DNA of 64,000 nucleotides from an uncultured Gammaproteobacteria bacterium (GTDB taxonomy: Bacteria; Pseudomonadota; Gammaproteobacteria; CAKMZV01), in contig CAKMZV010000003.1 of NCBI GenBank assembly GCA_929200535.1, positions 49,237 through 113,236 of the forward strand, written 5' to 3'. Below, piece by piece: positions 1 through 64,000 of the stretch. The position numbers and the translations under genes are program-made. Each line of letters starts with the position of its first letter. The first letter of the stretch is position 1. The notes under the pieces are model-generated. The model had not been told where the DNA came from. It was given only the letters and a program-made list of their open reading frames with translations, and made no database searches.

Positions 1-1049
1 AAGAGTTTGGTAATTTTGTCTCCTCAATGCTCCCTACTACTCAGCATACCATTGCAGCAAACGAAGGAGCTGCTGTTGGGTTAGCAATTGGACATCACCT
101 TGCTACTGGGAAAATTCCTTTAGTTTATCTTCAAAATTCAGGGTTAGGCAATACAATTAATCCCCTTGTTTCACTGGCGGATCCTACCGTTTATGGCATT
201 CCTCTATTGCTTCTCATTGGCTGGCGTGGAGAACCTGATATTCCAGATGAACCACAACATAAAAAACAAGGCCCCATCACCTTACCTACGCTGGACGCAA
301 TGGATATTAAATGGGCAACACTTCATAAGGACCTTTCATCCAAAGAAGTCATTTCAACCGTTGATACTGCTCTTCAACACTGCCGTCAACAACAAGCACC
401 CTTTGCCTTAGTCGTGCATAAAAATACCTTTGAAAAATTCACTAAACCCAAACACACATCAGACTTAATTTTGCAACGTGAACAAGCAATTGCAACCATA
501 ATGAAATTTATCCAGCCTGATGATATTGTTGTCGCCACAACTGGGATGATTTCACGTGAGCTATATGAGCAAAGAGAAATGCAAAATCAATCTCATCAAC
601 AAGATTTTTTAGTCGTTGGGGGAATGGGTCATTGTAGTTCTATTGCCCTACGTATAGCTATGGAAAAACCTAACCGAACAATCTATTGCCTTGATGGTGA
701 TGGTTCAATACTTATGCATATGGGCTCTTTAGCCGTTGCCGGCACCAGTGCTTGTAAAAATTTTAAACACATCGTACTTAATAATGGCGTACATGATTCA
801 GTCGGAGGACAACCCACTGTGGGTCTGACTATTGATATGCCAAATATTGCCAAAAACTGCCACTATCGCCATACTCACTCGGTTGAAACAAGCGAGCAAC
901 TTGAAAATACTCTACCTGATTTCATCAATCAATCAGGACCTTGCTTTTTACAAGTTTGTGTCAAACCTGGCAATCGTGCTGACCTTGGCAGACCAACACA
1001 AACACCCCAAGAATGCAAAGTGCATTTTATGCAACACCTCTCCTCATAA
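1..1049 (+). CDS. aepY: Phosphonopyruvate decarboxylase, 5'-truncated by window edge (copy A)
   Basis: Thiamine-diphosphate enzyme that decarboxylates phosphonopyruvate to phosphonoacetaldehyde, the irreversible step that pulls the PEP mutase reaction forward. The reading frame is open from base 3, and the ORF-track start at 27 is an internal Met: the complete copy at 26846-27976 has about 28 further N-terminal residues. The TPP signature GDGS followed by NN is present, as is the substrate-side GGQPT segment. The protein matches the second copy residue for residue. Whether PEP mutase also precedes this copy lies outside the window. Confidence 0.93.
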   Translation, partial: EFGNFVSSMLPTTQHTIAANEGAAVGLAIGHHLATGKIPLVYLQNSGLGNTINPLVSLADPTVYGIPLLLLIGWRGEPDIPDEPQHKKQGPITLPTLDAMDIKWATLHKDLSSKEVISTVDTALQHCRQQQAPFALVVHKNTFEKFTKPKHTSDLILQREQAIATIMKFIQPDDIVVATTGMISRELYEQREMQNQSHQQDFLVVGGMGHCSSIALRIAMEKPNRTIYCLDGDGSILMHMGSLAVAGTSACKNFKHIVLNNGVHDSVGGQPTVGLTIDMPNIAKNCHYRHTHSVETSEQLENTLPDFINQSGPCFLQVCVKPGNRADLGRPTQTPQECKVHFMQHLSS

Positions 1050-1061
1050 AACATCTATCTA

Positions 1062-2177
1062 ATGAAACAACAACTCTACATCAATCAAGGATTTGCAGCT
1101 TGGGATGGTATCCTAAAACAATATCAACCCCAAAAAACCCTACTTGTATGTGGAAAGCAATCCTATCGCTCCATAGAAGCAATTGTACAACCCCTACTAA
1201 CTCAACTATCAGGAAAAATAATTACTTTTAATGAGTTTGGTAAAAAGCCTTGTATTGAGGATATTTTCCGTGGCATCACCTTATGTCGAGAAGAGAACGT
1301 TGATTTAATTATTGCCATTGGGGGTGGCCATTGCATTGATACAGCAAAGGCCATTAATTTATTAAGCAAACAACCTATTTCACTTAATAATGCCAATGAT
1401 TTAGCAGAAAGCATTCGTGGCAACACGACATTAATCCCAACTGAATGCCCTCTAATTGTGATGCCCACCACATGCGGATCAGGCTCTGAAGCCACACACT
1501 TTGCCGTCGTTTATATTGGCTCCGACAAATTCTCATTAGCCCACCCCAGCATCTTGGCTGATTGGGTAATTGCTGATAAATGTTTAGTCAACTCACTACC
1601 TCACTCAATCGCTGTATATACAGCCTTAGATGCTCTATGCCAAGCCATAGAATCCTACTGGTCAGTCGGTGCAACACAAGAGAGTGAAGAGTACGCACTC
1701 AATGCCTTAAAAATCATTAGCCCGCATCTTCAAAACCAATTTACTATAAATGATCAATTTTTTACGGATATGGTACTCGCTGCAAACTATGCTGGTCGTG
1801 CCATTAATATTTCCAAAACAACTGCCCCACACGCCCTATCCTACTACTTAACCGATCAATTTGATGTCCCCCATGGGATTGCCGTGGCACTAACTCTTGG
1901 AGCCGTAGCAACCTATACTGAAATCAATGCAGAAAATCACACTCAGAAAAAAATACAAACAATAAAGAATATACTTAATTTTTCAGATGAATTTTCTCAG
2001 TCATGGTACGACTTTATTGCTTCACTTGATATTGCTTGCAAATTATCTGACTACAATCTGAAAGAAGAACACTTAGAAAAAATGGTGAACTCAGTTAATT
2101 TACAAAGACTTGCCAATCACCCAATTAATTTTGATACAAAACAACTAAAACAGGTGCTGAAATCACGCTATATTTAA
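1062..2177 (+). CDS. Phosphonoacetaldehyde reductase, iron-type alcohol dehydrogenase (copy A)
   Basis: Group III (iron-dependent) alcohol dehydrogenase, 371 residues, 12 bp after the decarboxylase. The nucleotide-binding GGGH-CIDTAKA segment lies near residues 87-96 and the metal-ligand region includes VPHGIAVAL. Family members next to phosphonopyruvate decarboxylase reduce phosphonoacetaldehyde to 2-hydroxyethylphosphonate, so context sets the substrate here. No aminotransferase of the AepZ type follows, which argues against 2-aminoethylphosphonate as the end product. Identical to 27989-29104, and a third decayed copy sits near 33895-33981. Confidence 0.88.
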   Translation: MKQQLYINQGFAAWDGILKQYQPQKTLLVCGKQSYRSIEAIVQPLLTQLSGKIITFNEFGKKPCIEDIFRGITLCREENVDLIIAIGGGHCIDTAKAINLLSKQPISLNNANDLAESIRGNTTLIPTECPLIVMPTTCGSGSEATHFAVVYIGSDKFSLAHPSILADWVIADKCLVNSLPHSIAVYTALDALCQAIESYWSVGATQESEEYALNALKIISPHLQNQFTINDQFFTDMVLAANYAGRAINISKTTAPHALSYYLTDQFDVPHGIAVALTLGAVATYTEINAENHTQKKIQTIKNILNFSDEFSQSWYDFIASLDIACKLSDYNLKEEHLEKMVNSVNLQRLANHPINFDTKQLKQVLKSRYI

Positions 2178-2271
2178 GTACTCAAATCCTGTGCTGATTT
2201 TTTGCAGACTTCCATACTATAAATATTTCCGACTATTTCCGATCTGCAAAATATTTTTCATAGTACCTTAA

Positions 2272-2421
2272 CCTTATACCAATGATAGCCCAAAAATGTA
2301 CTGCCATTATCAAAACCTTTACAACAACAATGGGATAAAGCATACAACATATGTTTATACGGAATATGACATTGGTTTATCCAAAGGACGAAATATTACT
2401 GTGAGTTATGTTAAACTATAG
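2272..2421 (+). pseudogene. Possible 3' remnant of a beta-barrel or surface protein gene (in repeat copy A)
   Basis: One frame reads about 49 codons to a TAG stop, with alternating polar/aromatic residues (TTYVYTEYDIGLSKGRNITV) like the last strands of an outer-membrane barrel. There is no start codon or upstream domain. The same piece occurs in copy B, where the tail differs because the repeat ends inside it. The assignment rests only on residue pattern. Confidence 0.3.
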
Positions 2422-2470
2422 CCTCAAGTCTCTTAACCAAAAAAAGCTAATTTTCATATAAAGCTCACCT

Positions 2471-3703
2471 ATGAAGCGTAGGATACTCTCAAATGCAGCT
2501 TCCTTAACAGTGATTCAAGTAGCGAATTATGTCACTCCCTTAATCGTGCTCGTTTATCTTGCCCGTATATTAGGAACTGAGCTTTATGGAGTTCTAGCAT
2601 TTTCTCAAGCGATTATAACCATAAGTAGTATATTTACAGACTTTGGATATTCTTTATCTGCGACAGACAAAATTTCAAAGAATAGAGAGAAGCTTAATTT
2701 TGTATCCACAATTATAGGCGGGATTTATTCTTTTCAATTTTTACTCTTTATATGTTGTGCAATAGTAATTATTACATTTGCACATTTCAGTCAGACATAT
2801 CATGAACACAAGACTTTATTATTACTAACACTAGTGCCAGTCTTTGCACAAACATTCTATCCTTTGTGGTTCTTCCAAGGCATAGAAAAAATGAATTTAC
2901 TAGCTTTTTTTTCTATTACTATCAAAATAATATATGTACTTCTGGTAATTTACTTCATAAAAACCCCCAAAGACTATACTTTTGTTCCTTTACTTAGTGG
3001 GCTTGCACACGGCACTGGTCTCTGTATGTCTATAGCTATAATTTACAGATTAGGTTACAAAATAATTATCCCGAATAAAACAAAAATATTGTACTGCATT
3101 AGTTTTTCTAGAAAATTTTTTGTTTCACGTATGCTTGTTATGATTTACATGAATAGCTCAGTTTTAATTCTTGGGCTTATTGCAAACTCATCTATTGTCG
3201 CCACATACTCAATAGCAGAGCAACTATATAAAGCAATGCAATCTGCAATAAGTCCACTATCTGCAGCGACATATCCATTTATGGCAAAGGAAAAAGATAT
3301 TAAGCTGATGATGAAATTAATATATTACTGTGTTTTTTTTGTTATTGTAGGAGCTATTTTAGGATATTTTATTAGCCCCACTCTAATACACTATTTTTTT
3401 GATCAGTCATGGGAAAACTCCTTGTCCATACTAAATATATTTTTTATTGCAATTGTATTTCACGCAGGTACTGTAATGACTGGCTATCCTCTTGCAACAG
3501 CAGTGGGTCGTATAGACGTTGCTAATTCATCGGTTATTACTGGTGCTCTTATCTACTGTACTGGCATTATCGTATTATTTTTATTTGGACAAATAAACCC
3601 GTTAATGCTAGCCTTTCTTATGATTATTAGTGAGCTTGGGGTTTTAGCCAAACGGGCTTTTATACTGATACCCGTGGCAATGCAAAAAATATCAAATGAC
3701 TGA
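2471..3703 (+). CDS. wzx: Wzx-type polysaccharide flippase
   Basis: Polytopic inner-membrane protein of the oligosaccharide flippase branch of the MOP superfamily, 410 residues with roughly twelve hydrophobic segments throughout. The N-terminus (ASLTVIQVANYVTPLIVLVYLARILG) and the following YGVLAF are typical of O-antigen Wzx. It would move undecaprenyl-linked repeat units to the periplasmic face. It lies at the head of the first glycan block, just after repeat copy A, and is followed by a LicD-like gene and a Wzy-like gene. Substrate specificity cannot be read from sequence. Confidence 0.88.
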   Translation: MKRRILSNAASLTVIQVANYVTPLIVLVYLARILGTELYGVLAFSQAIITISSIFTDFGYSLSATDKISKNREKLNFVSTIIGGIYSFQFLLFICCAIVIITFAHFSQTYHEHKTLLLLTLVPVFAQTFYPLWFFQGIEKMNLLAFFSITIKIIYVLLVIYFIKTPKDYTFVPLLSGLAHGTGLCMSIAIIYRLGYKIIIPNKTKILYCISFSRKFFVSRMLVMIYMNSSVLILGLIANSSIVATYSIAEQLYKAMQSAISPLSAATYPFMAKEKDIKLMMKLIYYCVFFVIVGAILGYFISPTLIHYFFDQSWENSLSILNIFFIAIVFHAGTVMTGYPLATAVGRIDVANSSVITGALIYCTGIIVLFLFGQINPLMLAFLMIISELGVLAKRAFILIPVAMQKISND

Positions 3704-3840
3704 TAATAGCAGTCTATAATATACAGTGCTGTTTACTAAGTGTTTTCTACTAAAGATACCCTTAAATGTTAAACAATCAAAAATAAATTATAAATAGAAA
3801 AATAAATTTTTCTTAAGAACACGGCCATAGAGTAGAAAAT

Positions 3841-5256
3841 ATGCAACAGCTTGAACATATCGTACAAATACAAAATATTTTATCAAGATACAATCTCACT
3901 AATTTTATTGACTCTGGCACTTTATTGGGACTTATAAGAGAAAATAGAATTTTGCCTTGGGATAACGATATTGATATCGCCATTATTGATGATGGAAGCA
4001 TCGATATGGCAAAACTATATTCTGCTTTCACCAATATGGGATACAACGTAAAAATGAATATGGATGGAATTCTACTTGAAAACAAAAATACGATAGAAAT
4101 AAATCTCAAATTTTACCAAAAATTGGATAATAAAATTTATACAATTTACAAATATAGTAATGCTAAGGCAAAATTTCTAAAAACACTAAATAATATTATT
4201 GTTACAGATAGTTGGTATATAGACAAGCGTAATTCCAAAAAAACAATAAAGTATATTATTAAAAGAATCAATTTACTAATCCCCAATTCTTTAAGTCAGA
4301 AGTTCTTAAAGTCCAAAAATTATGTCAGTATTCTGAGTGGCTCAATAGTTGAACCAATAAATACCATTGAAATAGGGGAACATTCATTTAAAGTACCTGC
4401 ATTTCCAGAAATATATTTAGAAAAAAAATATGGCAAAAACTGGAAAACACCTGTTAAAAATTATTCATATTCAACAGATGATTGTACGATAGTTGAATAC
4501 AAGATGAATTTAACAGATGTTCTTTATTTATTACAAATAGTACGGAATATTTTTTTTAAATATAATGCAGAAGTGTACTTATCAGCAGGCACTTTATTAG
4601 GAGCTATACGAGATGGAAATATAATTCCATGGGACTATGATATCGATTTAGCCTCAAAAGAATCGTATTTAAATAAAGCTGAAATGATTGCACAAGAGTT
4701 ATCTGATTTAGGGGTAACTGTTTTTTTGTCAAAATTTACCAATGTAATGGCTCTGTATTATAAAGGAATCACTGTTGATATAGATTTTTATCGCAGTGAT
4801 GGTAAATATTTAACTATGCCAATGAAACATATTAATAATAAATGGGGTGCTTTGATTTACTTCATAGACTGGCTATTTTGTTTTGAACCCAAATCGAGTG
4901 TATTTAATTCGATGAAAAATAACGTAACATTAGCAATCCCTAGGCACGTATTGTCTAGTATTCTAACAAAACTACCTACTACATTAAAAAAAGCTGCTAT
5001 AAACTTTCTTACCAAATGTGCCCAAACTACTGGTAATTCAAGAGGTTCTGTAAAAATTCCCAACAAGCTTATAGGCAATTTTAAAGAAATAAAAATATTT
5101 AATAGTAAATGGTTAATCCCTGAAAAATATGAAGAATATTTAGAACTGTATTATGGTAACTGGAAGATTAAGGAGAAAAAATTTGACTATCATAACTCCT
5201 CCGGTGAAGTATCCAGCTCTACTCAGATCCCAAACGAAAAATGGGAAATTAAGTAA
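3841..5256 (+). CDS. Tandem LicD-domain protein (two LicD modules in one chain)
   Basis: 471 residues with two copies of the LicD nucleotidyltransferase-fold signature: GTLLG at about 26-30 with PWDNDID at 39-45, and GTLLG at about 251-255 with PWDYDID at 264-270. LicD proteins transfer phosphocholine-type groups from CDP-activated donors to glycans and bind metal through the DxD-like motif; both modules keep these acidic residues. Because a phosphonate pathway with a cytidylyltransferase is nearby, the donor may be a CMP-phosphonate. Most LicD proteins are single-domain and about 270 residues, so this is a fusion. The ATG lacks a clear Shine-Dalgarno. Donor and acceptor are unknown. Confidence 0.85.
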   Translation: MQQLEHIVQIQNILSRYNLTNFIDSGTLLGLIRENRILPWDNDIDIAIIDDGSIDMAKLYSAFTNMGYNVKMNMDGILLENKNTIEINLKFYQKLDNKIYTIYKYSNAKAKFLKTLNNIIVTDSWYIDKRNSKKTIKYIIKRINLLIPNSLSQKFLKSKNYVSILSGSIVEPINTIEIGEHSFKVPAFPEIYLEKKYGKNWKTPVKNYSYSTDDCTIVEYKMNLTDVLYLLQIVRNIFFKYNAEVYLSAGTLLGAIRDGNIIPWDYDIDLASKESYLNKAEMIAQELSDLGVTVFLSKFTNVMALYYKGITVDIDFYRSDGKYLTMPMKHINNKWGALIYFIDWLFCFEPKSSVFNSMKNNVTLAIPRHVLSSILTKLPTTLKKAAINFLTKCAQTTGNSRGSVKIPNKLIGNFKEIKIFNSKWLIPEKYEEYLELYYGNWKIKEKKFDYHNSSGEVSSSTQIPNEKWEIK

Positions 5257-5284
5257 TCTTAATGAATATAAGCCCCCCTAAATT

Positions 5285-6570
5285 ATGTCGTATTTTTCAC
5301 TGCTAATATTAATTACTAGTCATGTTATGTGCTGGTGGCTCATTGGCGGAAGACAAAAATTACAACATAGTCCAGTCAAAATCAGCACCTTACTTAGTGG
5401 AATACACACTATCCCACACTATATTATTTGTACAATTTCCCCAGAAAATTCTTGGCTATACCCCTCTCTTGGTAATAAATATATCATTTATTTGATAGAG
5501 TTTGGAATTCTGTATTCTTTAGGGTTATTTATACAAGCGCTCTGTATAAGTACCGCTAGCAAAATAAAAATGCCAATAGCTACTAAATTAACTATAGAGC
5601 CTCATTATCCTTTTAGAAAAGCCGCATTACTGCTATTTACAGTTTATATATCAATACTATTGGTATATTTTAATAAAATTGGTGGGTTGCAATACTACCT
5701 TACTCATTTTAATAACCGAGATGAGTTGCGAGCTGGCCTTGGGATACTAGATATGTGTAAATTTCCTGTCGCATATTTAACTATATTATTTTTAGTAGCT
5801 TCCTCCCTAAATCTTCGTCTAACCTTTTTTTTCTTATTGTAATCTTTATGGCAATGATTGAAATGCTATTCGGTGGACGCAGAAATCCAATCCAATTTTT
5901 GTTATTTGGGTTAATAGGCTTATTAATGGTTGATAAAAATAGACAACTATTTTCACCAAGCAGTATAGTTATTACACTTCTCTCCATATCAATTTTTATT
6001 GGTTTGTACTCCTTTAGAGCATTACATGTATCTCAATCCGAAGTAGATATTGATATCTTGACGTATGTACTGAATATTAGCTACAATGATATCTATATCT
6101 TTATAATATCTCATTTTTCTAATAATGATTTTTGGTATGGTTCTATATATCTAGATATTTTTTATAAAATTTTCTCTTACTTTAATGGTTCAACAGGTCC
6201 ATCGCTAGACGAAGGGCTTTATATATATAATATCTATAGAGGAAATTTCATTGAGCCACCCATGATCTTGGAGCAAATATATCAAAATTCATTCCCACCT
6301 AGGACTTTTGGTAATGGTTATATAAACTTTGGAATCGCAGGAGTATTAATATTTTTTTCTATCAAAGGTACGCTAACTGGTCTAGCTTATAAAATCATGA
6401 CTAAATCTAACTATAATCCTATTTTTATGTATATTTACTTAATCATGATTTTTTCTTTTCAATTAAGTAATTTAAAATTATTTGAATTTATGACTATTTG
6501 TAGTGCATTAATACTCCTATCAATACCATTAAGATTAATTAAAAAACGGCAAACTACCACCTATAGATAG
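5285..6570 (+). pseudogene. wzy: Wzy-like repeat-unit polymerase, split by a frameshift at a T8 tract
   Basis: Two adjacent hydrophobic ORFs, 5285-5842 (185 residues) and 5848-6570 (240 residues), in different frames. Both are membrane proteins, and together they have the length (about 428 residues) and hydropathy of an oligosaccharide repeat-unit polymerase. The frame changes at a run of eight T at 5825-5832. One extra T would fuse the frames, reading TFFFLIVIFMAMIEMLFGG without a stop. It sits between the double-LicD gene and a GT4 gene, as expected for wzy. It may be a phase-variable OFF state, a real mutation or a sequencing error. Confidence 0.75.
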
Positions 6571-6840
6571 ATTTAATTTCTTGATTTAAATGAAAAAAAA
6601 TTGTCTACAATATTTAGTAGAATCATGCGAGTAAGTACCAAAACTTTTTTTGTAACCAACACGCCTCTAAAAATATTAATATTATTACACTCAAAAATGA
6701 GTTGAATTTAAACTAATAGCAATTTTTATATACAAAATATGAACAGTAAAAAATGAAAAATCGCATGGATTGTCATTGTGGAACTTTTATGAATAGATTT
6801 GAAACTGTTTTTTTAGTTTAACAAAAATTATTAACATTTC

Positions 6841-7968
6841 ATGAATGAACGAGAGGGAATTTTAAATAAAAAAATATTTTTTATTGGGACATTACCACCA
6901 CCTATTGATGGACAATCAAAAATTGCATCAATCGTATTGGAAACGATGTATGAAAACAATGCAGACGTGATGGTGCTCAACCTCAATAGAGCTAGGATTT
7001 CACGAACTTTTACAGATCAAATTAGGCGTTTTTTTGGGATATTATTGATTTATTCAAAAGTGATTTTGAGTCAAAAAAATGTAGATTCAATTTATTTTAC
7101 TATCTCAGAATCTAAATTAGGTAATGTGAAAGATTTAATTTTGTATTTATTAATTTACAAAAGACTCAAATTGCTAACCATACATATGTTAGGGGGAGCT
7201 AATATGGATAAAATTTTAAATAATAATAGCTTATTATCTATGCTGAATGTTTTTTTTATGAAAAAAATGCGTAATGTTATAGTAGAAGGTGCACGTGGTC
7301 AGCAAATATTCGCAAAGACATTTACAAAAAATAATATTCACATCACCCCTAATTTTGCCGATGAATTTCTATTTTCATCAAAAGAGATATGTCTGGAAAA
7401 ATATGAAAACATTGAAAAAATAAAATTATTGTATCTTAGCAATATGATACCTGAAAAAGGATACTTAACACTAGTTAAAGCTATCCAGCTGTTGCCATCT
7501 AAAATCATGTCTCAATTTGAGATAACATTTGTTGGCGGATTTCAACACCAGAAACATCAAAAAGAATTTAATGAATGTATTCGAAACATGCCTATGATAA
7601 AATATCTAGGTCCATTCATTGATGGAGAGAAAAAAAAATCTCTTTACCTGTCTTCACATATCTTTTGCTTGCCAACATATTACCCTTATGAAGGACAACC
7701 TGTCAGTATATTGGAGGCATATGCAACAGGTTGTGCTGTTATAACTACTGAACACGGAGGCATTTTAGATATTTTCAAAGATAATATTAATGGATTTACT
7801 GTTAAAGCTAATTCTCCCGCGGCTTTATCTTCGTGTATGCGTTCCATTGCTACAGATCGACAAAAATTAAAATATTTTGCATTACGTAATATTGAAGATG
7901 CGATTACAATGTATACAAAGCATAGATTTAAATCACAAATATCGGATATATTCTTTCTAACTCATTAA
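6841..7968 (+). CDS. GT4-family glycosyltransferase
   Basis: 375 residues with a GT-B fold layout. The N-terminus has the GTLPPPIDGQ segment common in this family. The C-terminal donor-binding half has the motif EGQPVSILEAYATGCAV followed by GGI, which matches the EX7E region of retaining GT4 enzymes. It would add one sugar to a lipid-linked repeat unit at the cytoplasmic face. A 270 bp A/T-rich gap with no recognisable gene precedes it, so it may head its own transcript. Sugar specificity is unknown; GDP- or UDP-linked donors made nearby are possible. Confidence 0.88.
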   Translation: MNEREGILNKKIFFIGTLPPPIDGQSKIASIVLETMYENNADVMVLNLNRARISRTFTDQIRRFFGILLIYSKVILSQKNVDSIYFTISESKLGNVKDLILYLLIYKRLKLLTIHMLGGANMDKILNNNSLLSMLNVFFMKKMRNVIVEGARGQQIFAKTFTKNNIHITPNFADEFLFSSKEICLEKYENIEKIKLLYLSNMIPEKGYLTLVKAIQLLPSKIMSQFEITFVGGFQHQKHQKEFNECIRNMPMIKYLGPFIDGEKKKSLYLSSHIFCLPTYYPYEGQPVSILEAYATGCAVITTEHGGILDIFKDNINGFTVKANSPAALSSCMRSIATDRQKLKYFALRNIEDAITMYTKHRFKSQISDIFFLTH

Positions 7969-7984
7969 AATTACTTAAAATTAA

Positions 7985-8701
7985 ATGAATTTATTAGATA
8001 GCGGAATTATCGGAAATGGAATGATTGCCTCTGAAATAAAAAAAAGTTGGCAAAATCCCGCAAATTATGTCATATTTGCATCTGGAGTATCAGATTCATT
8101 ATGTACCGACTCTAGCCAATTTGCAAGAGAAAAAAACCTCTTATCACAGATAATTGAACAGTTAAATGATGATAGAATACTAGTATACTTTAGTACTTGT
8201 AGTGTTTTTGATGCCTCTAAAATCAAAATATCGCAGTATATACAGCATAAATTAGCTATGGAGTCTTTAGTAAAGAAATGTGAATCCTATCAAATATTTC
8301 GATTACCTCAAATAATTGGTATTAGTAATTCCAAAAAAACCTTAGTTAGCTATTTCTATGAGGCAATCACGAATACCCGAAAACTCATTATACAACGCAA
8401 TGCTATAAGAAATCTTCTTGATGTCACAGATGTTGTTAGTTTAACTTCAGCTATATGCGACAGTAAAAAATTTATTAATTCTACGCTTAATATTGCAAGC
8501 ACTCGATACGATTCAGTAATTCGAATTGTGGAAATTTTGGAAAAATTGATCGGTCAAAAAGCGTTAACAAAATATATTGATGGTGGAAGTGCTTATTTTA
8601 TCGATACTAAAATTGTGGAAGAATTTAATAAAAATCTTGGAATTGTATTTGATGCTCAATACTTACCTAGGGTCATTCAAAAATATTACGGTTCATGTTA
8701 A
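7985..8701 (+). CDS. Short NAD(P)-binding SDR-like protein next to sugar amidotransferase genes
   Basis: 238 residues, shorter than typical extended SDR sugar enzymes. The N-terminus SGIIGNGMIASEI resembles a degenerate Rossmann glycine motif, and YFSTCSVFD and FRLPQIIG resemble SDR core strands. The YxxxK pair may be YIQHK. It lies 1 bp before the wbuX-like gene, which suggests translational coupling and a role in the same amino-sugar modification, perhaps as a reductase or epimerase. It could also be a structural relic without catalysis. Confidence 0.6.
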   Translation: MNLLDSGIIGNGMIASEIKKSWQNPANYVIFASGVSDSLCTDSSQFAREKNLLSQIIEQLNDDRILVYFSTCSVFDASKIKISQYIQHKLAMESLVKKCESYQIFRLPQIIGISNSKKTLVSYFYEAITNTRKLIIQRNAIRNLLDVTDVVSLTSAICDSKKFINSTLNIASTRYDSVIRIVEILEKLIGQKALTKYIDGGSAYFIDTKIVEEFNKNLGIVFDAQYLPRVIQKYYGSC

Positions 8702-8702
8702 T

Positions 8703-9842
8703 ATGAATTTAAAAAAAAAAATATGTATTCGCTGTGTGATGGATTACAGAGATTCAAAAATTACTTTTGATGAAAATGGTATTTGTGATCATTGTCAAAA
8801 TTTTGATAATAACATTAAACCTAATTGGCACACGGATCAAAAAGGAGATTTAGAATTAAAACAAATAACTACCAAAATAAAGCAAGAGGGCATTAACAAA
8901 GATTTTGACTGTATTATTGGCTTAAGTGGCGGGCTGGATAGTTCGTATACTGCTTATATTGCGAAAGAGATTATGGGTCTAAGACCATTATTGCTGCATG
9001 TTGATGCAGGATGGAATACTGATCAAGCAGTAAGTAATATTGAAAAATTAGTTAATGGATTAGAGTTAGAGCTCTATACAGAAGTAATAAATTGGAAAGA
9101 AATGCAAGACTTGCAAGTAGCATTTTTAAAATCACAAATACCCGACCAGGACATTCCACAAGATACTGCGTTTTTTTCAACACTCTATAAATTTGCAAAA
9201 CAACATGGCATAAAATATGTTTTAACTGGTGGCAACTATTCAACAGAATGTTGTCGAGAACCTGATGAGTGGGGGGCATTCCCTGGTATAGATAAAACAT
9301 TAATTAATAATATACATAAAAATTTTGGCTCACAAAAACTAAAAACTTTTCCAATTATAGATACCTTAGTTTATAAAATATTCTATCATAGAATTTTAGG
9401 TATGAAAGTCTTTAAACCTTTGAATTATGTTCCCTTTATCAAGAAAGATGCTGAAATTTTATTAAATGAAAAATATGGTTGGAAACCATTTCAACACAAA
9501 CATCATGAATCTCGATTTACTCGCTTCTATGAAGATTATTGGATGCCGAGAAAATTTGGATATGAAAAACGGCGTGCACATTTTTCAAGCTTAATTATGA
9601 CTGAACAAATGACCAGAGAGAGTGCGATAGAACGATTAAAAACTCCAGAAATGGATGATCAGTTTATGAAATTAGAATTTGAATTTGTTGCTAATAAACT
9701 CAATCTTTCAGTGGCTGAACTTCAAGAGATATTTGATGGCAAAAATAAAAACTTTCATGATTATAAAAACAAATATAAAATTTTTCATTTTGGAGGAAAG
9801 ATTTTAAATTTTCTAGGCTTGGAGCGTAGACAATACCGATGA
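8703..9842 (+). CDS. wbuX: N-acetyl sugar amidotransferase (WbuX/WbpG family)
   Basis: PP-loop ATP pyrophosphatase that installs an acetamidino group on an N-acetyl sugar nucleotide using ammonia from the partner HisH/HisF-like pair. Two Cys pairs near the start (CIRC and CDHC) look like a zinc site, and SGGLDSSY is the PP-loop. I start at 8703 rather than 8577: this gives 379 residues, the usual family length, removes an overlap with the upstream gene, and begins MNLKKKICIRC. The codons right after the start form a run of eleven A, a candidate slippage site. It overlaps the next gene by 4 bp. Confidence 0.88.
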   Translation: MNLKKKICIRCVMDYRDSKITFDENGICDHCQNFDNNIKPNWHTDQKGDLELKQITTKIKQEGINKDFDCIIGLSGGLDSSYTAYIAKEIMGLRPLLLHVDAGWNTDQAVSNIEKLVNGLELELYTEVINWKEMQDLQVAFLKSQIPDQDIPQDTAFFSTLYKFAKQHGIKYVLTGGNYSTECCREPDEWGAFPGIDKTLINNIHKNFGSQKLKTFPIIDTLVYKIFYHRILGMKVFKPLNYVPFIKKDAEILLNEKYGWKPFQHKHHESRFTRFYEDYWMPRKFGYEKRRAHFSSLIMTEQMTRESAIERLKTPEMDDQFMKLEFEFVANKLNLSVAELQEIFDGKNKNFHDYKNKYKIFHFGGKILNFLGLERRQYR

Positions 9843-10462
9843 TTACGATTATTGATTACGGTTTAGGCAATATTCAGGCATTTTTAAATATCTATAAAGA
9901 GTTGCACGTACCTGCACAAGTTGCTAGGAACAAGGATGACTTAGAAGGTGCTAGCAAGTTGATTTTACCTGGCGTTGGGCATTTTGACTATGCAATGCAG
10001 AAGTTTAACACTTCTGGCATGCGAGAAGAGATTGAAAGGCTTGTACTAAAGAATAAAGTTACTACACTGGGTATTTGCGTGGGTATGCAAATGATGGCAG
10101 ATTTTAGTGAAGAAGGCGTTGAAACTGGATTAGGCTGGATTAAAGGGACTATCAAGAATCTCAAAGCAATTTTAAAAAATAAAGATGAACACAATTTACC
10201 ACTCCCTCATATGGGATGGAATAAAGTAACATCAAATCATAAACGCTTATTTAATAACCTTAACTCTAATGATTTAGAATTTTACTTTTTACATTCGTAT
10301 TACTTTGATTGTACTTCTAAAAAAAATTATATTGCGAATACGAGATATGGTTCAAATTTTTGTTGTGCTGTAAATAGTGAAAATATCTTTGGTGTACAAT
10401 TTCACCCAGAAAAAAGTCATCATTTTGGTGTTCAATTGCTTAAAAATTTTTCAGAATTATAG
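9839..10462 (+). CDS. wbuY: HisH-like glutamine amidotransferase subunit (WbuY)
   Basis: Class I glutaminase of 207 residues. The nucleophile Cys lies in LGICVGMQMM and the His/Glu pair in VQFHPEKS; the family GVGHFDYAM segment is also present. In sugar-amidination cassettes this subunit supplies ammonia through its HisF-like partner to the PP-loop enzyme upstream, instead of acting in histidine synthesis. Position directly between wbuX and wbuZ homologues, with no other his genes, supports this role. Confidence 0.9.
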   Translation: MITIIDYGLGNIQAFLNIYKELHVPAQVARNKDDLEGASKLILPGVGHFDYAMQKFNTSGMREEIERLVLKNKVTTLGICVGMQMMADFSEEGVETGLGWIKGTIKNLKAILKNKDEHNLPLPHMGWNKVTSNHKRLFNNLNSNDLEFYFLHSYYFDCTSKKNYIANTRYGSNFCCAVNSENIFGVQFHPEKSHHFGVQLLKNFSEL

Positions 10463-10466
10463 ATAT

Positions 10467-11237
10467 ATGCTAAGAGCAAGAGTGACGCCATGTTTATTGG
10501 TACAAGATGGCGGATTAGTAAAGACTACTAAGTTTCAAGACGCTAAATATATCGGAGATCCAATTAATGCAGTAAGAATTTTCAATGAGAAAAAAGCAGA
10601 TGAACTAATTGTTTTAGATATACATGCTAGTGCAAATAACGCAGAACCAGATTATAAGATGATTAAACATCTTGCCAAAGAATGTCGCATGCCATTATGC
10701 TATGGAGGTGGTATTAAAACTCTATCGCATGTTGAAAAAATTATCGCCTTAGGAGTAGAAAAGGTTGCTTTAAGCTCTATTGTGCTTGAGCAGCCTAATC
10801 TCATTATCGAAATCGCTAATAAGGTTGGGCGGCAAAGTGTTGTTGTGGTTTTAGATATTAAGAAAAAAGCGTTATCTAATAGTTACACCATTTGGACACT
10901 AAACGGAAAACACAACACGAAGAAAAACGTAATTGATATTATACAAAAAGTCCAAAATTTAGGTATCGGTGAAATTATTTTAAATTTCATTGATTTTGAT
11001 GGTACTGAATCTGGCTATCCTATTAAAGTCATTCAGCAACTAAAGAGCTACATCCAAGTCCCTCTAACTATATTAGGAGGAGCTAAATCTCTTGAAGATA
11101 TGGGTAGTGCAATAAAACAGTGTGGATTAATGGGTGTTGCTGCAGGTAGCTTATTTGTTTTTAAAGGGAAGTATCGTGCAGTCTTGATTAATTACCCTAA
11201 CCAGCAACAAAAAGAAAAATTCATATATGGAAAATAA
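10467..11237 (+). CDS. wbuZ: HisF-like cyclase subunit (WbuZ)
   Basis: TIM-barrel protein of 256 residues beginning MLRARVTPCLLVQDGGLVKT, which is the HisF-type start. The ATG at 10467 is 4 bp after the upstream stop; the ORF-track start at 10377 lies inside wbuY in another frame and is rejected. Phosphate-binding glycines appear in YGGGIKTL and LGGAKSLEDM. It partners the HisH-like protein to channel ammonia. Its 3' end overlaps fnlA by 11 bp, so the amidination and FucNAc genes are coupled. Confidence 0.9.
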   Translation: MLRARVTPCLLVQDGGLVKTTKFQDAKYIGDPINAVRIFNEKKADELIVLDIHASANNAEPDYKMIKHLAKECRMPLCYGGGIKTLSHVEKIIALGVEKVALSSIVLEQPNLIIEIANKVGRQSVVVVLDIKKKALSNSYTIWTLNGKHNTKKNVIDIIQKVQNLGIGEIILNFIDFDGTESGYPIKVIQQLKSYIQVPLTILGGAKSLEDMGSAIKQCGLMGVAAGSLFVFKGKYRAVLINYPNQQQKEKFIYGK

Positions 11238-12270
11238 CGTTTTTAAAAATAAAACTTTATTAATCACTGGTGGTACTGGGTCTTTTGGCAATGCTGTATT
11301 AAAACGCTTTCTTAATACAGATATAACTCAAATACGTATCTTTAGTCGTGATGAAAAGAAGCAAGACGATATGCGTCGCAAATATGCTGATAATCGCCTC
11401 CAATTTTTTATTGGTGATGTAAGAGACTATGAGTCTATAATAAATGCCATCAGAGGGGTTGATTATGTTTTTCATTCAGCGGCTTTAAAACAAGTACCAT
11501 CATGTGAATTCCATCCAATTGAAGCTGTAAAAACAAATATATTGGGAACAGAAAATGTATTAACTGCAGCTATTAATACTCAGGTAAAACGAGTGGTTTG
11601 TTTAAGCACAGATAAAGCAGTTTATCCAATAAATGCCATGGGGATATCAAAAGCGATGATGGAAAAAATTGTAGTTGCAAAAGCACGGCAAGGTGGAAAA
11701 CAGACAGTAATATGTGGAACTCGCTATGGCAATGTTATGGCATCTCGAGGCTCTGTCATTCCTCTTTTTTTAGAGTTAATATGTCAAAACAAACCCTTGA
11801 CCTTAACAGATCCATATATGACGCGTTTTATGATGACCTTGGAGGACGCTGTAAATTTAGTTTTATTTGCTTTTGAAAATGGAAAGGGCGGGGATATTTT
11901 TGTACAAAAAGCTCCCGCCGCAACCATTAAAATCTTAGCACAAGCTTTATGCGAAATCATGGATAAACGAAATTATCCAAACCAAATCATAGGTACTAGG
12001 CACGGAGAAAAAAAGTATGAGTCCCTCTTATCAAGAGAAGAGATGACATACGCCAAGGATATGGGAGAATACTATAAAATCCCTCCTGATTTAAGAGATT
12101 TAAATTACTCTAAATATATTGATTCAGGAGAAGAAAGTATTACTAATTCTAATGAATATAATTCTGATAATACCAGACAATTAAATATTGAAGAAATGAA
12201 GCTTTTACTGAATAAATTAAATTTTATCAAGGCAGCTAAAAAAGGTGAATTTCTTGATCCTGAAAGCTAA
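11227..12270 (+). CDS. fnlA: UDP-GlcNAc 4,6-dehydratase/5-epimerase (FnlA/CapE/WbjB)
   Basis: First enzyme of UDP-N-acetyl-L-fucosamine synthesis. It is an extended SDR of 347 residues with the Rossmann motif TGGTGSFG near residue 14 and the catalytic region LSTDKAVYPINAMGISK, where Met replaces the usual Tyr as in this dehydratase family. GTRHGEKKYESL is a family-typical C-terminal segment. It heads a three-gene fnlABC run with spacings of 3-4 bp. Confidence 0.92.
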   Translation: MENNVFKNKTLLITGGTGSFGNAVLKRFLNTDITQIRIFSRDEKKQDDMRRKYADNRLQFFIGDVRDYESIINAIRGVDYVFHSAALKQVPSCEFHPIEAVKTNILGTENVLTAAINTQVKRVVCLSTDKAVYPINAMGISKAMMEKIVVAKARQGGKQTVICGTRYGNVMASRGSVIPLFLELICQNKPLTLTDPYMTRFMMTLEDAVNLVLFAFENGKGGDIFVQKAPAATIKILAQALCEIMDKRNYPNQIIGTRHGEKKYESLLSREEMTYAKDMGEYYKIPPDLRDLNYSKYIDSGEESITNSNEYNSDNTRQLNIEEMKLLLNKLNFIKAAKKGEFLDPES

Positions 12271-12273
12271 AAA

Positions 12274-13377
12274 ATGAAAATATTAGTCACAGGTGCTGAA
12301 GGATTTATTGGCAAAAATTTAATTATTAAACTCAATGAGTTGGGGATAGAGTTCAATCAATATACTCGTTCTAACTCCCCACAAGATTTGCCATATTTAC
12401 TTGAAAACACTAAATGCGTGGTACATTTGGCTGGCGAAAATAGACCTTTAAAAAAGGAAAAATTTGATATTGTAAATGCTGGATTAACCGAATCACTTTG
12501 TGAAGCGATTCGTATAAAAGAACGCAAAATTCCTATTATTTTTTCTTCTTCCTCGCAAGCAATACTTGACAATGCTTATGGGGAAAGTAAATTAAAAGCC
12601 GAAACGATTATACGAAAGCTTAGTGCACAAATTAAAAACCAAGTATATATTTACCGTTTACCAGGGGTATTTGGCAAGTGGTGTAAGCCAAATTATAATT
12701 CTGTTGTCGCTACATTTTGCCATAATATTAGCCACAATCTACCCATTAAAGTAAATGATACTTCTGTAGAATTAGAGTTAGTCTATATAGATGATGTCAT
12801 CTCAGAATTTATTTCTATTATTCAAGGAGAGAAGAAGCATTGTAAAAATTTAACTCTTCAACCAAGTTATAAAATAACTCTTGGTGATTTAGCCAATCAA
12901 ATAAAACACTTTCGCGAAAGCAGAACTTCCCTTGTATCAGAAAAAGTGGGGACAGGATTAATTAGAAAACTTTACTCAACCTATCTTAGTTATTTGCCTC
13001 CAGAGCAATTTTCTTATCCTATATTAACTCACAGGGATGCGAGGGGAATGTTTGCGGAAGTTTTAAAAACAAAAGATAGTGGGCAATTTTCATTTTTCAC
13101 TGCAGATGTGGGGGTAACTCGAGGAGGACATTATCACCATACTAAAACTGAAAAGTTTTTAGTTTTACAAGGGACTGTACAGTTTAATTTTAAGCATATT
13201 GTTTCAGGAAAAACATATAAAATCATCACTTCATCAACTAAATTGGAAATTGTTGAAACTCCCCCAGGTTGGTCTCATAGTATTACTAATATTAGCACTC
13301 AAGAAATAATTGTTATGCTTTGGGCTAATGAAATATTTGATCCAAATACTCCTGACACAATTTCCTACAAGATATAA
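12274..13377 (+). CDS. fnlB: Bifunctional epimerase/reductase with C-terminal cupin (FnlB/CapF/WbjC)
   Basis: Second enzyme of UDP-L-FucNAc synthesis, 367 residues. The N-terminal SDR domain starts with VTGAEGFIGKNL and has the short YGESK catalytic pair. The C-terminal cupin domain from about residue 245 contains GGHYHHTKTEKF, the metal-binding histidines expected for CapF. This SDR plus cupin order is diagnostic. It catalyses C3 epimerisation and then C4 reduction to the L-talo intermediate. Confidence 0.92.
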   Translation: MKILVTGAEGFIGKNLIIKLNELGIEFNQYTRSNSPQDLPYLLENTKCVVHLAGENRPLKKEKFDIVNAGLTESLCEAIRIKERKIPIIFSSSSQAILDNAYGESKLKAETIIRKLSAQIKNQVYIYRLPGVFGKWCKPNYNSVVATFCHNISHNLPIKVNDTSVELELVYIDDVISEFISIIQGEKKHCKNLTLQPSYKITLGDLANQIKHFRESRTSLVSEKVGTGLIRKLYSTYLSYLPPEQFSYPILTHRDARGMFAEVLKTKDSGQFSFFTADVGVTRGGHYHHTKTEKFLVLQGTVQFNFKHIVSGKTYKIITSSTKLEIVETPPGWSHSITNISTQEIIVMLWANEIFDPNTPDTISYKI

Positions 13378-13381
13378 AAAA

Positions 13382-14512
13382 ATGAAAAAGATAAAAGTTG
13401 CCACGATTGTCGGAACTCGACCAGAAATAATTCGCCTATCGTGCGTCATTAAAAAATTAGACCAATACTGCGAACATATACTCATTCACACAGGACAAAA
13501 CTATGATTATGAATTAAATGAAATATTTTTTAATGATTTAGATATTCGGAAGCCTGATTATTTTTTAGATGCTGCTGGATTAAGTAGTGCCGAAACAATT
13601 GGTAATGTCATTATTAAAGTTGATAAAGTGCTGGAAAAAATCAAGCCAGAGGCTGTGCTTGTATTAGGAGATACAAATAGTTGTATGGCAGTATTACCAG
13701 CTAAACGTAGAAAAATTCCTACTTTTCATATGGAAGCAGGCAATCGTTGTTTTGACCAACGTGTTCCAGAAGAAATTAATCGACGTTTGGTAGATCATAT
13801 GGCAGATATTAACCTCACCTATAGCAACATTGCTCGAAGTTATTTATTAGCAGAAGGATTACCTGCCGATATGATCATCAAAACTGGGAGTCCCATGCTT
13901 GAAGTCCTGAATACCTACCTTCAAGGAATAGATGCCTCCGATATATTAACACATTTAAATTTAAAAAAATATGACTTTTTTGTCGTGAGCGCTCACCGCG
14001 AAGAAAATATCAACTCTGATGAAAATTTTTCAAATTTGATAACAACACTCAATCATATTGCTACAACCTATCAAAAACCAATTATCATATCAACACATCC
14101 TCGTACTCAAAAACGTATTGACTCTCTCTCTCTCAAATTAAATTCCTTAATTAGATTACTAAAACCTCTAGGTTTTAAAGATTATAATAAATTACAAATT
14201 TCAGCTAAAGCTGTGTTATCAGATAGTGGCACTATCAATGAAGAATCCTCTATTTTAAATTTCCCAGCTTTAAACCTTCGTGAAGCACATGAGCGTCCAG
14301 AAGGTATGGAGGAAGCTGCCGTTATTTTAACTGGGCTAAAAAAAGAAAGAATTATGCAAGCTTTGGAGATTATTCATAAGCAACCCAGAGGAAATCAGAG
14401 ATTAATACGTCAAGTTTATGATTACACATCACCTAATGTGTCTGATAAAATAGTACGATTAATTCATAGTTATACAGACTATGTAAATCGTATTGTCTGG
14501 AAGAAATTTTAA
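13382..14512 (+). CDS. fnlC: UDP-N-acetyl-L-talosamine 2-epimerase (FnlC/CapG/WbjD)
   Basis: Non-hydrolysing sugar 2-epimerase of the WecB fold, 376 residues from ATG 13382. The ORF-track start at 13310 lies inside fnlB and is rejected because the family begins MKKIKVATIVGTRPE. Further family segments are HTGQNYD, GDTNS, HMEAGNRCFD, PEEINRR and SDSGTINEE. It completes UDP-L-FucNAc, which the adjacent wbuXYZ products could convert to the acetamidino sugar L-FucNAm. Confidence 0.92.
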   Translation: MKKIKVATIVGTRPEIIRLSCVIKKLDQYCEHILIHTGQNYDYELNEIFFNDLDIRKPDYFLDAAGLSSAETIGNVIIKVDKVLEKIKPEAVLVLGDTNSCMAVLPAKRRKIPTFHMEAGNRCFDQRVPEEINRRLVDHMADINLTYSNIARSYLLAEGLPADMIIKTGSPMLEVLNTYLQGIDASDILTHLNLKKYDFFVVSAHREENINSDENFSNLITTLNHIATTYQKPIIISTHPRTQKRIDSLSLKLNSLIRLLKPLGFKDYNKLQISAKAVLSDSGTINEESSILNFPALNLREAHERPEGMEEAAVILTGLKKERIMQALEIIHKQPRGNQRLIRQVYDYTSPNVSDKIVRLIHSYTDYVNRIVWKKF

Positions 14513-14513
14513 T

Positions 14514-15701
14514 ATGCTATTCAAACTAAAGAGATACGATTTTGCTATTGTGCATCGTAATTTTTGGCCAAAAAGTGACATTATAGGCGAAGCACTACTT
14601 CAATTAGCCGAAAAATCCCAAAAAAATGGAAAAAAAGTAGCTGTTATTACACAATCTTATAGTAATTTACATCAAACTTTGGAAGAAAAAAATAGAGGTA
14701 ATAATATTCTTTTTAAAGTGAGCAAATTAAGAAGTGATTCCTCCACCAAGCTAATATATCGTATCATTGATATGATAATATTCACACTTTGGACATTTTT
14801 CAACTTGCTTTTAATCCGCCCTAAAAAAATATATATATCAACGGACCCTCCCTTATTGATTCCATTTATAGTATGTCTATACTCCAAACTATTTAAATGC
14901 TCATATACTTATCACCTACAAGACATACACCCTGAAATAACAAATACAATCACCAAGATAAATCCTCTACTTTTTAATCTCCTAAAAAAAATTGATAACT
15001 TTGTCGTTTGTAATGCAAGCAACGTTATTACCATCACAAAAATAATGAAACAGGAAATTTTTCAAAGATTAGAGCATGAGATTAAGATTTATCTAATAGA
15101 CAATCCCACAACTGCTATTATAAAAGCAGAAAAATCTATTTCTCAAAAAATCAATGGGTTTGTTTTTTCAGGGAATGCGGGGAGATTGCAACAAATCCCA
15201 CTACTTTTAAAAAGCATTGAAAAATATAAAAACCAAGGCGGAAAATTGCCATTCATATTTATTGGAGGTGGAATATATTCCGATGATATAAAATTATTAG
15301 CTAGGAAATATGAGGATGTAGAATTTAAAGGCAAAATGAGTTCTATAGAAGCGAACTCTCTCACTATTCAATATACATGGGCGTTGTTACCAATAGAAGA
15401 TGCCGTTACAAAGTATGCATTCCCCTGTAAAACTTCTTCATACCTTTCCTGTAGAATGAATATTTTGTCTATTTGTTCACAAGATACAAGTGTCGCTCAA
15501 TGGGTTTTAAAAAACAACTTTGGAATAAATGCACAACCAAATACTCAGGAATTGGTGAAAACATTTTTTAAAATAGAAGACGGTATAACAATAAACAAAC
15601 CAAATATGAATTCATACGATTTTTCCATTGAAACATATGTTGAAAAAATATTTCATATCATCTACGAAAATAATGAAAATTACTATGAAAAAAATATTTG
15701 A
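14514..15701 (+). CDS. wbuB: GT4-family transferase, probable L-fucosaminyl transferase (WbuB-like)
   Basis: Glycosyltransferase of 395 residues from ATG 14514; the TTG at 14493 is less likely because it overlaps fnlC. The N-terminal RNFWPKSD and the STDPPLL and TYHLQDIHPE segments resemble WbuB-type transferases that follow fnlABC in O-antigen clusters. Position directly after the FucNAc genes supports transfer of L-FucNAc or L-FucNAm. The last 17 bp overlap the next gene's start. Confidence 0.78.
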   Translation: MLFKLKRYDFAIVHRNFWPKSDIIGEALLQLAEKSQKNGKKVAVITQSYSNLHQTLEEKNRGNNILFKVSKLRSDSSTKLIYRIIDMIIFTLWTFFNLLLIRPKKIYISTDPPLLIPFIVCLYSKLFKCSYTYHLQDIHPEITNTITKINPLLFNLLKKIDNFVVCNASNVITITKIMKQEIFQRLEHEIKIYLIDNPTTAIIKAEKSISQKINGFVFSGNAGRLQQIPLLLKSIEKYKNQGGKLPFIFIGGGIYSDDIKLLARKYEDVEFKGKMSSIEANSLTIQYTWALLPIEDAVTKYAFPCKTSSYLSCRMNILSICSQDTSVAQWVLKNNFGINAQPNTQELVKTFFKIEDGITINKPNMNSYDFSIETYVEKIFHIIYENNENYYEKNI

Positions 15702-16278
15702 TCTAACGATAGTTTTTACGACTTCTTTGTTAGTTTTACCAATATGCATTTTGATTGCAGTAATTATAAAATTTAAATTAGGATCCCCTGTATTATTTAT
15801 ACAAGTTCGTCCTGGATTAAATGCAAAAAAATTCCGTTTACTTAAGTTTAGGACAATGACCAATAAACAAGATATAAATGGAATTTTATTGCCTGATGCA
15901 GATAGGTTAACCAAATTTGGCAAATTTTTACGTTCAACAAGCTTAGATGAATTGCCCAGTCTGTTAAACGTATTAAAAGGAGATATGAGTTTAATAGGAC
16001 CGCGACCATTGCTAGTAGAATATTTACCTTTATATTCAGAAAAGCAAGCGAGAAGACATGAAGTTAAACCTGGTGTCACGGGCTGGGCTCAAGTTAATGG
16101 CCGCAATGTAATAAGCTGGGAAGAGAAATTTGAATTGGATATTTGGTATGTCGATAATCAATCTATTTGGCTAGATATCAAAATATTATGGTTAACTGTA
16201 AAGACGGTGATTTTGCGTGATGGAATTAATCAAAAAAATAATGCCACTATGCCTATATTTAAAGGTTCTAAACAATGA
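15685..16278 (+). CDS. PglC-type initiating sugar-1-phosphate transferase
   Basis: Small monotopic phosphoglycosyl transferase, 197 residues from ATG 15685 (15673 is an alternative; the ORF-track start at 15628 lies inside the upstream gene). One hydrophobic segment (about residues 8-28) is followed by the catalytic domain with KFRTM, STSLDELPSLLNVLKGDMS, LIGPRP and KPGVTGWAQVNGRN. It loads the first sugar-1-phosphate onto undecaprenyl phosphate. Its short form and the neighbouring PglE- and PglF-like genes suggest a 4-amino-4,6-dideoxy sugar substrate. Confidence 0.9.
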   Translation: MKKIFDLTIVFTTSLLVLPICILIAVIIKFKLGSPVLFIQVRPGLNAKKFRLLKFRTMTNKQDINGILLPDADRLTKFGKFLRSTSLDELPSLLNVLKGDMSLIGPRPLLVEYLPLYSEKQARRHEVKPGVTGWAQVNGRNVISWEEKFELDIWYVDNQSIWLDIKILWLTVKTVILRDGINQKNNATMPIFKGSKQ

Positions 16279-17240
16279 CTAATATACTTATCACATCGGC
16301 TGGAAGAAGAGTTGAGTTAGTTGAAGCTTTTCAGATAGAAGGACAAAAAATAGATAAAAACTTAAAAGTCATTTGTATTGATATAAAACCAAAATTATCA
16401 TCGGCCTGCCAAGCTGCAGATTTTTCTTTTCAATCACCAAAAGTCACCTGCCAAGAATATATAAGTTTTTTAAAGAAAATATGCGTCTCTCATTCAATCG
16501 CTTTGATTATTCCTACTCTTGATACAGAATTACTTATTCTATCAAAGCATAGAGAAGAATTTCTAAAACTTGGAGTCAATATAATAATATCTGATACGCT
16601 CTTAATTCAAACCTGTAGAAATAAAAATCATACTGCTAATTTGTTACATAAAATTGGTATTGAAACGCCTGTTATATACAATATTAATAATTTAAAATAT
16701 CCTTGTTTCGTAAAACCATATGACGGTAGTTGTAGCGTGGGAGCGTTTATATTGAATGACGAGTCTATGTTAACTGAAAATATATTGAAAAATCCAAAAA
16801 ACATGTTCATGGAACTTGTATCAAAAAATTATGATGAATACACAGTTGATATTTATTTTGACAAATTTGGAAAATTAAAATCATTAGTACCCAGATTAAG
16901 AATTGAAACTAGAGCTGGAGAGATAAGTAAAGGATTAACCTCTAAAGGGATTGTTTATGACTATTTAAAAGATAGGTTGCCTAACTTAGAAGGTGCTAAA
17001 GGCTGTATTACATTACAGTTATTTGTTAATTTACACGACGAATCATTTAAGGCTATTGAAATAAACCCTAGATTTGGAGGCGGTTATCCATTATCTTATT
17101 CTGCAGGTGCTAATTTTCCTAAAATGTTAATTCAAGAATATATTTTAAAAAAAACGGTCGATTTTATAGATAATTGGGAAGATAACCTTTTAATGTTAAG
17201 ATACGATTCAAAAATACTTATTCATGGTTATAAATCCTAA
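16275..17240 (+). CDS. ATP-grasp ligase in amino-sugar gene group
   Basis: 321 residues. The N-terminus NILITSAGRRVEL and the central FVKPYDGSCSVG and IEINPRFGGGYP are the PreATP-grasp and ATP-grasp signatures, with metal-binding Glu/Asn in the last. Such enzymes couple a carboxylate to an amine through an acyl phosphate. Between an initiating transferase and a 4-amino-sugar aminotransferase, attachment of an amino acid or other acyl group to the 4-amino sugar is a reasonable inference, and it would replace the missing PglD-type acetyltransferase. It overlaps both neighbours by a few bases. Confidence 0.78.
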   Translation: MTNILITSAGRRVELVEAFQIEGQKIDKNLKVICIDIKPKLSSACQAADFSFQSPKVTCQEYISFLKKICVSHSIALIIPTLDTELLILSKHREEFLKLGVNIIISDTLLIQTCRNKNHTANLLHKIGIETPVIYNINNLKYPCFVKPYDGSCSVGAFILNDESMLTENILKNPKNMFMELVSKNYDEYTVDIYFDKFGKLKSLVPRLRIETRAGEISKGLTSKGIVYDYLKDRLPNLEGAKGCITLQLFVNLHDESFKAIEINPRFGGGYPLSYSAGANFPKMLIQEYILKKTVDFIDNWEDNLLMLRYDSKILIHGYKS

Positions 17241-17886
17241 AAATACTTGTCTTGTTTTAGATTTAGATGATACTTTATATAAAGAGTATGACTATCAAAC
17301 ATCAGGTTTAAAATATATAGAAGAGCAGGTGTTTAAATTATATAATGTTAATTTGAAAGGGCAATTATTAAGACTGAGAGAACAAAAAGTACAAGATATT
17401 TTTCTAGAGCTCACTAAGATATTAAATATACCTCCTTCAACAAAAGCTTCTTTTCTTGCAATGTATCGTTATCATCGTCCAGATATCAAGCTATCCACAG
17501 ATACAAAAAAATTTCTCAAATCAGTATTAAGTGATTTTAAACAAGTGGTCATCCTAACAGATGGGAGAGCTGTTAGTCAACGATTAAAGTTGGAGTCCTT
17601 AGGTTTAATGAAGATTCCTGTGTTCATATCTGAAGAATGGAACTCAGTAAAACCAGATAATAAAAGATTTGTTACTATTATGGAAAAATATAATACCTGC
17701 ACACAATTTTATTATATTGCAGATAATCCATCCAAAGATTTTATTGCTCCCAATGCTCTTGGTTGGCACTCTATATGTTTAAATGGTAGCCATTATAATA
17801 TTCATTCACAAAATATTAGTCGAGTTTCCAAAGAATACCTTCCTGACCATTATGTAAATTCCCTAAATGATATTTACACATGTTAA
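17224..17886 (+). CDS. HAD-family hydrolase
   Basis: 220 residues with HAD motif I DLDDTLY near residue 13, motif II in LTDGRA and a motif III/IV region with ADNPSKDF. It starts inside the last 17 bp of the ATP-grasp gene and overlaps the aminotransferase by 7 bp, so the three are translated together. The phosphorylated substrate is unknown; a role in the same amino-sugar branch is inferred from coupling only. Confidence 0.82.
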   Translation: MVINPKNTCLVLDLDDTLYKEYDYQTSGLKYIEEQVFKLYNVNLKGQLLRLREQKVQDIFLELTKILNIPPSTKASFLAMYRYHRPDIKLSTDTKKFLKSVLSDFKQVVILTDGRAVSQRLKLESLGLMKIPVFISEEWNSVKPDNKRFVTIMEKYNTCTQFYYIADNPSKDFIAPNALGWHSICLNGSHYNIHSQNISRVSKEYLPDHYVNSLNDIYTC

Positions 17887-19055
17887 ATACCAACTTCACA
17901 CCTTGGCCTTTATTTATGAATGAAGAATGCGATGCAGTTTCTCATATTTTGTTATCTAATAAGGTTAACTACTGGACTGGCAATGAATGTCGAGAATTTG
18001 AAAAAGAGTTTGCTATTTGGTCTACAACAAAATATGCAATTGCATTAAGCAATGGTACGGTGGCTTTAGAGCTAGCATTAAAAACATTAAATATAGGCGC
18101 TGGAGATGAGGTCATTATTACTTCTCGAACATTTATCGCTTCAGTTTCATCTATTGTTAATGCAAACGCTACTCCCATATTTGCTGATGTTAGTTTAGAA
18201 TCTCAAAATATAACACCTGAATCTATTCGTACGGTAATTACAAAAAAAACCAAAGCAATAATTTGTGTGCATTTAGCTGGATGGCCTTGTGAGATGGATG
18301 AAATAATGGAATTAGCTAATGAGCATGGTTTATATATTATTGAAGATTGTGCACAAGCTCATGGAGCTACATATAAGGGAAAATCTGTTGGTTCAATTGG
18401 GCATATTGGTTGTTGGAGCTTTTGTCAAGATAAAATTATGACAACTGGTGGTGAAGGAGGGATGGTGACCACTAATAATGAATTACTATGGCGTAAAATG
18501 TGGGCATACAAAGAGCATGGTAAAAGCTACGAGGCTGTTTATGAACGCGAACATCCCGAAGGATTTAAGTGGTTGCATGAATCCTTTGGAACCAATTGGC
18601 GTATGACTGAAATGCAAGCAGCTATTGGAAGAATTCAACTCAAAAAAATGCCTGATTGGCACGCTAAACGTCTAAAAAACGCAAATGCAATTTGGAGTAT
18701 TGCAAAACAATGTGAAAATTTGTACTCACCTAATATTCCTGATTATATTGAACATGCAGCTTATAAATGCTATGTTTTTCTTAGACTAAACCAAATTAAA
18801 AAAGGGTGGCATCGCGATAAAATCATTAAGGAAATAAATACTTTTGGAGTACCCTGTTATTCAGGTTCATGTTCGGAGGTTTATCTAGAAAAAGCATTTG
18901 ATAATACCTCATTTCGACCAAAAGAGAGATTACCTAATGCGAAAAAACTAGGTGAAATATCTTTAATGTTTTTAGTTCACCCAACACTTACAGAAGCTGA
19001 AATGCAGAAAACGACAGAGGTGGTTTATAGTATACTTACTAATGCCTTAGTTTAG
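17880..19055 (+). CDS. DegT/DnrJ/EryC1 sugar aminotransferase (PglE-like)
   Basis: PLP-dependent aminotransferase, 391 residues. ALSNGTVALELAL and EDCAQAHGA are cofactor-binding segments, and the Schiff-base Lys is in CQDKIMTTGGEGGM. It would aminate C4 of the UDP-4-keto-6-deoxy sugar made by the PglF-like dehydratase encoded next. Family length is normal. Regiospecificity and product stereochemistry cannot be set from sequence. Confidence 0.88.
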   Translation: MLNTNFTPWPLFMNEECDAVSHILLSNKVNYWTGNECREFEKEFAIWSTTKYAIALSNGTVALELALKTLNIGAGDEVIITSRTFIASVSSIVNANATPIFADVSLESQNITPESIRTVITKKTKAIICVHLAGWPCEMDEIMELANEHGLYIIEDCAQAHGATYKGKSVGSIGHIGCWSFCQDKIMTTGGEGGMVTTNNELLWRKMWAYKEHGKSYEAVYEREHPEGFKWLHESFGTNWRMTEMQAAIGRIQLKKMPDWHAKRLKNANAIWSIAKQCENLYSPNIPDYIEHAAYKCYVFLRLNQIKKGWHRDKIIKEINTFGVPCYSGSCSEVYLEKAFDNTSFRPKERLPNAKKLGEISLMFLVHPTLTEAEMQKTTEVVYSILTNALV

Positions 19056-19140
19056 CAAAAATATTAAATCTCATAAGAAAATTTTTGAACCTGAGCTACT
19101 CATTAATTTGAGAATTAAATTCACACTATAACAAGCTATT

Positions 19141-21105
19141 ATGAATAATAAATTAACCTTTCTTTGGAGGTTACCCCGAATTTATAAGCGCGTCTTAAGT
19201 CTAATGGTTGATAGCTGTATAATATCAGCTTCTTTTTTTCTTGCTCTCGGAGTTAGATTAGGAGAAATTTCAATATTTATATCCAAAGAAATCATTTTTA
19301 CTGTAATTGCAACCACTGTTATTACATTGATTGCATTTACTAAGTTAGGACTTTATCGAGCAGTACTTCGCTATCTGACATTTCATGCACTCGCCATCGT
19401 TATTTTAGGTGCTTTGGTTTCAACGCTCTCTATCCCTCTCTTTGCCTATTATTTTGATGCCGAAATTCCGCGTACAGTACCTGTTATTTACTTAACTTTT
19501 CTTGCCTTGCTATGTGGCGGAATTCGAATAATAATCCGTTCCTTAGTGGCACAAACCAACTCTAAAACTTATAAAAATGTTTTAATTTATGGTGCTGGGG
19601 GTACTGGACGTCAGCTTTCTATAGCTCTTCGTAGTTCAGAAAACTATCGAGTAAAAGGATTTATTGATGACGATAGATCATTGGATAATACTATCATTCA
19701 AGGACTTACAGTTCACCCCTCATCTAAAATTGAAAAAATAGTTGAAAGAGATAAGATTGATAAAATTCTTTTAGCGATACCCAAAGCTTCTCGCTCAACC
19801 CGAAAAACAATTATTGATAGTTTGCTATATCTGCAAAGAGAAGTCCTTACCATTCCTAATCTTAAAGATATTTTAGAAGGGAAGGCAAAAATTGATGAAC
19901 TCAAAGATGTTGCTATTGAAGATTTATTAGATCGTGAACCGGTTGAACCTGATTCAATATTAATGAAAGCAAATATTCAAGATAAAACAGTCATGGTAAC
20001 AGGGGCGGGCGGCTCCATTGGTTCTGAACTCTGCCGTCAAATAGTGATACAAAACCCCAAAACACTTATTTTATTTGAAATATCTGAGCCCTCCCTCTAT
20101 CAGCTTGATAAAGAATTATCAGAATTGATAGATAAACTTAAGTTAAACGTAAATATTATCCCTTTGCTTGGTTCAGTTAGACATACGAAGCATCTAAGTA
20201 AAGTAATGTGTTCTTTTAATGTGCAAACGGTTTATCATGCGGCAGCCTACAAACACGTTCCTTTAGTCGAATACAACGTAATAGAAGGGATTCAAAATAA
20301 TGTGTTTGGCTCTTACTATAGTGCGAAAGCTGCAATAGAAGCTAATGCTGAGCTATTTGTACTTATATCAACAGATAAGGCAGTACGACCAACAAGTATT
20401 ATGGGGGCCTCAAAAAGAATGGCTGAACTAGTTTTGCAAGCCTTAGCAGAGCAAGAAAAAACAAAACCTCGTAGCACTCGATTTTGTATGGTTCGCTTTG
20501 GTAATGTCCTAGATTCTTCAGGCTCCGTTATTCCTCTCTTTAAGAAACAAATTGCTGAAGGAAAAGCAATCACTGTTACGCATCCAGAAATTATTCGCTA
20601 TTTTATGACTATCCCTGAAGCCTCTCAATTAGTCATTCAAGCTGGAGCTATGAGTAGTGGTGGAGACGTTTTTGTATTAGATATGGGAGAGCCTGTCAAA
20701 ATTTTAGATTTAGCAAAAAATCTTATACAACTTTCTGGTTTGGAAATTAAATCATCTAAGAATCCTAATGGAGATATCGAGATTCATTTTACAGGCTTGC
20801 GCCCAGGAGAAAAACTTTACGAAGAACTTTTAATTGGAAGCAATACCCAAGGCACAAAACATAAACGCATTATGACCGCAAATGAACACTTCCTCTCATT
20901 GGAGCGATTCAATAATATTTTGAAAAAATTAAATCAAGCGTGTCTTAAGTTTGATTATGAAACTATCCAAAAAATTCTACTTGAAATACCAATAGAGCTA
21001 AATTCCACCGGAGTAATTAATGATTTATTATGGGATACTGAGAAAGACGCCTCCTCTCCAAAAAGCAAAATTATAGACTTAAATACTCGACAAATCTCCA
21101 GATAA
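19141..21105 (+). CDS. Membrane UDP-GlcNAc 4,6-dehydratase (PglF/WbpM family)
   Basis: 654 residues. About four transmembrane helices occupy the first 120 residues, followed by a CoA-binding-like Rossmann region (YGAGGTGRQL) and the catalytic SDR domain (VTGAGGSIGSEL, then STDKAVRPTSIMGASKR, with Met in place of Tyr as is normal here). It makes UDP-4-keto-6-deoxy-GlcNAc, the precursor of bacillosamine-, QuiNAc- and FucNAc-type sugars. It closes the first glycan block, a position WbpM homologues often hold. An 85 bp gap separates it from the aminotransferase gene. Confidence 0.93.
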   Translation: MNNKLTFLWRLPRIYKRVLSLMVDSCIISASFFLALGVRLGEISIFISKEIIFTVIATTVITLIAFTKLGLYRAVLRYLTFHALAIVILGALVSTLSIPLFAYYFDAEIPRTVPVIYLTFLALLCGGIRIIIRSLVAQTNSKTYKNVLIYGAGGTGRQLSIALRSSENYRVKGFIDDDRSLDNTIIQGLTVHPSSKIEKIVERDKIDKILLAIPKASRSTRKTIIDSLLYLQREVLTIPNLKDILEGKAKIDELKDVAIEDLLDREPVEPDSILMKANIQDKTVMVTGAGGSIGSELCRQIVIQNPKTLILFEISEPSLYQLDKELSELIDKLKLNVNIIPLLGSVRHTKHLSKVMCSFNVQTVYHAAAYKHVPLVEYNVIEGIQNNVFGSYYSAKAAIEANAELFVLISTDKAVRPTSIMGASKRMAELVLQALAEQEKTKPRSTRFCMVRFGNVLDSSGSVIPLFKKQIAEGKAITVTHPEIIRYFMTIPEASQLVIQAGAMSSGGDVFVLDMGEPVKILDLAKNLIQLSGLEIKSSKNPNGDIEIHFTGLRPGEKLYEELLIGSNTQGTKHKRIMTANEHFLSLERFNNILKKLNQACLKFDYETIQKILLEIPIELNSTGVINDLLWDTEKDASSPKSKIIDLNTRQISR

Positions 21106-21228
21106 CTACATATAACGTAACACTAGACTACAAATCACTTTAATGCTGATTCTACAAAATATGAAGTTTCAATCTGTCACTTTCATCCTCTCTACTTTTG
21201 AGCTAACAACCCAAAACAACTTCAAACA

Positions 21229-21931
21229 ATGAAAATACTCCTCACAGGCTCAGCAGGCTTTATTGGTTTTCATCTAATTAATGGTTTAATAAAACGTGGT
21301 GATGACGTAATTGGCTTGGATTCAGTCAATGATTATTATGAGCAATCCCTTAAGTACGAACGTTTAGAACAACTGGGATTTACCCAATTTCAAATTAGTT
21401 ACAATTCACTTTGCCAATCAACAAAGCATTCTAATTACCGTTTTATTAAGCTCCAGTTAGAGGATAGAGAAAACCTTAATACGCTTTTTCAAACTGAAAA
21501 GTTTGATGCTGTTTGTAATCTTGCTGCTCAAGCGGGTGTTCGCTATTCTCTTGAAAATCCAATCGCTTATATGGATTCTAATATTGTTGACTTTATCAAT
21601 TTATTGGAAGCCTGTCGCCATTATGGCGTTAATAACTTAAGCTATGCCTCCAGTTCATCAGTTTATGGGCTGAATGAATCTTATCCTTTTTTCACTTCGG
21701 ATAACGTAAACCATCCTGTTAGCCTTTATGCTGCTTCAATAAGCTAATGGATTTTATCAATGCTATTGAAAATGCCTTAGGTATAGAGCTTGAAAAACAG
21801 ATGATGTACCACAAACCTATGCCAATGCTGATGATTTGATTTCTGATTTAGACTATAAGCCACAAACTTCTATCCAAATAGGCATTAATCACTTTATTGA
21901 TTGGTATAAGGGTTTTTATAAAGCAGAATAA
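21229..21931 (+). pseudogene. UDP-glucuronate 4-epimerase pseudogene with two internal deletions
   Basis: Near-identical over its first 170 codons to the intact epimerase at 50434-51498 ([17 protein letters not shown]). After LYAAS the middle third is missing and the frame ends, but the homologous 3' end continues from about 21744 (LMDFINAIENALG) to the TAA at 21931. A second deletion of 19 bp lies after CAGATG, bounded by a GATG repeat in the intact gene. Substitutions such as IVGF to IVDF and FSTS to FFTS add to the evidence for decay. Confidence 0.92.
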
Positions 21932-22202
21932 AAATATGCGATTAAAGATCTATCCTTTCCTATCCTTTTTAAATGCAACTTGCCACGCAGCAACAGCAAA
22001 TTATAAGGACTGAAAGTTTCACCAACGAAAAATAAAGGTTGCCTTTTCTTATAACAGTTATTGATAGCAGAACAAAAAAACTCAATTAATTGTTTAACTC
22101 CAAAGTCCAGAGCAATAAATTTAAAGCTCTTAATTTTACTAAAAGCAAAATATATTCTCAATATGATAATAAAACAACAGCCTTTAGCTTAAAATTTTTA
22201 TA
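21932..22202. promoter_or_regulatory. gmd: Upstream region of gmd, partly shared with the second gmd group
   Basis: The last ~70 bp (22138-22205) are closely related to 49143-49211, which precedes the gmd remnant of the second group: both run from TAAAAGCAAAATA through TTTAGCTTAAAA to ATAATG. The shared block probably contains the gmd promoter and start region. The rest of the gap (21932-22137) holds no gene I can recognise. Confidence 0.5.
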
Positions 22203-23198
22203 ATGAATAATAAAAAAGCATTTATCACCGGCATTACTGGACAGGATGGTTCCTATCTTGCCGAACTTCTTTTAGAAAAAAACTATGAAGTCCATGCCAT
22301 TTTACGTCGTGTCTCCTTATTCACTACTAAACGCATTAATCATTTATTTGAACACCCTAATTTACATACCTATCATGGCGATTTAACAGATTCGAGTAAC
22401 CTGAATCGATCGCTATCAAAAATAGAGCCTAAAGAAATATACAATCTTAGTGCACAATCTCATGTTGGAGTTTCTTTTGAAGTACCTGAATATACAGCAG
22501 AAGTTGATGCCGTAGGTGCGTTGCGTTTATTAGATGCTATTCGAGATACTAAGGTAAATACTCGTTTTTATCAAGCCTCCACTCCTGAATTGTTCGGCGG
22601 TATTCCTGGCACGAAACCTCAAAGCGAACAAACCCCCTTTCACCCTAAATCCCCATATAGAGCCGCTAAACTTTACGCCTATTGGATTACGGTAAACTAT
22701 CGTGAATCCTATGAATTATATGCTTGTAATGGAATTTTGTTTAACCACGAAAGCCCGAGACAAGGCAATACTTTCGTCACAAAAAAAATCACTAAAGCCG
22801 TCGCTAATATTTATAAAGGCAAACAAAAAGTTTTAAAAATTGGAAACTTAGATGCTAAACGAGACTGGGGGCGTGCGAAAGCGAAAGATTTTGTTTATAC
22901 TCAATGGTTAATGTTACAACAAGATAAACTAAAAGACTATGTTATTGCAACAGGGGAAACTCATACCGTAAGAGAATTTATTGAACTTGCCTTTGAAGAG
23001 GTCGGCACTAAAATTCAATGGAAAGGAACTGGAATAGCTGAAAAAGGTATGGATTTAAGTACTGGAAAAATTTTGGTGGAAGTTAATAAAAAAATATTTC
23101 CGTCCAGCCGAAGTAAAATTGCTTTTAGGCGATGTGCTTCCAAAGCAGAAAAAGAATTAGGCTGGAAGAGAAAAATTTCATTTAGAGAACTCATTTAA
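22203..23198 (+). CDS. gmd: GDP-mannose 4,6-dehydratase, C-terminally shortened
   Basis: First step of GDP-L-fucose synthesis. 331 residues against about 350-370 for the family. TGITGQDGSYLAELLLEK, AQSHVGVSFE, SPYRAAKLYAY (YxxxK) and NHESPRQGNTFVTKKI are present. It ends FRELI because a deletion joined it to the tail of fcl; the other copy's relic shows that about 17 residues were lost. Two further oddities are TPE where TSE is usual in the active-site strand, and WGRAKAKDF where families have WGxAKDY, from a 6 bp GCGAAA duplication. Activity is uncertain. Confidence 0.85.
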   Translation: MNNKKAFITGITGQDGSYLAELLLEKNYEVHAILRRVSLFTTKRINHLFEHPNLHTYHGDLTDSSNLNRSLSKIEPKEIYNLSAQSHVGVSFEVPEYTAEVDAVGALRLLDAIRDTKVNTRFYQASTPELFGGIPGTKPQSEQTPFHPKSPYRAAKLYAYWITVNYRESYELYACNGILFNHESPRQGNTFVTKKITKAVANIYKGKQKVLKIGNLDAKRDWGRAKAKDFVYTQWLMLQQDKLKDYVIATGETHTVREFIELAFEEVGTKIQWKGTGIAEKGMDLSTGKILVEVNKKIFPSSRSKIAFRRCASKAEKELGWKRKISFRELI

Positions 23199-23200
23199 CT

Positions 23201-23278
23201 CGCATGGGGTGGAAATATAATATTAAATTAAAAGAAGGCTTAAAAAAAGCCTATCAGTGGTACAAACAAAATGCCTAA
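23201..23278 (+). pseudogene. fcl: 3' remnant of fcl (GDP-L-fucose synthase)
   Basis: In one frame the 78 bp after gmd read [20 protein letters not shown] then YKQNA and stop, matching the last 25 residues of the intact fcl at 49436-50389 ([20 protein letters not shown]). A deletion removed the gmd end, the intergenic region and about 290 codons of fcl. The final ATGCC of the remnant doubles as the start of rmlB. Confidence 0.93.
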
Positions 23279-24347
23279 AAAAATCCTCATCACCGGTGGA
23301 GCTGGATTTATTGGTTCAAGCTTAATTCGATATATTATTAATAATACAAATTATTATATTACTAATGTTGATAAATTAACTTATGCTGGTAATTTAGAAT
23401 CTCTAAACTCTATTGAAAATAATTCGCAATACCACTTCGAAAAAATTGATATTTGTGATGTCAATGCCATTAAGCGAGTCTTAACAGAACAACAGCCTGA
23501 TATTATTATGCATCTTGCTGCCGAATCACATGTTGATCGCTCCATTGATTCTCCCAATCAATTTATTCACACGAATATTATTGGGACATACATCCTGCTA
23601 GAAGAAACTTTATCTTACTGGAATACATTAGAAAAAAATAAAAAAAACACCTTTAGATTCCACCATATTTCCACCGATGAGGTTTATGGCGATTTAACTC
23701 AAGATGCAACTCGCTTGTTCACCGAAGAAACACCATACGCTCCTAATTCACCTTACTCTGCTTCAAAAGCAAGCGCAGATCATTTAGTCAAAGCTTGGCA
23801 TAAAACCTATGGACTCCCTATAATCATCACCAACTGCTCAAACAACTATGGTCCCTATCAATTTCCAGAAAAATTAATTCCTCTCACTATCCTCAATGCC
23901 TTAGAAGGTAAAAAGTTACCCATATACGGGGATGGCAAACAAAAAAGAGATTGGCTATACGTGAATGACCATGCAGAAGCATTATTACATGTAGCCCTCA
24001 ATGGAAAAATTAACGAAAATTATAATATTGGTGGAAATAATGAATTAGAAAATATCCAAGTAGTAAAAACAATCTGTACTACACTAGATGAAATCATGCC
24101 GTCTAAAATAACATCGATTAAGCAATATGAACAACTCATCACTTACGTTACAGATCGCCCAGGACATGATAGAAGGTACGCAATTGACAACACTAAGATC
24201 ACCCAAAATTTAAATTGGAAACCCTGTGAAACATTTGAAACAGGAATTCGTAAAACAATACAATGGTATATAGAAAATCCAATATGGTGTCAAAATGTAA
24301 AAAATGGGAGTTATCAAGGCGAAAGGTTAGGTATAAGCAGAGAATGA
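23271..24347 (+). CDS. rmlB: dTDP-glucose 4,6-dehydratase
   Basis: 358-residue extended SDR with [27 protein letters not shown], the catalytic STDEVYGDL (Thr-Asp-Glu) and [11 protein letters not shown] (YxxxK). It makes dTDP-4-keto-6-deoxy-glucose. Its start overlaps the fcl remnant and its stop overlaps rmlA by ATGA. No rmlC or rmlD is present in the window, so the final dTDP sugar is open. Confidence 0.95.
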
Positions 24348-25213
24348 AAGGGATTATATTAGCTGGCGGCAAAGGGACCAGACTACAACCAATTACCCAA
24401 TGTATATCTAAACAACTCTTGCCGATATACGATAAACCGATGATATACTATCCTTTATCGGTTTTAATGTTGGCAGGCATACAAGATATTCTTCTTATAT
24501 CTACCCCACAAGATCTCCCTAATTACCAAAAACTATTGGGAGATGGCACAAGCCTTGGAATTAACCTTAATTATGCTGAGCAACCTTCCCCTGATGGCTT
24601 AGCTCAAGCTTTTCTTATTGGGGAAAAATTTATTGACAATGATAATGTATGTCTTATTTTAGGTGATAATATTTTTTGGGGACATGGATTCACTCCCTCA
24701 TTACAACAAGCCGCGTCTAAAACTAATGGCGCTACTATCTTTGGCTATCAAGTCAATGATCCAAAACGTTTTGGGATTGTGGAATTTGATAATAACCAAA
24801 AAGTCATTAGCCTTGAAGAGAAACCTCAAAACCCCAAATCTTCATTCGCAATAACTGGGCTGTATTTTTACGATAATGATGTGATACAAATTGCCAAAAA
24901 TATTAAACCATCTCCACGAGGAGAATTAGAAATCACCAGTATAAATCAAGCTTATTTGAAACAAGGAAATTTAGAAGTTGAATTATTAGGACGTGGCTTT
25001 GCTTGGTTAGATACAGGTACTTTTGATAGCCTACTGGAAGCATCCCTGTTTGTTTCTACCATCGAAAAAAGACAAGGCTATAAGGTCGCTTGTTTGGAAG
25101 AGATAGCCTATCACAATGGATGGATCGATGCAATACAGATAGAAACATTAATAAAATCTTATCCTCATAATAGTTATACCCAATACCTCATCAATCTCAT
25201 TAAGATTCTATAA
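24344..25213 (+). CDS. rmlA: Glucose-1-phosphate thymidylyltransferase
   Basis: 289 residues from ATG 24344, the normal RmlA length; the ORF-track start at 24263 lies inside rmlB and is rejected. [28 protein letters not shown] and [10 protein letters not shown] are the nucleotide- and sugar-binding signatures. It supplies dTDP-glucose to rmlB. Confidence 0.95.
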
Positions 25214-25525
25214 AAATATAGATGAGTGTAAAGTCTCTACCTTGTATAAGTTCAGAAACATATAAACAGTGTTACAATAGATAGTAGTCAGATTTTCCAT
25301 TGCTCTACTAAACAAAAAAAATCAAATTAAACTGTTTTTTTACTCCTACAAAGCTCTGCAACCCTTGAAGTTTGCAAAACCCTAAATCTATGGAAAAAAT
25401 CCCACTTCTGACTCAAAAAAAACTGATTATATCATTGCTTCATTGCTATATCCTTTTTATTGTCTCTTATAACAACAATTATTTTGTTGTTAAGACAACC
25501 TAAAAAATAAACACCTCTCAAACTT
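25214..25525. promoter_or_regulatory. 312 bp gap before the phosphonate genes, with an inverted repeat
   Basis: No gene is recognisable. A perfect 9 bp inverted repeat, TAACAACAA and TTGTTGTTA separated by 5 bases, lies at 25470-25492; an outer GTCT/AGAC pair flanks it. It is 34 bp upstream of the PEP mutase ATG. It is too A/T-rich and lacks the trailing U-run of a strong terminator, so it may be an operator or mRNA leader hairpin. The gap probably holds the promoter of the phosphonate genes. Confidence 0.4.
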
Positions 25526-26845
25526 ATGCAAAATAAAACCTCTCAAAAAATTGTTTATGTTGGTATGAGTGCCGATCTCATACACGAGGGACACATTAAT
25601 ATTCTTAACAAAGCTGCCTCTCTCGGAAAAGTTGTCGTAGGATTGCTTACAGATGAAGCTATTGCAAGCTACAAACGTGTTCCACATATGAATTTTGAAC
25701 AACGTAAAGTAATCATTAATAGTATCAAAGGGGTAGATCAAGTTGAAGCACAACACACCTTAGATTACACCGATAATCTAACTAAAATCAAACCAAACTA
25801 TGTCGTTCATGGTGATGATTGGAAAGAAGGTGTGCAAGCAACAACTCGCCAAAAAGTTATCGACACACTCCAACAATGGGGAGGTGAATTAATTGAAGTC
25901 GGTTATACTCCCGGCATTTCTTCGACTCAACTGCATCGCTCTATTAAAGAAATTGCCAGCACACCAGATGTGCGTCTCAAACGCCTACGGAGATTACTAC
26001 AGATTAAACCACTTATTCGAGTCAACGAAGTTCATAATGGATTGTCTGCTTTGATTACTGAAAAAACATCAGTGGATAAAGAAGATATGAAAACAGAATT
26101 TGATGCTATGTGGGCAAGTAGTCTAACCGACTCAACGGCTAAAGGAAAACCTGATATAGAAGCAGTAGATGTTTCTTCAAGGCTATCCTCTGTCAATGAT
26201 ATATTTGAGGTCACGACAAAGCCAATGCTGTTTGATGCCGACACAGGTGGAAAAGTTGAGCATCTTGCCTTCACGATTCGTTCGCTTGAACGTCTTGGTG
26301 TCTCGGCTGCCGTGATAGAAGATAAAACAGGACTGAAAAAAAATTCACTCTTTGGCAATGATGTTGAGCAGCACCAAGCCACCATCGAAGAATTTCAAGC
26401 TAAAATACGCGTTGCCAAAGAAGCGCAAATTACTGATGATTTTATGCTTATTTCACGTATTGAAAGCCTCATTTTGGAAAAAGGAATGGAGGATGCGTTA
26501 GCACGAGCAAGGGCTTATATTGAAGCAGGTAGTGATGGTATTATGATTCATAGCAGGCAAAAATCACCTGAAGAAATATTTGAGTTTTGTAAACAATACC
26601 ACAGCAACCTACCAAAAACAGTTCCGTTAATGGTTGTGCCTTCCAGTTTTAACTCAGTCACCGAAGATGAATGGATTAATCAAGGCGTGCAAATTGTGGT
26701 ATATGCTAATCATATGCTCCGCTCAGCCTATCCAGCAATGTTAAATGTTGCACAATCCATACTACGCCATGGTCGTAGTGCCGAAGCGGATCCTAATTGT
26801 CTCCCTATTAAAGAGATATTGGAGCTTATTCCGGGTACAAAATAA
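25526..26845 (+). CDS. pepM: Cytidylyltransferase-phosphoenolpyruvate mutase fusion
   Basis: 439 residues, two domains. Residues 1-140 are a nucleotidyltransferase of the cytidylyltransferase superfamily with HEGH at 20-23 and ISST at 131-134, the PntC-like type that activates phosphonates with CMP. Residues about 225-439 are PEP mutase, with DADTGG at 237-242 and the diagnostic [10 protein letters not shown] at 265-274, which separates mutases from isocitrate-lyase-like hydrolases. It therefore makes phosphonopyruvate from PEP and probably CMP-activates a downstream phosphonate. The decarboxylase gene starts at the base after its stop codon. Confidence 0.94.
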
Positions 26846-27976
26846 ATGATTTGTCCTGATTTTTTTCATCGAACACTTAAAGACAACGGGGTTGATTTTT
26901 TTACGGGCGTGCCTGACTCCTTACTCAAAGAGTTTGGTAATTTTGTCTCCTCAATGCTCCCTACTACTCAGCATACCATTGCAGCAAACGAAGGAGCTGC
27001 TGTTGGGTTAGCAATTGGACATCACCTTGCTACTGGGAAAATTCCTTTAGTTTATCTTCAAAATTCAGGGTTAGGCAATACAATTAATCCCCTTGTTTCA
27101 CTGGCGGATCCTACCGTTTATGGCATTCCTCTATTGCTTCTCATTGGCTGGCGTGGAGAACCTGATATTCCAGATGAACCACAACATAAAAAACAAGGCC
27201 CCATCACCTTACCTACGCTGGACGCAATGGATATTAAATGGGCAACACTTCATAAGGACCTTTCATCCAAAGAAGTCATTTCAACCGTTGATACTGCTCT
27301 TCAACACTGCCGTCAACAACAAGCACCCTTTGCCTTAGTCGTGCATAAAAATACCTTTGAAAAATTCACTAAACCCAAACACACATCAGACTTAATTTTG
27401 CAACGTGAACAAGCAATTGCAACCATAATGAAATTTATCCAGCCTGATGATATTGTTGTCGCCACAACTGGGATGATTTCACGTGAGCTATATGAGCAAA
27501 GAGAAATGCAAAATCAATCTCATCAACAAGATTTTTTAGTCGTTGGGGGAATGGGTCATTGTAGTTCTATTGCCCTACGTATAGCTATGGAAAAACCTAA
27601 CCGAACAATCTATTGCCTTGATGGTGATGGTTCAATACTTATGCATATGGGCTCTTTAGCCGTTGCCGGCACCAGTGCTTGTAAAAATTTTAAACACATC
27701 GTACTTAATAATGGCGTACATGATTCAGTCGGAGGACAACCCACTGTGGGTCTGACTATTGATATGCCAAATATTGCCAAAAACTGCCACTATCGCCATA
27801 CTCACTCGGTTGAAACAAGCGAGCAACTTGAAAATACTCTACCTGATTTCATCAATCAATCAGGACCTTGCTTTTTACAAGTTTGTGTCAAACCTGGCAA
27901 TCGTGCTGACCTTGGCAGACCAACACAAACACCCCAAGAATGCAAAGTGCATTTTATGCAACACCTCTCCTCATAA
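26846..27976 (+). CDS. aepY: Phosphonopyruvate decarboxylase (copy B, complete)
   Basis: 376 residues. The N-terminal PYR domain begins DFFHRTLKDNGVDFFTGVPD and contains the TPP-activating glutamate in AANEGAAVG; the C-terminal domain has LDGDGSILMH and LNNGVHDS. The ATG follows the PEP mutase stop directly, so the two are translationally coupled. From 26928 on the DNA is identical to window bases 1 onward. Confidence 0.95.
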   Translation: MICPDFFHRTLKDNGVDFFTGVPDSLLKEFGNFVSSMLPTTQHTIAANEGAAVGLAIGHHLATGKIPLVYLQNSGLGNTINPLVSLADPTVYGIPLLLLIGWRGEPDIPDEPQHKKQGPITLPTLDAMDIKWATLHKDLSSKEVISTVDTALQHCRQQQAPFALVVHKNTFEKFTKPKHTSDLILQREQAIATIMKFIQPDDIVVATTGMISRELYEQREMQNQSHQQDFLVVGGMGHCSSIALRIAMEKPNRTIYCLDGDGSILMHMGSLAVAGTSACKNFKHIVLNNGVHDSVGGQPTVGLTIDMPNIAKNCHYRHTHSVETSEQLENTLPDFINQSGPCFLQVCVKPGNRADLGRPTQTPQECKVHFMQHLSS

Positions 27977-29343
27977 AACATCTATCTAATGAAACAACAA
28001 CTCTACATCAATCAAGGATTTGCAGCTTGGGATGGTATCCTAAAACAATATCAACCCCAAAAAACCCTACTTGTATGTGGAAAGCAATCCTATCGCTCCA
28101 TAGAAGCAATTGTACAACCCCTACTAACTCAACTATCAGGAAAAATAATTACTTTTAATGAGTTTGGTAAAAAGCCTTGTATTGAGGATATTTTCCGTGG
28201 CATCACCTTATGTCGAGAAGAGAACGTTGATTTAATTATTGCCATTGGGGGTGGCCATTGCATTGATACAGCAAAGGCCATTAATTTATTAAGCAAACAA
28301 CCTATTTCACTTAATAATGCCAATGATTTAGCAGAAAGCATTCGTGGCAACACGACATTAATCCCAACTGAATGCCCTCTAATTGTGATGCCCACCACAT
28401 GCGGATCAGGCTCTGAAGCCACACACTTTGCCGTCGTTTATATTGGCTCCGACAAATTCTCATTAGCCCACCCCAGCATCTTGGCTGATTGGGTAATTGC
28501 TGATAAATGTTTAGTCAACTCACTACCTCACTCAATCGCTGTATATACAGCCTTAGATGCTCTATGCCAAGCCATAGAATCCTACTGGTCAGTCGGTGCA
28601 ACACAAGAGAGTGAAGAGTACGCACTCAATGCCTTAAAAATCATTAGCCCGCATCTTCAAAACCAATTTACTATAAATGATCAATTTTTTACGGATATGG
28701 TACTCGCTGCAAACTATGCTGGTCGTGCCATTAATATTTCCAAAACAACTGCCCCACACGCCCTATCCTACTACTTAACCGATCAATTTGATGTCCCCCA
28801 TGGGATTGCCGTGGCACTAACTCTTGGAGCCGTAGCAACCTATACTGAAATCAATGCAGAAAATCACACTCAGAAAAAAATACAAACAATAAAGAATATA
28901 CTTAATTTTTCAGATGAATTTTCTCAGTCATGGTACGACTTTATTGCTTCACTTGATATTGCTTGCAAATTATCTGACTACAATCTGAAAGAAGAACACT
29001 TAGAAAAAATGGTGAACTCAGTTAATTTACAAAGACTTGCCAATCACCCAATTAATTTTGATACAAAACAACTAAAACAGGTGCTGAAATCACGCTATAT
29101 TTAAGTACTCAAATCCTGTGCTGATTTTTTGCAGACTTCCATACTATAAATATTTCCGACTATTTCCGATCTGCAAAATATTTTTCATAGTACCTTAACC
29201 TTATACCAATGATAGCCCAAAAATGTACTGCCATTATCAAAACCTTTACAACAACAATGGGATAAAGCATACAACATATGTTTATACGGAATATGACATT
29301 GGTTTATCCAAAGGACGAAATATTACTGTGAGTTATGTTAAAC
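26928..29343. repeat. Long perfect direct repeat, copy B
   Basis: Partner of window bases 1-2416 at an offset of exactly 26927 bp. It covers most of the decarboxylase, the whole reductase and 239 bp of non-coding DNA. Because copy A is cut by the window edge, homology may reach further left here, possibly into PEP mutase. Confidence 0.95.
27989..29104 (+). CDS. Phosphonoacetaldehyde reductase, iron-type alcohol dehydrogenase (copy B)
   Basis: 371 residues, same protein as 1062-2177. With pepM and the decarboxylase in an unbroken run, this copy sits in a complete three-gene pathway from PEP to 2-hydroxyethylphosphonate. The assignment of the aldehyde substrate rests on this context. It is followed by the barrel-like remnant and then the ABC flippase gene. 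Confidence 0.9.
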   Translation: MKQQLYINQGFAAWDGILKQYQPQKTLLVCGKQSYRSIEAIVQPLLTQLSGKIITFNEFGKKPCIEDIFRGITLCREENVDLIIAIGGGHCIDTAKAINLLSKQPISLNNANDLAESIRGNTTLIPTECPLIVMPTTCGSGSEATHFAVVYIGSDKFSLAHPSILADWVIADKCLVNSLPHSIAVYTALDALCQAIESYWSVGATQESEEYALNALKIISPHLQNQFTINDQFFTDMVLAANYAGRAINISKTTAPHALSYYLTDQFDVPHGIAVALTLGAVATYTEINAENHTQKKIQTIKNILNFSDEFSQSWYDFIASLDIACKLSDYNLKEEHLEKMVNSVNLQRLANHPINFDTKQLKQVLKSRYI

Positions 29344-29366
29344 CCTACACTCTATATATTAGATGA
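29199..29366 (+). pseudogene. Barrel-like remnant in repeat copy B, with chimeric 3' end
   Basis: Same coding relic as 2272-2421, but the repeat stops after VSYVK and the frame runs on through unrelated sequence (PYTLYIR) to TGA. This shows that at least one of the two repeat ends is a recombination junction inside a former gene. Confidence 0.3.
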
Positions 29367-29441
29367 TAATTTTAAATTTTGGAGAAATACTAAAATAGAG
29401 ATATTTTTGAATATTTTAGAAATAAATAATCTAAGAAAACA

Positions 29442-31145
29442 ATGTTAAAGCAATTGCATAAGTTACGGACTTTACTATCCCGAAAAGATAAGAAAATCTT
29501 AGTTTTTCTTTTAATTTTTTCCGTTTTTATTTCTTTAGTGGAAACGATAGGAATCTCCCTAATTATGCCGTTTGTCTCTATGGCAATTGATTTTACTATT
29601 ATTGAGAGAAATCAATACTTAAATCAATTTTTTGAACTATTGAATTTTGAAAGTCCAAGATATTTCGTCCTATCATTTGGACTATTTCTTGTGTTTTTCT
29701 ATAGCACCAGAGGACTCATTAACTTAATTTATATCTATTCTTTAAATCATTTTACTCATCGCAAATTCCATACCATTGCTACTCAATTGTTCGAGAAATA
29801 TATGAATCTACCCTATAAAAATTTTGTACAAAATAATAGTTCGCAATTCACCAAAACCATCACAATAGAAATTGCACATTTAACCTCTTTAATTAAATCA
29901 ATTTTATTAATGATTAGCGAGTTTTTTGTGACATTATTGCTATACATTTTAATGTTTTATGTTAACTATAAAGTCACACTAATATTAACTATCGTATTTA
30001 TCATAAATGGATTATTTTTGGTAAAAGCCATTTCAAAAAAAATTAAAAAATTGGGAGTAACTCGAGCATCAATGCAAACCGTTTTTCATGAAGTGATGAA
30101 TCGAAGTTTTGGAAATTTCAAATTTATTAAATTATCCGATTACGGAAAAAAAGCACATCAAGACTTCAGTGAATCCAGCCTAAGTTATGCTAACTCAATT
30201 ATAAAATCCGAAACATTGCAGCAATTTCCACGACTTTTTTTAGAAGCTTTAGCCTTTGGCATCATATGCTTGATTATCACTTATATTGTGTGGGAAGATG
30301 AAGATCATATAGCAAGCTTTTTATCAGTGATAGCCTTATTTGTGCTATCACTTTATCGACTAATGCCCTCGCTCAATCGTATTATCTCGAGCTACAATAT
30401 AGCTGTTTTTTACTACAAGTCATTGGATATTACTCACGCAGCCATGCTGCATGAAAATGAAAAATTAGGCAACGAAAAAATTACTTTTCAACATCATATT
30501 ACACTCAATAATGTTAGCTTTGAATACATTGAAAATAAACCTATTTTTAATGATGTAAATCTTCAAATAAACAAAGGGGAAAAAGTGGCTTTTATTGGCG
30601 AAAGCGGCGGAGGAAAATCAACCTTAGTTGATCTTATCATGGGATTACATACACCCAACCAAGGAAATATAAGCATTGATAATATCCCATTATGCCAAGA
30701 CAATATTAAATCATGGAGACATCAAATCGGATATATCCCCCAAAACATTTATTTATTTGATGGTACAGTGGCTGATAATATTGTTTTTGGCAGAGATTAT
30801 GATGAAAAAAAATTAATTAACGCGTTAGAAAAAGCAAATATATATGATTTTTTACAAACTCAAAATGGTATATCCACACAAGTTGGTGAAGGAGGAATTG
30901 TATTAAGCGGCGGACAAAAACAACGAGTTGCCATTGCAAGAGCTCTATACGACAATCCTGAAACGCTAGTCTTAGATGAAGCAACCAGTGCCCTTGATAG
31001 TGAAACAGAAGAAAAAATTATGGATGAAATATATAAGCTATATCAAGATAAAACACTAATTGTCATTGCTCATCGAATTAGCACTACAAAAAGGTGTGAT
31101 AAAACATACGTTTTAAAAAAAGGAAGACTCGTTTTGTCTCAATAA
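29442..31145 (+). CDS. pglK: ABC-type lipid-linked oligosaccharide flippase (PglK-like)
   Basis: 567 residues, a half-transporter with about six transmembrane helices in residues 20-320 and an ATPase domain from about 345. Walker A GESGGGKST, Q-loop IGYIPQNIYLF, signature LSGGQKQRVAIARAL and Walker B TLVLDEATSAL are intact. Length, the VFISLVETIGISLIMPF opening and the SLYRLMPSLNRIISSY segment recall Campylobacter PglK, which flips undecaprenyl-PP glycans. A decayed second copy of its 3' end lies at 35183-35335, also upstream of a GT25 gene. Confidence 0.9.
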   Translation: MLKQLHKLRTLLSRKDKKILVFLLIFSVFISLVETIGISLIMPFVSMAIDFTIIERNQYLNQFFELLNFESPRYFVLSFGLFLVFFYSTRGLINLIYIYSLNHFTHRKFHTIATQLFEKYMNLPYKNFVQNNSSQFTKTITIEIAHLTSLIKSILLMISEFFVTLLLYILMFYVNYKVTLILTIVFIINGLFLVKAISKKIKKLGVTRASMQTVFHEVMNRSFGNFKFIKLSDYGKKAHQDFSESSLSYANSIIKSETLQQFPRLFLEALAFGIICLIITYIVWEDEDHIASFLSVIALFVLSLYRLMPSLNRIISSYNIAVFYYKSLDITHAAMLHENEKLGNEKITFQHHITLNNVSFEYIENKPIFNDVNLQINKGEKVAFIGESGGGKSTLVDLIMGLHTPNQGNISIDNIPLCQDNIKSWRHQIGYIPQNIYLFDGTVADNIVFGRDYDEKKLINALEKANIYDFLQTQNGISTQVGEGGIVLSGGQKQRVAIARALYDNPETLVLDEATSALDSETEEKIMDEIYKLYQDKTLIVIAHRISTTKRCDKTYVLKKGRLVLSQ

Positions 31146-31250
31146 CCACGAACGTTAAAAATTATACATAGGCATAAAAATGTTCTTAAACTACTTAACT
31201 TATACAAAAAAATTAACTTAATGCACCTGACTTTAATATAAAGTGTCAGT

Positions 31251-32024
31251 ATGATATCCATGCAAAAAAAGACACCCATCTATTTAATTTCCTTAGCACA
31301 AGATAGTCAAAGACGCAAAGAGCTCAAACAGAAATTCCCTAAGAGCTATGCTCAATTTATTCAGATAGAAGCCACCGATGGAAGACAATTAACGGCGACA
31401 GAGTATTATGAGAAGGCGATCAAATTCTTCAGAAAATCTAACAGAATAATGTTACCTACAGAATTGGGGTGTACCTTAAGCCACATTCATGCTCTTGAGG
31501 AATTTATTAAAACCAATTCTCAATACGCCCTTATATTAGAAGATGATGTCGAAGGTGAAGATAAAGATATAATAAAAATCTTAAATCTAATAAAAAATTT
31601 TGAACCCAAATCTCTATTAATTTGCGGTAGAATAGCTAATAAAAACTATCCATTTGGTAAAAAAACAAGTATTGAAGGACTGTATGAAATCTCCCATTTA
31701 ACCCACCAATTTATCCATAGAGCCTGGAGTTATGTCGTCACTAAAAAATCGGCAAATGAGATTATAGAATACCATAAACATAATTTAACTATTGCTGATT
31801 GGTGGAATGATATTTTTAAAGATACAGATACAAAAATTTACTATACTAATATCCTCTCACATCCTATATGTCGAGCAAAGAGCCATATGGAAACAGACAG
31901 AGCTCAATTTAATCAATCTCTATGGGAAAAAATTACATCTATAAAGAGTATTAAACATAAATTAAAAAAGGAAATTGTGAAAGTAATTATCCAATTAAAA
32001 GGCTATAAAAAAATAAAAGATTAA
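31251..32024 (+). CDS. GT25-family glycosyltransferase, paralogue 1
   Basis: 257 residues with the GT25 opening PIYLISLAQDSQRRKELK, GCTLSHIHALEEF and the metal-binding ALILEDDVEG. GT25 enzymes include LPS beta-galactosyltransferases; donor and acceptor here are unknown. It follows the ABC flippase gene by about 105 bp and is a clear paralogue of 35413-36198, sharing ADWWNDIFKDTD-like and GYKKI ends. ATG 31251 is used, but MQKKTPIYLIS at 31260 is an equally good start and fits the paralogue better. Confidence 0.88.
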   Translation: MISMQKKTPIYLISLAQDSQRRKELKQKFPKSYAQFIQIEATDGRQLTATEYYEKAIKFFRKSNRIMLPTELGCTLSHIHALEEFIKTNSQYALILEDDVEGEDKDIIKILNLIKNFEPKSLLICGRIANKNYPFGKKTSIEGLYEISHLTHQFIHRAWSYVVTKKSANEIIEYHKHNLTIADWWNDIFKDTDTKIYYTNILSHPICRAKSHMETDRAQFNQSLWEKITSIKSIKHKLKKEIVKVIIQLKGYKKIKD

Positions 32025-32514
32025 TATTTATTTCAACCCAGTAAAACCACATATAAAATATCTATCTTTCTTTAGTCATTTGATTGAACTTCAAAGTTTT
32101 AATGGTTAAATTTATTATACATTTCAAAATAAATATAAAATAAATCCTTTACATTTGAATTATCCATTCCTGCTCTCATCAATTTGCTAAAGAAAAAAAG
32201 CTCTTGAGATTATATTTGATGAATAATATTTACTTAGGGTTATTGAAAAATATCACGATTAGTGCTAATAAATATAATTCCGATAATGTTAAAAAAACGA
32301 AGTTTTTATTTAGGATTTTAACTAGCCAAAACCCTAAAATTTATTCAAAAAACTGATATAATTCATCACTTATCTACTATGACAATGGTTGTAAATAAAC
32401 GACCTTATATTTTCAGACAATCTAATCATATTAAAGCAGTATAATATAGTATACGAATACTTTGAAAACATCCGTTATTAATTCCTGCAAAAAATATAAT
32501 ACAAAGCTTCTCCC
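32025..32514. other. 490 bp A/T-rich gap without an assignable gene
   Basis: A 45-codon ORF (32219-32356, MNNIYLGLLKN...) exists but has no recognisable relative or Shine-Dalgarno. Given the decayed genes elsewhere in this block, the gap may hold eroded coding DNA. Nothing firmer is visible. Confidence 0.4.
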
Positions 32515-33759
32515 TTGAACAAAATAAAAAAAACACCCCAAGAGGTAATTAAATTCATCAAAATTGTACTCCATAGCTTATTACATATCATACGCTTATT
32601 TTCTTTCATAACACCAAGGAACCGAAATTTTTGGCTCTTAGGTAGCTTTGGCGGTTCGTTTAATGATAATGCCAAGTATTTGTTTATTTATATACATAAT
32701 AACCATCCAGAAATAAAAATTGCTTGGATTTCAAACAATAAAAAAACAGTTTCATTTCTTAGGGAGAAAAGTTTTTCCGCTTACTACAAATGGAGTATTC
32801 AAGGTATTTACTATAGCCTTGTAGCTGGTGTTTATATTTATAATGCCTATATTAATGACATTAATAGTTGGACTTATGGGCGTGCTGTTAAAGTAAATTT
32901 GTGGCACGGTTTTTTTGCTAAAAAAATAGAATTTGATATCAAAAAAGGCGTGCTTGCCCCAGTCTTTAATAATTCATTAAAAAGTCGACTCCTTTATCCC
33001 AAGGAGTATATAAAGCCAGACTTTGTTTTATCTGCTTCTGAGAAAATGTCAGAATTATTTTCATCAGCCTTTAGAATTAATTCCGCTCAATGCTTAAATT
33101 TTGGCTATACGCGCAACAATATCTTACAATTACCTAAAAATGATATAAAAACATTTATCAAAAACAATGAGCCGCCTAACACGCTTAATATATTAGAAAA
33201 ATTAACACATTATAAAAAAATTTATGTCTATATGCCTACATGGCGAGATAACCATGCAGATTTTATAGAAAACTCAGGAATATGTTTTGAAACACTTAAT
33301 GATTTAATGATTGAAAACAATCATTTCTTCATCTTCAAAGTACATAATAATACACACATAGAGATTGATTTAAGCCAGTATCCTAATATTTTTTTATTTG
33401 ATAACAAATCTGACATCTATCCATTACTACCTTTTACCGATGTCCTTATTACTGATTATTCTTCAATTTGCCTTGACTATAAAGTAATGAATAAGAACGT
33501 TATTTTTTATTGTTTTGATGAAGCTTCCTATTTAGAAGAAAGGGAAATGTACTTTGACTATCAAGATGTTCTTAAGGGCGAAACTGTTGCAAGAACTTTT
33601 AACGAACTATTACAGTGTATCCAAAAGGATGCAAGTTACCAACAACCAAAAACACCAAATACACTTATGCAACAACTCATCCCAACTGGAAAAAATTCAA
33701 GCAAAAATTCAAGCAAAAAATTAGTTGATTTTATAAAAAAACATGTGAAAATAAAATGA
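32515..33759 (+). CDS. CDP-glycerol glycerophosphotransferase family protein (TagB/TagF-like)
   Basis: 414 residues. WLLGSFGGSFNDNAKYLF, VNLWHGFFAKKIEFD, YMPTWRDNH, FKVHNN and ITDYSSICLDY are the successive motifs of the Glyphos_transf family, whose GT-B fold transfers glycerol- or ribitol-phosphate from CDP donors. No CTP:glycerol-3-phosphate cytidylyltransferase is in the window, so the donor could instead be a CMP-phosphonate from the PepM fusion; that is inference. The start is TTG 32515, directly after an in-frame stop at 32497, and no nearby upstream ATG exists. The C-terminus has an SSKNSSKK duplication. Confidence 0.85.
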   Translation: MNKIKKTPQEVIKFIKIVLHSLLHIIRLFSFITPRNRNFWLLGSFGGSFNDNAKYLFIYIHNNHPEIKIAWISNNKKTVSFLREKSFSAYYKWSIQGIYYSLVAGVYIYNAYINDINSWTYGRAVKVNLWHGFFAKKIEFDIKKGVLAPVFNNSLKSRLLYPKEYIKPDFVLSASEKMSELFSSAFRINSAQCLNFGYTRNNILQLPKNDIKTFIKNNEPPNTLNILEKLTHYKKIYVYMPTWRDNHADFIENSGICFETLNDLMIENNHFFIFKVHNNTHIEIDLSQYPNIFLFDNKSDIYPLLPFTDVLITDYSSICLDYKVMNKNVIFYCFDEASYLEEREMYFDYQDVLKGETVARTFNELLQCIQKDASYQQPKTPNTLMQQLIPTGKNSSKNSSKKLVDFIKKHVKIK

Positions 33760-34076
33760 AAGTGTCGCCAGTAAATGCTGCCAACTTATGCCCTACTTTA
33801 GTGCGATTCAAAATAAGTTTATTAGTGGTCGCTTATAACATATAAGAGTATATTTCCCAATGCATTTATTCGTGATATAATTTCATCACAATTACTTTTA
33901 GTATTGCTTACAGTTTCAAATTATCTGGCTACAACCTTAAAAGGGAATAATTTACGACGATTAGCTAATCACCCACTTTAATTTTTGAATGTGTAATAGT
34001 AGTATAGTTTCTGTAACATATTCTCCATTAGCAACACTAAGCATTTTCTTAGATTATTTCTATTTTTATATAATTA
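33760..34076. other. 317 bp gap before licD, holding a reductase relic
   Basis: Apart from the 33895-33981 relic described separately, the gap shows no gene. Its upstream part may be more eroded reductase sequence (a GGTCG-like stretch near 33815), but I cannot align it with confidence. The last 95 bp probably carry the licD promoter. Confidence 0.4.
33895..33981 (+). pseudogene. Decayed 3' remnant of a third phosphonoacetaldehyde reductase copy
   Basis: The bases TATTGCTTACAG then CAAATTATCT, GGCTACAACCTTAAAA and GCTAATCACCCA align in order with the end of the reductase gene (ATTGCTTGCAAATTATCT, GACTACAATCTGAAAG, GCCAATCACCCA), with small indels. The relic ends in a stop after NHPL. It lies 95 bp upstream of licD and shows that the reductase region was duplicated more than once, at different times. 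Confidence 0.75.
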
Positions 34077-34931
34077 ATGGACGCAGATACCAAATCAAAT
34101 TATGTGGGTAAAACCTTGAGACAACATCAAATAGATTGTGTCTCAGTGCTAAAAGCAGCTCACGATTTTTTTCAAAATAACGATTATCCATACTTTATTG
34201 GTGCTGGAACTTTATTAGGAGCGGTTCGTCATGGAGGCTTCATTCCTTGGGACGACGATATCGATATTTTCATGCTAATTGATGATTTTAATCGCCTACT
34301 CCACTCTACTAAAATGAATAAAAATATAGCCTCTGACTACGACATAAAAATTTCCCAATCACCTATAGATCCCTTTTTCTTAGGCATTTCGAGTACAAAT
34401 CCTAATAGTAGTGGAGTAATTGATATATATCCACTTGAGCGTTATCGTAAAAAAATTCCATTATTGCGTACGATTTATCAAAAAACTATATCGGTTGCAG
34501 TTTTACTTAATTTCCACGGAATCTTACCTGACCTAATCAATCAATCGAAACCTTGGTTTATAAAGAATAATCAATACCAAGGCAGAGTACATAAAGCTGG
34601 AGACCCTTCGACAATAATTCGTTATCTTAAAGCTACTCGATTATTATGGAGAACTACCTTGCCTATTGTCATTTCCACATTTAGATTATTACGAAAACTA
34701 TCTGTATCAAAAGATGGTCCTTGGGTATCAAATCACTCTCAATCCCGTTTTACATTTTTATACATAAAATATGAAGATCTTGTTCCTGCTAAAATAATAA
34801 ATTTTGAAAAAATTAATGTCTATGCACCCAATAAACCCAAAAAATGGTTGGAATCTAATTATGGAAAAAATTATATGCAACCCCCTCCTCTCAAAAAGCA
34901 AATACCTCATCATTTTGATTTTCAAGAATGA
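34077..34931 (+). CDS. LicD-family phosphotransferase
   Basis: 284 residues, single LicD domain: GTLLG at 44-48 and PWDDDID at 57-63, with the usual C-terminal KYEDL-type and KKWLESNYGKNYM segments. LicD enzymes move phosphocholine-like groups from CDP donors onto glycans. Close to the PepM-cytidylyltransferase genes, it is the best candidate for putting 2-hydroxyethylphosphonate onto the glycan, though phosphocholine or another phospho-alcohol cannot be excluded. Confidence 0.88.
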   Translation: MDADTKSNYVGKTLRQHQIDCVSVLKAAHDFFQNNDYPYFIGAGTLLGAVRHGGFIPWDDDIDIFMLIDDFNRLLHSTKMNKNIASDYDIKISQSPIDPFFLGISSTNPNSSGVIDIYPLERYRKKIPLLRTIYQKTISVAVLLNFHGILPDLINQSKPWFIKNNQYQGRVHKAGDPSTIIRYLKATRLLWRTTLPIVISTFRLLRKLSVSKDGPWVSNHSQSRFTFLYIKYEDLVPAKIINFEKINVYAPNKPKKWLESNYGKNYMQPPPLKKQIPHHFDFQE

Positions 34932-35182
34932 CAGTTGCCAACAAAAACAAACACTAAAATACACTCATACAACAACTTGCCACAGCTGAAAAAATTAAAA
35001 AATTTAGTTGCATTTATAAAAAATAAAGACCGTTTGTAAGGGCTAGGTAATTCTCTGGCAGAAATTATAATTTTTGGATACCTTATGACTCTAGCAGACA
35101 AAACTGGAGAAGTGTCAATACTTTTGCGTACAAGGAGTCTGTTTAAATTGTTTCCCAAACAGGTCTTCAAATTGGTTACATG
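34932..35182. other. Gap after licD, probably eroded coding DNA
   Basis: No intact gene. It directly precedes the ABC-flippase relic and may contain more of that gene, but I could not align it convincingly to the intact copy. Confidence 0.3.
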
Positions 35183-35335
35183 ACAGAAGAAAAAATTATG
35201 AATGAAATATACGGTTTATATCAAGATAAGATGCTGATTGTAATTGCTTATAGAAGCAGTCCCACAACAATGTGTGATAAAATGTACAATTTTGAAAAAT
35301 TTGGAAAAAAGAAAGCTGATTATATCCCACAATAA
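35183..35335 (+). pseudogene. 3' remnant of a second PglK-like ABC flippase gene
   Basis: The frame reads TEEKIMNEIYGLYQDKMLIV and IAYRSSPTTMCDKMYNFEK to a TAA, matching the end of the intact transporter (TEEKIMDEIYKLYQDKTLIV, IAHRISTTKRCDKTYVLKK). The conserved H-loop His is now Tyr. As with the intact copy, a GT25 gene follows, so the transporter-GT25 pair was duplicated and this transporter was lost. Confidence 0.92.
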
Positions 35336-35412
35336 CCATTAGTCAATGTTATAAAAATAATACGAAAAATCATCCATAAATCAAAAAAGCAGCGTTTTTT
35401 AAGACAACAAAT

Positions 35413-36198
35413 ATGCAAGACAAAAAAGTACCTATTTATCTCGTTTCCTTAACACAAGATATCCAAAGGCGAGAAGCACTAAAGCAAAGATTTCCCAAGA
35501 ATTATCCGCATTTTATTCATATAGAAGCTGTTGATGGTAGGCAATTAACCGCGAAGGAATATTATAATCAAACCTTAGACTACTTTATCAAATCAAACAG
35601 AACAATGTCACCTGCAGAACTCGGTTGCACCTTAAGCCATATTCGTGTTCTCGAGGGATTTATTAAAACCGACTCTCAATATGCTCTTATATTAGAAGAT
35701 GATATTGAGGGTAGTGATGATGATATACAAAAAATATTCAGTCTCACCCAAGCTTTGATGAGCAACTCACTTGTACTTTGCGGGGGACAATTGGATATAA
35801 AGGGGAAAAAATATCGATTTGGTAAAAAAACCAATATAAAAGAACTATATGAAGTTTATCCTTTGTCCTACCCGTATATCTACGGCACTTGTTGTTATGT
35901 GGTTACTAAAAAATCAGCAAATAAAATTTTAGAATACCATAAAAATAGCCTAACTATTGCTGATGGATGGAATGATTTTTTTAAAGATACCGATATAAAA
36001 ATTTACTACGCCAACCTGCTCTCGCACCCTTTAGATTTATCTAATAGCCATATTGAACAATATAGAGTTCAAGCTCAATCCCATAAAAAAACTCTATGGA
36101 AAAAATTTGTATCTCCAAATTTTCTTATTACTATGGCTAAATTAAAAATAATACCCATAATTGCTTCATTAATGGGTTATAAAAAAATAGAAGATTAA
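35413..36198 (+). CDS. GT25-family glycosyltransferase, paralogue 2
   Basis: 261 residues, clear paralogue of 31251-32024: PIYLVSLTQDIQRREALKQR, GCTLSHIRVLEGF, ALILEDDIEG and the TIADGWNDFFKDTD segment. The EDD metal motif is intact. Divergence between the two is considerable, so they may now use different acceptors. It follows the ABC relic by 77 bp. Confidence 0.88.
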   Translation: MQDKKVPIYLVSLTQDIQRREALKQRFPKNYPHFIHIEAVDGRQLTAKEYYNQTLDYFIKSNRTMSPAELGCTLSHIRVLEGFIKTDSQYALILEDDIEGSDDDIQKIFSLTQALMSNSLVLCGGQLDIKGKKYRFGKKTNIKELYEVYPLSYPYIYGTCCYVVTKKSANKILEYHKNSLTIADGWNDFFKDTDIKIYYANLLSHPLDLSNSHIEQYRVQAQSHKKTLWKKFVSPNFLITMAKLKIIPIIASLMGYKKIED

Positions 36199-36508
36199 CC
36201 ACCGTTATACTAAAGAAGGGTGTACATATTATCTCGACAATGACTAGAGCACTAAGCAAATTTTAGGATACTTTTCTCCATAATATCTCTTGCTTTTCCT
36301 ATGACAAACAAAACTTACCTAACATTCCACCGACGATACCCTATTGGGTAAAATTAAACATTGGAGACATACAATTTACCTATACAAATTACCTATACAT
36401 ACAATTACCTATAATAATGGAAAGTTTTTTTGTGGACATCCAAAAGTGGGGAAACTTCTTGAATATGGTACATTCTTTGCTACAACCATAGTTGGGAGGG
36501 AGGACTAA
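36199..36508. other. 310 bp gap with short tandem repeats and a strong Shine-Dalgarno
   Basis: At about 36371-36416 the element AATTACCTATAC recurs in imperfect form three times. A frame ending in TAA just before the next ATG reads GHPKVGKLLEYGTFFATTIV and may be the tail of a lost gene, which I do not recognise. GGGAGGGAGGA immediately upstream of ATG 36509 is an unusually strong ribosome-binding site for this locus. Confidence 0.4.
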
Positions 36509-37534
36509 ATGAAAACACAACCCGATATCAGCCTTATTGCCATTGCTTATAATTTGGAAGATTATATTGAAGAATGTCTAAATTCTCTTGTAAATCAAAC
36601 TCATAAATCCATAGAAATCATTGTTGTTGATGATGGTTCAACCGATTCAACTTTATCCAAAATTCAGACAATCGCACAAACAGATCGTCGCATCAAAGTA
36701 CTTTCACAAAAAAATCAAGGTTCTAATTCAGCGAGAGAAAATGGTTTTAAAATTGCCAAAGGAAACTATGTCCAATTTATCGATGGCGATGATTGGCTCG
36801 ATCTAAACACTTGCAAACATCTCTATAAAAAAGTGCAGGAGCAAGAGGAAAACGTTGATGTTATCCTCTTTCATTCTCAGAAAGTTTATCCCGATGGAAT
36901 GGAGATAGCGTGCACTGGGTTTACACAGAAAAAAACTTATTCTCACCCCTTCAAAGAATATTCTACTGGAGTATTCACTACATCTATAGGAACAAAATTT
37001 ATTCGACGAAAATTCCTAACTGAACATGCCTCTTGTTTCCTAAAAAATGTAACCTATGGAGAAGATTTAATTTATAGTGCCTTATTTTTTCTATATAACC
37101 CCAAAGTCGCTTTTGTCGATGAATTCCTTTATTACTACCGCCAAAGAAAGGATAGTTTACAATACAATATCCAAGGCTATAGTGAGGATTGCGAAAAAAT
37201 ATTCTCCGCTTTACAAGTAGGTTTTGACAACATAAAGCCTTGCCAAGAGTTACAAGATTATAGGCAATTTTTTACCCTGAAGCATCTTATTTATATTTAC
37301 GCTAGAGCTCTACAGTCTAACAATAAAAAAATAGCCGCTAAAATCGCCACAAAAATTCTTAAAAAAAAATTTACAGTACCCTCACACATCCCACAACCCT
37401 CACTTATTTATTGGTTGGGGTTTAAACTTTATAATATTTCTCCGAATCTCCTACTTTTTATGTACAAAATATATAGAGTTATTAAAGCTGTTTTGATTCC
37501 CTCAAAAACAATAAATAAGCAATACATAAAATAA
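36509..37534 (+). CDS. GT2-family glycosyltransferase, paralogue 1
   Basis: 341 residues, GT-A fold: SLIAIAYNLEDYIEECLNSL, VVDDGSTDSTL and QFIDGDDWL, with the DGD metal site near residue 91. The C-terminal part is amphipathic and may touch the membrane. Its N-terminal third is nearly the same as that of 37983-39002, so the two arose by tandem duplication and diverged in the acceptor half. It has a strong Shine-Dalgarno. Sugar specificity is unknown. Confidence 0.88.
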   Translation: MKTQPDISLIAIAYNLEDYIEECLNSLVNQTHKSIEIIVVDDGSTDSTLSKIQTIAQTDRRIKVLSQKNQGSNSARENGFKIAKGNYVQFIDGDDWLDLNTCKHLYKKVQEQEENVDVILFHSQKVYPDGMEIACTGFTQKKTYSHPFKEYSTGVFTTSIGTKFIRRKFLTEHASCFLKNVTYGEDLIYSALFFLYNPKVAFVDEFLYYYRQRKDSLQYNIQGYSEDCEKIFSALQVGFDNIKPCQELQDYRQFFTLKHLIYIYARALQSNNKKIAAKIATKILKKKFTVPSHIPQPSLIYWLGFKLYNISPNLLLFMYKIYRVIKAVLIPSKTINKQYIK

Positions 37535-37552
37535 ATTAGTTGCCTATTTCCC

Positions 37553-37975
37553 GTGATTTTCTCAATAACAATGCCGTTATATAACAAAGTTCAATCCGTA
37601 GTTCTTACCCTCCAGCCAATACTAGAACACTCTTTTCCACATTTTAAAGTTATTATTGGCAACAACAGTTCAGTCGATAATGCATCTAATAAAATTCAAA
37701 CCTTTTCAAAAAAAAATCCAAAGCTAAGTGACGTACGAAAAATTAGCTTTCAAGTTGCCAAAAAAAAATATGTTCAATTTGGCGATGATTATCTTTATAA
37801 ATATCACCAAAAAATAGAATCCCTCCCTATACTTAAAACAAAAAATTTTACAAATTTTTTGAATATTCAGATTCAACATAGTTCAATTTTTCAATTCATA
37901 TTCTACAAAACGTATGCAATTTTCCCCATAATTGCTACATTTTCTCTCCCCCCTAACAACAAATTGAAAAATTAG
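37553..37975 (+). pseudogene. Degraded GT2-family glycosyltransferase
   Basis: A 140-codon ORF. The first 60 codons look like a GT2 N-terminus (SITMPLYNKVQSVVLTLQPI, VIIGNNSSVDNASNKIQTFS), but DDGS has become NNSS, the DxD region is collapsed to QFGDDYLYKYHQ, and the rest joins sequence from a GT2 C-terminal part. Internal in-frame deletions of a third GT2 gene between the two paralogues explain this best. Function is unlikely. Confidence 0.75.
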
Positions 37976-37982
37976 CAACCCT

Positions 37983-39002
37983 ATGAATCAAGAAATTAAA
38001 AAATACACACAACCAAATATCAGCCTTATTGCCATTGCTTATAATTTAGAAGACTATATTGGAGAATGCCTAAATTCTCTTACAAATCAAACTCATAAAT
38101 CCATCGAAATAATTGTTGTTGATGATGGTTCAACCGACTCTACTTTATCCAAGATTCAAGCCATCGCACAAACAGATTGTCGCCTCAGAGTGCTTTCACA
38201 AAAAAATCAAGGTCCTAATTCAGCAAGAGAAAATGGACTTAAAATTGCCAAAGGAAAATATGTCCAATTTATTGATGGCGATGATTGGTTAGCTCTGGAT
38301 GCCTGCGAAAAGCTCTATCAAAAAGCAGAGGAAGGTAAGGCTGATGTTATCTTATTTCATGCTCAAAGAATATATCCTGACAAACAAATTAGCCCCCTCA
38401 TGGGGTTCCATAAAAAAACACGCTATCGACACCCTTTTAAAGAGTTTGCTATGAATACCTACGATCACCCTATTTATCTCAAGTTTATTCATCGAGTCTT
38501 TTTATTTGATAATAATATCTCTTTCCCAGCAAAAATCACTTATGGTGATGACACAACCTTTAGTGCATTATTTTACCTTCATAGCCCACATATAAATTTT
38601 TTGGATGAATTTATCTATTGCTATCGCCAAAGAACTAAAGGAAATAGTCATGATTTACAGGGATTTATAAATGATATGAATAAAGTTATAAACATCTTAA
38701 AATCTATAAAAGCTTCAAAATTCAATCAAGAAATAGAAGATTATGCTAATTACTTGATACTTAGCTATATGGCGACATTTTACTATAGAGCTCTATTGGC
38801 TAAAAGAGAAGATATAGCATCTCTTTTAGCGGATAGAATTTTAAAAGAAAAAATTTTTATCGCATCACATATTCAACACCCCTCACCTCTTCGTTGGTTA
38901 ATATATCAAATTTACAATCACTTTCCTCAATTTTTATTGACTATACATAAAATAAGAGCATTTATTCGAGGACTTTACAAAAGAGATAGGATGGAAGAAT
39001 AA
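37983..39002 (+). CDS. GT2-family glycosyltransferase, paralogue 2
   Basis: 339 residues: SLIAIAYNLEDYIGECLNSL, VVDDGSTDSTLSKI and QFIDGDDWLAL are intact. It differs from 36509-37534 mainly after residue 110, where acceptor specificity normally resides. It is followed by the polymerase gene after 10 bp. Confidence 0.88.
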   Translation: MNQEIKKYTQPNISLIAIAYNLEDYIGECLNSLTNQTHKSIEIIVVDDGSTDSTLSKIQAIAQTDCRLRVLSQKNQGPNSARENGLKIAKGKYVQFIDGDDWLALDACEKLYQKAEEGKADVILFHAQRIYPDKQISPLMGFHKKTRYRHPFKEFAMNTYDHPIYLKFIHRVFLFDNNISFPAKITYGDDTTFSALFYLHSPHINFLDEFIYCYRQRTKGNSHDLQGFINDMNKVINILKSIKASKFNQEIEDYANYLILSYMATFYYRALLAKREDIASLLADRILKEKIFIASHIQHPSPLRWLIYQIYNHFPQFLLTIHKIRAFIRGLYKRDRMEE

Positions 39003-39012
39003 TCGTATTTGA

Positions 39013-40167
39013 ATGCACATGAAAAAAATAAACCCACTTTTTATTATTGTCTTGTTATATATTGCTTTCTATGCTATTTGGAGAAATTTATTTTTCTTCT
39101 CAGAGTTTAGAGTAGAAGTTACCCTCTTTCGAAATTTAGGGATTATCTTATTAATATTAACAACGCTATTTTACACAATTAAAAGAGGTATAAATTACCA
39201 ACCTACCAACATCTTGCTATATGCTTTCGGTATATATAGCTTCACCCAATATATGGTACTATCTGCTGAACAAAGCCAAATTTATGTGGCAATATTTTCT
39301 ATATCTATTCCCTTAACCTACTTGGCAGCACAAATATTTTCATATAAACTTGATTTTTTATTTATAAAAAAAATATTGATTTTTTTATTTTTATTGATGT
39401 GTATTAGCTATTTTATAGTTAATATTTCCAACACTGCTGGTAGTTTTTTCATTCACTCTGGAGATCGAATGAGGCACACATTTGGATTTATAAGACCAAG
39501 TCAAAATGCTGAAATAATACTTGTTATGTTCTATGCTTTAGCTCTATTACACACTCACTCAATGATAAAAAAGATAAATTCTTTCTTTATTTTTGTTCTT
39601 ATTTTAATTATGTTGTATTTATCCGGTGCAAAGGCTGCTATGGTGAGCCTTATAGTATTTTTTGCATCTATAGCTATTTTCCCAAAAATTAAAACTCAAA
39701 AGGCATTTCTTGGTATTTGTTTTGTTTTTTTTGTACTGTTTTTTATAGTGGTTTATATTATATTAACTCAATTCACTTTTTCAGAATTAAACAGGATTTC
39801 CAGCACTAGGCTTATCATTTGGACTAATCACTTCAACTATTATTGTGAAGACCTTATGGATTTTATTTTTGGAAGTAGTAAAATATATGAAATAAGTCGT
39901 GTTTTTCATACAGATTCTTTCTATGTAGATTTGCTTCTCTCAAAAGGTATGTTAGGACTCACTATGATTTTAGTTTACATCTATCTTCTATTTAAGCAAG
40001 CTGTCTCCTACACATCTAAAGCAATAATCCTATCTGCCGCAATATATGGTCTTTTTGAAAGCACTATTTTCAATTTTGCTGCTCCTTTCGGCTTTATGCC
40101 TCTGTTATTTATATTGATAGAGAAACGTCTTTTGCTAAAAAATTCTAATAACAGTAAACTTTTATAA
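39013..40167 (+). CDS. Second Wzy/O-antigen-ligase-like membrane polymerase
   Basis: 384 residues, about ten or more hydrophobic segments with one larger periplasmic loop (RLIIWTNHFNYYCEDLMDFI...FHTDSFYVDLLLSKG). The loop sequence is typical of Wzy/WaaL superfamily proteins. A separate intact polymerase here, beside the frameshifted one at 5285-6570, supports a second glycan system. Wzy cannot be told from WaaL with certainty by sequence. MKKINP at 39019 is an alternative start. Confidence 0.8.
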   Translation: MHMKKINPLFIIVLLYIAFYAIWRNLFFFSEFRVEVTLFRNLGIILLILTTLFYTIKRGINYQPTNILLYAFGIYSFTQYMVLSAEQSQIYVAIFSISIPLTYLAAQIFSYKLDFLFIKKILIFLFLLMCISYFIVNISNTAGSFFIHSGDRMRHTFGFIRPSQNAEIILVMFYALALLHTHSMIKKINSFFIFVLILIMLYLSGAKAAMVSLIVFFASIAIFPKIKTQKAFLGICFVFFVLFFIVVYIILTQFTFSELNRISSTRLIIWTNHFNYYCEDLMDFIFGSSKIYEISRVFHTDSFYVDLLLSKGMLGLTMILVYIYLLFKQAVSYTSKAIILSAAIYGLFESTIFNFAAPFGFMPLLFILIEKRLLLKNSNNSKLL

Positions 40168-40193
40168 ACTTGATAATTCAATATCATGGAAAA

Positions 40194-41045
40194 ATGAAAA
40201 ATTTTATTTGCTTACAATCAATGGGAGATAACCTTATCTCTCTTTATCTTTTATCTCAAATAAATCATGAAGTAACTATTCTTGGCACCCAACAAACAAA
40301 AAAAATTTCCCAATTAATCAATACAAATTCTAAATTAAATGTAGTGGTGGTTTTCGAAAAAATACCCGCTTTTTATGATATACGCAAGCAAGGAATTATT
40401 TCAGCTCTTAAGGATATTTTAAAATTTAGAAGCTACCTAAAAAAACATAATATCAAACACTTAGTGTTTGAAAAAAAAGATATCAGAACAACATTGCTAA
40501 CATTCGGAATAGCCAGATACGATGCAAGCGATATAACCAAGCAAGTGTATATCAACAGAAAAAATTTGATCGAGAAATGCCTTTGCACAACGTTAAACCT
40601 AAAAGAAACTCTTTCCCCTAAACCTAATACTTTAAAAACCGTGTTAATTGCTCCATCTTCACAAGCAAAAAATAGAAATATACAAAAAATACACTTAGAT
40701 ATCATTCTAAAATTATTACAACATAAATATAAAATTTATTTACTTGATTATGATAAAAGTTATAAAAGCTATCTCCCTAAAGTGGATAAATATTATACCA
40801 ATTTAAAATTAGATGAGGTGAAAGCGCTTATTATTAACTGCGACTTATTAATAGGAACAGACTCATTCTTGGTTCATCTATCTTATTTTTACGAAAAACC
40901 TTTTTTTACTGTATTTAATTACGAATATTTTGACTTTCTACCACCTAAATCAGAAATTATCAACAATTACATTATTACTAATTGTGATGTGGACATGACC
41001 ACTAAATTTTTAGATAGATTCCAAGCGTTAAAAATATTACCATAA
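40194..41045 (+). CDS. GT9-like (heptosyltransferase-type) glycosyltransferase
   Basis: 283 residues from ATG 40194; the track's TTG at 40170 adds eight residues without family support. The N-terminus FICLQSMGDNLISLYLLSQI matches the GD-motif start of GT9 enzymes, and TVLIAPSSQAKNR and LLIGTDSFLVHLSYFYEKP match the C-terminal donor site, with S/D in place of the usual DTG-HLA. It is shorter and more divergent than standard heptosyltransferases, so the donor is open. Confidence 0.72.
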   Translation: MKNFICLQSMGDNLISLYLLSQINHEVTILGTQQTKKISQLINTNSKLNVVVVFEKIPAFYDIRKQGIISALKDILKFRSYLKKHNIKHLVFEKKDIRTTLLTFGIARYDASDITKQVYINRKNLIEKCLCTTLNLKETLSPKPNTLKTVLIAPSSQAKNRNIQKIHLDIILKLLQHKYKIYLLDYDKSYKSYLPKVDKYYTNLKLDEVKALIINCDLLIGTDSFLVHLSYFYEKPFFTVFNYEYFDFLPPKSEIINNYIITNCDVDMTTKFLDRFQALKILP

Positions 41046-41061
41046 ACTTATCATATTACTT

Positions 41062-41805
41062 ATGCTTAAAGTCAGCATCATCACAACCACATTTAATTCC
41101 CAAAATACAATTTTGGATACAATGAAATCCGTTAGCAAGCAAACATATCAAAATATTGAGCATGTAATTATTGACGGAAACTCTACCGATAATACACTAT
41201 CTATCATAAACCAAAATAAAATTAACAACGCTATCATTGTCTCTGAGCCAGACAACGGAATATATAGTGCTTTTAATAAAGGACTCCATAACGCTACTGG
41301 TGATATTGTGGGTTTTCTAAACTCAGATGATTTTTTTTCATACAATGAAGCCATTCAAGATGTTGTTTCTTGTCTATCTAACAATCGTTGCGATTCAATC
41401 TATGCCGACTTACAATATGTTCAAAAAAACACTATACGCAAGGTAGTTAGAAACTGGAAATCTGGAACCTATAATCGGAAAAAACTAAAATACGGTTGGA
41501 TGCCTCCTCACCCAACGTTCTATATGAAGAAGAAGAATTATACGCAGTTAGGTGGATTCGATGAAACATTAAAAGTTTCAGCTGACTACGATGCAATGTT
41601 GCGATATTTATGGTTAGAAAAAATTAGCTGTTGTTATCTACCAAAATGCGTTGTTACAATGAGATTGGGTGGACATAGTAATAAAAACATCAAAAATATT
41701 TTAATTAAAATGAATGACGATATAAAATCATTGAAAAAAAATAATATTCCTTGGCCTTTTGCTTTGATAATTAAAAATATTACCAAAATACCGCAATTTT
41801 TTTAA
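41062..41805 (+). CDS. GT2-family glycosyltransferase (WcaA-like small type)
   Basis: 247 residues: VSIITTTFNSQNTILDTMKS, VIIDGNSTDNTL, SEPDNGIYSAFNKGL and FLNSDDFF are the motif series of the small GT2 subgroup that uses D-D in NSDD as the metal site. It begins 16 bp after the GT9-like gene. Donor and acceptor are unknown. Confidence 0.88.
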   Translation: MLKVSIITTTFNSQNTILDTMKSVSKQTYQNIEHVIIDGNSTDNTLSIINQNKINNAIIVSEPDNGIYSAFNKGLHNATGDIVGFLNSDDFFSYNEAIQDVVSCLSNNRCDSIYADLQYVQKNTIRKVVRNWKSGTYNRKKLKYGWMPPHPTFYMKKKNYTQLGGFDETLKVSADYDAMLRYLWLEKISCCYLPKCVVTMRLGGHSNKNIKNILIKMNDDIKSLKKNNIPWPFALIIKNITKIPQFF

Positions 41806-41839
41806 TCCTCCTTAACCCCTAAATACTCAAGCAATCAAT

Positions 41840-42586
41840 ATGTACTCTAGCTTAACAACAAAACATAAATCATTCTTAAAACGGTATTCGCATAATGCAA
41901 GATTCAGAATCGCCGTAGAGTTACTTAACCCTAACCCAGAAGATAAAATCTTAGATTACGGAACTGGAAATGGACATATGATAGAGAAAGTAATAGAGAA
42001 AAGCAACTGTCATATAGTTGGTTATGAGCCAGCTTCATATATGTTTGAAGAATTGAAGAAAAATAAACTTATTTCTCGCAATCGTAAGGTAGAATTATGT
42101 ACAGACATAAAAGATTACCCCCCCAAGTATTTTCATAAAATATGTTGTTTGGAAGTATTTGAACACCTTCCAAAAAGCAACCAATACAAAGAAATTAAAA
42201 GAATGTTAAATCTTCTCAATGATGGTGGTAAACTGTTAATATCCGTACCTATTGAATGCGGCTTTTCTTCGTTATGTAAAAATATTGCGAGAATTTTGAT
42301 ACAATCAGCACATGCAAACACCACATTTAAAAATATTGTATACTCCTTATTTAGAATACCAATTGATAGAGGTGAACATGCCTATATTCATAGTCACATA
42401 GGTTTTTATTATCCGGATTTAGAAAAAGTCTTATTTTCTTGTGGTTTAAAAAAATGCTATAAAACATTTTCACCAATACCCTTTTTTAGGGGAGGGCTAA
42501 ATTCTCAAGTATTCTTTATATTAGAAAAAGATACAAGTAATCAATCAACTGTAAAATATAATAATCCGTGCAATATTATCCCGTAA
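41840..42586 (+). CDS. Class I SAM-dependent methyltransferase
   Basis: 248 residues with SAM motif I LDYGTGNGHMIEKV, motif II acidic residue in VGYEPAS, and CCLEVFEHLPK as the motif typical of small-molecule methyltransferases. In a glycan cluster it may methylate a sugar, a lipid carrier terminus or a phosphonate ester; sequence does not decide. It is followed by a 128 bp gap before wecA. Confidence 0.82.
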   Translation: MYSSLTTKHKSFLKRYSHNARFRIAVELLNPNPEDKILDYGTGNGHMIEKVIEKSNCHIVGYEPASYMFEELKKNKLISRNRKVELCTDIKDYPPKYFHKICCLEVFEHLPKSNQYKEIKRMLNLLNDGGKLLISVPIECGFSSLCKNIARILIQSAHANTTFKNIVYSLFRIPIDRGEHAYIHSHIGFYYPDLEKVLFSCGLKKCYKTFSPIPFFRGGLNSQVFFILEKDTSNQSTVKYNNPCNIIP

Positions 42587-42714
42587 ATTCACATCTTAAG
42601 TGCAATACTCCACATCAAATCAATTAGTGTATCAAATACCTAATCAGTTTAAACACATACATAAGTTTCGATAAATCTATTTCCATCCTTGGGACAAACA
42701 GCACCTCTAAATAA

Positions 42715-43770
42715 ATGATTTTTATTCTTTGTTTATTTGCTTTTCTTTTTAGCTGGATTCTAATGAATCTATTGCTTTCTCCTGCACAAAAATTTGATTT
42801 ATTGGATAAGCCTAATAGTCGAAAAAAACACGAGGGGAACATTCCTCTAATTGGTGGGATTTGTATTTTCGCATCATTTATTGTAATGATGTTCGTAATG
42901 CAAATTTGGACAAAAACAGATTGCTCTGCCTTTCTCTTATGTATTTTTATTATTATTGTCCTCGGAATATTAGATGATTTTAAAAATATCTCTTTGGGAT
43001 TTAGAGTTGTACTTCAATGTTTTGTTGCGGTTATTATGTTTTCAACTGCTGACAATGGTATTATTCAGCTAGGCAATTTATTAAATACAGGATTAATATC
43101 AACGCGAGATTGGGCACTCCCGCTAACTATTTTAGCGGTTGTTTCTGGTATTAATGCTTTGAATATGATGGATGGAATTGATGGTTTAGCAGGGTTTCTA
43201 TCTTTAATTTCTTTATTATGCTTGGCTTTTTTTGAATTTGGGTCAAATAACAGCATCATTATTCTTGTACTTTGTGCCGCAATACTTCCGGTGCTTGGAT
43301 CAAATTTAGGATTGCTTGGTGCTAATAAAAAAATATTTCTGGGCGATGCTGGGAGCATAGGATTAGGGTTTGTTATTGTATGGTTTTTAGTGTTGTTTGG
43401 AGCAAATGCTAACTCTCAAGAATTTAAACCCATTATTGCCGTATGGCTTTTTGCTATACCATTAATGGATATGACTGCTCTTGCGATTCGTCGTCTTGGC
43501 AAGGGGAAATCACCTTTTTCTGCTGATCGTGATCATTTGCATCATTTTTTCCAACGTTGCGGTTTCAGCGATAAAAAAGCTCTACTAATTATTGCTAGTT
43601 TACACGCTTCACTTGCTTTGATTGGAGTTATCGCTAATTATTTAAACATCCCAGAATATATTATGCTTTATGGCTTTCTATTTCTTTTTGGACTCTACTT
43701 TTACACTATGTGGCATGCTTGGATAATTGCAAAAAAAATTAGGCGGAAAAATATTAAAACCCTACAATAA
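42715..43770 (+). CDS. wecA: WecA/MraY-family undecaprenyl-phosphate sugar-1-phosphate transferase
   Basis: 351 residues, about ten transmembrane helices. The Mg-binding LGILDDFKN, the NMMDGIDGLAG loop, FLGDAGSIGLGF, and ADRDHLHHFFQR (sugar-nucleotide loop) are all present, as in WecA. It would start glycan synthesis with GlcNAc-1-P or a related HexNAc. It is a second, unrelated initiator beside the PglC-like enzyme at 15685. Confidence 0.92.
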   Translation: MIFILCLFAFLFSWILMNLLLSPAQKFDLLDKPNSRKKHEGNIPLIGGICIFASFIVMMFVMQIWTKTDCSAFLLCIFIIIVLGILDDFKNISLGFRVVLQCFVAVIMFSTADNGIIQLGNLLNTGLISTRDWALPLTILAVVSGINALNMMDGIDGLAGFLSLISLLCLAFFEFGSNNSIIILVLCAAILPVLGSNLGLLGANKKIFLGDAGSIGLGFVIVWFLVLFGANANSQEFKPIIAVWLFAIPLMDMTALAIRRLGKGKSPFSADRDHLHHFFQRCGFSDKKALLIIASLHASLALIGVIANYLNIPEYIMLYGFLFLFGLYFYTMWHAWIIAKKIRRKNIKTLQ

Positions 43771-44079
43771 TTACTAACAACTTAAATTTTCATGTTCTAT
43801 TTAACCAACTTATTTTTTAATGAAAATTAAATCATAAATAAACCAACTTAAACATATTAAGAGACCGTTGCAAAATTAAGGAATTTGTTAAAATTAAAAG
43901 AGGTTTATTTTTTTCATTCTATTGAACTATTCGAAATCACTCTTATCGAAATCACTCTTACTCACCCCTACTAATCAAACAAAAATATAAGACTACCTCT
44001 ATCAAGTTTTATTCAATAAAAAAACTATGCAAAAAACTAACTTTTTGCCAAAAATCATCACATAAGATTATAGAAAAAT
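43771..44079. repeat. 309 bp gap with a possible IS end and a 15 bp tandem repeat
   Basis: GAGACCGTTGCAAAATTAAG at 43861 resembles the terminal inverted repeat of IS5-family elements; a related AGACCGTTGCA occurs at 61950. TCGAAATCACTCTTA is repeated twice in tandem at 43931-43960. No transposase is present. The last 80 bp probably carry the promoter of the dehydrogenase gene. Confidence 0.4.
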
Positions 44080-45387
44080 ATGATTACAGAAAAGAATAAA
44101 CAAACTGTTGCCGTTGTTGGTTTAGGTTATGTTGGTTTAACGCTTGCTACTACATTGGCTGAAATTGGTTACAATGTATTCGGTATTGAAAAAAGAAAAG
44201 ATGTCGTCAATCTTACTAATAAGGGAGTGCCTCATTTCCATGAACCAGGATTGGGGACCATCTTAAAAAAAGTTATTGAAAATGGGAATCTAAAAGTATT
44301 GAATTCGTTTAATTCAAGTATTTCTGCCGAGATATACATCATAACCGTTGGAACACCCTTAGATAATAATGGAAAGATCAGATTAGATTTTTTAGAAAAT
44401 GCCACTAAAGAGGTTGCAGCCAATATGAAAGATGGGGCTTTGGTTATGTTACGATCCACTGTGAAAGTAGGAACAACCCGCAATATTGTCAAACCAATAC
44501 TTCAAAAAAATACTACCAAGCAATTTCATATAGCTATGTGCCCCGAAAGAACCCTTGAAGGATGTGCAATGCAAGAGTTACGACATTTACCTCAAGTGAT
44601 TGGTTGTGATGATAAACTAACTCGGCAGAAAGCCTATCAATTTTTTGAGAGGATTACCAATAGTGTGATTCAATTATCTTCTTTAGAGGCTGCTGAAATT
44701 TTAAAATTAGTAGATAACACCTATAGAGATGTTCAATTTGGATTTGCAAACGAAGTGGCACGTATTTGTGGGGCTTATAAAGTCAATACCAATGAAATTA
44801 TTGTTGCAGGGAAACAAAGTTATGAACGTACAAATGTAGCTCTTCCTGGGCTGGTTGGTGGACCATGTCTTGAAAAAGACACTCACATATTTGTTCAATC
44901 AGCGATGGAAAAAGGAATTTCCTTAGAAATATCTAATGCTACTCGTTTAGTTAATGAGAGACAACCACAAGAGACGGTTACACAAATTGTTTCTCTTTTA
45001 CAAAAGAAAAAAAGTTGCAAAATAATCATCTGGGGAATTGCATTCAAAGGAAAACCAGACACAAATGATTTACGTGGTTCTATGTCTCTTAAAATCATTG
45101 AACAATTAGAACGACAATTACCCTCTGCAAAACTAAGTGTTTATGACCCCGTTTGTTCTTTAAAGGATTTAAGCGTACTCCCAAATATTACGGTAATTGA
45201 AAATCAACTGGAATCTATCCAAAATATGGATTGTTTGATTATTGCAAATAATCATCCTCAATTATCAAAAATTGATTTTATAGAAATTATCGAATCACTA
45301 AATAGAAATGGTTTTGTATATGATTACTGGAATCATTTTTCTACTCAGCAATTAGGTGATTTAAATAGCAAATATTTTTCACTCTAA
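44080..45387 (+). CDS. UDP-sugar 6-dehydrogenase (UDP-ManNAc/UDP-glucose dehydrogenase family)
   Basis: 435 residues in three domains: N-terminal Rossmann (VVGLGYVGLTLATTLAE), central domain with MCPERTLEGCA and the Lys/Asn segment EILKLVDNTYRDVQF, and C-terminal domain with GIAFKGKPDTNDLRGS. The catalytic Cys is in GGPCLEKDT. These oxidise a UDP-hexose C6 to a uronate; the ERTLEG and LVDNTYRD segments favour a WecC-like UDP-N-acetylhexosamine substrate. The intact uronate epimerase at 50434 may use a related product. Confidence 0.88.
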   Translation: MITEKNKQTVAVVGLGYVGLTLATTLAEIGYNVFGIEKRKDVVNLTNKGVPHFHEPGLGTILKKVIENGNLKVLNSFNSSISAEIYIITVGTPLDNNGKIRLDFLENATKEVAANMKDGALVMLRSTVKVGTTRNIVKPILQKNTTKQFHIAMCPERTLEGCAMQELRHLPQVIGCDDKLTRQKAYQFFERITNSVIQLSSLEAAEILKLVDNTYRDVQFGFANEVARICGAYKVNTNEIIVAGKQSYERTNVALPGLVGGPCLEKDTHIFVQSAMEKGISLEISNATRLVNERQPQETVTQIVSLLQKKKSCKIIIWGIAFKGKPDTNDLRGSMSLKIIEQLERQLPSAKLSVYDPVCSLKDLSVLPNITVIENQLESIQNMDCLIIANNHPQLSKIDFIEIIESLNRNGFVYDYWNHFSTQQLGDLNSKYFSL

Positions 45388-45404
45388 GCAACTATTAAAA
45401 AATT

Positions 45405-46385
45405 ATGACAAAAACTTGTGTAATTACTGGAGGTTGTGGATTTATTGGCTCCTTTCTTGTTCGAAAAATGGTTCAAGAGGGCTGGAATGTTCGGGTAGTA
45501 GATAATATGTTACGAGGAGACAGTTCAAGAATTGCTGATTTATCCAATGATATTGAACTCTTTGATTGCGACATTCGCCACGTTAATTCTTTGAATAAGG
45601 CATTTCATAAAGCAGATGTTGTATTTCATCTTGCTGCTGTAAATGGTACAGAAAATTTTTATCAGCACCCTGAATTAGTCTTAGATGTTGGCTTACGTGG
45701 TATGCTTGCAGTCACTGATGCTTGTTATCAAAGTAACGTGACTAATCTTGTGGTGGCAAGTTCTGCTGAAGTTTATCAAACACCAGAAAATGTGCCAACC
45801 AATGAGCAAGTATCACTAACATTACCCAATAGTTTAAACCCTCGTTATTCTTACGGTGGCTCTAAAATAGTTTCTGAACTAATCGCTTTCAATTACAAAC
45901 GAGATTTCTTTGAAAAAATCCAAGTATTTAGACCGCATAATGTCTATGGACCTAATATGGGATTTAAACATGTTATACCACAGTTTATTTTGAGAGCATT
46001 AGAGTGCAAAAAATCAAATCATCTCTCATTCCCTATACAAGGAACTGGGGATGAAACTCGTGCTTTTGCCTATGTTAATGATGTGGTAGATGGGATTTAT
46101 ACAATGTATCAAAAAGGAGCACACAGAGAGATTTATCATATTGGAAATGATGAAGAGGTTTCAATCAAAGACCTTGTACGATTAATAGGAAAGGCTTTGG
46201 ATATTCATTTAGAAATTGAATGCACAGATACCCTTGAAGGATCTACTCATAGAAGATGTCCTGATATTTTGAAAATGCAACACTTAAGTTACAATCCAAA
46301 AATAAATTTGAAGAGAGGGCTTACACTTACTTTACCTTGGTATGAACAAAATCTAAGTAGAGATGTGGTCAACCAACTAATATAG
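45405..46385 (+). CDS. Extended-SDR sugar nucleotide epimerase/dehydratase
   Basis: 326 residues: ITGGCGFIGSFLVRKMV, FHLAAVNGT, ASSAEVYQTP and RYSYGGSK (YxxxK) are intact, with RPHNVYGPNMG in the sugar region. It begins 17 bp after the dehydrogenase and probably acts on the same sugar nucleotide. The exact reaction (4-epimerase, decarboxylase or dehydratase) is not evident. Confidence 0.85.
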   Translation: MTKTCVITGGCGFIGSFLVRKMVQEGWNVRVVDNMLRGDSSRIADLSNDIELFDCDIRHVNSLNKAFHKADVVFHLAAVNGTENFYQHPELVLDVGLRGMLAVTDACYQSNVTNLVVASSAEVYQTPENVPTNEQVSLTLPNSLNPRYSYGGSKIVSELIAFNYKRDFFEKIQVFRPHNVYGPNMGFKHVIPQFILRALECKKSNHLSFPIQGTGDETRAFAYVNDVVDGIYTMYQKGAHREIYHIGNDEEVSIKDLVRLIGKALDIHLEIECTDTLEGSTHRRCPDILKMQHLSYNPKINLKRGLTLTLPWYEQNLSRDVVNQLI

Positions 46386-46395
46386 TAATAAAATA

Positions 46396-47196
46396 ATGAA
46401 AAAAGTTCTGATCAACTACGCTAATGCTTACTTCTATAAAAGTCAAAAAATAAATAGTCAATCCGGATTAGAGGTTGGACTTTTTGATGAAGTTATTTCT
46501 TACTCTCCTAAAAACATAGATAGAAATTTTATGAGTAAGAATAAACATATTTTACAATGCTCAAGAGGAAATGGCTATTGGTTATGGAAACCCTATTTTA
46601 TCAAGAAAACTTTGGAACAATTGAATGAGGGCGATTTTTTGTTTTATTGTGACAGTGGAGCTTATTTTATAAAACCAATTACATCACTCATTGATTTAAG
46701 TTTAGATACCAATCAAGATATTATTGTGTTTGATTTACAGTTAAAAGAAAGTGTTTATACTAAACGTGATGCCTTTATCTTAATGGATTGCGATACTCCT
46801 AAATACTCCGAAAGCAATCAGCGTCTCGGCAGTTTTTCGTTATGGCGGAAAACAAAAAATTCTATGAAATTTTTAGAGGAGTATCTTGCTTATGCCCAAG
46901 ATGATAGAATTATCACTGATTTAGAAAATCAATGTGGAGCTCCTAACTACCCCAGTTTTAAAGATCATAGACATGATCAGTCCATTCTAAGCTTGTTATC
47001 GAAAAAATATAATATTGAAGCATATAGAGATCCATCTCAGTGGGGGAATAAGGTTATAGAGAATTATCCTAATTCACAATATAAACAAATTATTGAGCAT
47101 ACAAGAGCTAAAGAGATACCCCTTTATCGCAAAATTTTGAATAATTTTAAGCATTTTTTAAATACCAAAACTCAGAAAAATAAATTAAACAATTGA
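46396..47196 (+). CDS. Uncharacterised GT-A-like putative glycosyltransferase
   Basis: 266 residues, no confident family. The opening VLINYANAYFYKSQ, the segment RGNGYWLWKPYFIKKTLEQL and FLFYCDSGAYF occur in uncharacterised proteins of polysaccharide clusters thought to have a nucleotide-diphospho-sugar transferase fold; the D in YCDSG may be the metal ligand. Its place between SDR and GT10 genes supports a glycan role. Confidence 0.6.
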   Translation: MKKVLINYANAYFYKSQKINSQSGLEVGLFDEVISYSPKNIDRNFMSKNKHILQCSRGNGYWLWKPYFIKKTLEQLNEGDFLFYCDSGAYFIKPITSLIDLSLDTNQDIIVFDLQLKESVYTKRDAFILMDCDTPKYSESNQRLGSFSLWRKTKNSMKFLEEYLAYAQDDRIITDLENQCGAPNYPSFKDHRHDQSILSLLSKKYNIEAYRDPSQWGNKVIENYPNSQYKQIIEHTRAKEIPLYRKILNNFKHFLNTKTQKNKLNN

Positions 47197-47215
47197 TTTA
47201 TTTTTGGCAATTAAC

Positions 47216-48220
47216 ATGTCTCAATTACCTACAATTAAAGTAAAAATCTTAGGTTCTTTTCCGTCTTTGGAGGAATTTTTTAAGACACTGACTTTAGATA
47301 AAAGCCTCAACCTTGAATTTAATTTTCAAGGAAAGCCTGATTTGATTATCTTTGGTGATTTTGGATTCACCCATGAGATAAAACACAAAGATGTGCCAAG
47401 AATATATTGGAAATCAGAAATGCATACCAATATCAGCAGTCTCTATTATGACTATTGTTTTGGTTATTGCCAAAATTCGCAAAAGCACACCTATGTTATT
47501 GATCATTGTAGGACGCCACAATGTAAGATGTTCATAGAATGTGATTATCCTGATGAAATTTTATCTCTTAGAAACAAAACAAAAACTAAATTTTGTAACT
47601 TTACTTATTCGGCTACTGGCGGTTTGCAATACCATGTTCGTGAAAACTTCTGTAAAGAACTGATGGAATATAAACATATTGATTGCCCAGGGAAAGTGTT
47701 TAATAACATAGCACCTTTTGATAAACGATATGCAGACACTTGGTATGATAATAAACTAAAAATGGTAAGCGATTATAAATTTACTATTGCTTTTGAAAAT
47801 CAATCGGTTGTTGGCTATGTTACCGAAAAGTTTTTTCATCCTCTAAAAGTTAGATCAATTCCCATTTACTGGGGTGACCCAGAGATCGGCAAGAAATTTA
47901 ACACCAAAGCCTTTATCAATTGCCATGACTATAATTCGTTTGATGAGGTAATCGAACATATCATTGAAGTGGATAATAATGATGTTCTTTATCAAAGTTA
48001 TTTGAATGAAGCTCCCTTTTTAAAAGATAAATTTCCTCCTCCTGGCTTAGATATCGATATCTTTAAGAAAAAATTGGTAGAAATTATCACTAAATTAACC
48101 TCTCCAGAATTTAAGGTACCAAAGCGTCCATTATTTCCCGTAAAATACCTGATACTCCTATTTAAGCCTAAGCTTTCTATGATAAAAAGAAAATTGAGCA
48201 AAGTCTTAAAAAACAACTAA
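47216..48220 (+). CDS. GT10-family fucosyltransferase
   Basis: 334 residues from ATG 47216 (the track's TTG at 47204 is weaker). The alpha1,3-fucosyltransferase signature KFTIAFENQSVVGYVTEKFF followed by RSIPIYWGDPEI is complete. GT10 enzymes use GDP-L-fucose, which fits the gmd and fcl genes in this window. The C-terminal basic stretch (KPKLSMIKRKLSKVLKNN) may bind the membrane. Acceptor unknown. Confidence 0.92.
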   Translation: MSQLPTIKVKILGSFPSLEEFFKTLTLDKSLNLEFNFQGKPDLIIFGDFGFTHEIKHKDVPRIYWKSEMHTNISSLYYDYCFGYCQNSQKHTYVIDHCRTPQCKMFIECDYPDEILSLRNKTKTKFCNFTYSATGGLQYHVRENFCKELMEYKHIDCPGKVFNNIAPFDKRYADTWYDNKLKMVSDYKFTIAFENQSVVGYVTEKFFHPLKVRSIPIYWGDPEIGKKFNTKAFINCHDYNSFDEVIEHIIEVDNNDVLYQSYLNEAPFLKDKFPPPGLDIDIFKKKLVEIITKLTSPEFKVPKRPLFPVKYLILLFKPKLSMIKRKLSKVLKNN

Positions 48221-48244
48221 ATAGTTTTTTAAAAACTAAATAAT

Positions 48245-49078
48245 ATGAAAGATTTTATCTACTTGGTTCAAGGAACCGCCAAAAATGTAAAAAACTATTT
48301 TCACCTAAAAAATCGTAAAAATTCGGATGCTATTTTTCTCACCTACGATCAACAAATTAAAGAAGCACTTTTCTTACCTAATTCACTTTGGTCTAATGGA
48401 AGAAATAAAATGTTAGATTATGTTTTATCTTCAAAAAGTAACTATAAATATTATATATTCTGTGATGATGATGTCGAATTTATACGTGGCAATTGGGATG
48501 TTTTTGAAGAATCTCTAAATGCTTTAAAGCCAGCAGTAGCTGTACCCATTTTTCCAAAGACAAAACATACCCAAATACCTTTATTAGCCTACCAATCCTT
48601 TTTAATAAATGATGAGCAAATGATTGCCATCCATCAAGACCTTGTTCACAGCGGACTTTTAGTTCCTTACTGGGAGCAATTTGATAAAACGCACGTATGG
48701 CCATCCTGCGAAACTCAAGAGTTATTAATACAAAACTTCTATTTTTCGAGTGCTATTCAGTTTAACAAAGTTAAAATATCTAATGACTTACACCGCTATG
48801 ACATCGATGAAAATTCTCATGAAATCCCTATCACTATTGGATCAAAAAATTTCAGAGTATGTTTACGAGAATGGTTTGGCAAACAGTTTAAAAATAAACG
48901 GCAAGATATTTCTAAGTCAGTGTTGAGAAAAATACATATCATATTATGGAGAACATTGCTTTTTACATTACGAAATAAATTCTCAAAGAAAACTTCTTAT
49001 TCTTTCACTGAGAATGAGTTGAGACAGATATTGAATGAGGATTCAGAAATATTACAGCGATTTCTCAAAAATAAATGA
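48245..49078 (+). CDS. Uncharacterised putative glycosyltransferase
   Basis: 277 residues. YYIFCDDDVEF carries a DDD that could serve as the DxD site of a GT-A enzyme; DYVLSS and VAVPIFPKT around it have GT2-like spacing, but the VVDDGS-type motif is missing. The C-terminal third is basic and helical. It lies 24 bp after the fucosyltransferase gene and could add or position an adjacent sugar. Function not assignable. Confidence 0.55.
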   Translation: MKDFIYLVQGTAKNVKNYFHLKNRKNSDAIFLTYDQQIKEALFLPNSLWSNGRNKMLDYVLSSKSNYKYYIFCDDDVEFIRGNWDVFEESLNALKPAVAVPIFPKTKHTQIPLLAYQSFLINDEQMIAIHQDLVHSGLLVPYWEQFDKTHVWPSCETQELLIQNFYFSSAIQFNKVKISNDLHRYDIDENSHEIPITIGSKNFRVCLREWFGKQFKNKRQDISKSVLRKIHIILWRTLLFTLRNKFSKKTSYSFTENELRQILNEDSEILQRFLKNK

Positions 49079-49142
49079 CAATATTAGAAGACCACCTCTC
49101 TATGTTCCAAAATTAAGAGAATAGGCTAAAACACTTATAATT

Positions 49143-49400
49143 AATAAAAGCAAAATACATTCTCAATACGATAATAGAACAATAATTTTTAGCTTAAAAT
49201 TTTTTATAATGGAAACAAAAAAATCACTAAAACCGTTGCTAATATTCATAAAGACAAACAAGAAGTTTTAAAAATTGGTAACTTAGATGCTAAACGAGAC
49301 TGAAGACATGCTAAAGATAAGAAAAGTTCCATTTCGAGAACTCATTGCAGAAATGGTACAATACGACCTGAATAATGATGACTATGGCGGTATAGAATAG
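49143..49400 (+). pseudogene. gmd: gmd pseudogene, heavily deleted (second group)
   Basis: Shares its upstream ~70 bp and ATG with the gmd at 22203, then jumps to ACAAAAAAATCACTAAA, deleting about 190 codons. The next stretch matches the VLKIGNLDAKRD region, but the following Trp codon is TGA. After another deletion the 3' end reads [20 protein letters not shown] and stops at 49400. It preserves the C-terminus lost from the other gmd. Confidence 0.93.
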
Positions 49401-49435
49401 TAACCGCCCTTATTTTCCTATATACTATATACCCA

Positions 49436-50389
49436 ATGAATCTAAACGATAAAATATACGTTGCAGGTCATAAAGGCATGGTGGGATCTGCCATTATTAG
49501 ACAACTTCAATCCCAAAGATTCACTAACTTAATTACTCAAACTCATCAGGAACTTGATCTCACCAATCAAGCACAAGTGGAAGCCTTCTTTGAAAAGGAA
49601 AAACCGCATTATGTTATTATCGCCGCTGCCAAAGTCGGTGGTATTTGGGCAAACAACACTTACCCTGCTGATTTTATTTATCAGAATATGATGATTGAAG
49701 CCAATGTTGTTCATGCCGCTTATCAATATGAGGTAAAACGCCTCTTGTTTTTAGGGAGCTCTTGCATTTATCCCAAAATAGCAACTCAACCGATGGCAGA
49801 AAATGCATTACTCTCAGGAAAGTTAGAACCGACTAATGAACCTTACGCTATTGCAAAAATTGCAGGTATTAAATTATGTGAATCATACAACCGACAGCAT
49901 GGCACTGATTTCCGCTCTGTTATGCCCAGCAATTTGTATGGAATCAATGACAATTTTCATCCAGAAAATTCACATGTTATCCCGGGTCTAATACAGCGAT
50001 TTCATAAAGCAAAAATAGAAAATAAAGCTGAAGTTGTCGTATGGGGAACTGGAAAAATTAAACGGGAATTTTTATATGTGGATGATATGGCAGCCGCCTC
50101 TCTTTTTATCTTAGCATTAAATCAATCAACCTATCAAGCCAATACTCAACCAACACTTTCACACATCAATGTAGGTACGGGAAAAGACATAGCCATTGGA
50201 GAAGCCTCTACCCTTATCGCAAAAATAGTTGGATTTCAAGGGAAAATCACCTACGACACAACTAAACCTGATGGACCACCACGCAAACTTGTAGATGTCT
50301 CACGCTTAGCTCGTATGGGTTGGAAATATAGCATTGAATTGGAAGAAGGGTTAAAAAAAACCTATCAATGGTACAAACAAAATGCCTAA
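49436..50389 (+). CDS. fcl: GDP-L-fucose synthase
   Basis: 317 residues, standard length. NADPH motif [19 protein letters not shown] and [11 protein letters not shown] (YxxxK) are intact, as are [19 protein letters not shown] and the C-terminal [18 protein letters not shown]. It epimerises and reduces GDP-4-keto-6-deoxy-mannose to GDP-L-fucose. Its own upstream gmd is destroyed, so it would depend on the gmd at 22203 or one elsewhere. Confidence 0.95.
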
Positions 50390-50433
50390 AAAATCCTTAA
50401 TTTTCAATCATAACACTATAATTATTTCGCACT

Positions 50434-51498
50434 ATGAAAATATTAGTCACAGGCTCAGCAGGCTTTATTGGTTTTCATCTAATTAATAGCTTAATAAGCC
50501 GTGGTGATGAAGTGATTGGGTTGGATTCGATTAATGATTATTATGATCAATCCCTTAAGTATGGGCGCTTAAAGCAAACGGGGATAAATCGAGAGAAAAT
50601 TAGTTACAATTCATTTTGCCAATCACAAAAACATACTAATTATCGCTTTATTCAACTTCAGTTAGAAGATAGAGAAAATCTTAATACGCTTTTTCAAGCT
50701 GAAAAATTTGATGCTGTTTGTAATCTCGCTGCTCAAGCGGGTGTTCGCTATTCTCTTGAAAATCCAATCGCTTATGTGGATTCGAATATTGTTGGCTTTA
50801 TTAATTTATTGGAAGCCTGTCGCCATTACAACGTTAATAATTTAAGCTATGCCTCCAGTTCCTCAGTTTATGGGCTGAATGAATCTTATCCTTTTTCCAC
50901 GTCGGATAATGTGGATCATCCCATTAGTCTGTATGCAGCTTCAAAAAAAGCCAATGAACTAATGGCTCATACCTATTCACATCTTTATAATATCGCCACT
51001 ACGGGATTACGATTTTTTACCGTCTATGGTCCTTGGGGGCGCCCCGATATGGCATATTTTTCATTTACTAAAGCCGCTTTAGAGGGAAAGCCTATTGAGG
51101 TTTTTAATCATGGGAAAATGCTTAGAGATTTTACATATATTGATGATATTGTTGAAGGCGTTGTGCGAGTGATTGATAACCCCGCCAAAGCAGAGCCTAA
51201 TTGGTCAGGTAAAGATCCAACCCCCTCCACTTCCTCGGCACCTTATAAAATTTATAATATTGGCAATAATAATCCAGTTAAGCTAATGGATTTTATCACA
51301 GCTATTGAAAATGCTTTAGGTATAGAGCTTGAAAAACAGATGTTGCCAATGCAGCCAGGTGATGTACCACAAACCTATGCCAATGTTGATGATTTAGTTT
51401 CTGATTTAGACTATAAGCCTCAAACTTCAATCCAAGTAGGCATTAATCACTTTGTTGATTGGTATAAGGATTTTTATGCTCACTCCCCTTCCCTTTAG
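50434..51498 (+). CDS. UDP-glucuronate 4-epimerase (extended SDR), intact copy
   Basis: 354 residues: [35 protein letters not shown] (YxxxK) and [14 protein letters not shown], which is the segment typical of UDP-glucuronate/galacturonate epimerases. It supplies a uronic acid donor. It has a long Ser/Thr/Pro insertion ([10 protein letters not shown]) common in this family. The pseudogene at 21229 is a paralogue of it. Confidence 0.88.
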
Positions 51499-51607
51499 AC
51501 TTTAAGGGAACTGAGATGACTACCATAGTTCATATCGATTTTAAAAAGTTTATGGTTAATCAACTCTCCTATTCTCTAAATTAAAGATTTCACCCCTTCT
51601 TACAGAT

Positions 51608-52942
51608 ATGGACAAAAAAGAAACAATCCTTGATGTCATCATTATCGGTGGTGGATTTTCTGGATTAACTGCGGGTTACTATGCTAAGCAGGCTGGATTA
51701 AATTTTAAAATCTTAGAGGCGTCTGACCGAATTGGTGGTGTTCTTGAGAGCGAGAAAATTGATGGTTATCTTATTGAAAAATCAGCTAATACTTTGCTTT
51801 ATTCACCATCAGTGCAGAAGATGGTTAAGGAGTTGGGTTTAGAAGAACGAGTGATTTTTTCTGAAAAAATCGCCAAAAATCGCTTTATTTGGAAAGATGA
51901 TAAACTTCATAGCGTACCCTTAACTCCCCAAAAAATTCTTTTTTCGCCCTTGTTGGGGTGGCAACATAAAGCTCGTTTACTGTATGGCTTGTTTTGCCAA
52001 TCGCCTGTTCGTAGTGAGCAAACCATTGAGCAATTTTTTACGCATTACTTCGGGCAGTATTTTTCTCAAACTTTTGCCGATGCAATGATTTCTGGTATCT
52101 GGGCAGGCGATATAAGCAAGCTTTCTATGGATGCTTGCTTTAGTGATTTCAAACAAAAAACTCTACAACATAAATCTCTCTTTAAAACTCTTAGTAATCA
52201 AGGAAAAAACAATGCCCCTATTTTTAGTTTTGTTAATGGGGTCTCAGAATTTGTGCAGGCATTAGAAAAAAATTGTTTACAAAATATTGAGACCAAACAA
52301 AAAGTGATTGAAATCACGCACCAAAAATATTTTACCGTACAAACTCAAGAGTGTACTTATCATAGCCAAAAAATTATTTTTTGCGCACCAATTGAACAAC
52401 TCCCATCATTAATGAGCAGCTGTATAGCAGCGGAAAAGCATCCAAAATTAGTCCAGCTTTGTGAGTCTATTCCTTATGCTCCTCTGCATTTGGTTTATAC
52501 GGCATTTAGTCCTGAAGCAATTGATTTGAAAAAACTTGAAGGCTTTGGTTTTTTAATACCGCAAAATCAACATAGAAGAATTTTAGGGGCAATTTTTAGC
52601 AGTTCAATATTTCAAAATAGAGCACCGAATAACGAAGTCCTTATTACGACGTTTATTGGGGGAGAGCATTTTCGTGAGGTGAATAAACTCTCAAAAACAC
52701 AAATTTATGATATTGTTAATCAGGAGCTTAGGGAGATTCTAAAAATCACTCAAGAGCCTATTTGGCAACACCATATTGGTTGGCAAAAAGCGGTGCCTCA
52801 ATATCATATGGGGCACCAACAAAGAATCAAGCAAATTATTGATTTAATTGATTGCCCTAATTTTTTACTTAATGCGAATTGGCACGATGGCACTGCCTTA
52901 CCAAAAATAATCAAAAAATCCTCTGTTCTTTTCAGTAAATAG
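51608..52942 (+). CDS. hemY: Protoporphyrinogen oxidase, FAD type (HemY family)
   Basis: 444 residues. Dinucleotide motif IIGGGFSGLTAGYYAKQAG near the N-terminus and EASDRIGGVLES define the FAD amine-oxidase fold; ISGIWAGDISKLSMDACF and the C-terminal HIGWQKAVPQYHMGH fit protoporphyrinogen oxidase. It carries out the six-electron oxidation before ferrochelatase. It marks the switch from the glycan locus to core metabolism, about 110 bp after the epimerase gene. Confidence 0.9.
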   Translation: MDKKETILDVIIIGGGFSGLTAGYYAKQAGLNFKILEASDRIGGVLESEKIDGYLIEKSANTLLYSPSVQKMVKELGLEERVIFSEKIAKNRFIWKDDKLHSVPLTPQKILFSPLLGWQHKARLLYGLFCQSPVRSEQTIEQFFTHYFGQYFSQTFADAMISGIWAGDISKLSMDACFSDFKQKTLQHKSLFKTLSNQGKNNAPIFSFVNGVSEFVQALEKNCLQNIETKQKVIEITHQKYFTVQTQECTYHSQKIIFCAPIEQLPSLMSSCIAAEKHPKLVQLCESIPYAPLHLVYTAFSPEAIDLKKLEGFGFLIPQNQHRRILGAIFSSSIFQNRAPNNEVLITTFIGGEHFREVNKLSKTQIYDIVNQELREILKITQEPIWQHHIGWQKAVPQYHMGHQQRIKQIIDLIDCPNFLLNANWHDGTALPKIIKKSSVLFSK

Positions 52943-53015
52943 GCGTTGACAACTCTTCATCGGATAAAATTAACTACTAACATTATTAATTTTTATTCTA
53001 ATTTTAGGAGATACA

Positions 53016-53225
53016 ATGGCAGTCCAAAAAAGTAAAAAATCGCGTAGCAAGAGAGATACTCGTCGTGCTCATGATTCGCTAAAGGGCGATTCCCTTTCTA
53101 CACATCCAGTCTCTGGAGAAAAGCATCTTAGACATCATCTTACCCCAGAAGGGCATTATGGTAAGAGAAAATTCACCCTAAAGAAAGAAAAGATTTCTGA
53201 GGAACCAGAAAATTCTGAAGAGTAG
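53016..53225 (+). CDS. rpmF: 50S ribosomal protein L32
   Basis: 69 residues beginning [20 protein letters not shown], the classic bacterial L32 start, with a basic body. The C-terminus is extended by an acidic [12 protein letters not shown] tail. AGGAG lies 6 bp before the ATG. It precedes plsX, the standard order in proteobacteria. A TTGACA at 52946 could be part of its promoter. Confidence 0.96.
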
Positions 53226-53262
53226 TTAGCACCCCATTTTAAAATAGCTTTACCATTAAAAA

Positions 53263-54255
53263 ATGTACATAGCTATTGATGCAATGAGTGGGGATTGGGG
53301 GTTATCGGTGGCTATCCCTGCTGCTGTAACTGCTGTTAAAAAATGGGATGATTTGAATTTAATATTGGTGGGGGATAAAGAGCAAATTGTCTCAATGCTC
53401 CCAGCCGAATATAAAGACTCTTCCAGGATTCTTATTCAGCATGCCAGTGAAGTCGTTTTAATGGACGACCATCCAGTGCAGGCACTGCGTCAAAAAAAAG
53501 ATTCATCAATGCGTGTTGCCATTGATTTAGTTAAAAAAAATGAAGCGACAGCCTGCTTAAGCTCGGGCAACACAGGTGCCTTAATGGCAACATCAACATT
53601 AGTATTACGAACAATAAAAAGCATTGAAAGACCCGCAATTTGTGCGGCAATGCCAAGCCAAAAAGGATGGGTATATACCTTAGATCTTGGAGCAAATGTT
53701 GATGTGAGTGCGGTCCAATTGCACCAATTTGCCTTAATGGGAATTGCGATGGTTCAAGCAATTGAAAATATTGAAAAACCTACAGTAGGCTTAATGAATG
53801 TTGGTTCTGAAGAGAGTAAAGGGAACAAAATAACCCAAAAGGCACACGCCCTAATCAGCAATGATGAGAATATCAATTATTTAGGCTTTGTTGAGGGGGA
53901 TGATATTTATGTTGGCAATGTGGATGTCATTGTGATGGGGGGATTGGAGGGAAATATTGCCCTTAAAACTTCGGAAGGTCTGGCAAAATATATCTCCGCC
54001 ATCATCAAACAAGAATTCAAGGCAAACATTCTCAACAAGATTATTGCACTTATTAGCTACCCTATTTTAAAAAACATAGCTAAAAAACTTAGCCCCAGTA
54101 AATATAACGGAGCCTGCTTAATCGGGCTAAATGGCATTGTTGTTAAAAGCCATGGCAATGCGGATGTAAATGGATTTTTACAAGCGATTGGTGTTACCAG
54201 GCAACTTGCCCAAAATAATACTCCAGAAAAAATTAAAAATCTTATACGCACTTAA
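53263..54255 (+). CDS. plsX: Phosphate acyltransferase PlsX
   Basis: 330 residues: IAIDAMSGDWG at the start, SSGNTGALMA, GANVDVS, NVGSEESKG and MGGLEGNIALKTSEG are the family motifs. It makes acyl phosphate from acyl-ACP for phospholipid synthesis. The expected GGD of the first motif reads SGD, a small deviation. It follows rpmF by 37 bp and precedes fabH by 15 bp. Confidence 0.95.
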   Translation: MYIAIDAMSGDWGLSVAIPAAVTAVKKWDDLNLILVGDKEQIVSMLPAEYKDSSRILIQHASEVVLMDDHPVQALRQKKDSSMRVAIDLVKKNEATACLSSGNTGALMATSTLVLRTIKSIERPAICAAMPSQKGWVYTLDLGANVDVSAVQLHQFALMGIAMVQAIENIEKPTVGLMNVGSEESKGNKITQKAHALISNDENINYLGFVEGDDIYVGNVDVIVMGGLEGNIALKTSEGLAKYISAIIKQEFKANILNKIIALISYPILKNIAKKLSPSKYNGACLIGLNGIVVKSHGNADVNGFLQAIGVTRQLAQNNTPEKIKNLIRT

Positions 54256-54270
54256 AACTATTTACTTAAA

Positions 54271-55230
54271 ATGCAACAAAACTATTCACGAATTATTGGC
54301 ATTGGCTCTTACCTGCCACCCAAAGTAGTCACCAATGATGACTTGGCAAAATTTGTTGATACCTCAGATGAATGGATTAGTAGTCGCACAGGAATATCAC
54401 AAAGGCATTTTGTCGAAACTGAAAAATGTAGTGATTTAGCCTATGAAGCCGCAAAAAATGCTCTCTTAAGTGCTGATTTTTCTGCAGAGAAATTGGATGC
54501 CATCATTGTTGCCACAACTACAGCAGATAAAGTATTTCCAAGTGTCGCTTGTAATGTTCAATATCGCATTGGTGCAAGAGGGTGTTGTAGTTTTGATGTA
54601 CAAGCCGTATGTGCTGGCTTTATGTATGCTCTCGGTATTGCAGACTCAATGATAAAAGCAGGACAATATAAAAATGTCCTCGTTATTGGTAGCGAAACAA
54701 TGTCTAAACTAATGGACTGGGAAGATCGTAGCACCTGTGTTCTTTTTGGTGATGGTGCTGGGGCGATGCTACTTACCGCAGATAACCAACCCGGCATTAT
54801 CAGCACCACCTTGCATGCTGATGGTAAGCACGAAGAACTGCTCCACGCTCCGATTATCTCACCCAGAAATAACGACACGGTAGGCTACTTAAAAATGGAA
54901 GGCAATAAAATATTTAAAATTGCGGTTAATAATATGGGAAAAATCATCGATGAAACACTCACCAATGCCAATATGAGTTACCAAGAATTAGACTGGCTTA
55001 TCCCTCATCAAGCAAATACTCGCATTATCCAAAGCATTGCTAAAAAGCTTAAAATGCCAATGGAACAAGTGATTGTGACTATTGCCAAGCACGCCAATAC
55101 CTCAGCCGCGTCTGTACCACTTGCCTTTGATAGTGCTGTACGTAATGGTAAAATAAAAAAAGGGGATAATTGCATTATGGTTGCCTTTGGAGGTGGACTT
55201 ACTTGGGGGTCATGCCTTGTCAAATACTAA
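54271..55230 (+). CDS. fabH: 3-oxoacyl-ACP synthase III
   Basis: 319 residues. Catalytic triad visible: Cys in DVQAVCAGFMYAL, His in LIPHQANTRI, Asn in AKHANTSAASVP. RIIGIGSYLPPKVVTNDDLA and SRTGISQRH are family N-terminal segments. It condenses acetyl-CoA with malonyl-ACP to start fatty-acid synthesis. Confidence 0.97.
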   Translation: MQQNYSRIIGIGSYLPPKVVTNDDLAKFVDTSDEWISSRTGISQRHFVETEKCSDLAYEAAKNALLSADFSAEKLDAIIVATTTADKVFPSVACNVQYRIGARGCCSFDVQAVCAGFMYALGIADSMIKAGQYKNVLVIGSETMSKLMDWEDRSTCVLFGDGAGAMLLTADNQPGIISTTLHADGKHEELLHAPIISPRNNDTVGYLKMEGNKIFKIAVNNMGKIIDETLTNANMSYQELDWLIPHQANTRIIQSIAKKLKMPMEQVIVTIAKHANTSAASVPLAFDSAVRNGKIKKGDNCIMVAFGGGLTWGSCLVKY

Positions 55231-55253
55231 CATAATAAAAAAATAGATAAACA

Positions 55254-56198
55254 ATGACATACGCACTTACCTTTCCTGGTCAAGGCTCGCAAAGTATAGG
55301 AATGTTGCAAGAGTTGCTTGCGACACATACAAAAATTGTCACAGATACGCTAACAGAAAGCTCAGATGCAATCGGCATTGACTTGCTTTCCCTATGCCAA
55401 GAAGGACCAGCTGAAAGCATCAATCAAACCTCCACTACCCAACCGCTAATGCTCTCGGCAGATATTGCCGTATGGCGAGTTTTACAAAGCGAATGTGAAC
55501 TCAAGCCCTCCCTCCTCGCTGGGCACTCGCTTGGCGAGTATGCTGCTTTAGTCGTTGCCGAAAGTCTTAATCTTGTCGATGCTACACAAATAGTACGCCA
55601 TCGGGGCGAATTAATGCAACAAGCCGTACCTGAAGGAGTCGCTGGAGTTGCGGCAATTTTAGGCTTAGAAAATCAAACCGTTGTTGATATTTGCGAGCAA
55701 CTCTGTGATGAAGAAATCGTCAGTGCCGTGAATTTTAACGCACCGGGTCAAGTGGTCATTGCTGGACATAAAAATAAAGTATCACAAGCCATTGAAAAAC
55801 TAAAAGAAGCGAATGCCAAAAGAGCCTTAATGCTCCCACTTAGCGTGCCTGTACACTGCAAACTATTACAACCCATCGCCAGCACATTTAAGGAAAAATT
55901 AACACAATACGAATTAAAAACCCCAAGCATCCCAATTATTCATAATGTAGATGCTAAAACAAAATCAACACCCGCTGAAATTCAACAAGCCTTAGTCGAA
56001 CAAATTTATAGCCCTGTTAACTGGGTTCAATGTATGCAAAATGCACTTGAGAACACCCCATCATTGCAAACTATTGCCGAGTGTGGCCCCGGGAAAGTGC
56101 TTTGGGGGCTTAATCGAAGAATCCTTAAAACCGTTGAGCATTTTAGCCTCTACGACAATGATTCTATGCAAAAATTCACCACCCACATAAACGCCTAA
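55254..56198 (+). CDS. fabD: Malonyl-CoA:ACP transacylase
   Basis: 314 residues: FPGQGSQSIGML near the start, the nucleophile in LLAGHSLGEYAAL and the His in VPVHCKLL, all standard. It supplies malonyl-ACP. It is 24 bp after fabH. Confidence 0.97.
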   Translation: MTYALTFPGQGSQSIGMLQELLATHTKIVTDTLTESSDAIGIDLLSLCQEGPAESINQTSTTQPLMLSADIAVWRVLQSECELKPSLLAGHSLGEYAALVVAESLNLVDATQIVRHRGELMQQAVPEGVAGVAAILGLENQTVVDICEQLCDEEIVSAVNFNAPGQVVIAGHKNKVSQAIEKLKEANAKRALMLPLSVPVHCKLLQPIASTFKEKLTQYELKTPSIPIIHNVDAKTKSTPAEIQQALVEQIYSPVNWVQCMQNALENTPSLQTIAECGPGKVLWGLNRRILKTVEHFSLYDNDSMQKFTTHINA

Positions 56199-56211
56199 AC
56201 ATAAAATCACT

Positions 56212-56955
56212 ATGCAAGAAAACCCTCAAAAAATCGCCCTTATTACTGGTTCATCAAGAGGTATTGGAGCAGCCATTGCCAAAATTTTTGCTGAAAATGA
56301 CTATATCGTTATTGGCACTGCAACCACAGATACAGGAGCCAATAAAATCAGCGAAACCTTGCAAGTTCACAACCCTAAAAATCTTGGTATTTGCCTTAAT
56401 GTAGCTGATTTAGAGAGTATTAAAAACTGCCAAAAAATCATTGAAGAACACGTCGGTGCACCGCAAATTCTCATCAATAACGCAGGCATTACTAAAGATA
56501 ACTTAATGATGAGGATGAAGCAACAAGAATGGAATGAAGTGATCAACACGAATCTCAATTCCATATTCAACATTACCCAAACCTTTATCAAAGGAATGCT
56601 TAAAGTTCGATTTGGCAGAATTATTAACATCTCATCGGTTGTTGGGGCAACTGGAAATTTCGGACAAGCTAACTACGCCGCCGCCAAAGCTGGAGTGATT
56701 GGCTTTACTAAAACCATTGCTCGCGAATTAGGATCACGCAATATTACAGCCAACTGCATTGCCCCTGGATTTATCATCACTGATATGACCGAACAACTTC
56801 CAGATAATGTCAAAGAAACACTCCTTAACCAAATCCCCTTAGGACGACTTGGAGAACCCCAAGAAATTGCTAAAGCCGCCCTATTTCTTGCTCAACATGG
56901 AGACTATATTACAGGACAAACCATACATATTAACGGAGGAATGTTCCTAAATTAA
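56212..56955 (+). CDS. fabG: 3-oxoacyl-ACP reductase
   Basis: 247 residues, classic SDR: ITGSSRGIGAAIAKIF, NNAGIT, NISSVVGATGNFGQANYAAAK (Ser-Tyr-Lys) and IAPGFIITDM. It reduces 3-oxoacyl-ACP with NADPH. The usual next genes acpP and fabF are absent here; an unrelated membrane protein follows. Confidence 0.97.
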   Translation: MQENPQKIALITGSSRGIGAAIAKIFAENDYIVIGTATTDTGANKISETLQVHNPKNLGICLNVADLESIKNCQKIIEEHVGAPQILINNAGITKDNLMMRMKQQEWNEVINTNLNSIFNITQTFIKGMLKVRFGRIINISSVVGATGNFGQANYAAAKAGVIGFTKTIARELGSRNITANCIAPGFIITDMTEQLPDNVKETLLNQIPLGRLGEPQEIAKAALFLAQHGDYITGQTIHINGGMFLN

Positions 56956-57006
56956 ACCCTATTATTTCATAATTATTTCCAACAACATAAAAAAAGATTT
57001 CAAAAA

Positions 57007-59019
57007 ATGATTCATAAAGCCTTTCTTTATGTGTTATTCACACTCATAATCACTCTGGGACTTAACTCAGCTTCATACGCAGAAGAATCTTTGACCAATA
57101 CTCAAATTGCCCCACAGCATATTAACCTTATCAACCAAAGAGTCCTAAAAAAAGTAAAAAAATGGTTAGATAAAGAATTAAAATTTTTATCTCTAACCAA
57201 CAATAATCCCTCAACAAATATTCAAACAACAGACACCGCCTCAAAATACACACTCACCAGCATTTTCATAAAACATAACCAATGGGAAAATACCCACCAA
57301 TTTCCACTCATAGAAGAAACTACCACCCCTCCCGCTGCTGCACCTTGGTATCAAAAAATTCTTGATTACTTCGATACTTTTGAGGAGAAAAAACCGGTAG
57401 TCATTACTGCCAAAGAAAAAATCATTGATCAAATCAAAGTTATTATCTCCTTTAACTCTGAAAAAGATAAACAATCTTTTTCTACTGAATTGCAATTCAA
57501 ACTTAGAAAACAAATTTATCTTGAACTCACAAAAATCAGCTACACCCCCTTATTTATTTCTGTTATAGCACAAACCGATATTCCAAAAATAAATAACAAC
57601 CTTCCGCCTCTATCACCTGAGAGCACATTCTCCTCTGATAAAAAACGTCTCCTATTAGAAATTATTCTTTTGCTAATAAGTTTAGTTCTTATTATTCTAT
57701 TCATAAAACGACTAATCAAAAAAAAATCGGTCAAAGAAAAAAAATCAATCTCTAATAAAACAAAAACCTCCTCTCTTTCAGGCTCTCTAAAACTAAAAAA
57801 TGAACATCCACCAACTGAAAAACCACTCTCTGCCAATGATAGTAATAAAAGCTCGTCTGTAAAAGACCCCACCCTAACCTTATCCAAACAGCAAAAAACA
57901 ATCCAAAACCTTAAAAACGACCTATTCAATCAACTAATAGGCACTGTTACCAAACACCCTTATTTCCTGAGAAAAATTTATGAAATTTGGCAACAACGCT
58001 ATAACAAATCTACAGGTAAAAATCAAACCCCTTATGTTGGAGAAAAAATTGTCATTCTTTATGATATATTAGAAAAAAAAGTTATTGAGCAAGCAATACC
58101 GACACTTTCTCAAAATGAACTACTTATTATTGAAAATCAACTCAACGATCTCCAGGATAATACAGAAAAATGGCAAACTCTTTACCAAGAAGTCAAACAA
58201 GACATTCAATATTTAGAGCAACACCTCGACAACCCCGACCCCTATCAAACCCCCTTTGGTTTCATAAAAGCAATGCCTGACCAAGCCATTATTTTATTAC
58301 TAAACAACAAAGCTCAACATATTCAAAGCATTACCTTAGCCCAATTTGACGCAGCTCGTTGCCAATCACTCGTACTACACCTCAGCGAACCGAAAAAACA
58401 TAAAAGTATAATGCGAGAAATTGAACACTATCGTAAATACGATGGATATTTTTTTCAAGATGTTGCCAGCTATCTTTGCTACTCACTTACTCAAACTGTT
58501 TTTCAAGATAATACCGTTCCAATCGATGAAGTATCCGCAACCTATGCTGAACAATCTCCTGCCGAAACACAACGTGCCTTAGGAGATTTTAAAAGACAAC
58601 AAAATCTCGGATTAGTAACACCGAAAAATACCACAAATGAACAACAAGATGTAGAAGATTCTCAGCCTCGATTAACCGCTATTGACGAACCATACATAAC
58701 AAATACGAGCGATAATACATTTGTACTTACCAACGACTCACAACCTCTATCAGCAGACAATTTTATAAATACCCCTAATAAGCTAACCCCACAACCTGAG
58801 CCAACACCAACTGACAATACAGCACCATCCACCTCAAACCTTCAAGATGAGTCTAATTCAAATGAACCTCTCTCTAAAAAAACTGAAGACTCACAACCTA
58901 AAATACCATCTACAAAATCTTCCTCAACCAAACTACAAGAACCTGAAGACTACAAACCATCAATAATTAATAAAAATTCACTCGCCAATGAATGGTTCGA
59001 TTTTGGCAATAAAAAATAA
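57007..59019 (+). CDS. Large membrane protein of unknown function, weak FliG-like segment
   Basis: 670 residues. A signal peptide (about 1-25, ending SASYA) is followed by a ~185-residue periplasmic part, one transmembrane helix at about 214-235 (LLLEIILLLISLVLIILFI), a basic stretch, a helical cytoplasmic domain (about 300-520) and a Pro/Ser/Thr-rich tail to residue 670. Within the cytoplasmic part, GFIKAMPDQAIILLLNNKAQ resembles the FliG middle domain in spacing, and the overall topology recalls FliF. No flagellar or secretion genes are nearby, so this is only a lead. Confidence 0.6.
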   Translation: MIHKAFLYVLFTLIITLGLNSASYAEESLTNTQIAPQHINLINQRVLKKVKKWLDKELKFLSLTNNNPSTNIQTTDTASKYTLTSIFIKHNQWENTHQFPLIEETTTPPAAAPWYQKILDYFDTFEEKKPVVITAKEKIIDQIKVIISFNSEKDKQSFSTELQFKLRKQIYLELTKISYTPLFISVIAQTDIPKINNNLPPLSPESTFSSDKKRLLLEIILLLISLVLIILFIKRLIKKKSVKEKKSISNKTKTSSLSGSLKLKNEHPPTEKPLSANDSNKSSSVKDPTLTLSKQQKTIQNLKNDLFNQLIGTVTKHPYFLRKIYEIWQQRYNKSTGKNQTPYVGEKIVILYDILEKKVIEQAIPTLSQNELLIIENQLNDLQDNTEKWQTLYQEVKQDIQYLEQHLDNPDPYQTPFGFIKAMPDQAIILLLNNKAQHIQSITLAQFDAARCQSLVLHLSEPKKHKSIMREIEHYRKYDGYFFQDVASYLCYSLTQTVFQDNTVPIDEVSATYAEQSPAETQRALGDFKRQQNLGLVTPKNTTNEQQDVEDSQPRLTAIDEPYITNTSDNTFVLTNDSQPLSADNFINTPNKLTPQPEPTPTDNTAPSTSNLQDESNSNEPLSKKTEDSQPKIPSTKSSSTKLQEPEDYKPSIINKNSLANEWFDFGNKK

Positions 59020-59064
59020 AAACCTACCCATAAACTAAAAAGTGGAAAGCTTATCTCAACAACT

Positions 59065-60639
59065 ATGGAACTTCTCTGGCTTGCTCTCGCTTTTTTTTCT
59101 GGATTAAGCGTTAAGATTATCGGCTTACCACCTCTGGTAGGCTACCTACTTGCGGGCTTTATACTAAGTGCCTTTGGAATAGGACTAACAGAAAACTCCA
59201 CCTTAGAGCAACTCTCCGATCTTGGTATCACCCTGATGCTATTTACCATCGGGCTAAAACTTCACTTTAAAGACCTGCTAAAAAAAGAAGTACTTATCGG
59301 CGGCACAATCCATATGTTACTATGGACCCTCCTAACAGTCGCCTTTATCTCCCTAATCACCTTTTTACTACCACACATCAGCAACGTCAGCCTAAGCCAA
59401 GCACTATTGCTCGGCTTTATCCTCAGCTTTAGTAGCACCATCTGTGCTCTAAAAATCCTCCAAGAAAGCACAAACCTCGAAAGCCGACACGGAAAACTTT
59501 GTATAAGTATTCTTGTATTACAAGATGTTTTTGCCGTGGTATTTTTGGTGTTTTCAGCAGGTTATATCCCCTCCATCTGGGCGCTTGCCCTCCCCCTATT
59601 ATTATTACTAAAACCCATACTAAACCGCCTACTCAACCACGTAGGACACGGAGAACTACTCTTTATAATGGGCGTCGTGCTTGCCCTTGCAGGCTATGAA
59701 CTATTTGAAGCGATCAATCTCAAAGGCGATCTCGGAGCACTACTCATAGGAATGCTCCTCAGTGGGCACGCCAAACATAACGAACTCGTAAAATCCCTCA
59801 CCAACTTTAAAGACCTTCTACTCATCGGATTTTTTCTATCTATCGGACTCCTTGGAGTGCCTGATTTTTCAGCACTCTCCATTGCTCTCGTACTCAGCCT
59901 ACTTCTCACACTTAAATTCATCCTATTCTACGCCCTTTTCGCACTACTAAAACTCCGTGCAAGAACCTCCTACCTTACCTCCATTTTGCTATCAAACTAC
60001 GGCGAATTTGGGCTTATTGTTGCCTACATTGGCGTCAGCTTAGGATTACTTTCCGAACAATGGCTGGTGATTCTCGCACTAACAGTTGCTATCTCACTAA
60101 TCATCACCAGCATTTGCTACACCAAAGCCCATGATTGGTATAACCTACTACGTCCTATCCTAAAAAAATATCAACATAATGAACCCCTTGAAGAAGACTG
60201 TCGCAACTATCCTCAAAATATCGACATTCTTATTGTGGGTACTGGCAGAATAGGCTCAAGCGCTCTTGAACGCTTAAATAAATTAAACACACCTAATGTA
60301 TGGGGAATTGACTCCTGCGTTGAACGAGTTGCTAAACTTCAAGAAAAAAAATTCAACGTCTTTCTTGCTGATGCCGAAGATCGTGATTTTTGGCACGATA
60401 TCACTAACCAAAAAATTCAATTAGTACTACTCGCCCTCCCATCAACTGAAGAATCCCTAAAAATCGTTTCTCAACTCAAACAAATAAACTACACAGGAAA
60501 AATTATTGCCGTTGCCCAATATGAAGACGAACGCCAAAAACTACGTAACTCAGGAGTTGATGAAGTCTATAACATTTTCAAAGAAGCGGGTGCAAAATTC
60601 GCTGAAGACAGCCTCGATTTTGCAAATTCAAATAATTAA
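59065..60639 (+). CDS. Kef/CPA2-type monovalent cation:proton antiporter with TrkA-N domain
   Basis: 524 residues. About twelve transmembrane helices fill residues 1-365, with LPPLVGYLLAGFILS and GLKLHFKDL typical of the Na/H-exchanger fold. From about residue 388 a Rossmann TrkA-N/RCK domain starts (DILIVGTGRIGSSALERL), which gates transport by nucleotide binding. It most resembles the KefB/KefC or YbaL-like group. Inner membrane. It converges with the gene on the minus strand. Confidence 0.9.
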   Translation: MELLWLALAFFSGLSVKIIGLPPLVGYLLAGFILSAFGIGLTENSTLEQLSDLGITLMLFTIGLKLHFKDLLKKEVLIGGTIHMLLWTLLTVAFISLITFLLPHISNVSLSQALLLGFILSFSSTICALKILQESTNLESRHGKLCISILVLQDVFAVVFLVFSAGYIPSIWALALPLLLLLKPILNRLLNHVGHGELLFIMGVVLALAGYELFEAINLKGDLGALLIGMLLSGHAKHNELVKSLTNFKDLLLIGFFLSIGLLGVPDFSALSIALVLSLLLTLKFILFYALFALLKLRARTSYLTSILLSNYGEFGLIVAYIGVSLGLLSEQWLVILALTVAISLIITSICYTKAHDWYNLLRPILKKYQHNEPLEEDCRNYPQNIDILIVGTGRIGSSALERLNKLNTPNVWGIDSCVERVAKLQEKKFNVFLADAEDRDFWHDITNQKIQLVLLALPSTEESLKIVSQLKQINYTGKIIAVAQYEDERQKLRNSGVDEVYNIFKEAGAKFAEDSLDFANSNN

Positions 60640-60676
60640 GACTTATTAACAATAGTTGATGCTCTTGCTAAATTGA

Positions 60677-61837
60677 TTATCGTTGGACTGTAAAAGAAAA
60701 AAGAGAGCCGTCATTACCTGTTGCGTATTGTGCTACAAGAGATAGTTCGTCCAAATCCCATTTAAAACCAGCACTCAAGGACGTTTGTGAATTATCCGTT
60801 AGTTTGCTGGAATCATCATTCGCAAAACCAATTGCTTGACTTAAGTAGAGGTTTGGAACCCATTTTTTATCAGCAAGATGATGAGTAAAATCAATACCTG
60901 CAAAAGCACTATTAGAAGCACGAAAACGACCTTCTGCATAAGCTGGTAAATATTTCGCTCCGCCTAAGGCTCTGGCGGTGCCCTTTTTGTTGTGCTCCGT
61001 GATATAGGAAGAAATATCATTTTCAAATTTTTCACACTCTGCACGCTTACTTGCCTTGCTGACTTGATTACACTCAATGCTAAAGGCATCACGTGCATCA
61101 ATCTTCTTTTCGGCAACGGCTAATACAGTGGAATAAAAACCCCTTAGACTTAACTGTGATTTTCGAAACACCTTAAAAAACCAACGATTTTCCAAAGTAA
61201 AAACTGAATCACCACTATAACCAGCAGAGGGTGTGCGGTTTGTTAAATCAAAACTATATTTCACACCACTTAATTTATGTTGTGAAAAATACTGTTCCTT
61301 GCCCGCATTTACCCCCAAGGTGAGTTGTCGAAATGGAGTAAGATGAATGGTAGGTGTTTCAATCGCTTCTTTTTTTGAATCATCCGTAAACCCCTCAATT
61401 TTACTATCGACGAATGCTCCAGAAAATTTCCAATTCCAATCAACCAGTTTCAATTCCGCATTGGCGCCGAGAGCACTTAACTTTGCTTTTTGCCCATAAC
61501 CTTGCGTATTATCATTTATCTTGGTACCACGTTCAAAGTAAGTTAGGGAATTAATTTTCTGTACATACCCAAAAGAAAAATTATAAGTTTTCTCATCATT
61601 GGGTTGATAAGTAACATTTGTACCAACAGCTTCCACATCACCAAGCACGCCACCCAGTAAGTATTTATATTGTTTCTTATAAATATCGGAATAACCAACT
61701 CCATACATAGTCCCTATGCCACCATGATGTAAGATAATGGGTAAAATTTTTCTATCTTTACTTGCCTGAGTATAGGATGTAAAAAGAGAAAATAAACAAA
61801 TCAAAAATAGACTAATTTTTTGCATAAGTGAAAACAT
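60677..61837 (-). CDS. Omp85/surface-antigen-like outer-membrane beta-barrel without POTRA domains
   Basis: 386 residues with a signal peptide ending near SYTQA; MQKISLFL at 61825 is an alternative start. The body alternates hydrophobic and polar residues. LGGAKYLPAYAEGRFRASNS resembles the Omp85 lid motif (LGG...LRGY..GRFR), but the conserved Arg-Gly is Pro-Ala. The C-terminus AGFKWDLDELSLVAQYATG then SLFSFTVQR matches the last barrel strands, although it ends in Arg, not Phe. No POTRA repeats are seen, so it is a barrel-only family member. The only minus-strand gene supported here. Confidence 0.65.
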   Translation of the reverse strand: MFSLMQKISLFLICLFSLFTSYTQASKDRKILPIILHHGGIGTMYGVGYSDIYKKQYKYLLGGVLGDVEAVGTNVTYQPNDEKTYNFSFGYVQKINSLTYFERGTKINDNTQGYGQKAKLSALGANAELKLVDWNWKFSGAFVDSKIEGFTDDSKKEAIETPTIHLTPFRQLTLGVNAGKEQYFSQHKLSGVKYSFDLTNRTPSAGYSGDSVFTLENRWFFKVFRKSQLSLRGFYSTVLAVAEKKIDARDAFSIECNQVSKASKRAECEKFENDISSYITEHNKKGTARALGGAKYLPAYAEGRFRASNSAFAGIDFTHHLADKKWVPNLYLSQAIGFANDDSSKLTDNSQTSLSAGFKWDLDELSLVAQYATGNDGSLFSFTVQR

Positions 61838-62075
61838 AATAGTTTTGGGGTTTATAAAAATAGAAGATTTTCATTCCAATTAGATGAGACAAACTCATAA
61901 ATAATTAGACGTTTAATCGCCCAATATTATTATATAATCCCATAATAAAAGACCGTTGCAGAGTTAATACGTCTGTCTTAGCGAATTTCACACGTAGATA
62001 AGGGCTGTTTTTTTTCGTTTTTCCTTATTCTTTTCTATTTTGAACATTCTCAAATAAGAGTAAAATTAAATGACT
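61838..62075. repeat. Gap upstream of the barrel gene with a repeat related to the MITE interior
   Basis: AGACCGTTGCA at 61950 resembles an IS5-type end and recurs at 43862. AATACGTCTGTCTTAGCGAA (from about 61967) is a diverged copy of AATACGTCCGTCTTAACAAA inside the adjacent element. The region must also hold the promoter of the minus-strand barrel gene. Confidence 0.45.
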
Positions 62076-62236
62076 AAGACTATTGCATTAGGTTATGGGA
62101 GGAAAAGCAGGCAGAAAAAAATTTCATAATCAAGGCGTCAATTGCAGTCAATACGTCCGTCTTAACAAAATTGACAACACCGATTATGGGATTTTTTTCA
62201 AGTGCGACTCTTTCCATAGCCTAATGCAATAGTCTT
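62076..62236. mobile_element. MITE-like element with 23 bp terminal inverted repeats
   Basis: AAGACTATTGCATTAGGTTA at 62076 and its inverted partner ending at 62236 (ccATAGCCTAATGCAATAGTC) form 23 bp inverted repeats with one mismatch, bounding 161 bp with no coding capacity. This is the form of a non-autonomous miniature transposable element. It ends 28 bp upstream of the DUF2130 gene and could affect its expression. Confidence 0.72.
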
Positions 62237-62263
62237 TTATTAACCGCAAAAAACCAAACATCT

Positions 62264-63544
62264 ATGAACGAAATTATTTGTCCCAATTGTCAAAAAGCCT
62301 TTAAGGTTGATGAATCTGGATTTGCTGATATACTCAAACAAGTTCGAGACCATCAGTTTGAGGAGGAACTTACCAATAGATTATTACTTGCTGAAAAAGA
62401 TAAACAAAATGCCGTAAAACTTGCAGAGGCAGAGGTTAAAAATTTTTTGCAGGAAAAATTGGCTGAAAAAGATAAAGAGCTCATCGCATTACAAGCTAAA
62501 AACGAAGCGGAAATTGCAAAAGAATTAGCACAAAAAGAAACTATCATTGCGCAAATGAGTTCTAAAATCCAGAATGCAGAAACCGCAAAAAAACTTGAAG
62601 TAACTCAAGCAATACAAGACATAGAAAAACAACGTGATAAACTTGCCAATGATTTAGAAAGAAAGGAAGCTGATCAAAAGTTAAATGAAAAAACGATTGA
62701 AGAAAAGTTCACCCATCAACTTGGCATCAAAGAAGAAACGATAAAAATGAAAGATGAAGAGATCTCTCGTTTAAAAGATTACAAACAAAAACTGTCAACC
62801 AAAATGGTTGGTGAAACTTTGGAACAACACTGTGAATCTGAATTTAACAAGTTAAGAGCAACCGCCTTTCAAAATGCATATTTTGAAAAAGATAATGATT
62901 CACAAGGAGGTAGCAAAGGGGATTATATTTATAGAGAAATGGATAATTCTGGCAATGAAATTATCTCAATTATGTTTGAAATGAAAAACGAGAATGAGGA
63001 AACTACTACCAAAAAAAGAAACGAAGATTTCTTTACAAAACTTGATAAAGACCGCCGAGAAAAAGGCTGTGAATATGGGGTTTTAGTATCGCTTTTAGAA
63101 TCAGAAAATGAATTGTACAATACTGGAATAGTCGATGTTTCTCATAAATTTGAAAAAATGTATGTCGTGCGTCCACAGTTTTTTATTCCTATTATTACCC
63201 TACTTCGCAATGCGGCAATGAATTCCTTGAAGTATAAACAGGAACTTAACTTAATGAGAAATCAAAATGTTGATATTACTCATTTTGAAGAAAAAATAAA
63301 TGCCTTTAAAACTGGATTTGCAAAAAATTACGATTTAGCCAGTCGAAAATTTAAAACCGCAATTGATGAAATTGATAAAACCATATCACATCTCCAAAAA
63401 ACCAAAGACGCCCTTTTATCATCAGAGAATAATTTACGCTTGGCAAATAATAAAGCCGATGATTTAAGTATCAAAAAATTAACCCACGGCAACCCAACAA
63501 TGAAAGCAAAATTTGAAGATTTAAAAAAGCAACCTAAAGAATGA
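62264..63544 (+). CDS. DUF2130 protein with N-terminal zinc-finger-like motif and coiled coil
   Basis: 426 residues. The start [10 protein letters not shown] has a CxxC pair; residues about 25-185 are a charged coiled coil ([30 protein letters not shown]). The conserved DUF2130 domain follows, with [29 protein letters not shown] and [19 protein letters not shown]. This D/E-x-K arrangement resembles nuclease-like folds, but no activity is established. It stands alone. Confidence 0.85.
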
Positions 63545-64000
63545 GACCTTTGCATAAAAGTATGGCACAAAAAACGTTTTTACTTAAATATGTATGCTAT
63601 TTCCTGTCATTTCTCTTTCTGAGATTCTGAAACAAGTTTCAGAATGACAAACGGGGGCTTATCAATATCACAGTGAACAATAATTACTTTTTTGAACATT
63701 AAATCTGCCCCCTCACCCCAACCCTCTCCCTCAGGGAGAGGGAGTCAGAGCCCCCCATTTGTCATTCTAAGGCTTGCCCTCAGAATCTCTTGCACGGAGT
63801 ATTACTCATTCCCACATAGAAGCACAAACAAGCTCCCTCTCCCTGAGGGAGAGGGCTGGGGGGGGGGTACTCGTTCCCACTCAGGAGCGTGGGAACCATT
63901 AACCATTGACAATTAACAATTAACCATTATTTTGTGGATTTTTTCTTTTTTTACTTAAATATGCTATAATAATTTTAATTAACCATATAGTGTGTGTTAT
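63545..64000. repeat. 456 bp repeat-rich intergenic region with palindromes
   Basis: A perfect hairpin ATTCTGAAAC-AA-GTTTCAGAAT lies at 63624-63645. Two near-identical palindromes, CCCTCTCCCTCAGGGAGAGG and CCCTCTCCCTGAGGGAGAGG (starts 63722 and 63835), are separated by about 92 bp. A run of ten G is at 63858-63867, and ATTAACCATTGACAATTAAC-type repeats follow at about 63897. The GC-rich segment contrasts with its A/T-rich surroundings. The 74-codon track ORF here is spurious. These look like dispersed REP-type elements. Confidence 0.7.
63962..63970 (+). promoter_or_regulatory. Extended -10 promoter element
   Basis: TGCTATAAT is a perfect extended -10 (TGnTATAAT). No good -35 is seen, which extended -10 promoters can tolerate. 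It would drive a gene beyond the right window edge. Confidence 0.4.

Follow-up and report, generated by a model that had tools for sequence, protein, structure and literature searches.

RESULTS

The fusion gene and its module

The gene at 25526–26845 on the + strand of the window, the whole 64,000-nucleotide stretch of contig C3 analysed here, belongs to the second of two copies of a three-gene module and encodes a single chain of 439 aa. Domain profile scans, a structure match and an alignment placed a Fom1-type cytidylyltransferase (residues 1–145) ahead of a PEP mutase (residues 150–439) in this chain. PF01467 matched residues 15–136 with 47 bits (cut-off 21), and the TIGR02320 PEP mutase model matched residues 154–438 with 404 bits (cut-off 320). 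PF01467 and PEP_mutase were the only Pfam matches, and the domain scan found no PF12804, the MobA/LicC-like NTP transferase family of PntC-type enzymes, on this mutase. With PF01467 N-terminal to the PEP mutase in the same chain, the protein has the architecture of a Fom1-type fusion. The motifs HEGH (residues 20–23), ISST (131–134) and EDKxxxxxNS (265–274, the PEP mutase motif) were all present. The best solved-structure match of the N-terminal domain was 5x3d (199 bits, against 36 bits for TagD), deposited as phosphoenolpyruvate phosphomutase, which we take to be the cytidylyltransferase domain of Fom1, and 86 of 137 residues (63%) were identical between the two. Furthermore, an alignment of 76 relatives has 58 positions with at least 95% conservation, of which the window's domain matched 56, Fom1 52 and TagD 16, and this domain is thus nearer to the Fom1 cytidylyltransferase than to TagD or other cytidylyltransferases. 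Identity as TagD or an HldE-like adenylyltransferase was ruled out by the 36-bit and sub-cut-off matches against the 199 bits for Fom1, and a PntC assignment by the absence of PF12804, so that the label "PntC-type" used in the earlier note is replaced here by Fom1-type.

The product of Fom1 is CMP-2-hydroxyethylphosphonate (CMP-HEP) (PMC6697681). The assignment of the window's domain to the Fom1 type, with the predicted conversion of 2-HEP and CTP to CMP-HEP, is thus well supported by sequence comparison, and a domain of Fom1 rather than PntC type strengthens the inference of HEP. The fusion architecture itself is known, published and widespread, PF01467 fusions making up 23.6% of the PEP mutases in a published survey (Rice 2019, PMC6697681), and the novelty implied by the earlier note was in this respect overstated.

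The phosphonopyruvate decarboxylase gene of copy 2 (26846–27976, + strand; TIGR03297, 475 bits, cut-off 312) begins immediately after the stop codon of the fusion, without a gap, and 12 bases separate its end from the gene of an Fe-ADH family protein (27989–29104, + strand; domain scans), a probable phosphonoacetaldehyde reductase. This protein scored 161 bits, below the 424-bit cut-off of the one phosphonate Fe-ADH family model, so its substrate is assigned from its position in the module. A missing metal site was ruled out: the ligand positions are D190, Q194, H257 and H271, three of the four usual ligands are kept, and most of the family likewise shows the H-to-Q change at 194 (49 of 61). 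A decarboxylase and an Fe-ADH protein adjoining the mutase are the genes of a HEP pathway, provided that the reductase acts on the predicted substrate. No AEP transaminase occurred among the ORFs around the module, and the genome's class-V aminotransferase most like an AEP transaminase, the only class-V hit scanned individually, scored 169 bits against the PhnW-AepZ cut-off of 361.

Candidate transferases and other polysaccharide genes

Downstream of copy 2, and on the strand of the module, lie genes for a PglK-type ABC oligosaccharide flippase (29442–31145, + strand; NF050066, 646 bits, below the cut-off of 1000), a glycosyltransferase of family 25 (GT25; 31251–32024, + strand; domain scan), a TagF-like (PF04464) transferase (32515–33759, + strand; Glyphos_transf, 171 bits) and a LicD-family transferase (34077–34931, + strand; PF04991, 90 bits). 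The last two, both candidate users of CMP-HEP, are in the same strand run within less than 6 kb of the module. The TagF-like protein carries the motifs NLWHG and TDYSS and scored 106 bits against the TarF equivalog model (cut-off 550), short of an equivalog-level match, and the LicD protein belongs to PF04991 with its conserved acidic motif intact (D59, D61 and D63). ORF and domain scans thus bore out the coordinates and gene calls of the earlier note for 25526–34931, namely cytidylyltransferase and PEP mutase motifs in one chain, a decarboxylase and an iron-type reductase without an aminotransferase, and a TagB/TagF-like protein followed by LicD. The flippase and GT25 genes between the reductase and the TagF-like gene were missing from it.

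The genome holds one PF04464 gene and four PF04991 matches, a double-LicD protein being counted twice. A genome-wide PF01467 search found no TagD-type glycerol-3-phosphate cytidylyltransferase; besides the two fusions it gave four hits, whose sizes fit CoaD, NadD, HldE and RibF, an assignment made by length rather than by domain scan. The earlier note had argued for a phosphonate donor from a TagF-like protein lacking a glycerol-phosphate cytidylyltransferase partner. The genome-wide search likewise found no such partner, but the argument is weakened because another contig may supply a different CDP donor. There, on C5 (L113, 6410–11255), one chain combines a LicC-like nucleotidyltransferase with a HAD-IIA phosphatase, and the genes after it encode a CDP-alcohol phosphatidyltransferase, a LicD protein and a protein resembling a flippase. 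This set is probably a separate CDP-activated decoration system, and a second CDP donor, made by the LicC-HAD fusion, may exist in the same genome. Within the window, 8577–13377 holds WbuX, HisH and AglZ/HisF2-type genes (NCBIfam names), then epimerase genes that resemble FnlA/FnlB, as judged by sequence only. Together they suggest that the same polysaccharide includes a FucNAm-like acetamidino-sugar.

Duplication of the module

Contig C3 carries two copies of the three-gene module, 26,927 bp apart. The genome, that of a gammaproteobacterium, is a draft of 50 contigs, and the repeat junctions are known from the assembly alone. The repeat units are window 1–2416 and 25443–29343, corresponding to C3:47752–51652 and C3:74679–78579. 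The repeat is 3,901 bp long with six mismatches, all within its first 23 bases, and the remaining 3,878 bp are identical. In copy 1, which was missing from the earlier note, the fusion gene (C3:47835–49151) lies just before the window and is followed by the decarboxylase gene (3–1049, + strand, its 5′ end before the window) and, by repeat comparison, the Fe-ADH reductase gene (1062–2177, + strand), where this copy ends.

A wzz-like chain-length gene directly precedes copy 1, and comparison with it revealed an orphan 22-codon fragment of the 3′ end of such a gene ahead of copy 2 (25442–25507, + strand), with 86% protein identity to the end of the wzz-like gene and the remainder of the gene missing. 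Judged from this comparison, the fragment is the scar of a copying event, and since the wzz tail stands before copy 2, the source of that copy was most likely a locus with the layout of copy 1. The near-identity of the units is most likely explained by recent copying or by later homogenisation of the copies. Part of an intact NAD epimerase gene (50434–51498) is repeated 29 kb upstream of it as a truncated version (21229–21747, 172 aa), a further sign of rearrangement in the region.

Each copy is followed by its own flippase and transferases. Downstream of copy 1 these are a Wzx-type (MOP) flippase (2471–3703, + strand; a weak NCBIfam match of 34 bits) and a tandem double-LicD protein, a single chain holding two LicD active-site motifs (3841–5256, + strand). 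Polysaccharide genes thus flank the module in both copies, which supports the surface-glycan setting proposed in the earlier note. The arrangement is consistent with two HEP-decorated polymers or with two stages of one polymer.

Comparison with related and control loci

One scan of genome contigs with the fusion as query returned 80 loci at 60–67% identity, the record titles of which name Bacteroidota, Gammaproteobacteria, Sulfurimonas, Spirochaetia, candidate phyla, archaeal MAGs and others. A callable fusion frame was found in 76 relatives, and the two genes downstream were present in 74, of which 65, from many phyla, have fusion, decarboxylase and reductase consecutively. As a control, about 770 genomes belonging to the window's own phylum and class were searched for PEP-mutase loci with the TIGR02320 model. 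Neighbours were called with a profile built for each gene, and counts were limited to loci with a decarboxylase. In the control, the reductase accompanied 6/7 Fom1-type domains and 0/30 other mutases (Fisher p = 3e-6), and the transaminase 1/7 and 25/30, respectively (p = 0.001), p-values that ignore shared ancestry and are hence inflated. The 30 other mutases were nearly all PntC-type, and one control transaminase that was scored reached 387 bits, passing the curated AEP-transaminase cut-off of 361. Pooling control and relatives gave 73/80 against 0/30 for the reductase and 1/80 against 25/30 for an AEP-transaminase-like gene, though the relatives were selected by the fusion query, so that only the phylum and class control is an unbiased draw, and one locus (L197, whose sequence is also that of L013 among the relatives) is counted in both sets.

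In two loci, L149 (4590–9021) and L150 (4497–8900), the mutase is PntC-type, but a separate Fom1-type domain and a reductase are present and there is no transaminase. In L149 the PEP mutase is followed by PF12804, which is also found on a PntC-type example (L193). This pair is a stronger argument than the counts. An exception is L191, where a divergent Fom1-type fusion is paired with a cytidylyltransferase–transaminase fusion protein; the latter (5111–6409, 433 aa) joins a cytidylyltransferase domain to an AEP-transaminase-like domain and is encoded near LicD and TagF.

Within five genes of the fusion in the 76 relatives, LicD occurred at 29 loci, TagF-like genes at 24 and both at none (p = 5e-7, uncorrected for shared ancestry, which may account for part of the exclusion, the LicD loci being mostly from Bacteroidales). 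The first gene after the module was LicD in 22 relatives and TagF-like in 14. Near the control PntC-type mutases, the counts were 0/34 for LicD and 1/34 for TagF-like genes. Among 24 further genes following the module, Pfam matches revealed no third recurrent transferase family; two CDP-alcohol phosphatidyltransferases were seen. These distributions suggest that LicD and TagF-like proteins are alternative families of CMP-HEP transferase with the same job. Against this background the window is unusual, copy 2 being followed by both kinds of gene and copy 1 by a tandem double LicD.

DISCUSSION

Considering these results, we propose the following scenario. The PEP mutase would convert PEP to phosphonopyruvate, from which the decarboxylase would form phosphonoacetaldehyde. 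Reduction of the latter by the Fe-ADH protein would yield 2-HEP, which the mutase's N-terminal domain would join to CMP with the use of CTP, giving CMP-HEP. LicD-family and/or TagF-like enzymes beside each copy may then transfer HEP to sugars of the surface polysaccharide made by the surrounding genes. We put the probability that the module makes CMP-HEP and that the adjoining transferases place HEP on a surface polysaccharide at about 0.8. Within this scenario, the formation of CMP-HEP is well supported by the gene content, and we infer the attachment to the glycan, the identity of the transferase and each reaction in this organism. The CMP activation proposed in the earlier note agrees with the closeness of the domain to Fom1, and its choice of HEP over AEP with the Fom1-type domain, the reductase, the lack of a transaminase and the comparative split.

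CMP-HEP may be used by only one of the two transferases, the other being unrelated to the phosphonate and working with a common CDP donor (CDP-glycerol or CDP-choline, for example). We consider this an even chance: the mutual exclusion of LicD and TagF-like genes among the relatives indicates that one transferase is seemingly enough, and the LicC-HAD fusion on C5, with its CDP-alcohol transferase and LicD, adds to the case, but TagD was not found in the genome, and both genes share the strand run close to the module. This possibility is compatible with HEP transfer to the polysaccharide and only narrows it. In the other direction, the TagF-like enzymes beside Fom1-type modules might be a class of phosphonate transferases that use CMP-HEP and possibly polymerise HEP into a teichoic-acid-like C–P backbone, with LicD as the single-unit alternative. 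The free hydroxyl of 2-HEP would allow polymerisation, but we regard this extension as doubtful.

A product of the kind made by PntC systems, CMP-AEP or a glycan bearing AEP, with the transaminase encoded elsewhere, appears improbable. The best-studied bacterial surface glycans carry AEP as their phosphonate (PMC6697681), and most sampled PEP mutases of the phylum and class are PntC-type, but the locus is without a transaminase, the best-looking candidate in the genome falls far below the PhnW cut-offs, and Fom1-type domains accompany the reductase and not the transaminase. Fosfomycin biosynthesis also has the fusion and the CMP-HEP step (PMC6697681); however, the ORFs surrounding the two copies showed none of the later genes of fosfomycin type (radical SAM methyltransferase, epoxidase), and the neighbours are flippases, glycosyltransferases, nucleotide-sugar genes, LicD and TagF, making a fosfomycin-like small molecule in place of glycan decoration very improbable. 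Processing of HEP before or after transfer, by an MpnS-type enzyme to methylphosphonate or by HepD to hydroxymethylphosphonate, is likewise very unlikely; methylphosphonate and 2-HEP esters occur on marine polysaccharides (PMC9381506), but none of the window's genes stood out as MpnS- or HepD-like.

Compared with known systems, the window's protein shares with Fom1 of the fosfomycin pathway the order of cytidylyltransferase and PEP mutase in one chain and the closely similar PF01467 domain, but Fom1 sits with fosfomycin genes, whereas the window's fusion, whose substrate is predicted, lies among polysaccharide genes with LicD and TagF. PntC systems share its logic, in that a PEP mutase is fused to a cytidylyltransferase, a CMP-phosphonate is the donor and LicD-type transfer has been proposed. 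They differ in using the PF12804 family, in forming CMP-AEP, in the reversed domain order of the scanned examples and in having a transaminase instead of the reductase. Polysaccharides carrying 2-HEP, the phosphonoglycans of Glycomyces and Stackebrandtia, were reportedly described by Yu et al. in 2014 (cited in PMC8931226); these Actinobacteria have the same expected end product, a likeness by product and not by gene content. The TagF-like capsule polymerases of Gram-negative bacteria (PMC8262930) make glycerol-phosphate polymers and, as in the window, belong to surface-polymer loci, but they need CDP-glycerol, for which the window's genome yielded no TagD-type enzyme.

The steps that place phosphonates on bacterial surfaces have been called enigmatic (PMC6697681). 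Among open-licence papers, we found no study linking LicD or TagF to PepM clusters and no paper naming CMP-HEP other than PMC6697681. The new parts of the present analysis are a comparative rule, the exclusion between LicD and TagF-like genes and the duplication of the module. The split between Fom1-type domains, which appear with the reductase, and PntC-type mutases, which appear with the transaminase, provides a simple rule by which the type of cytidylyltransferase would predict HEP or AEP, and two transferase families can thus be named as candidates for the use of CMP-HEP.
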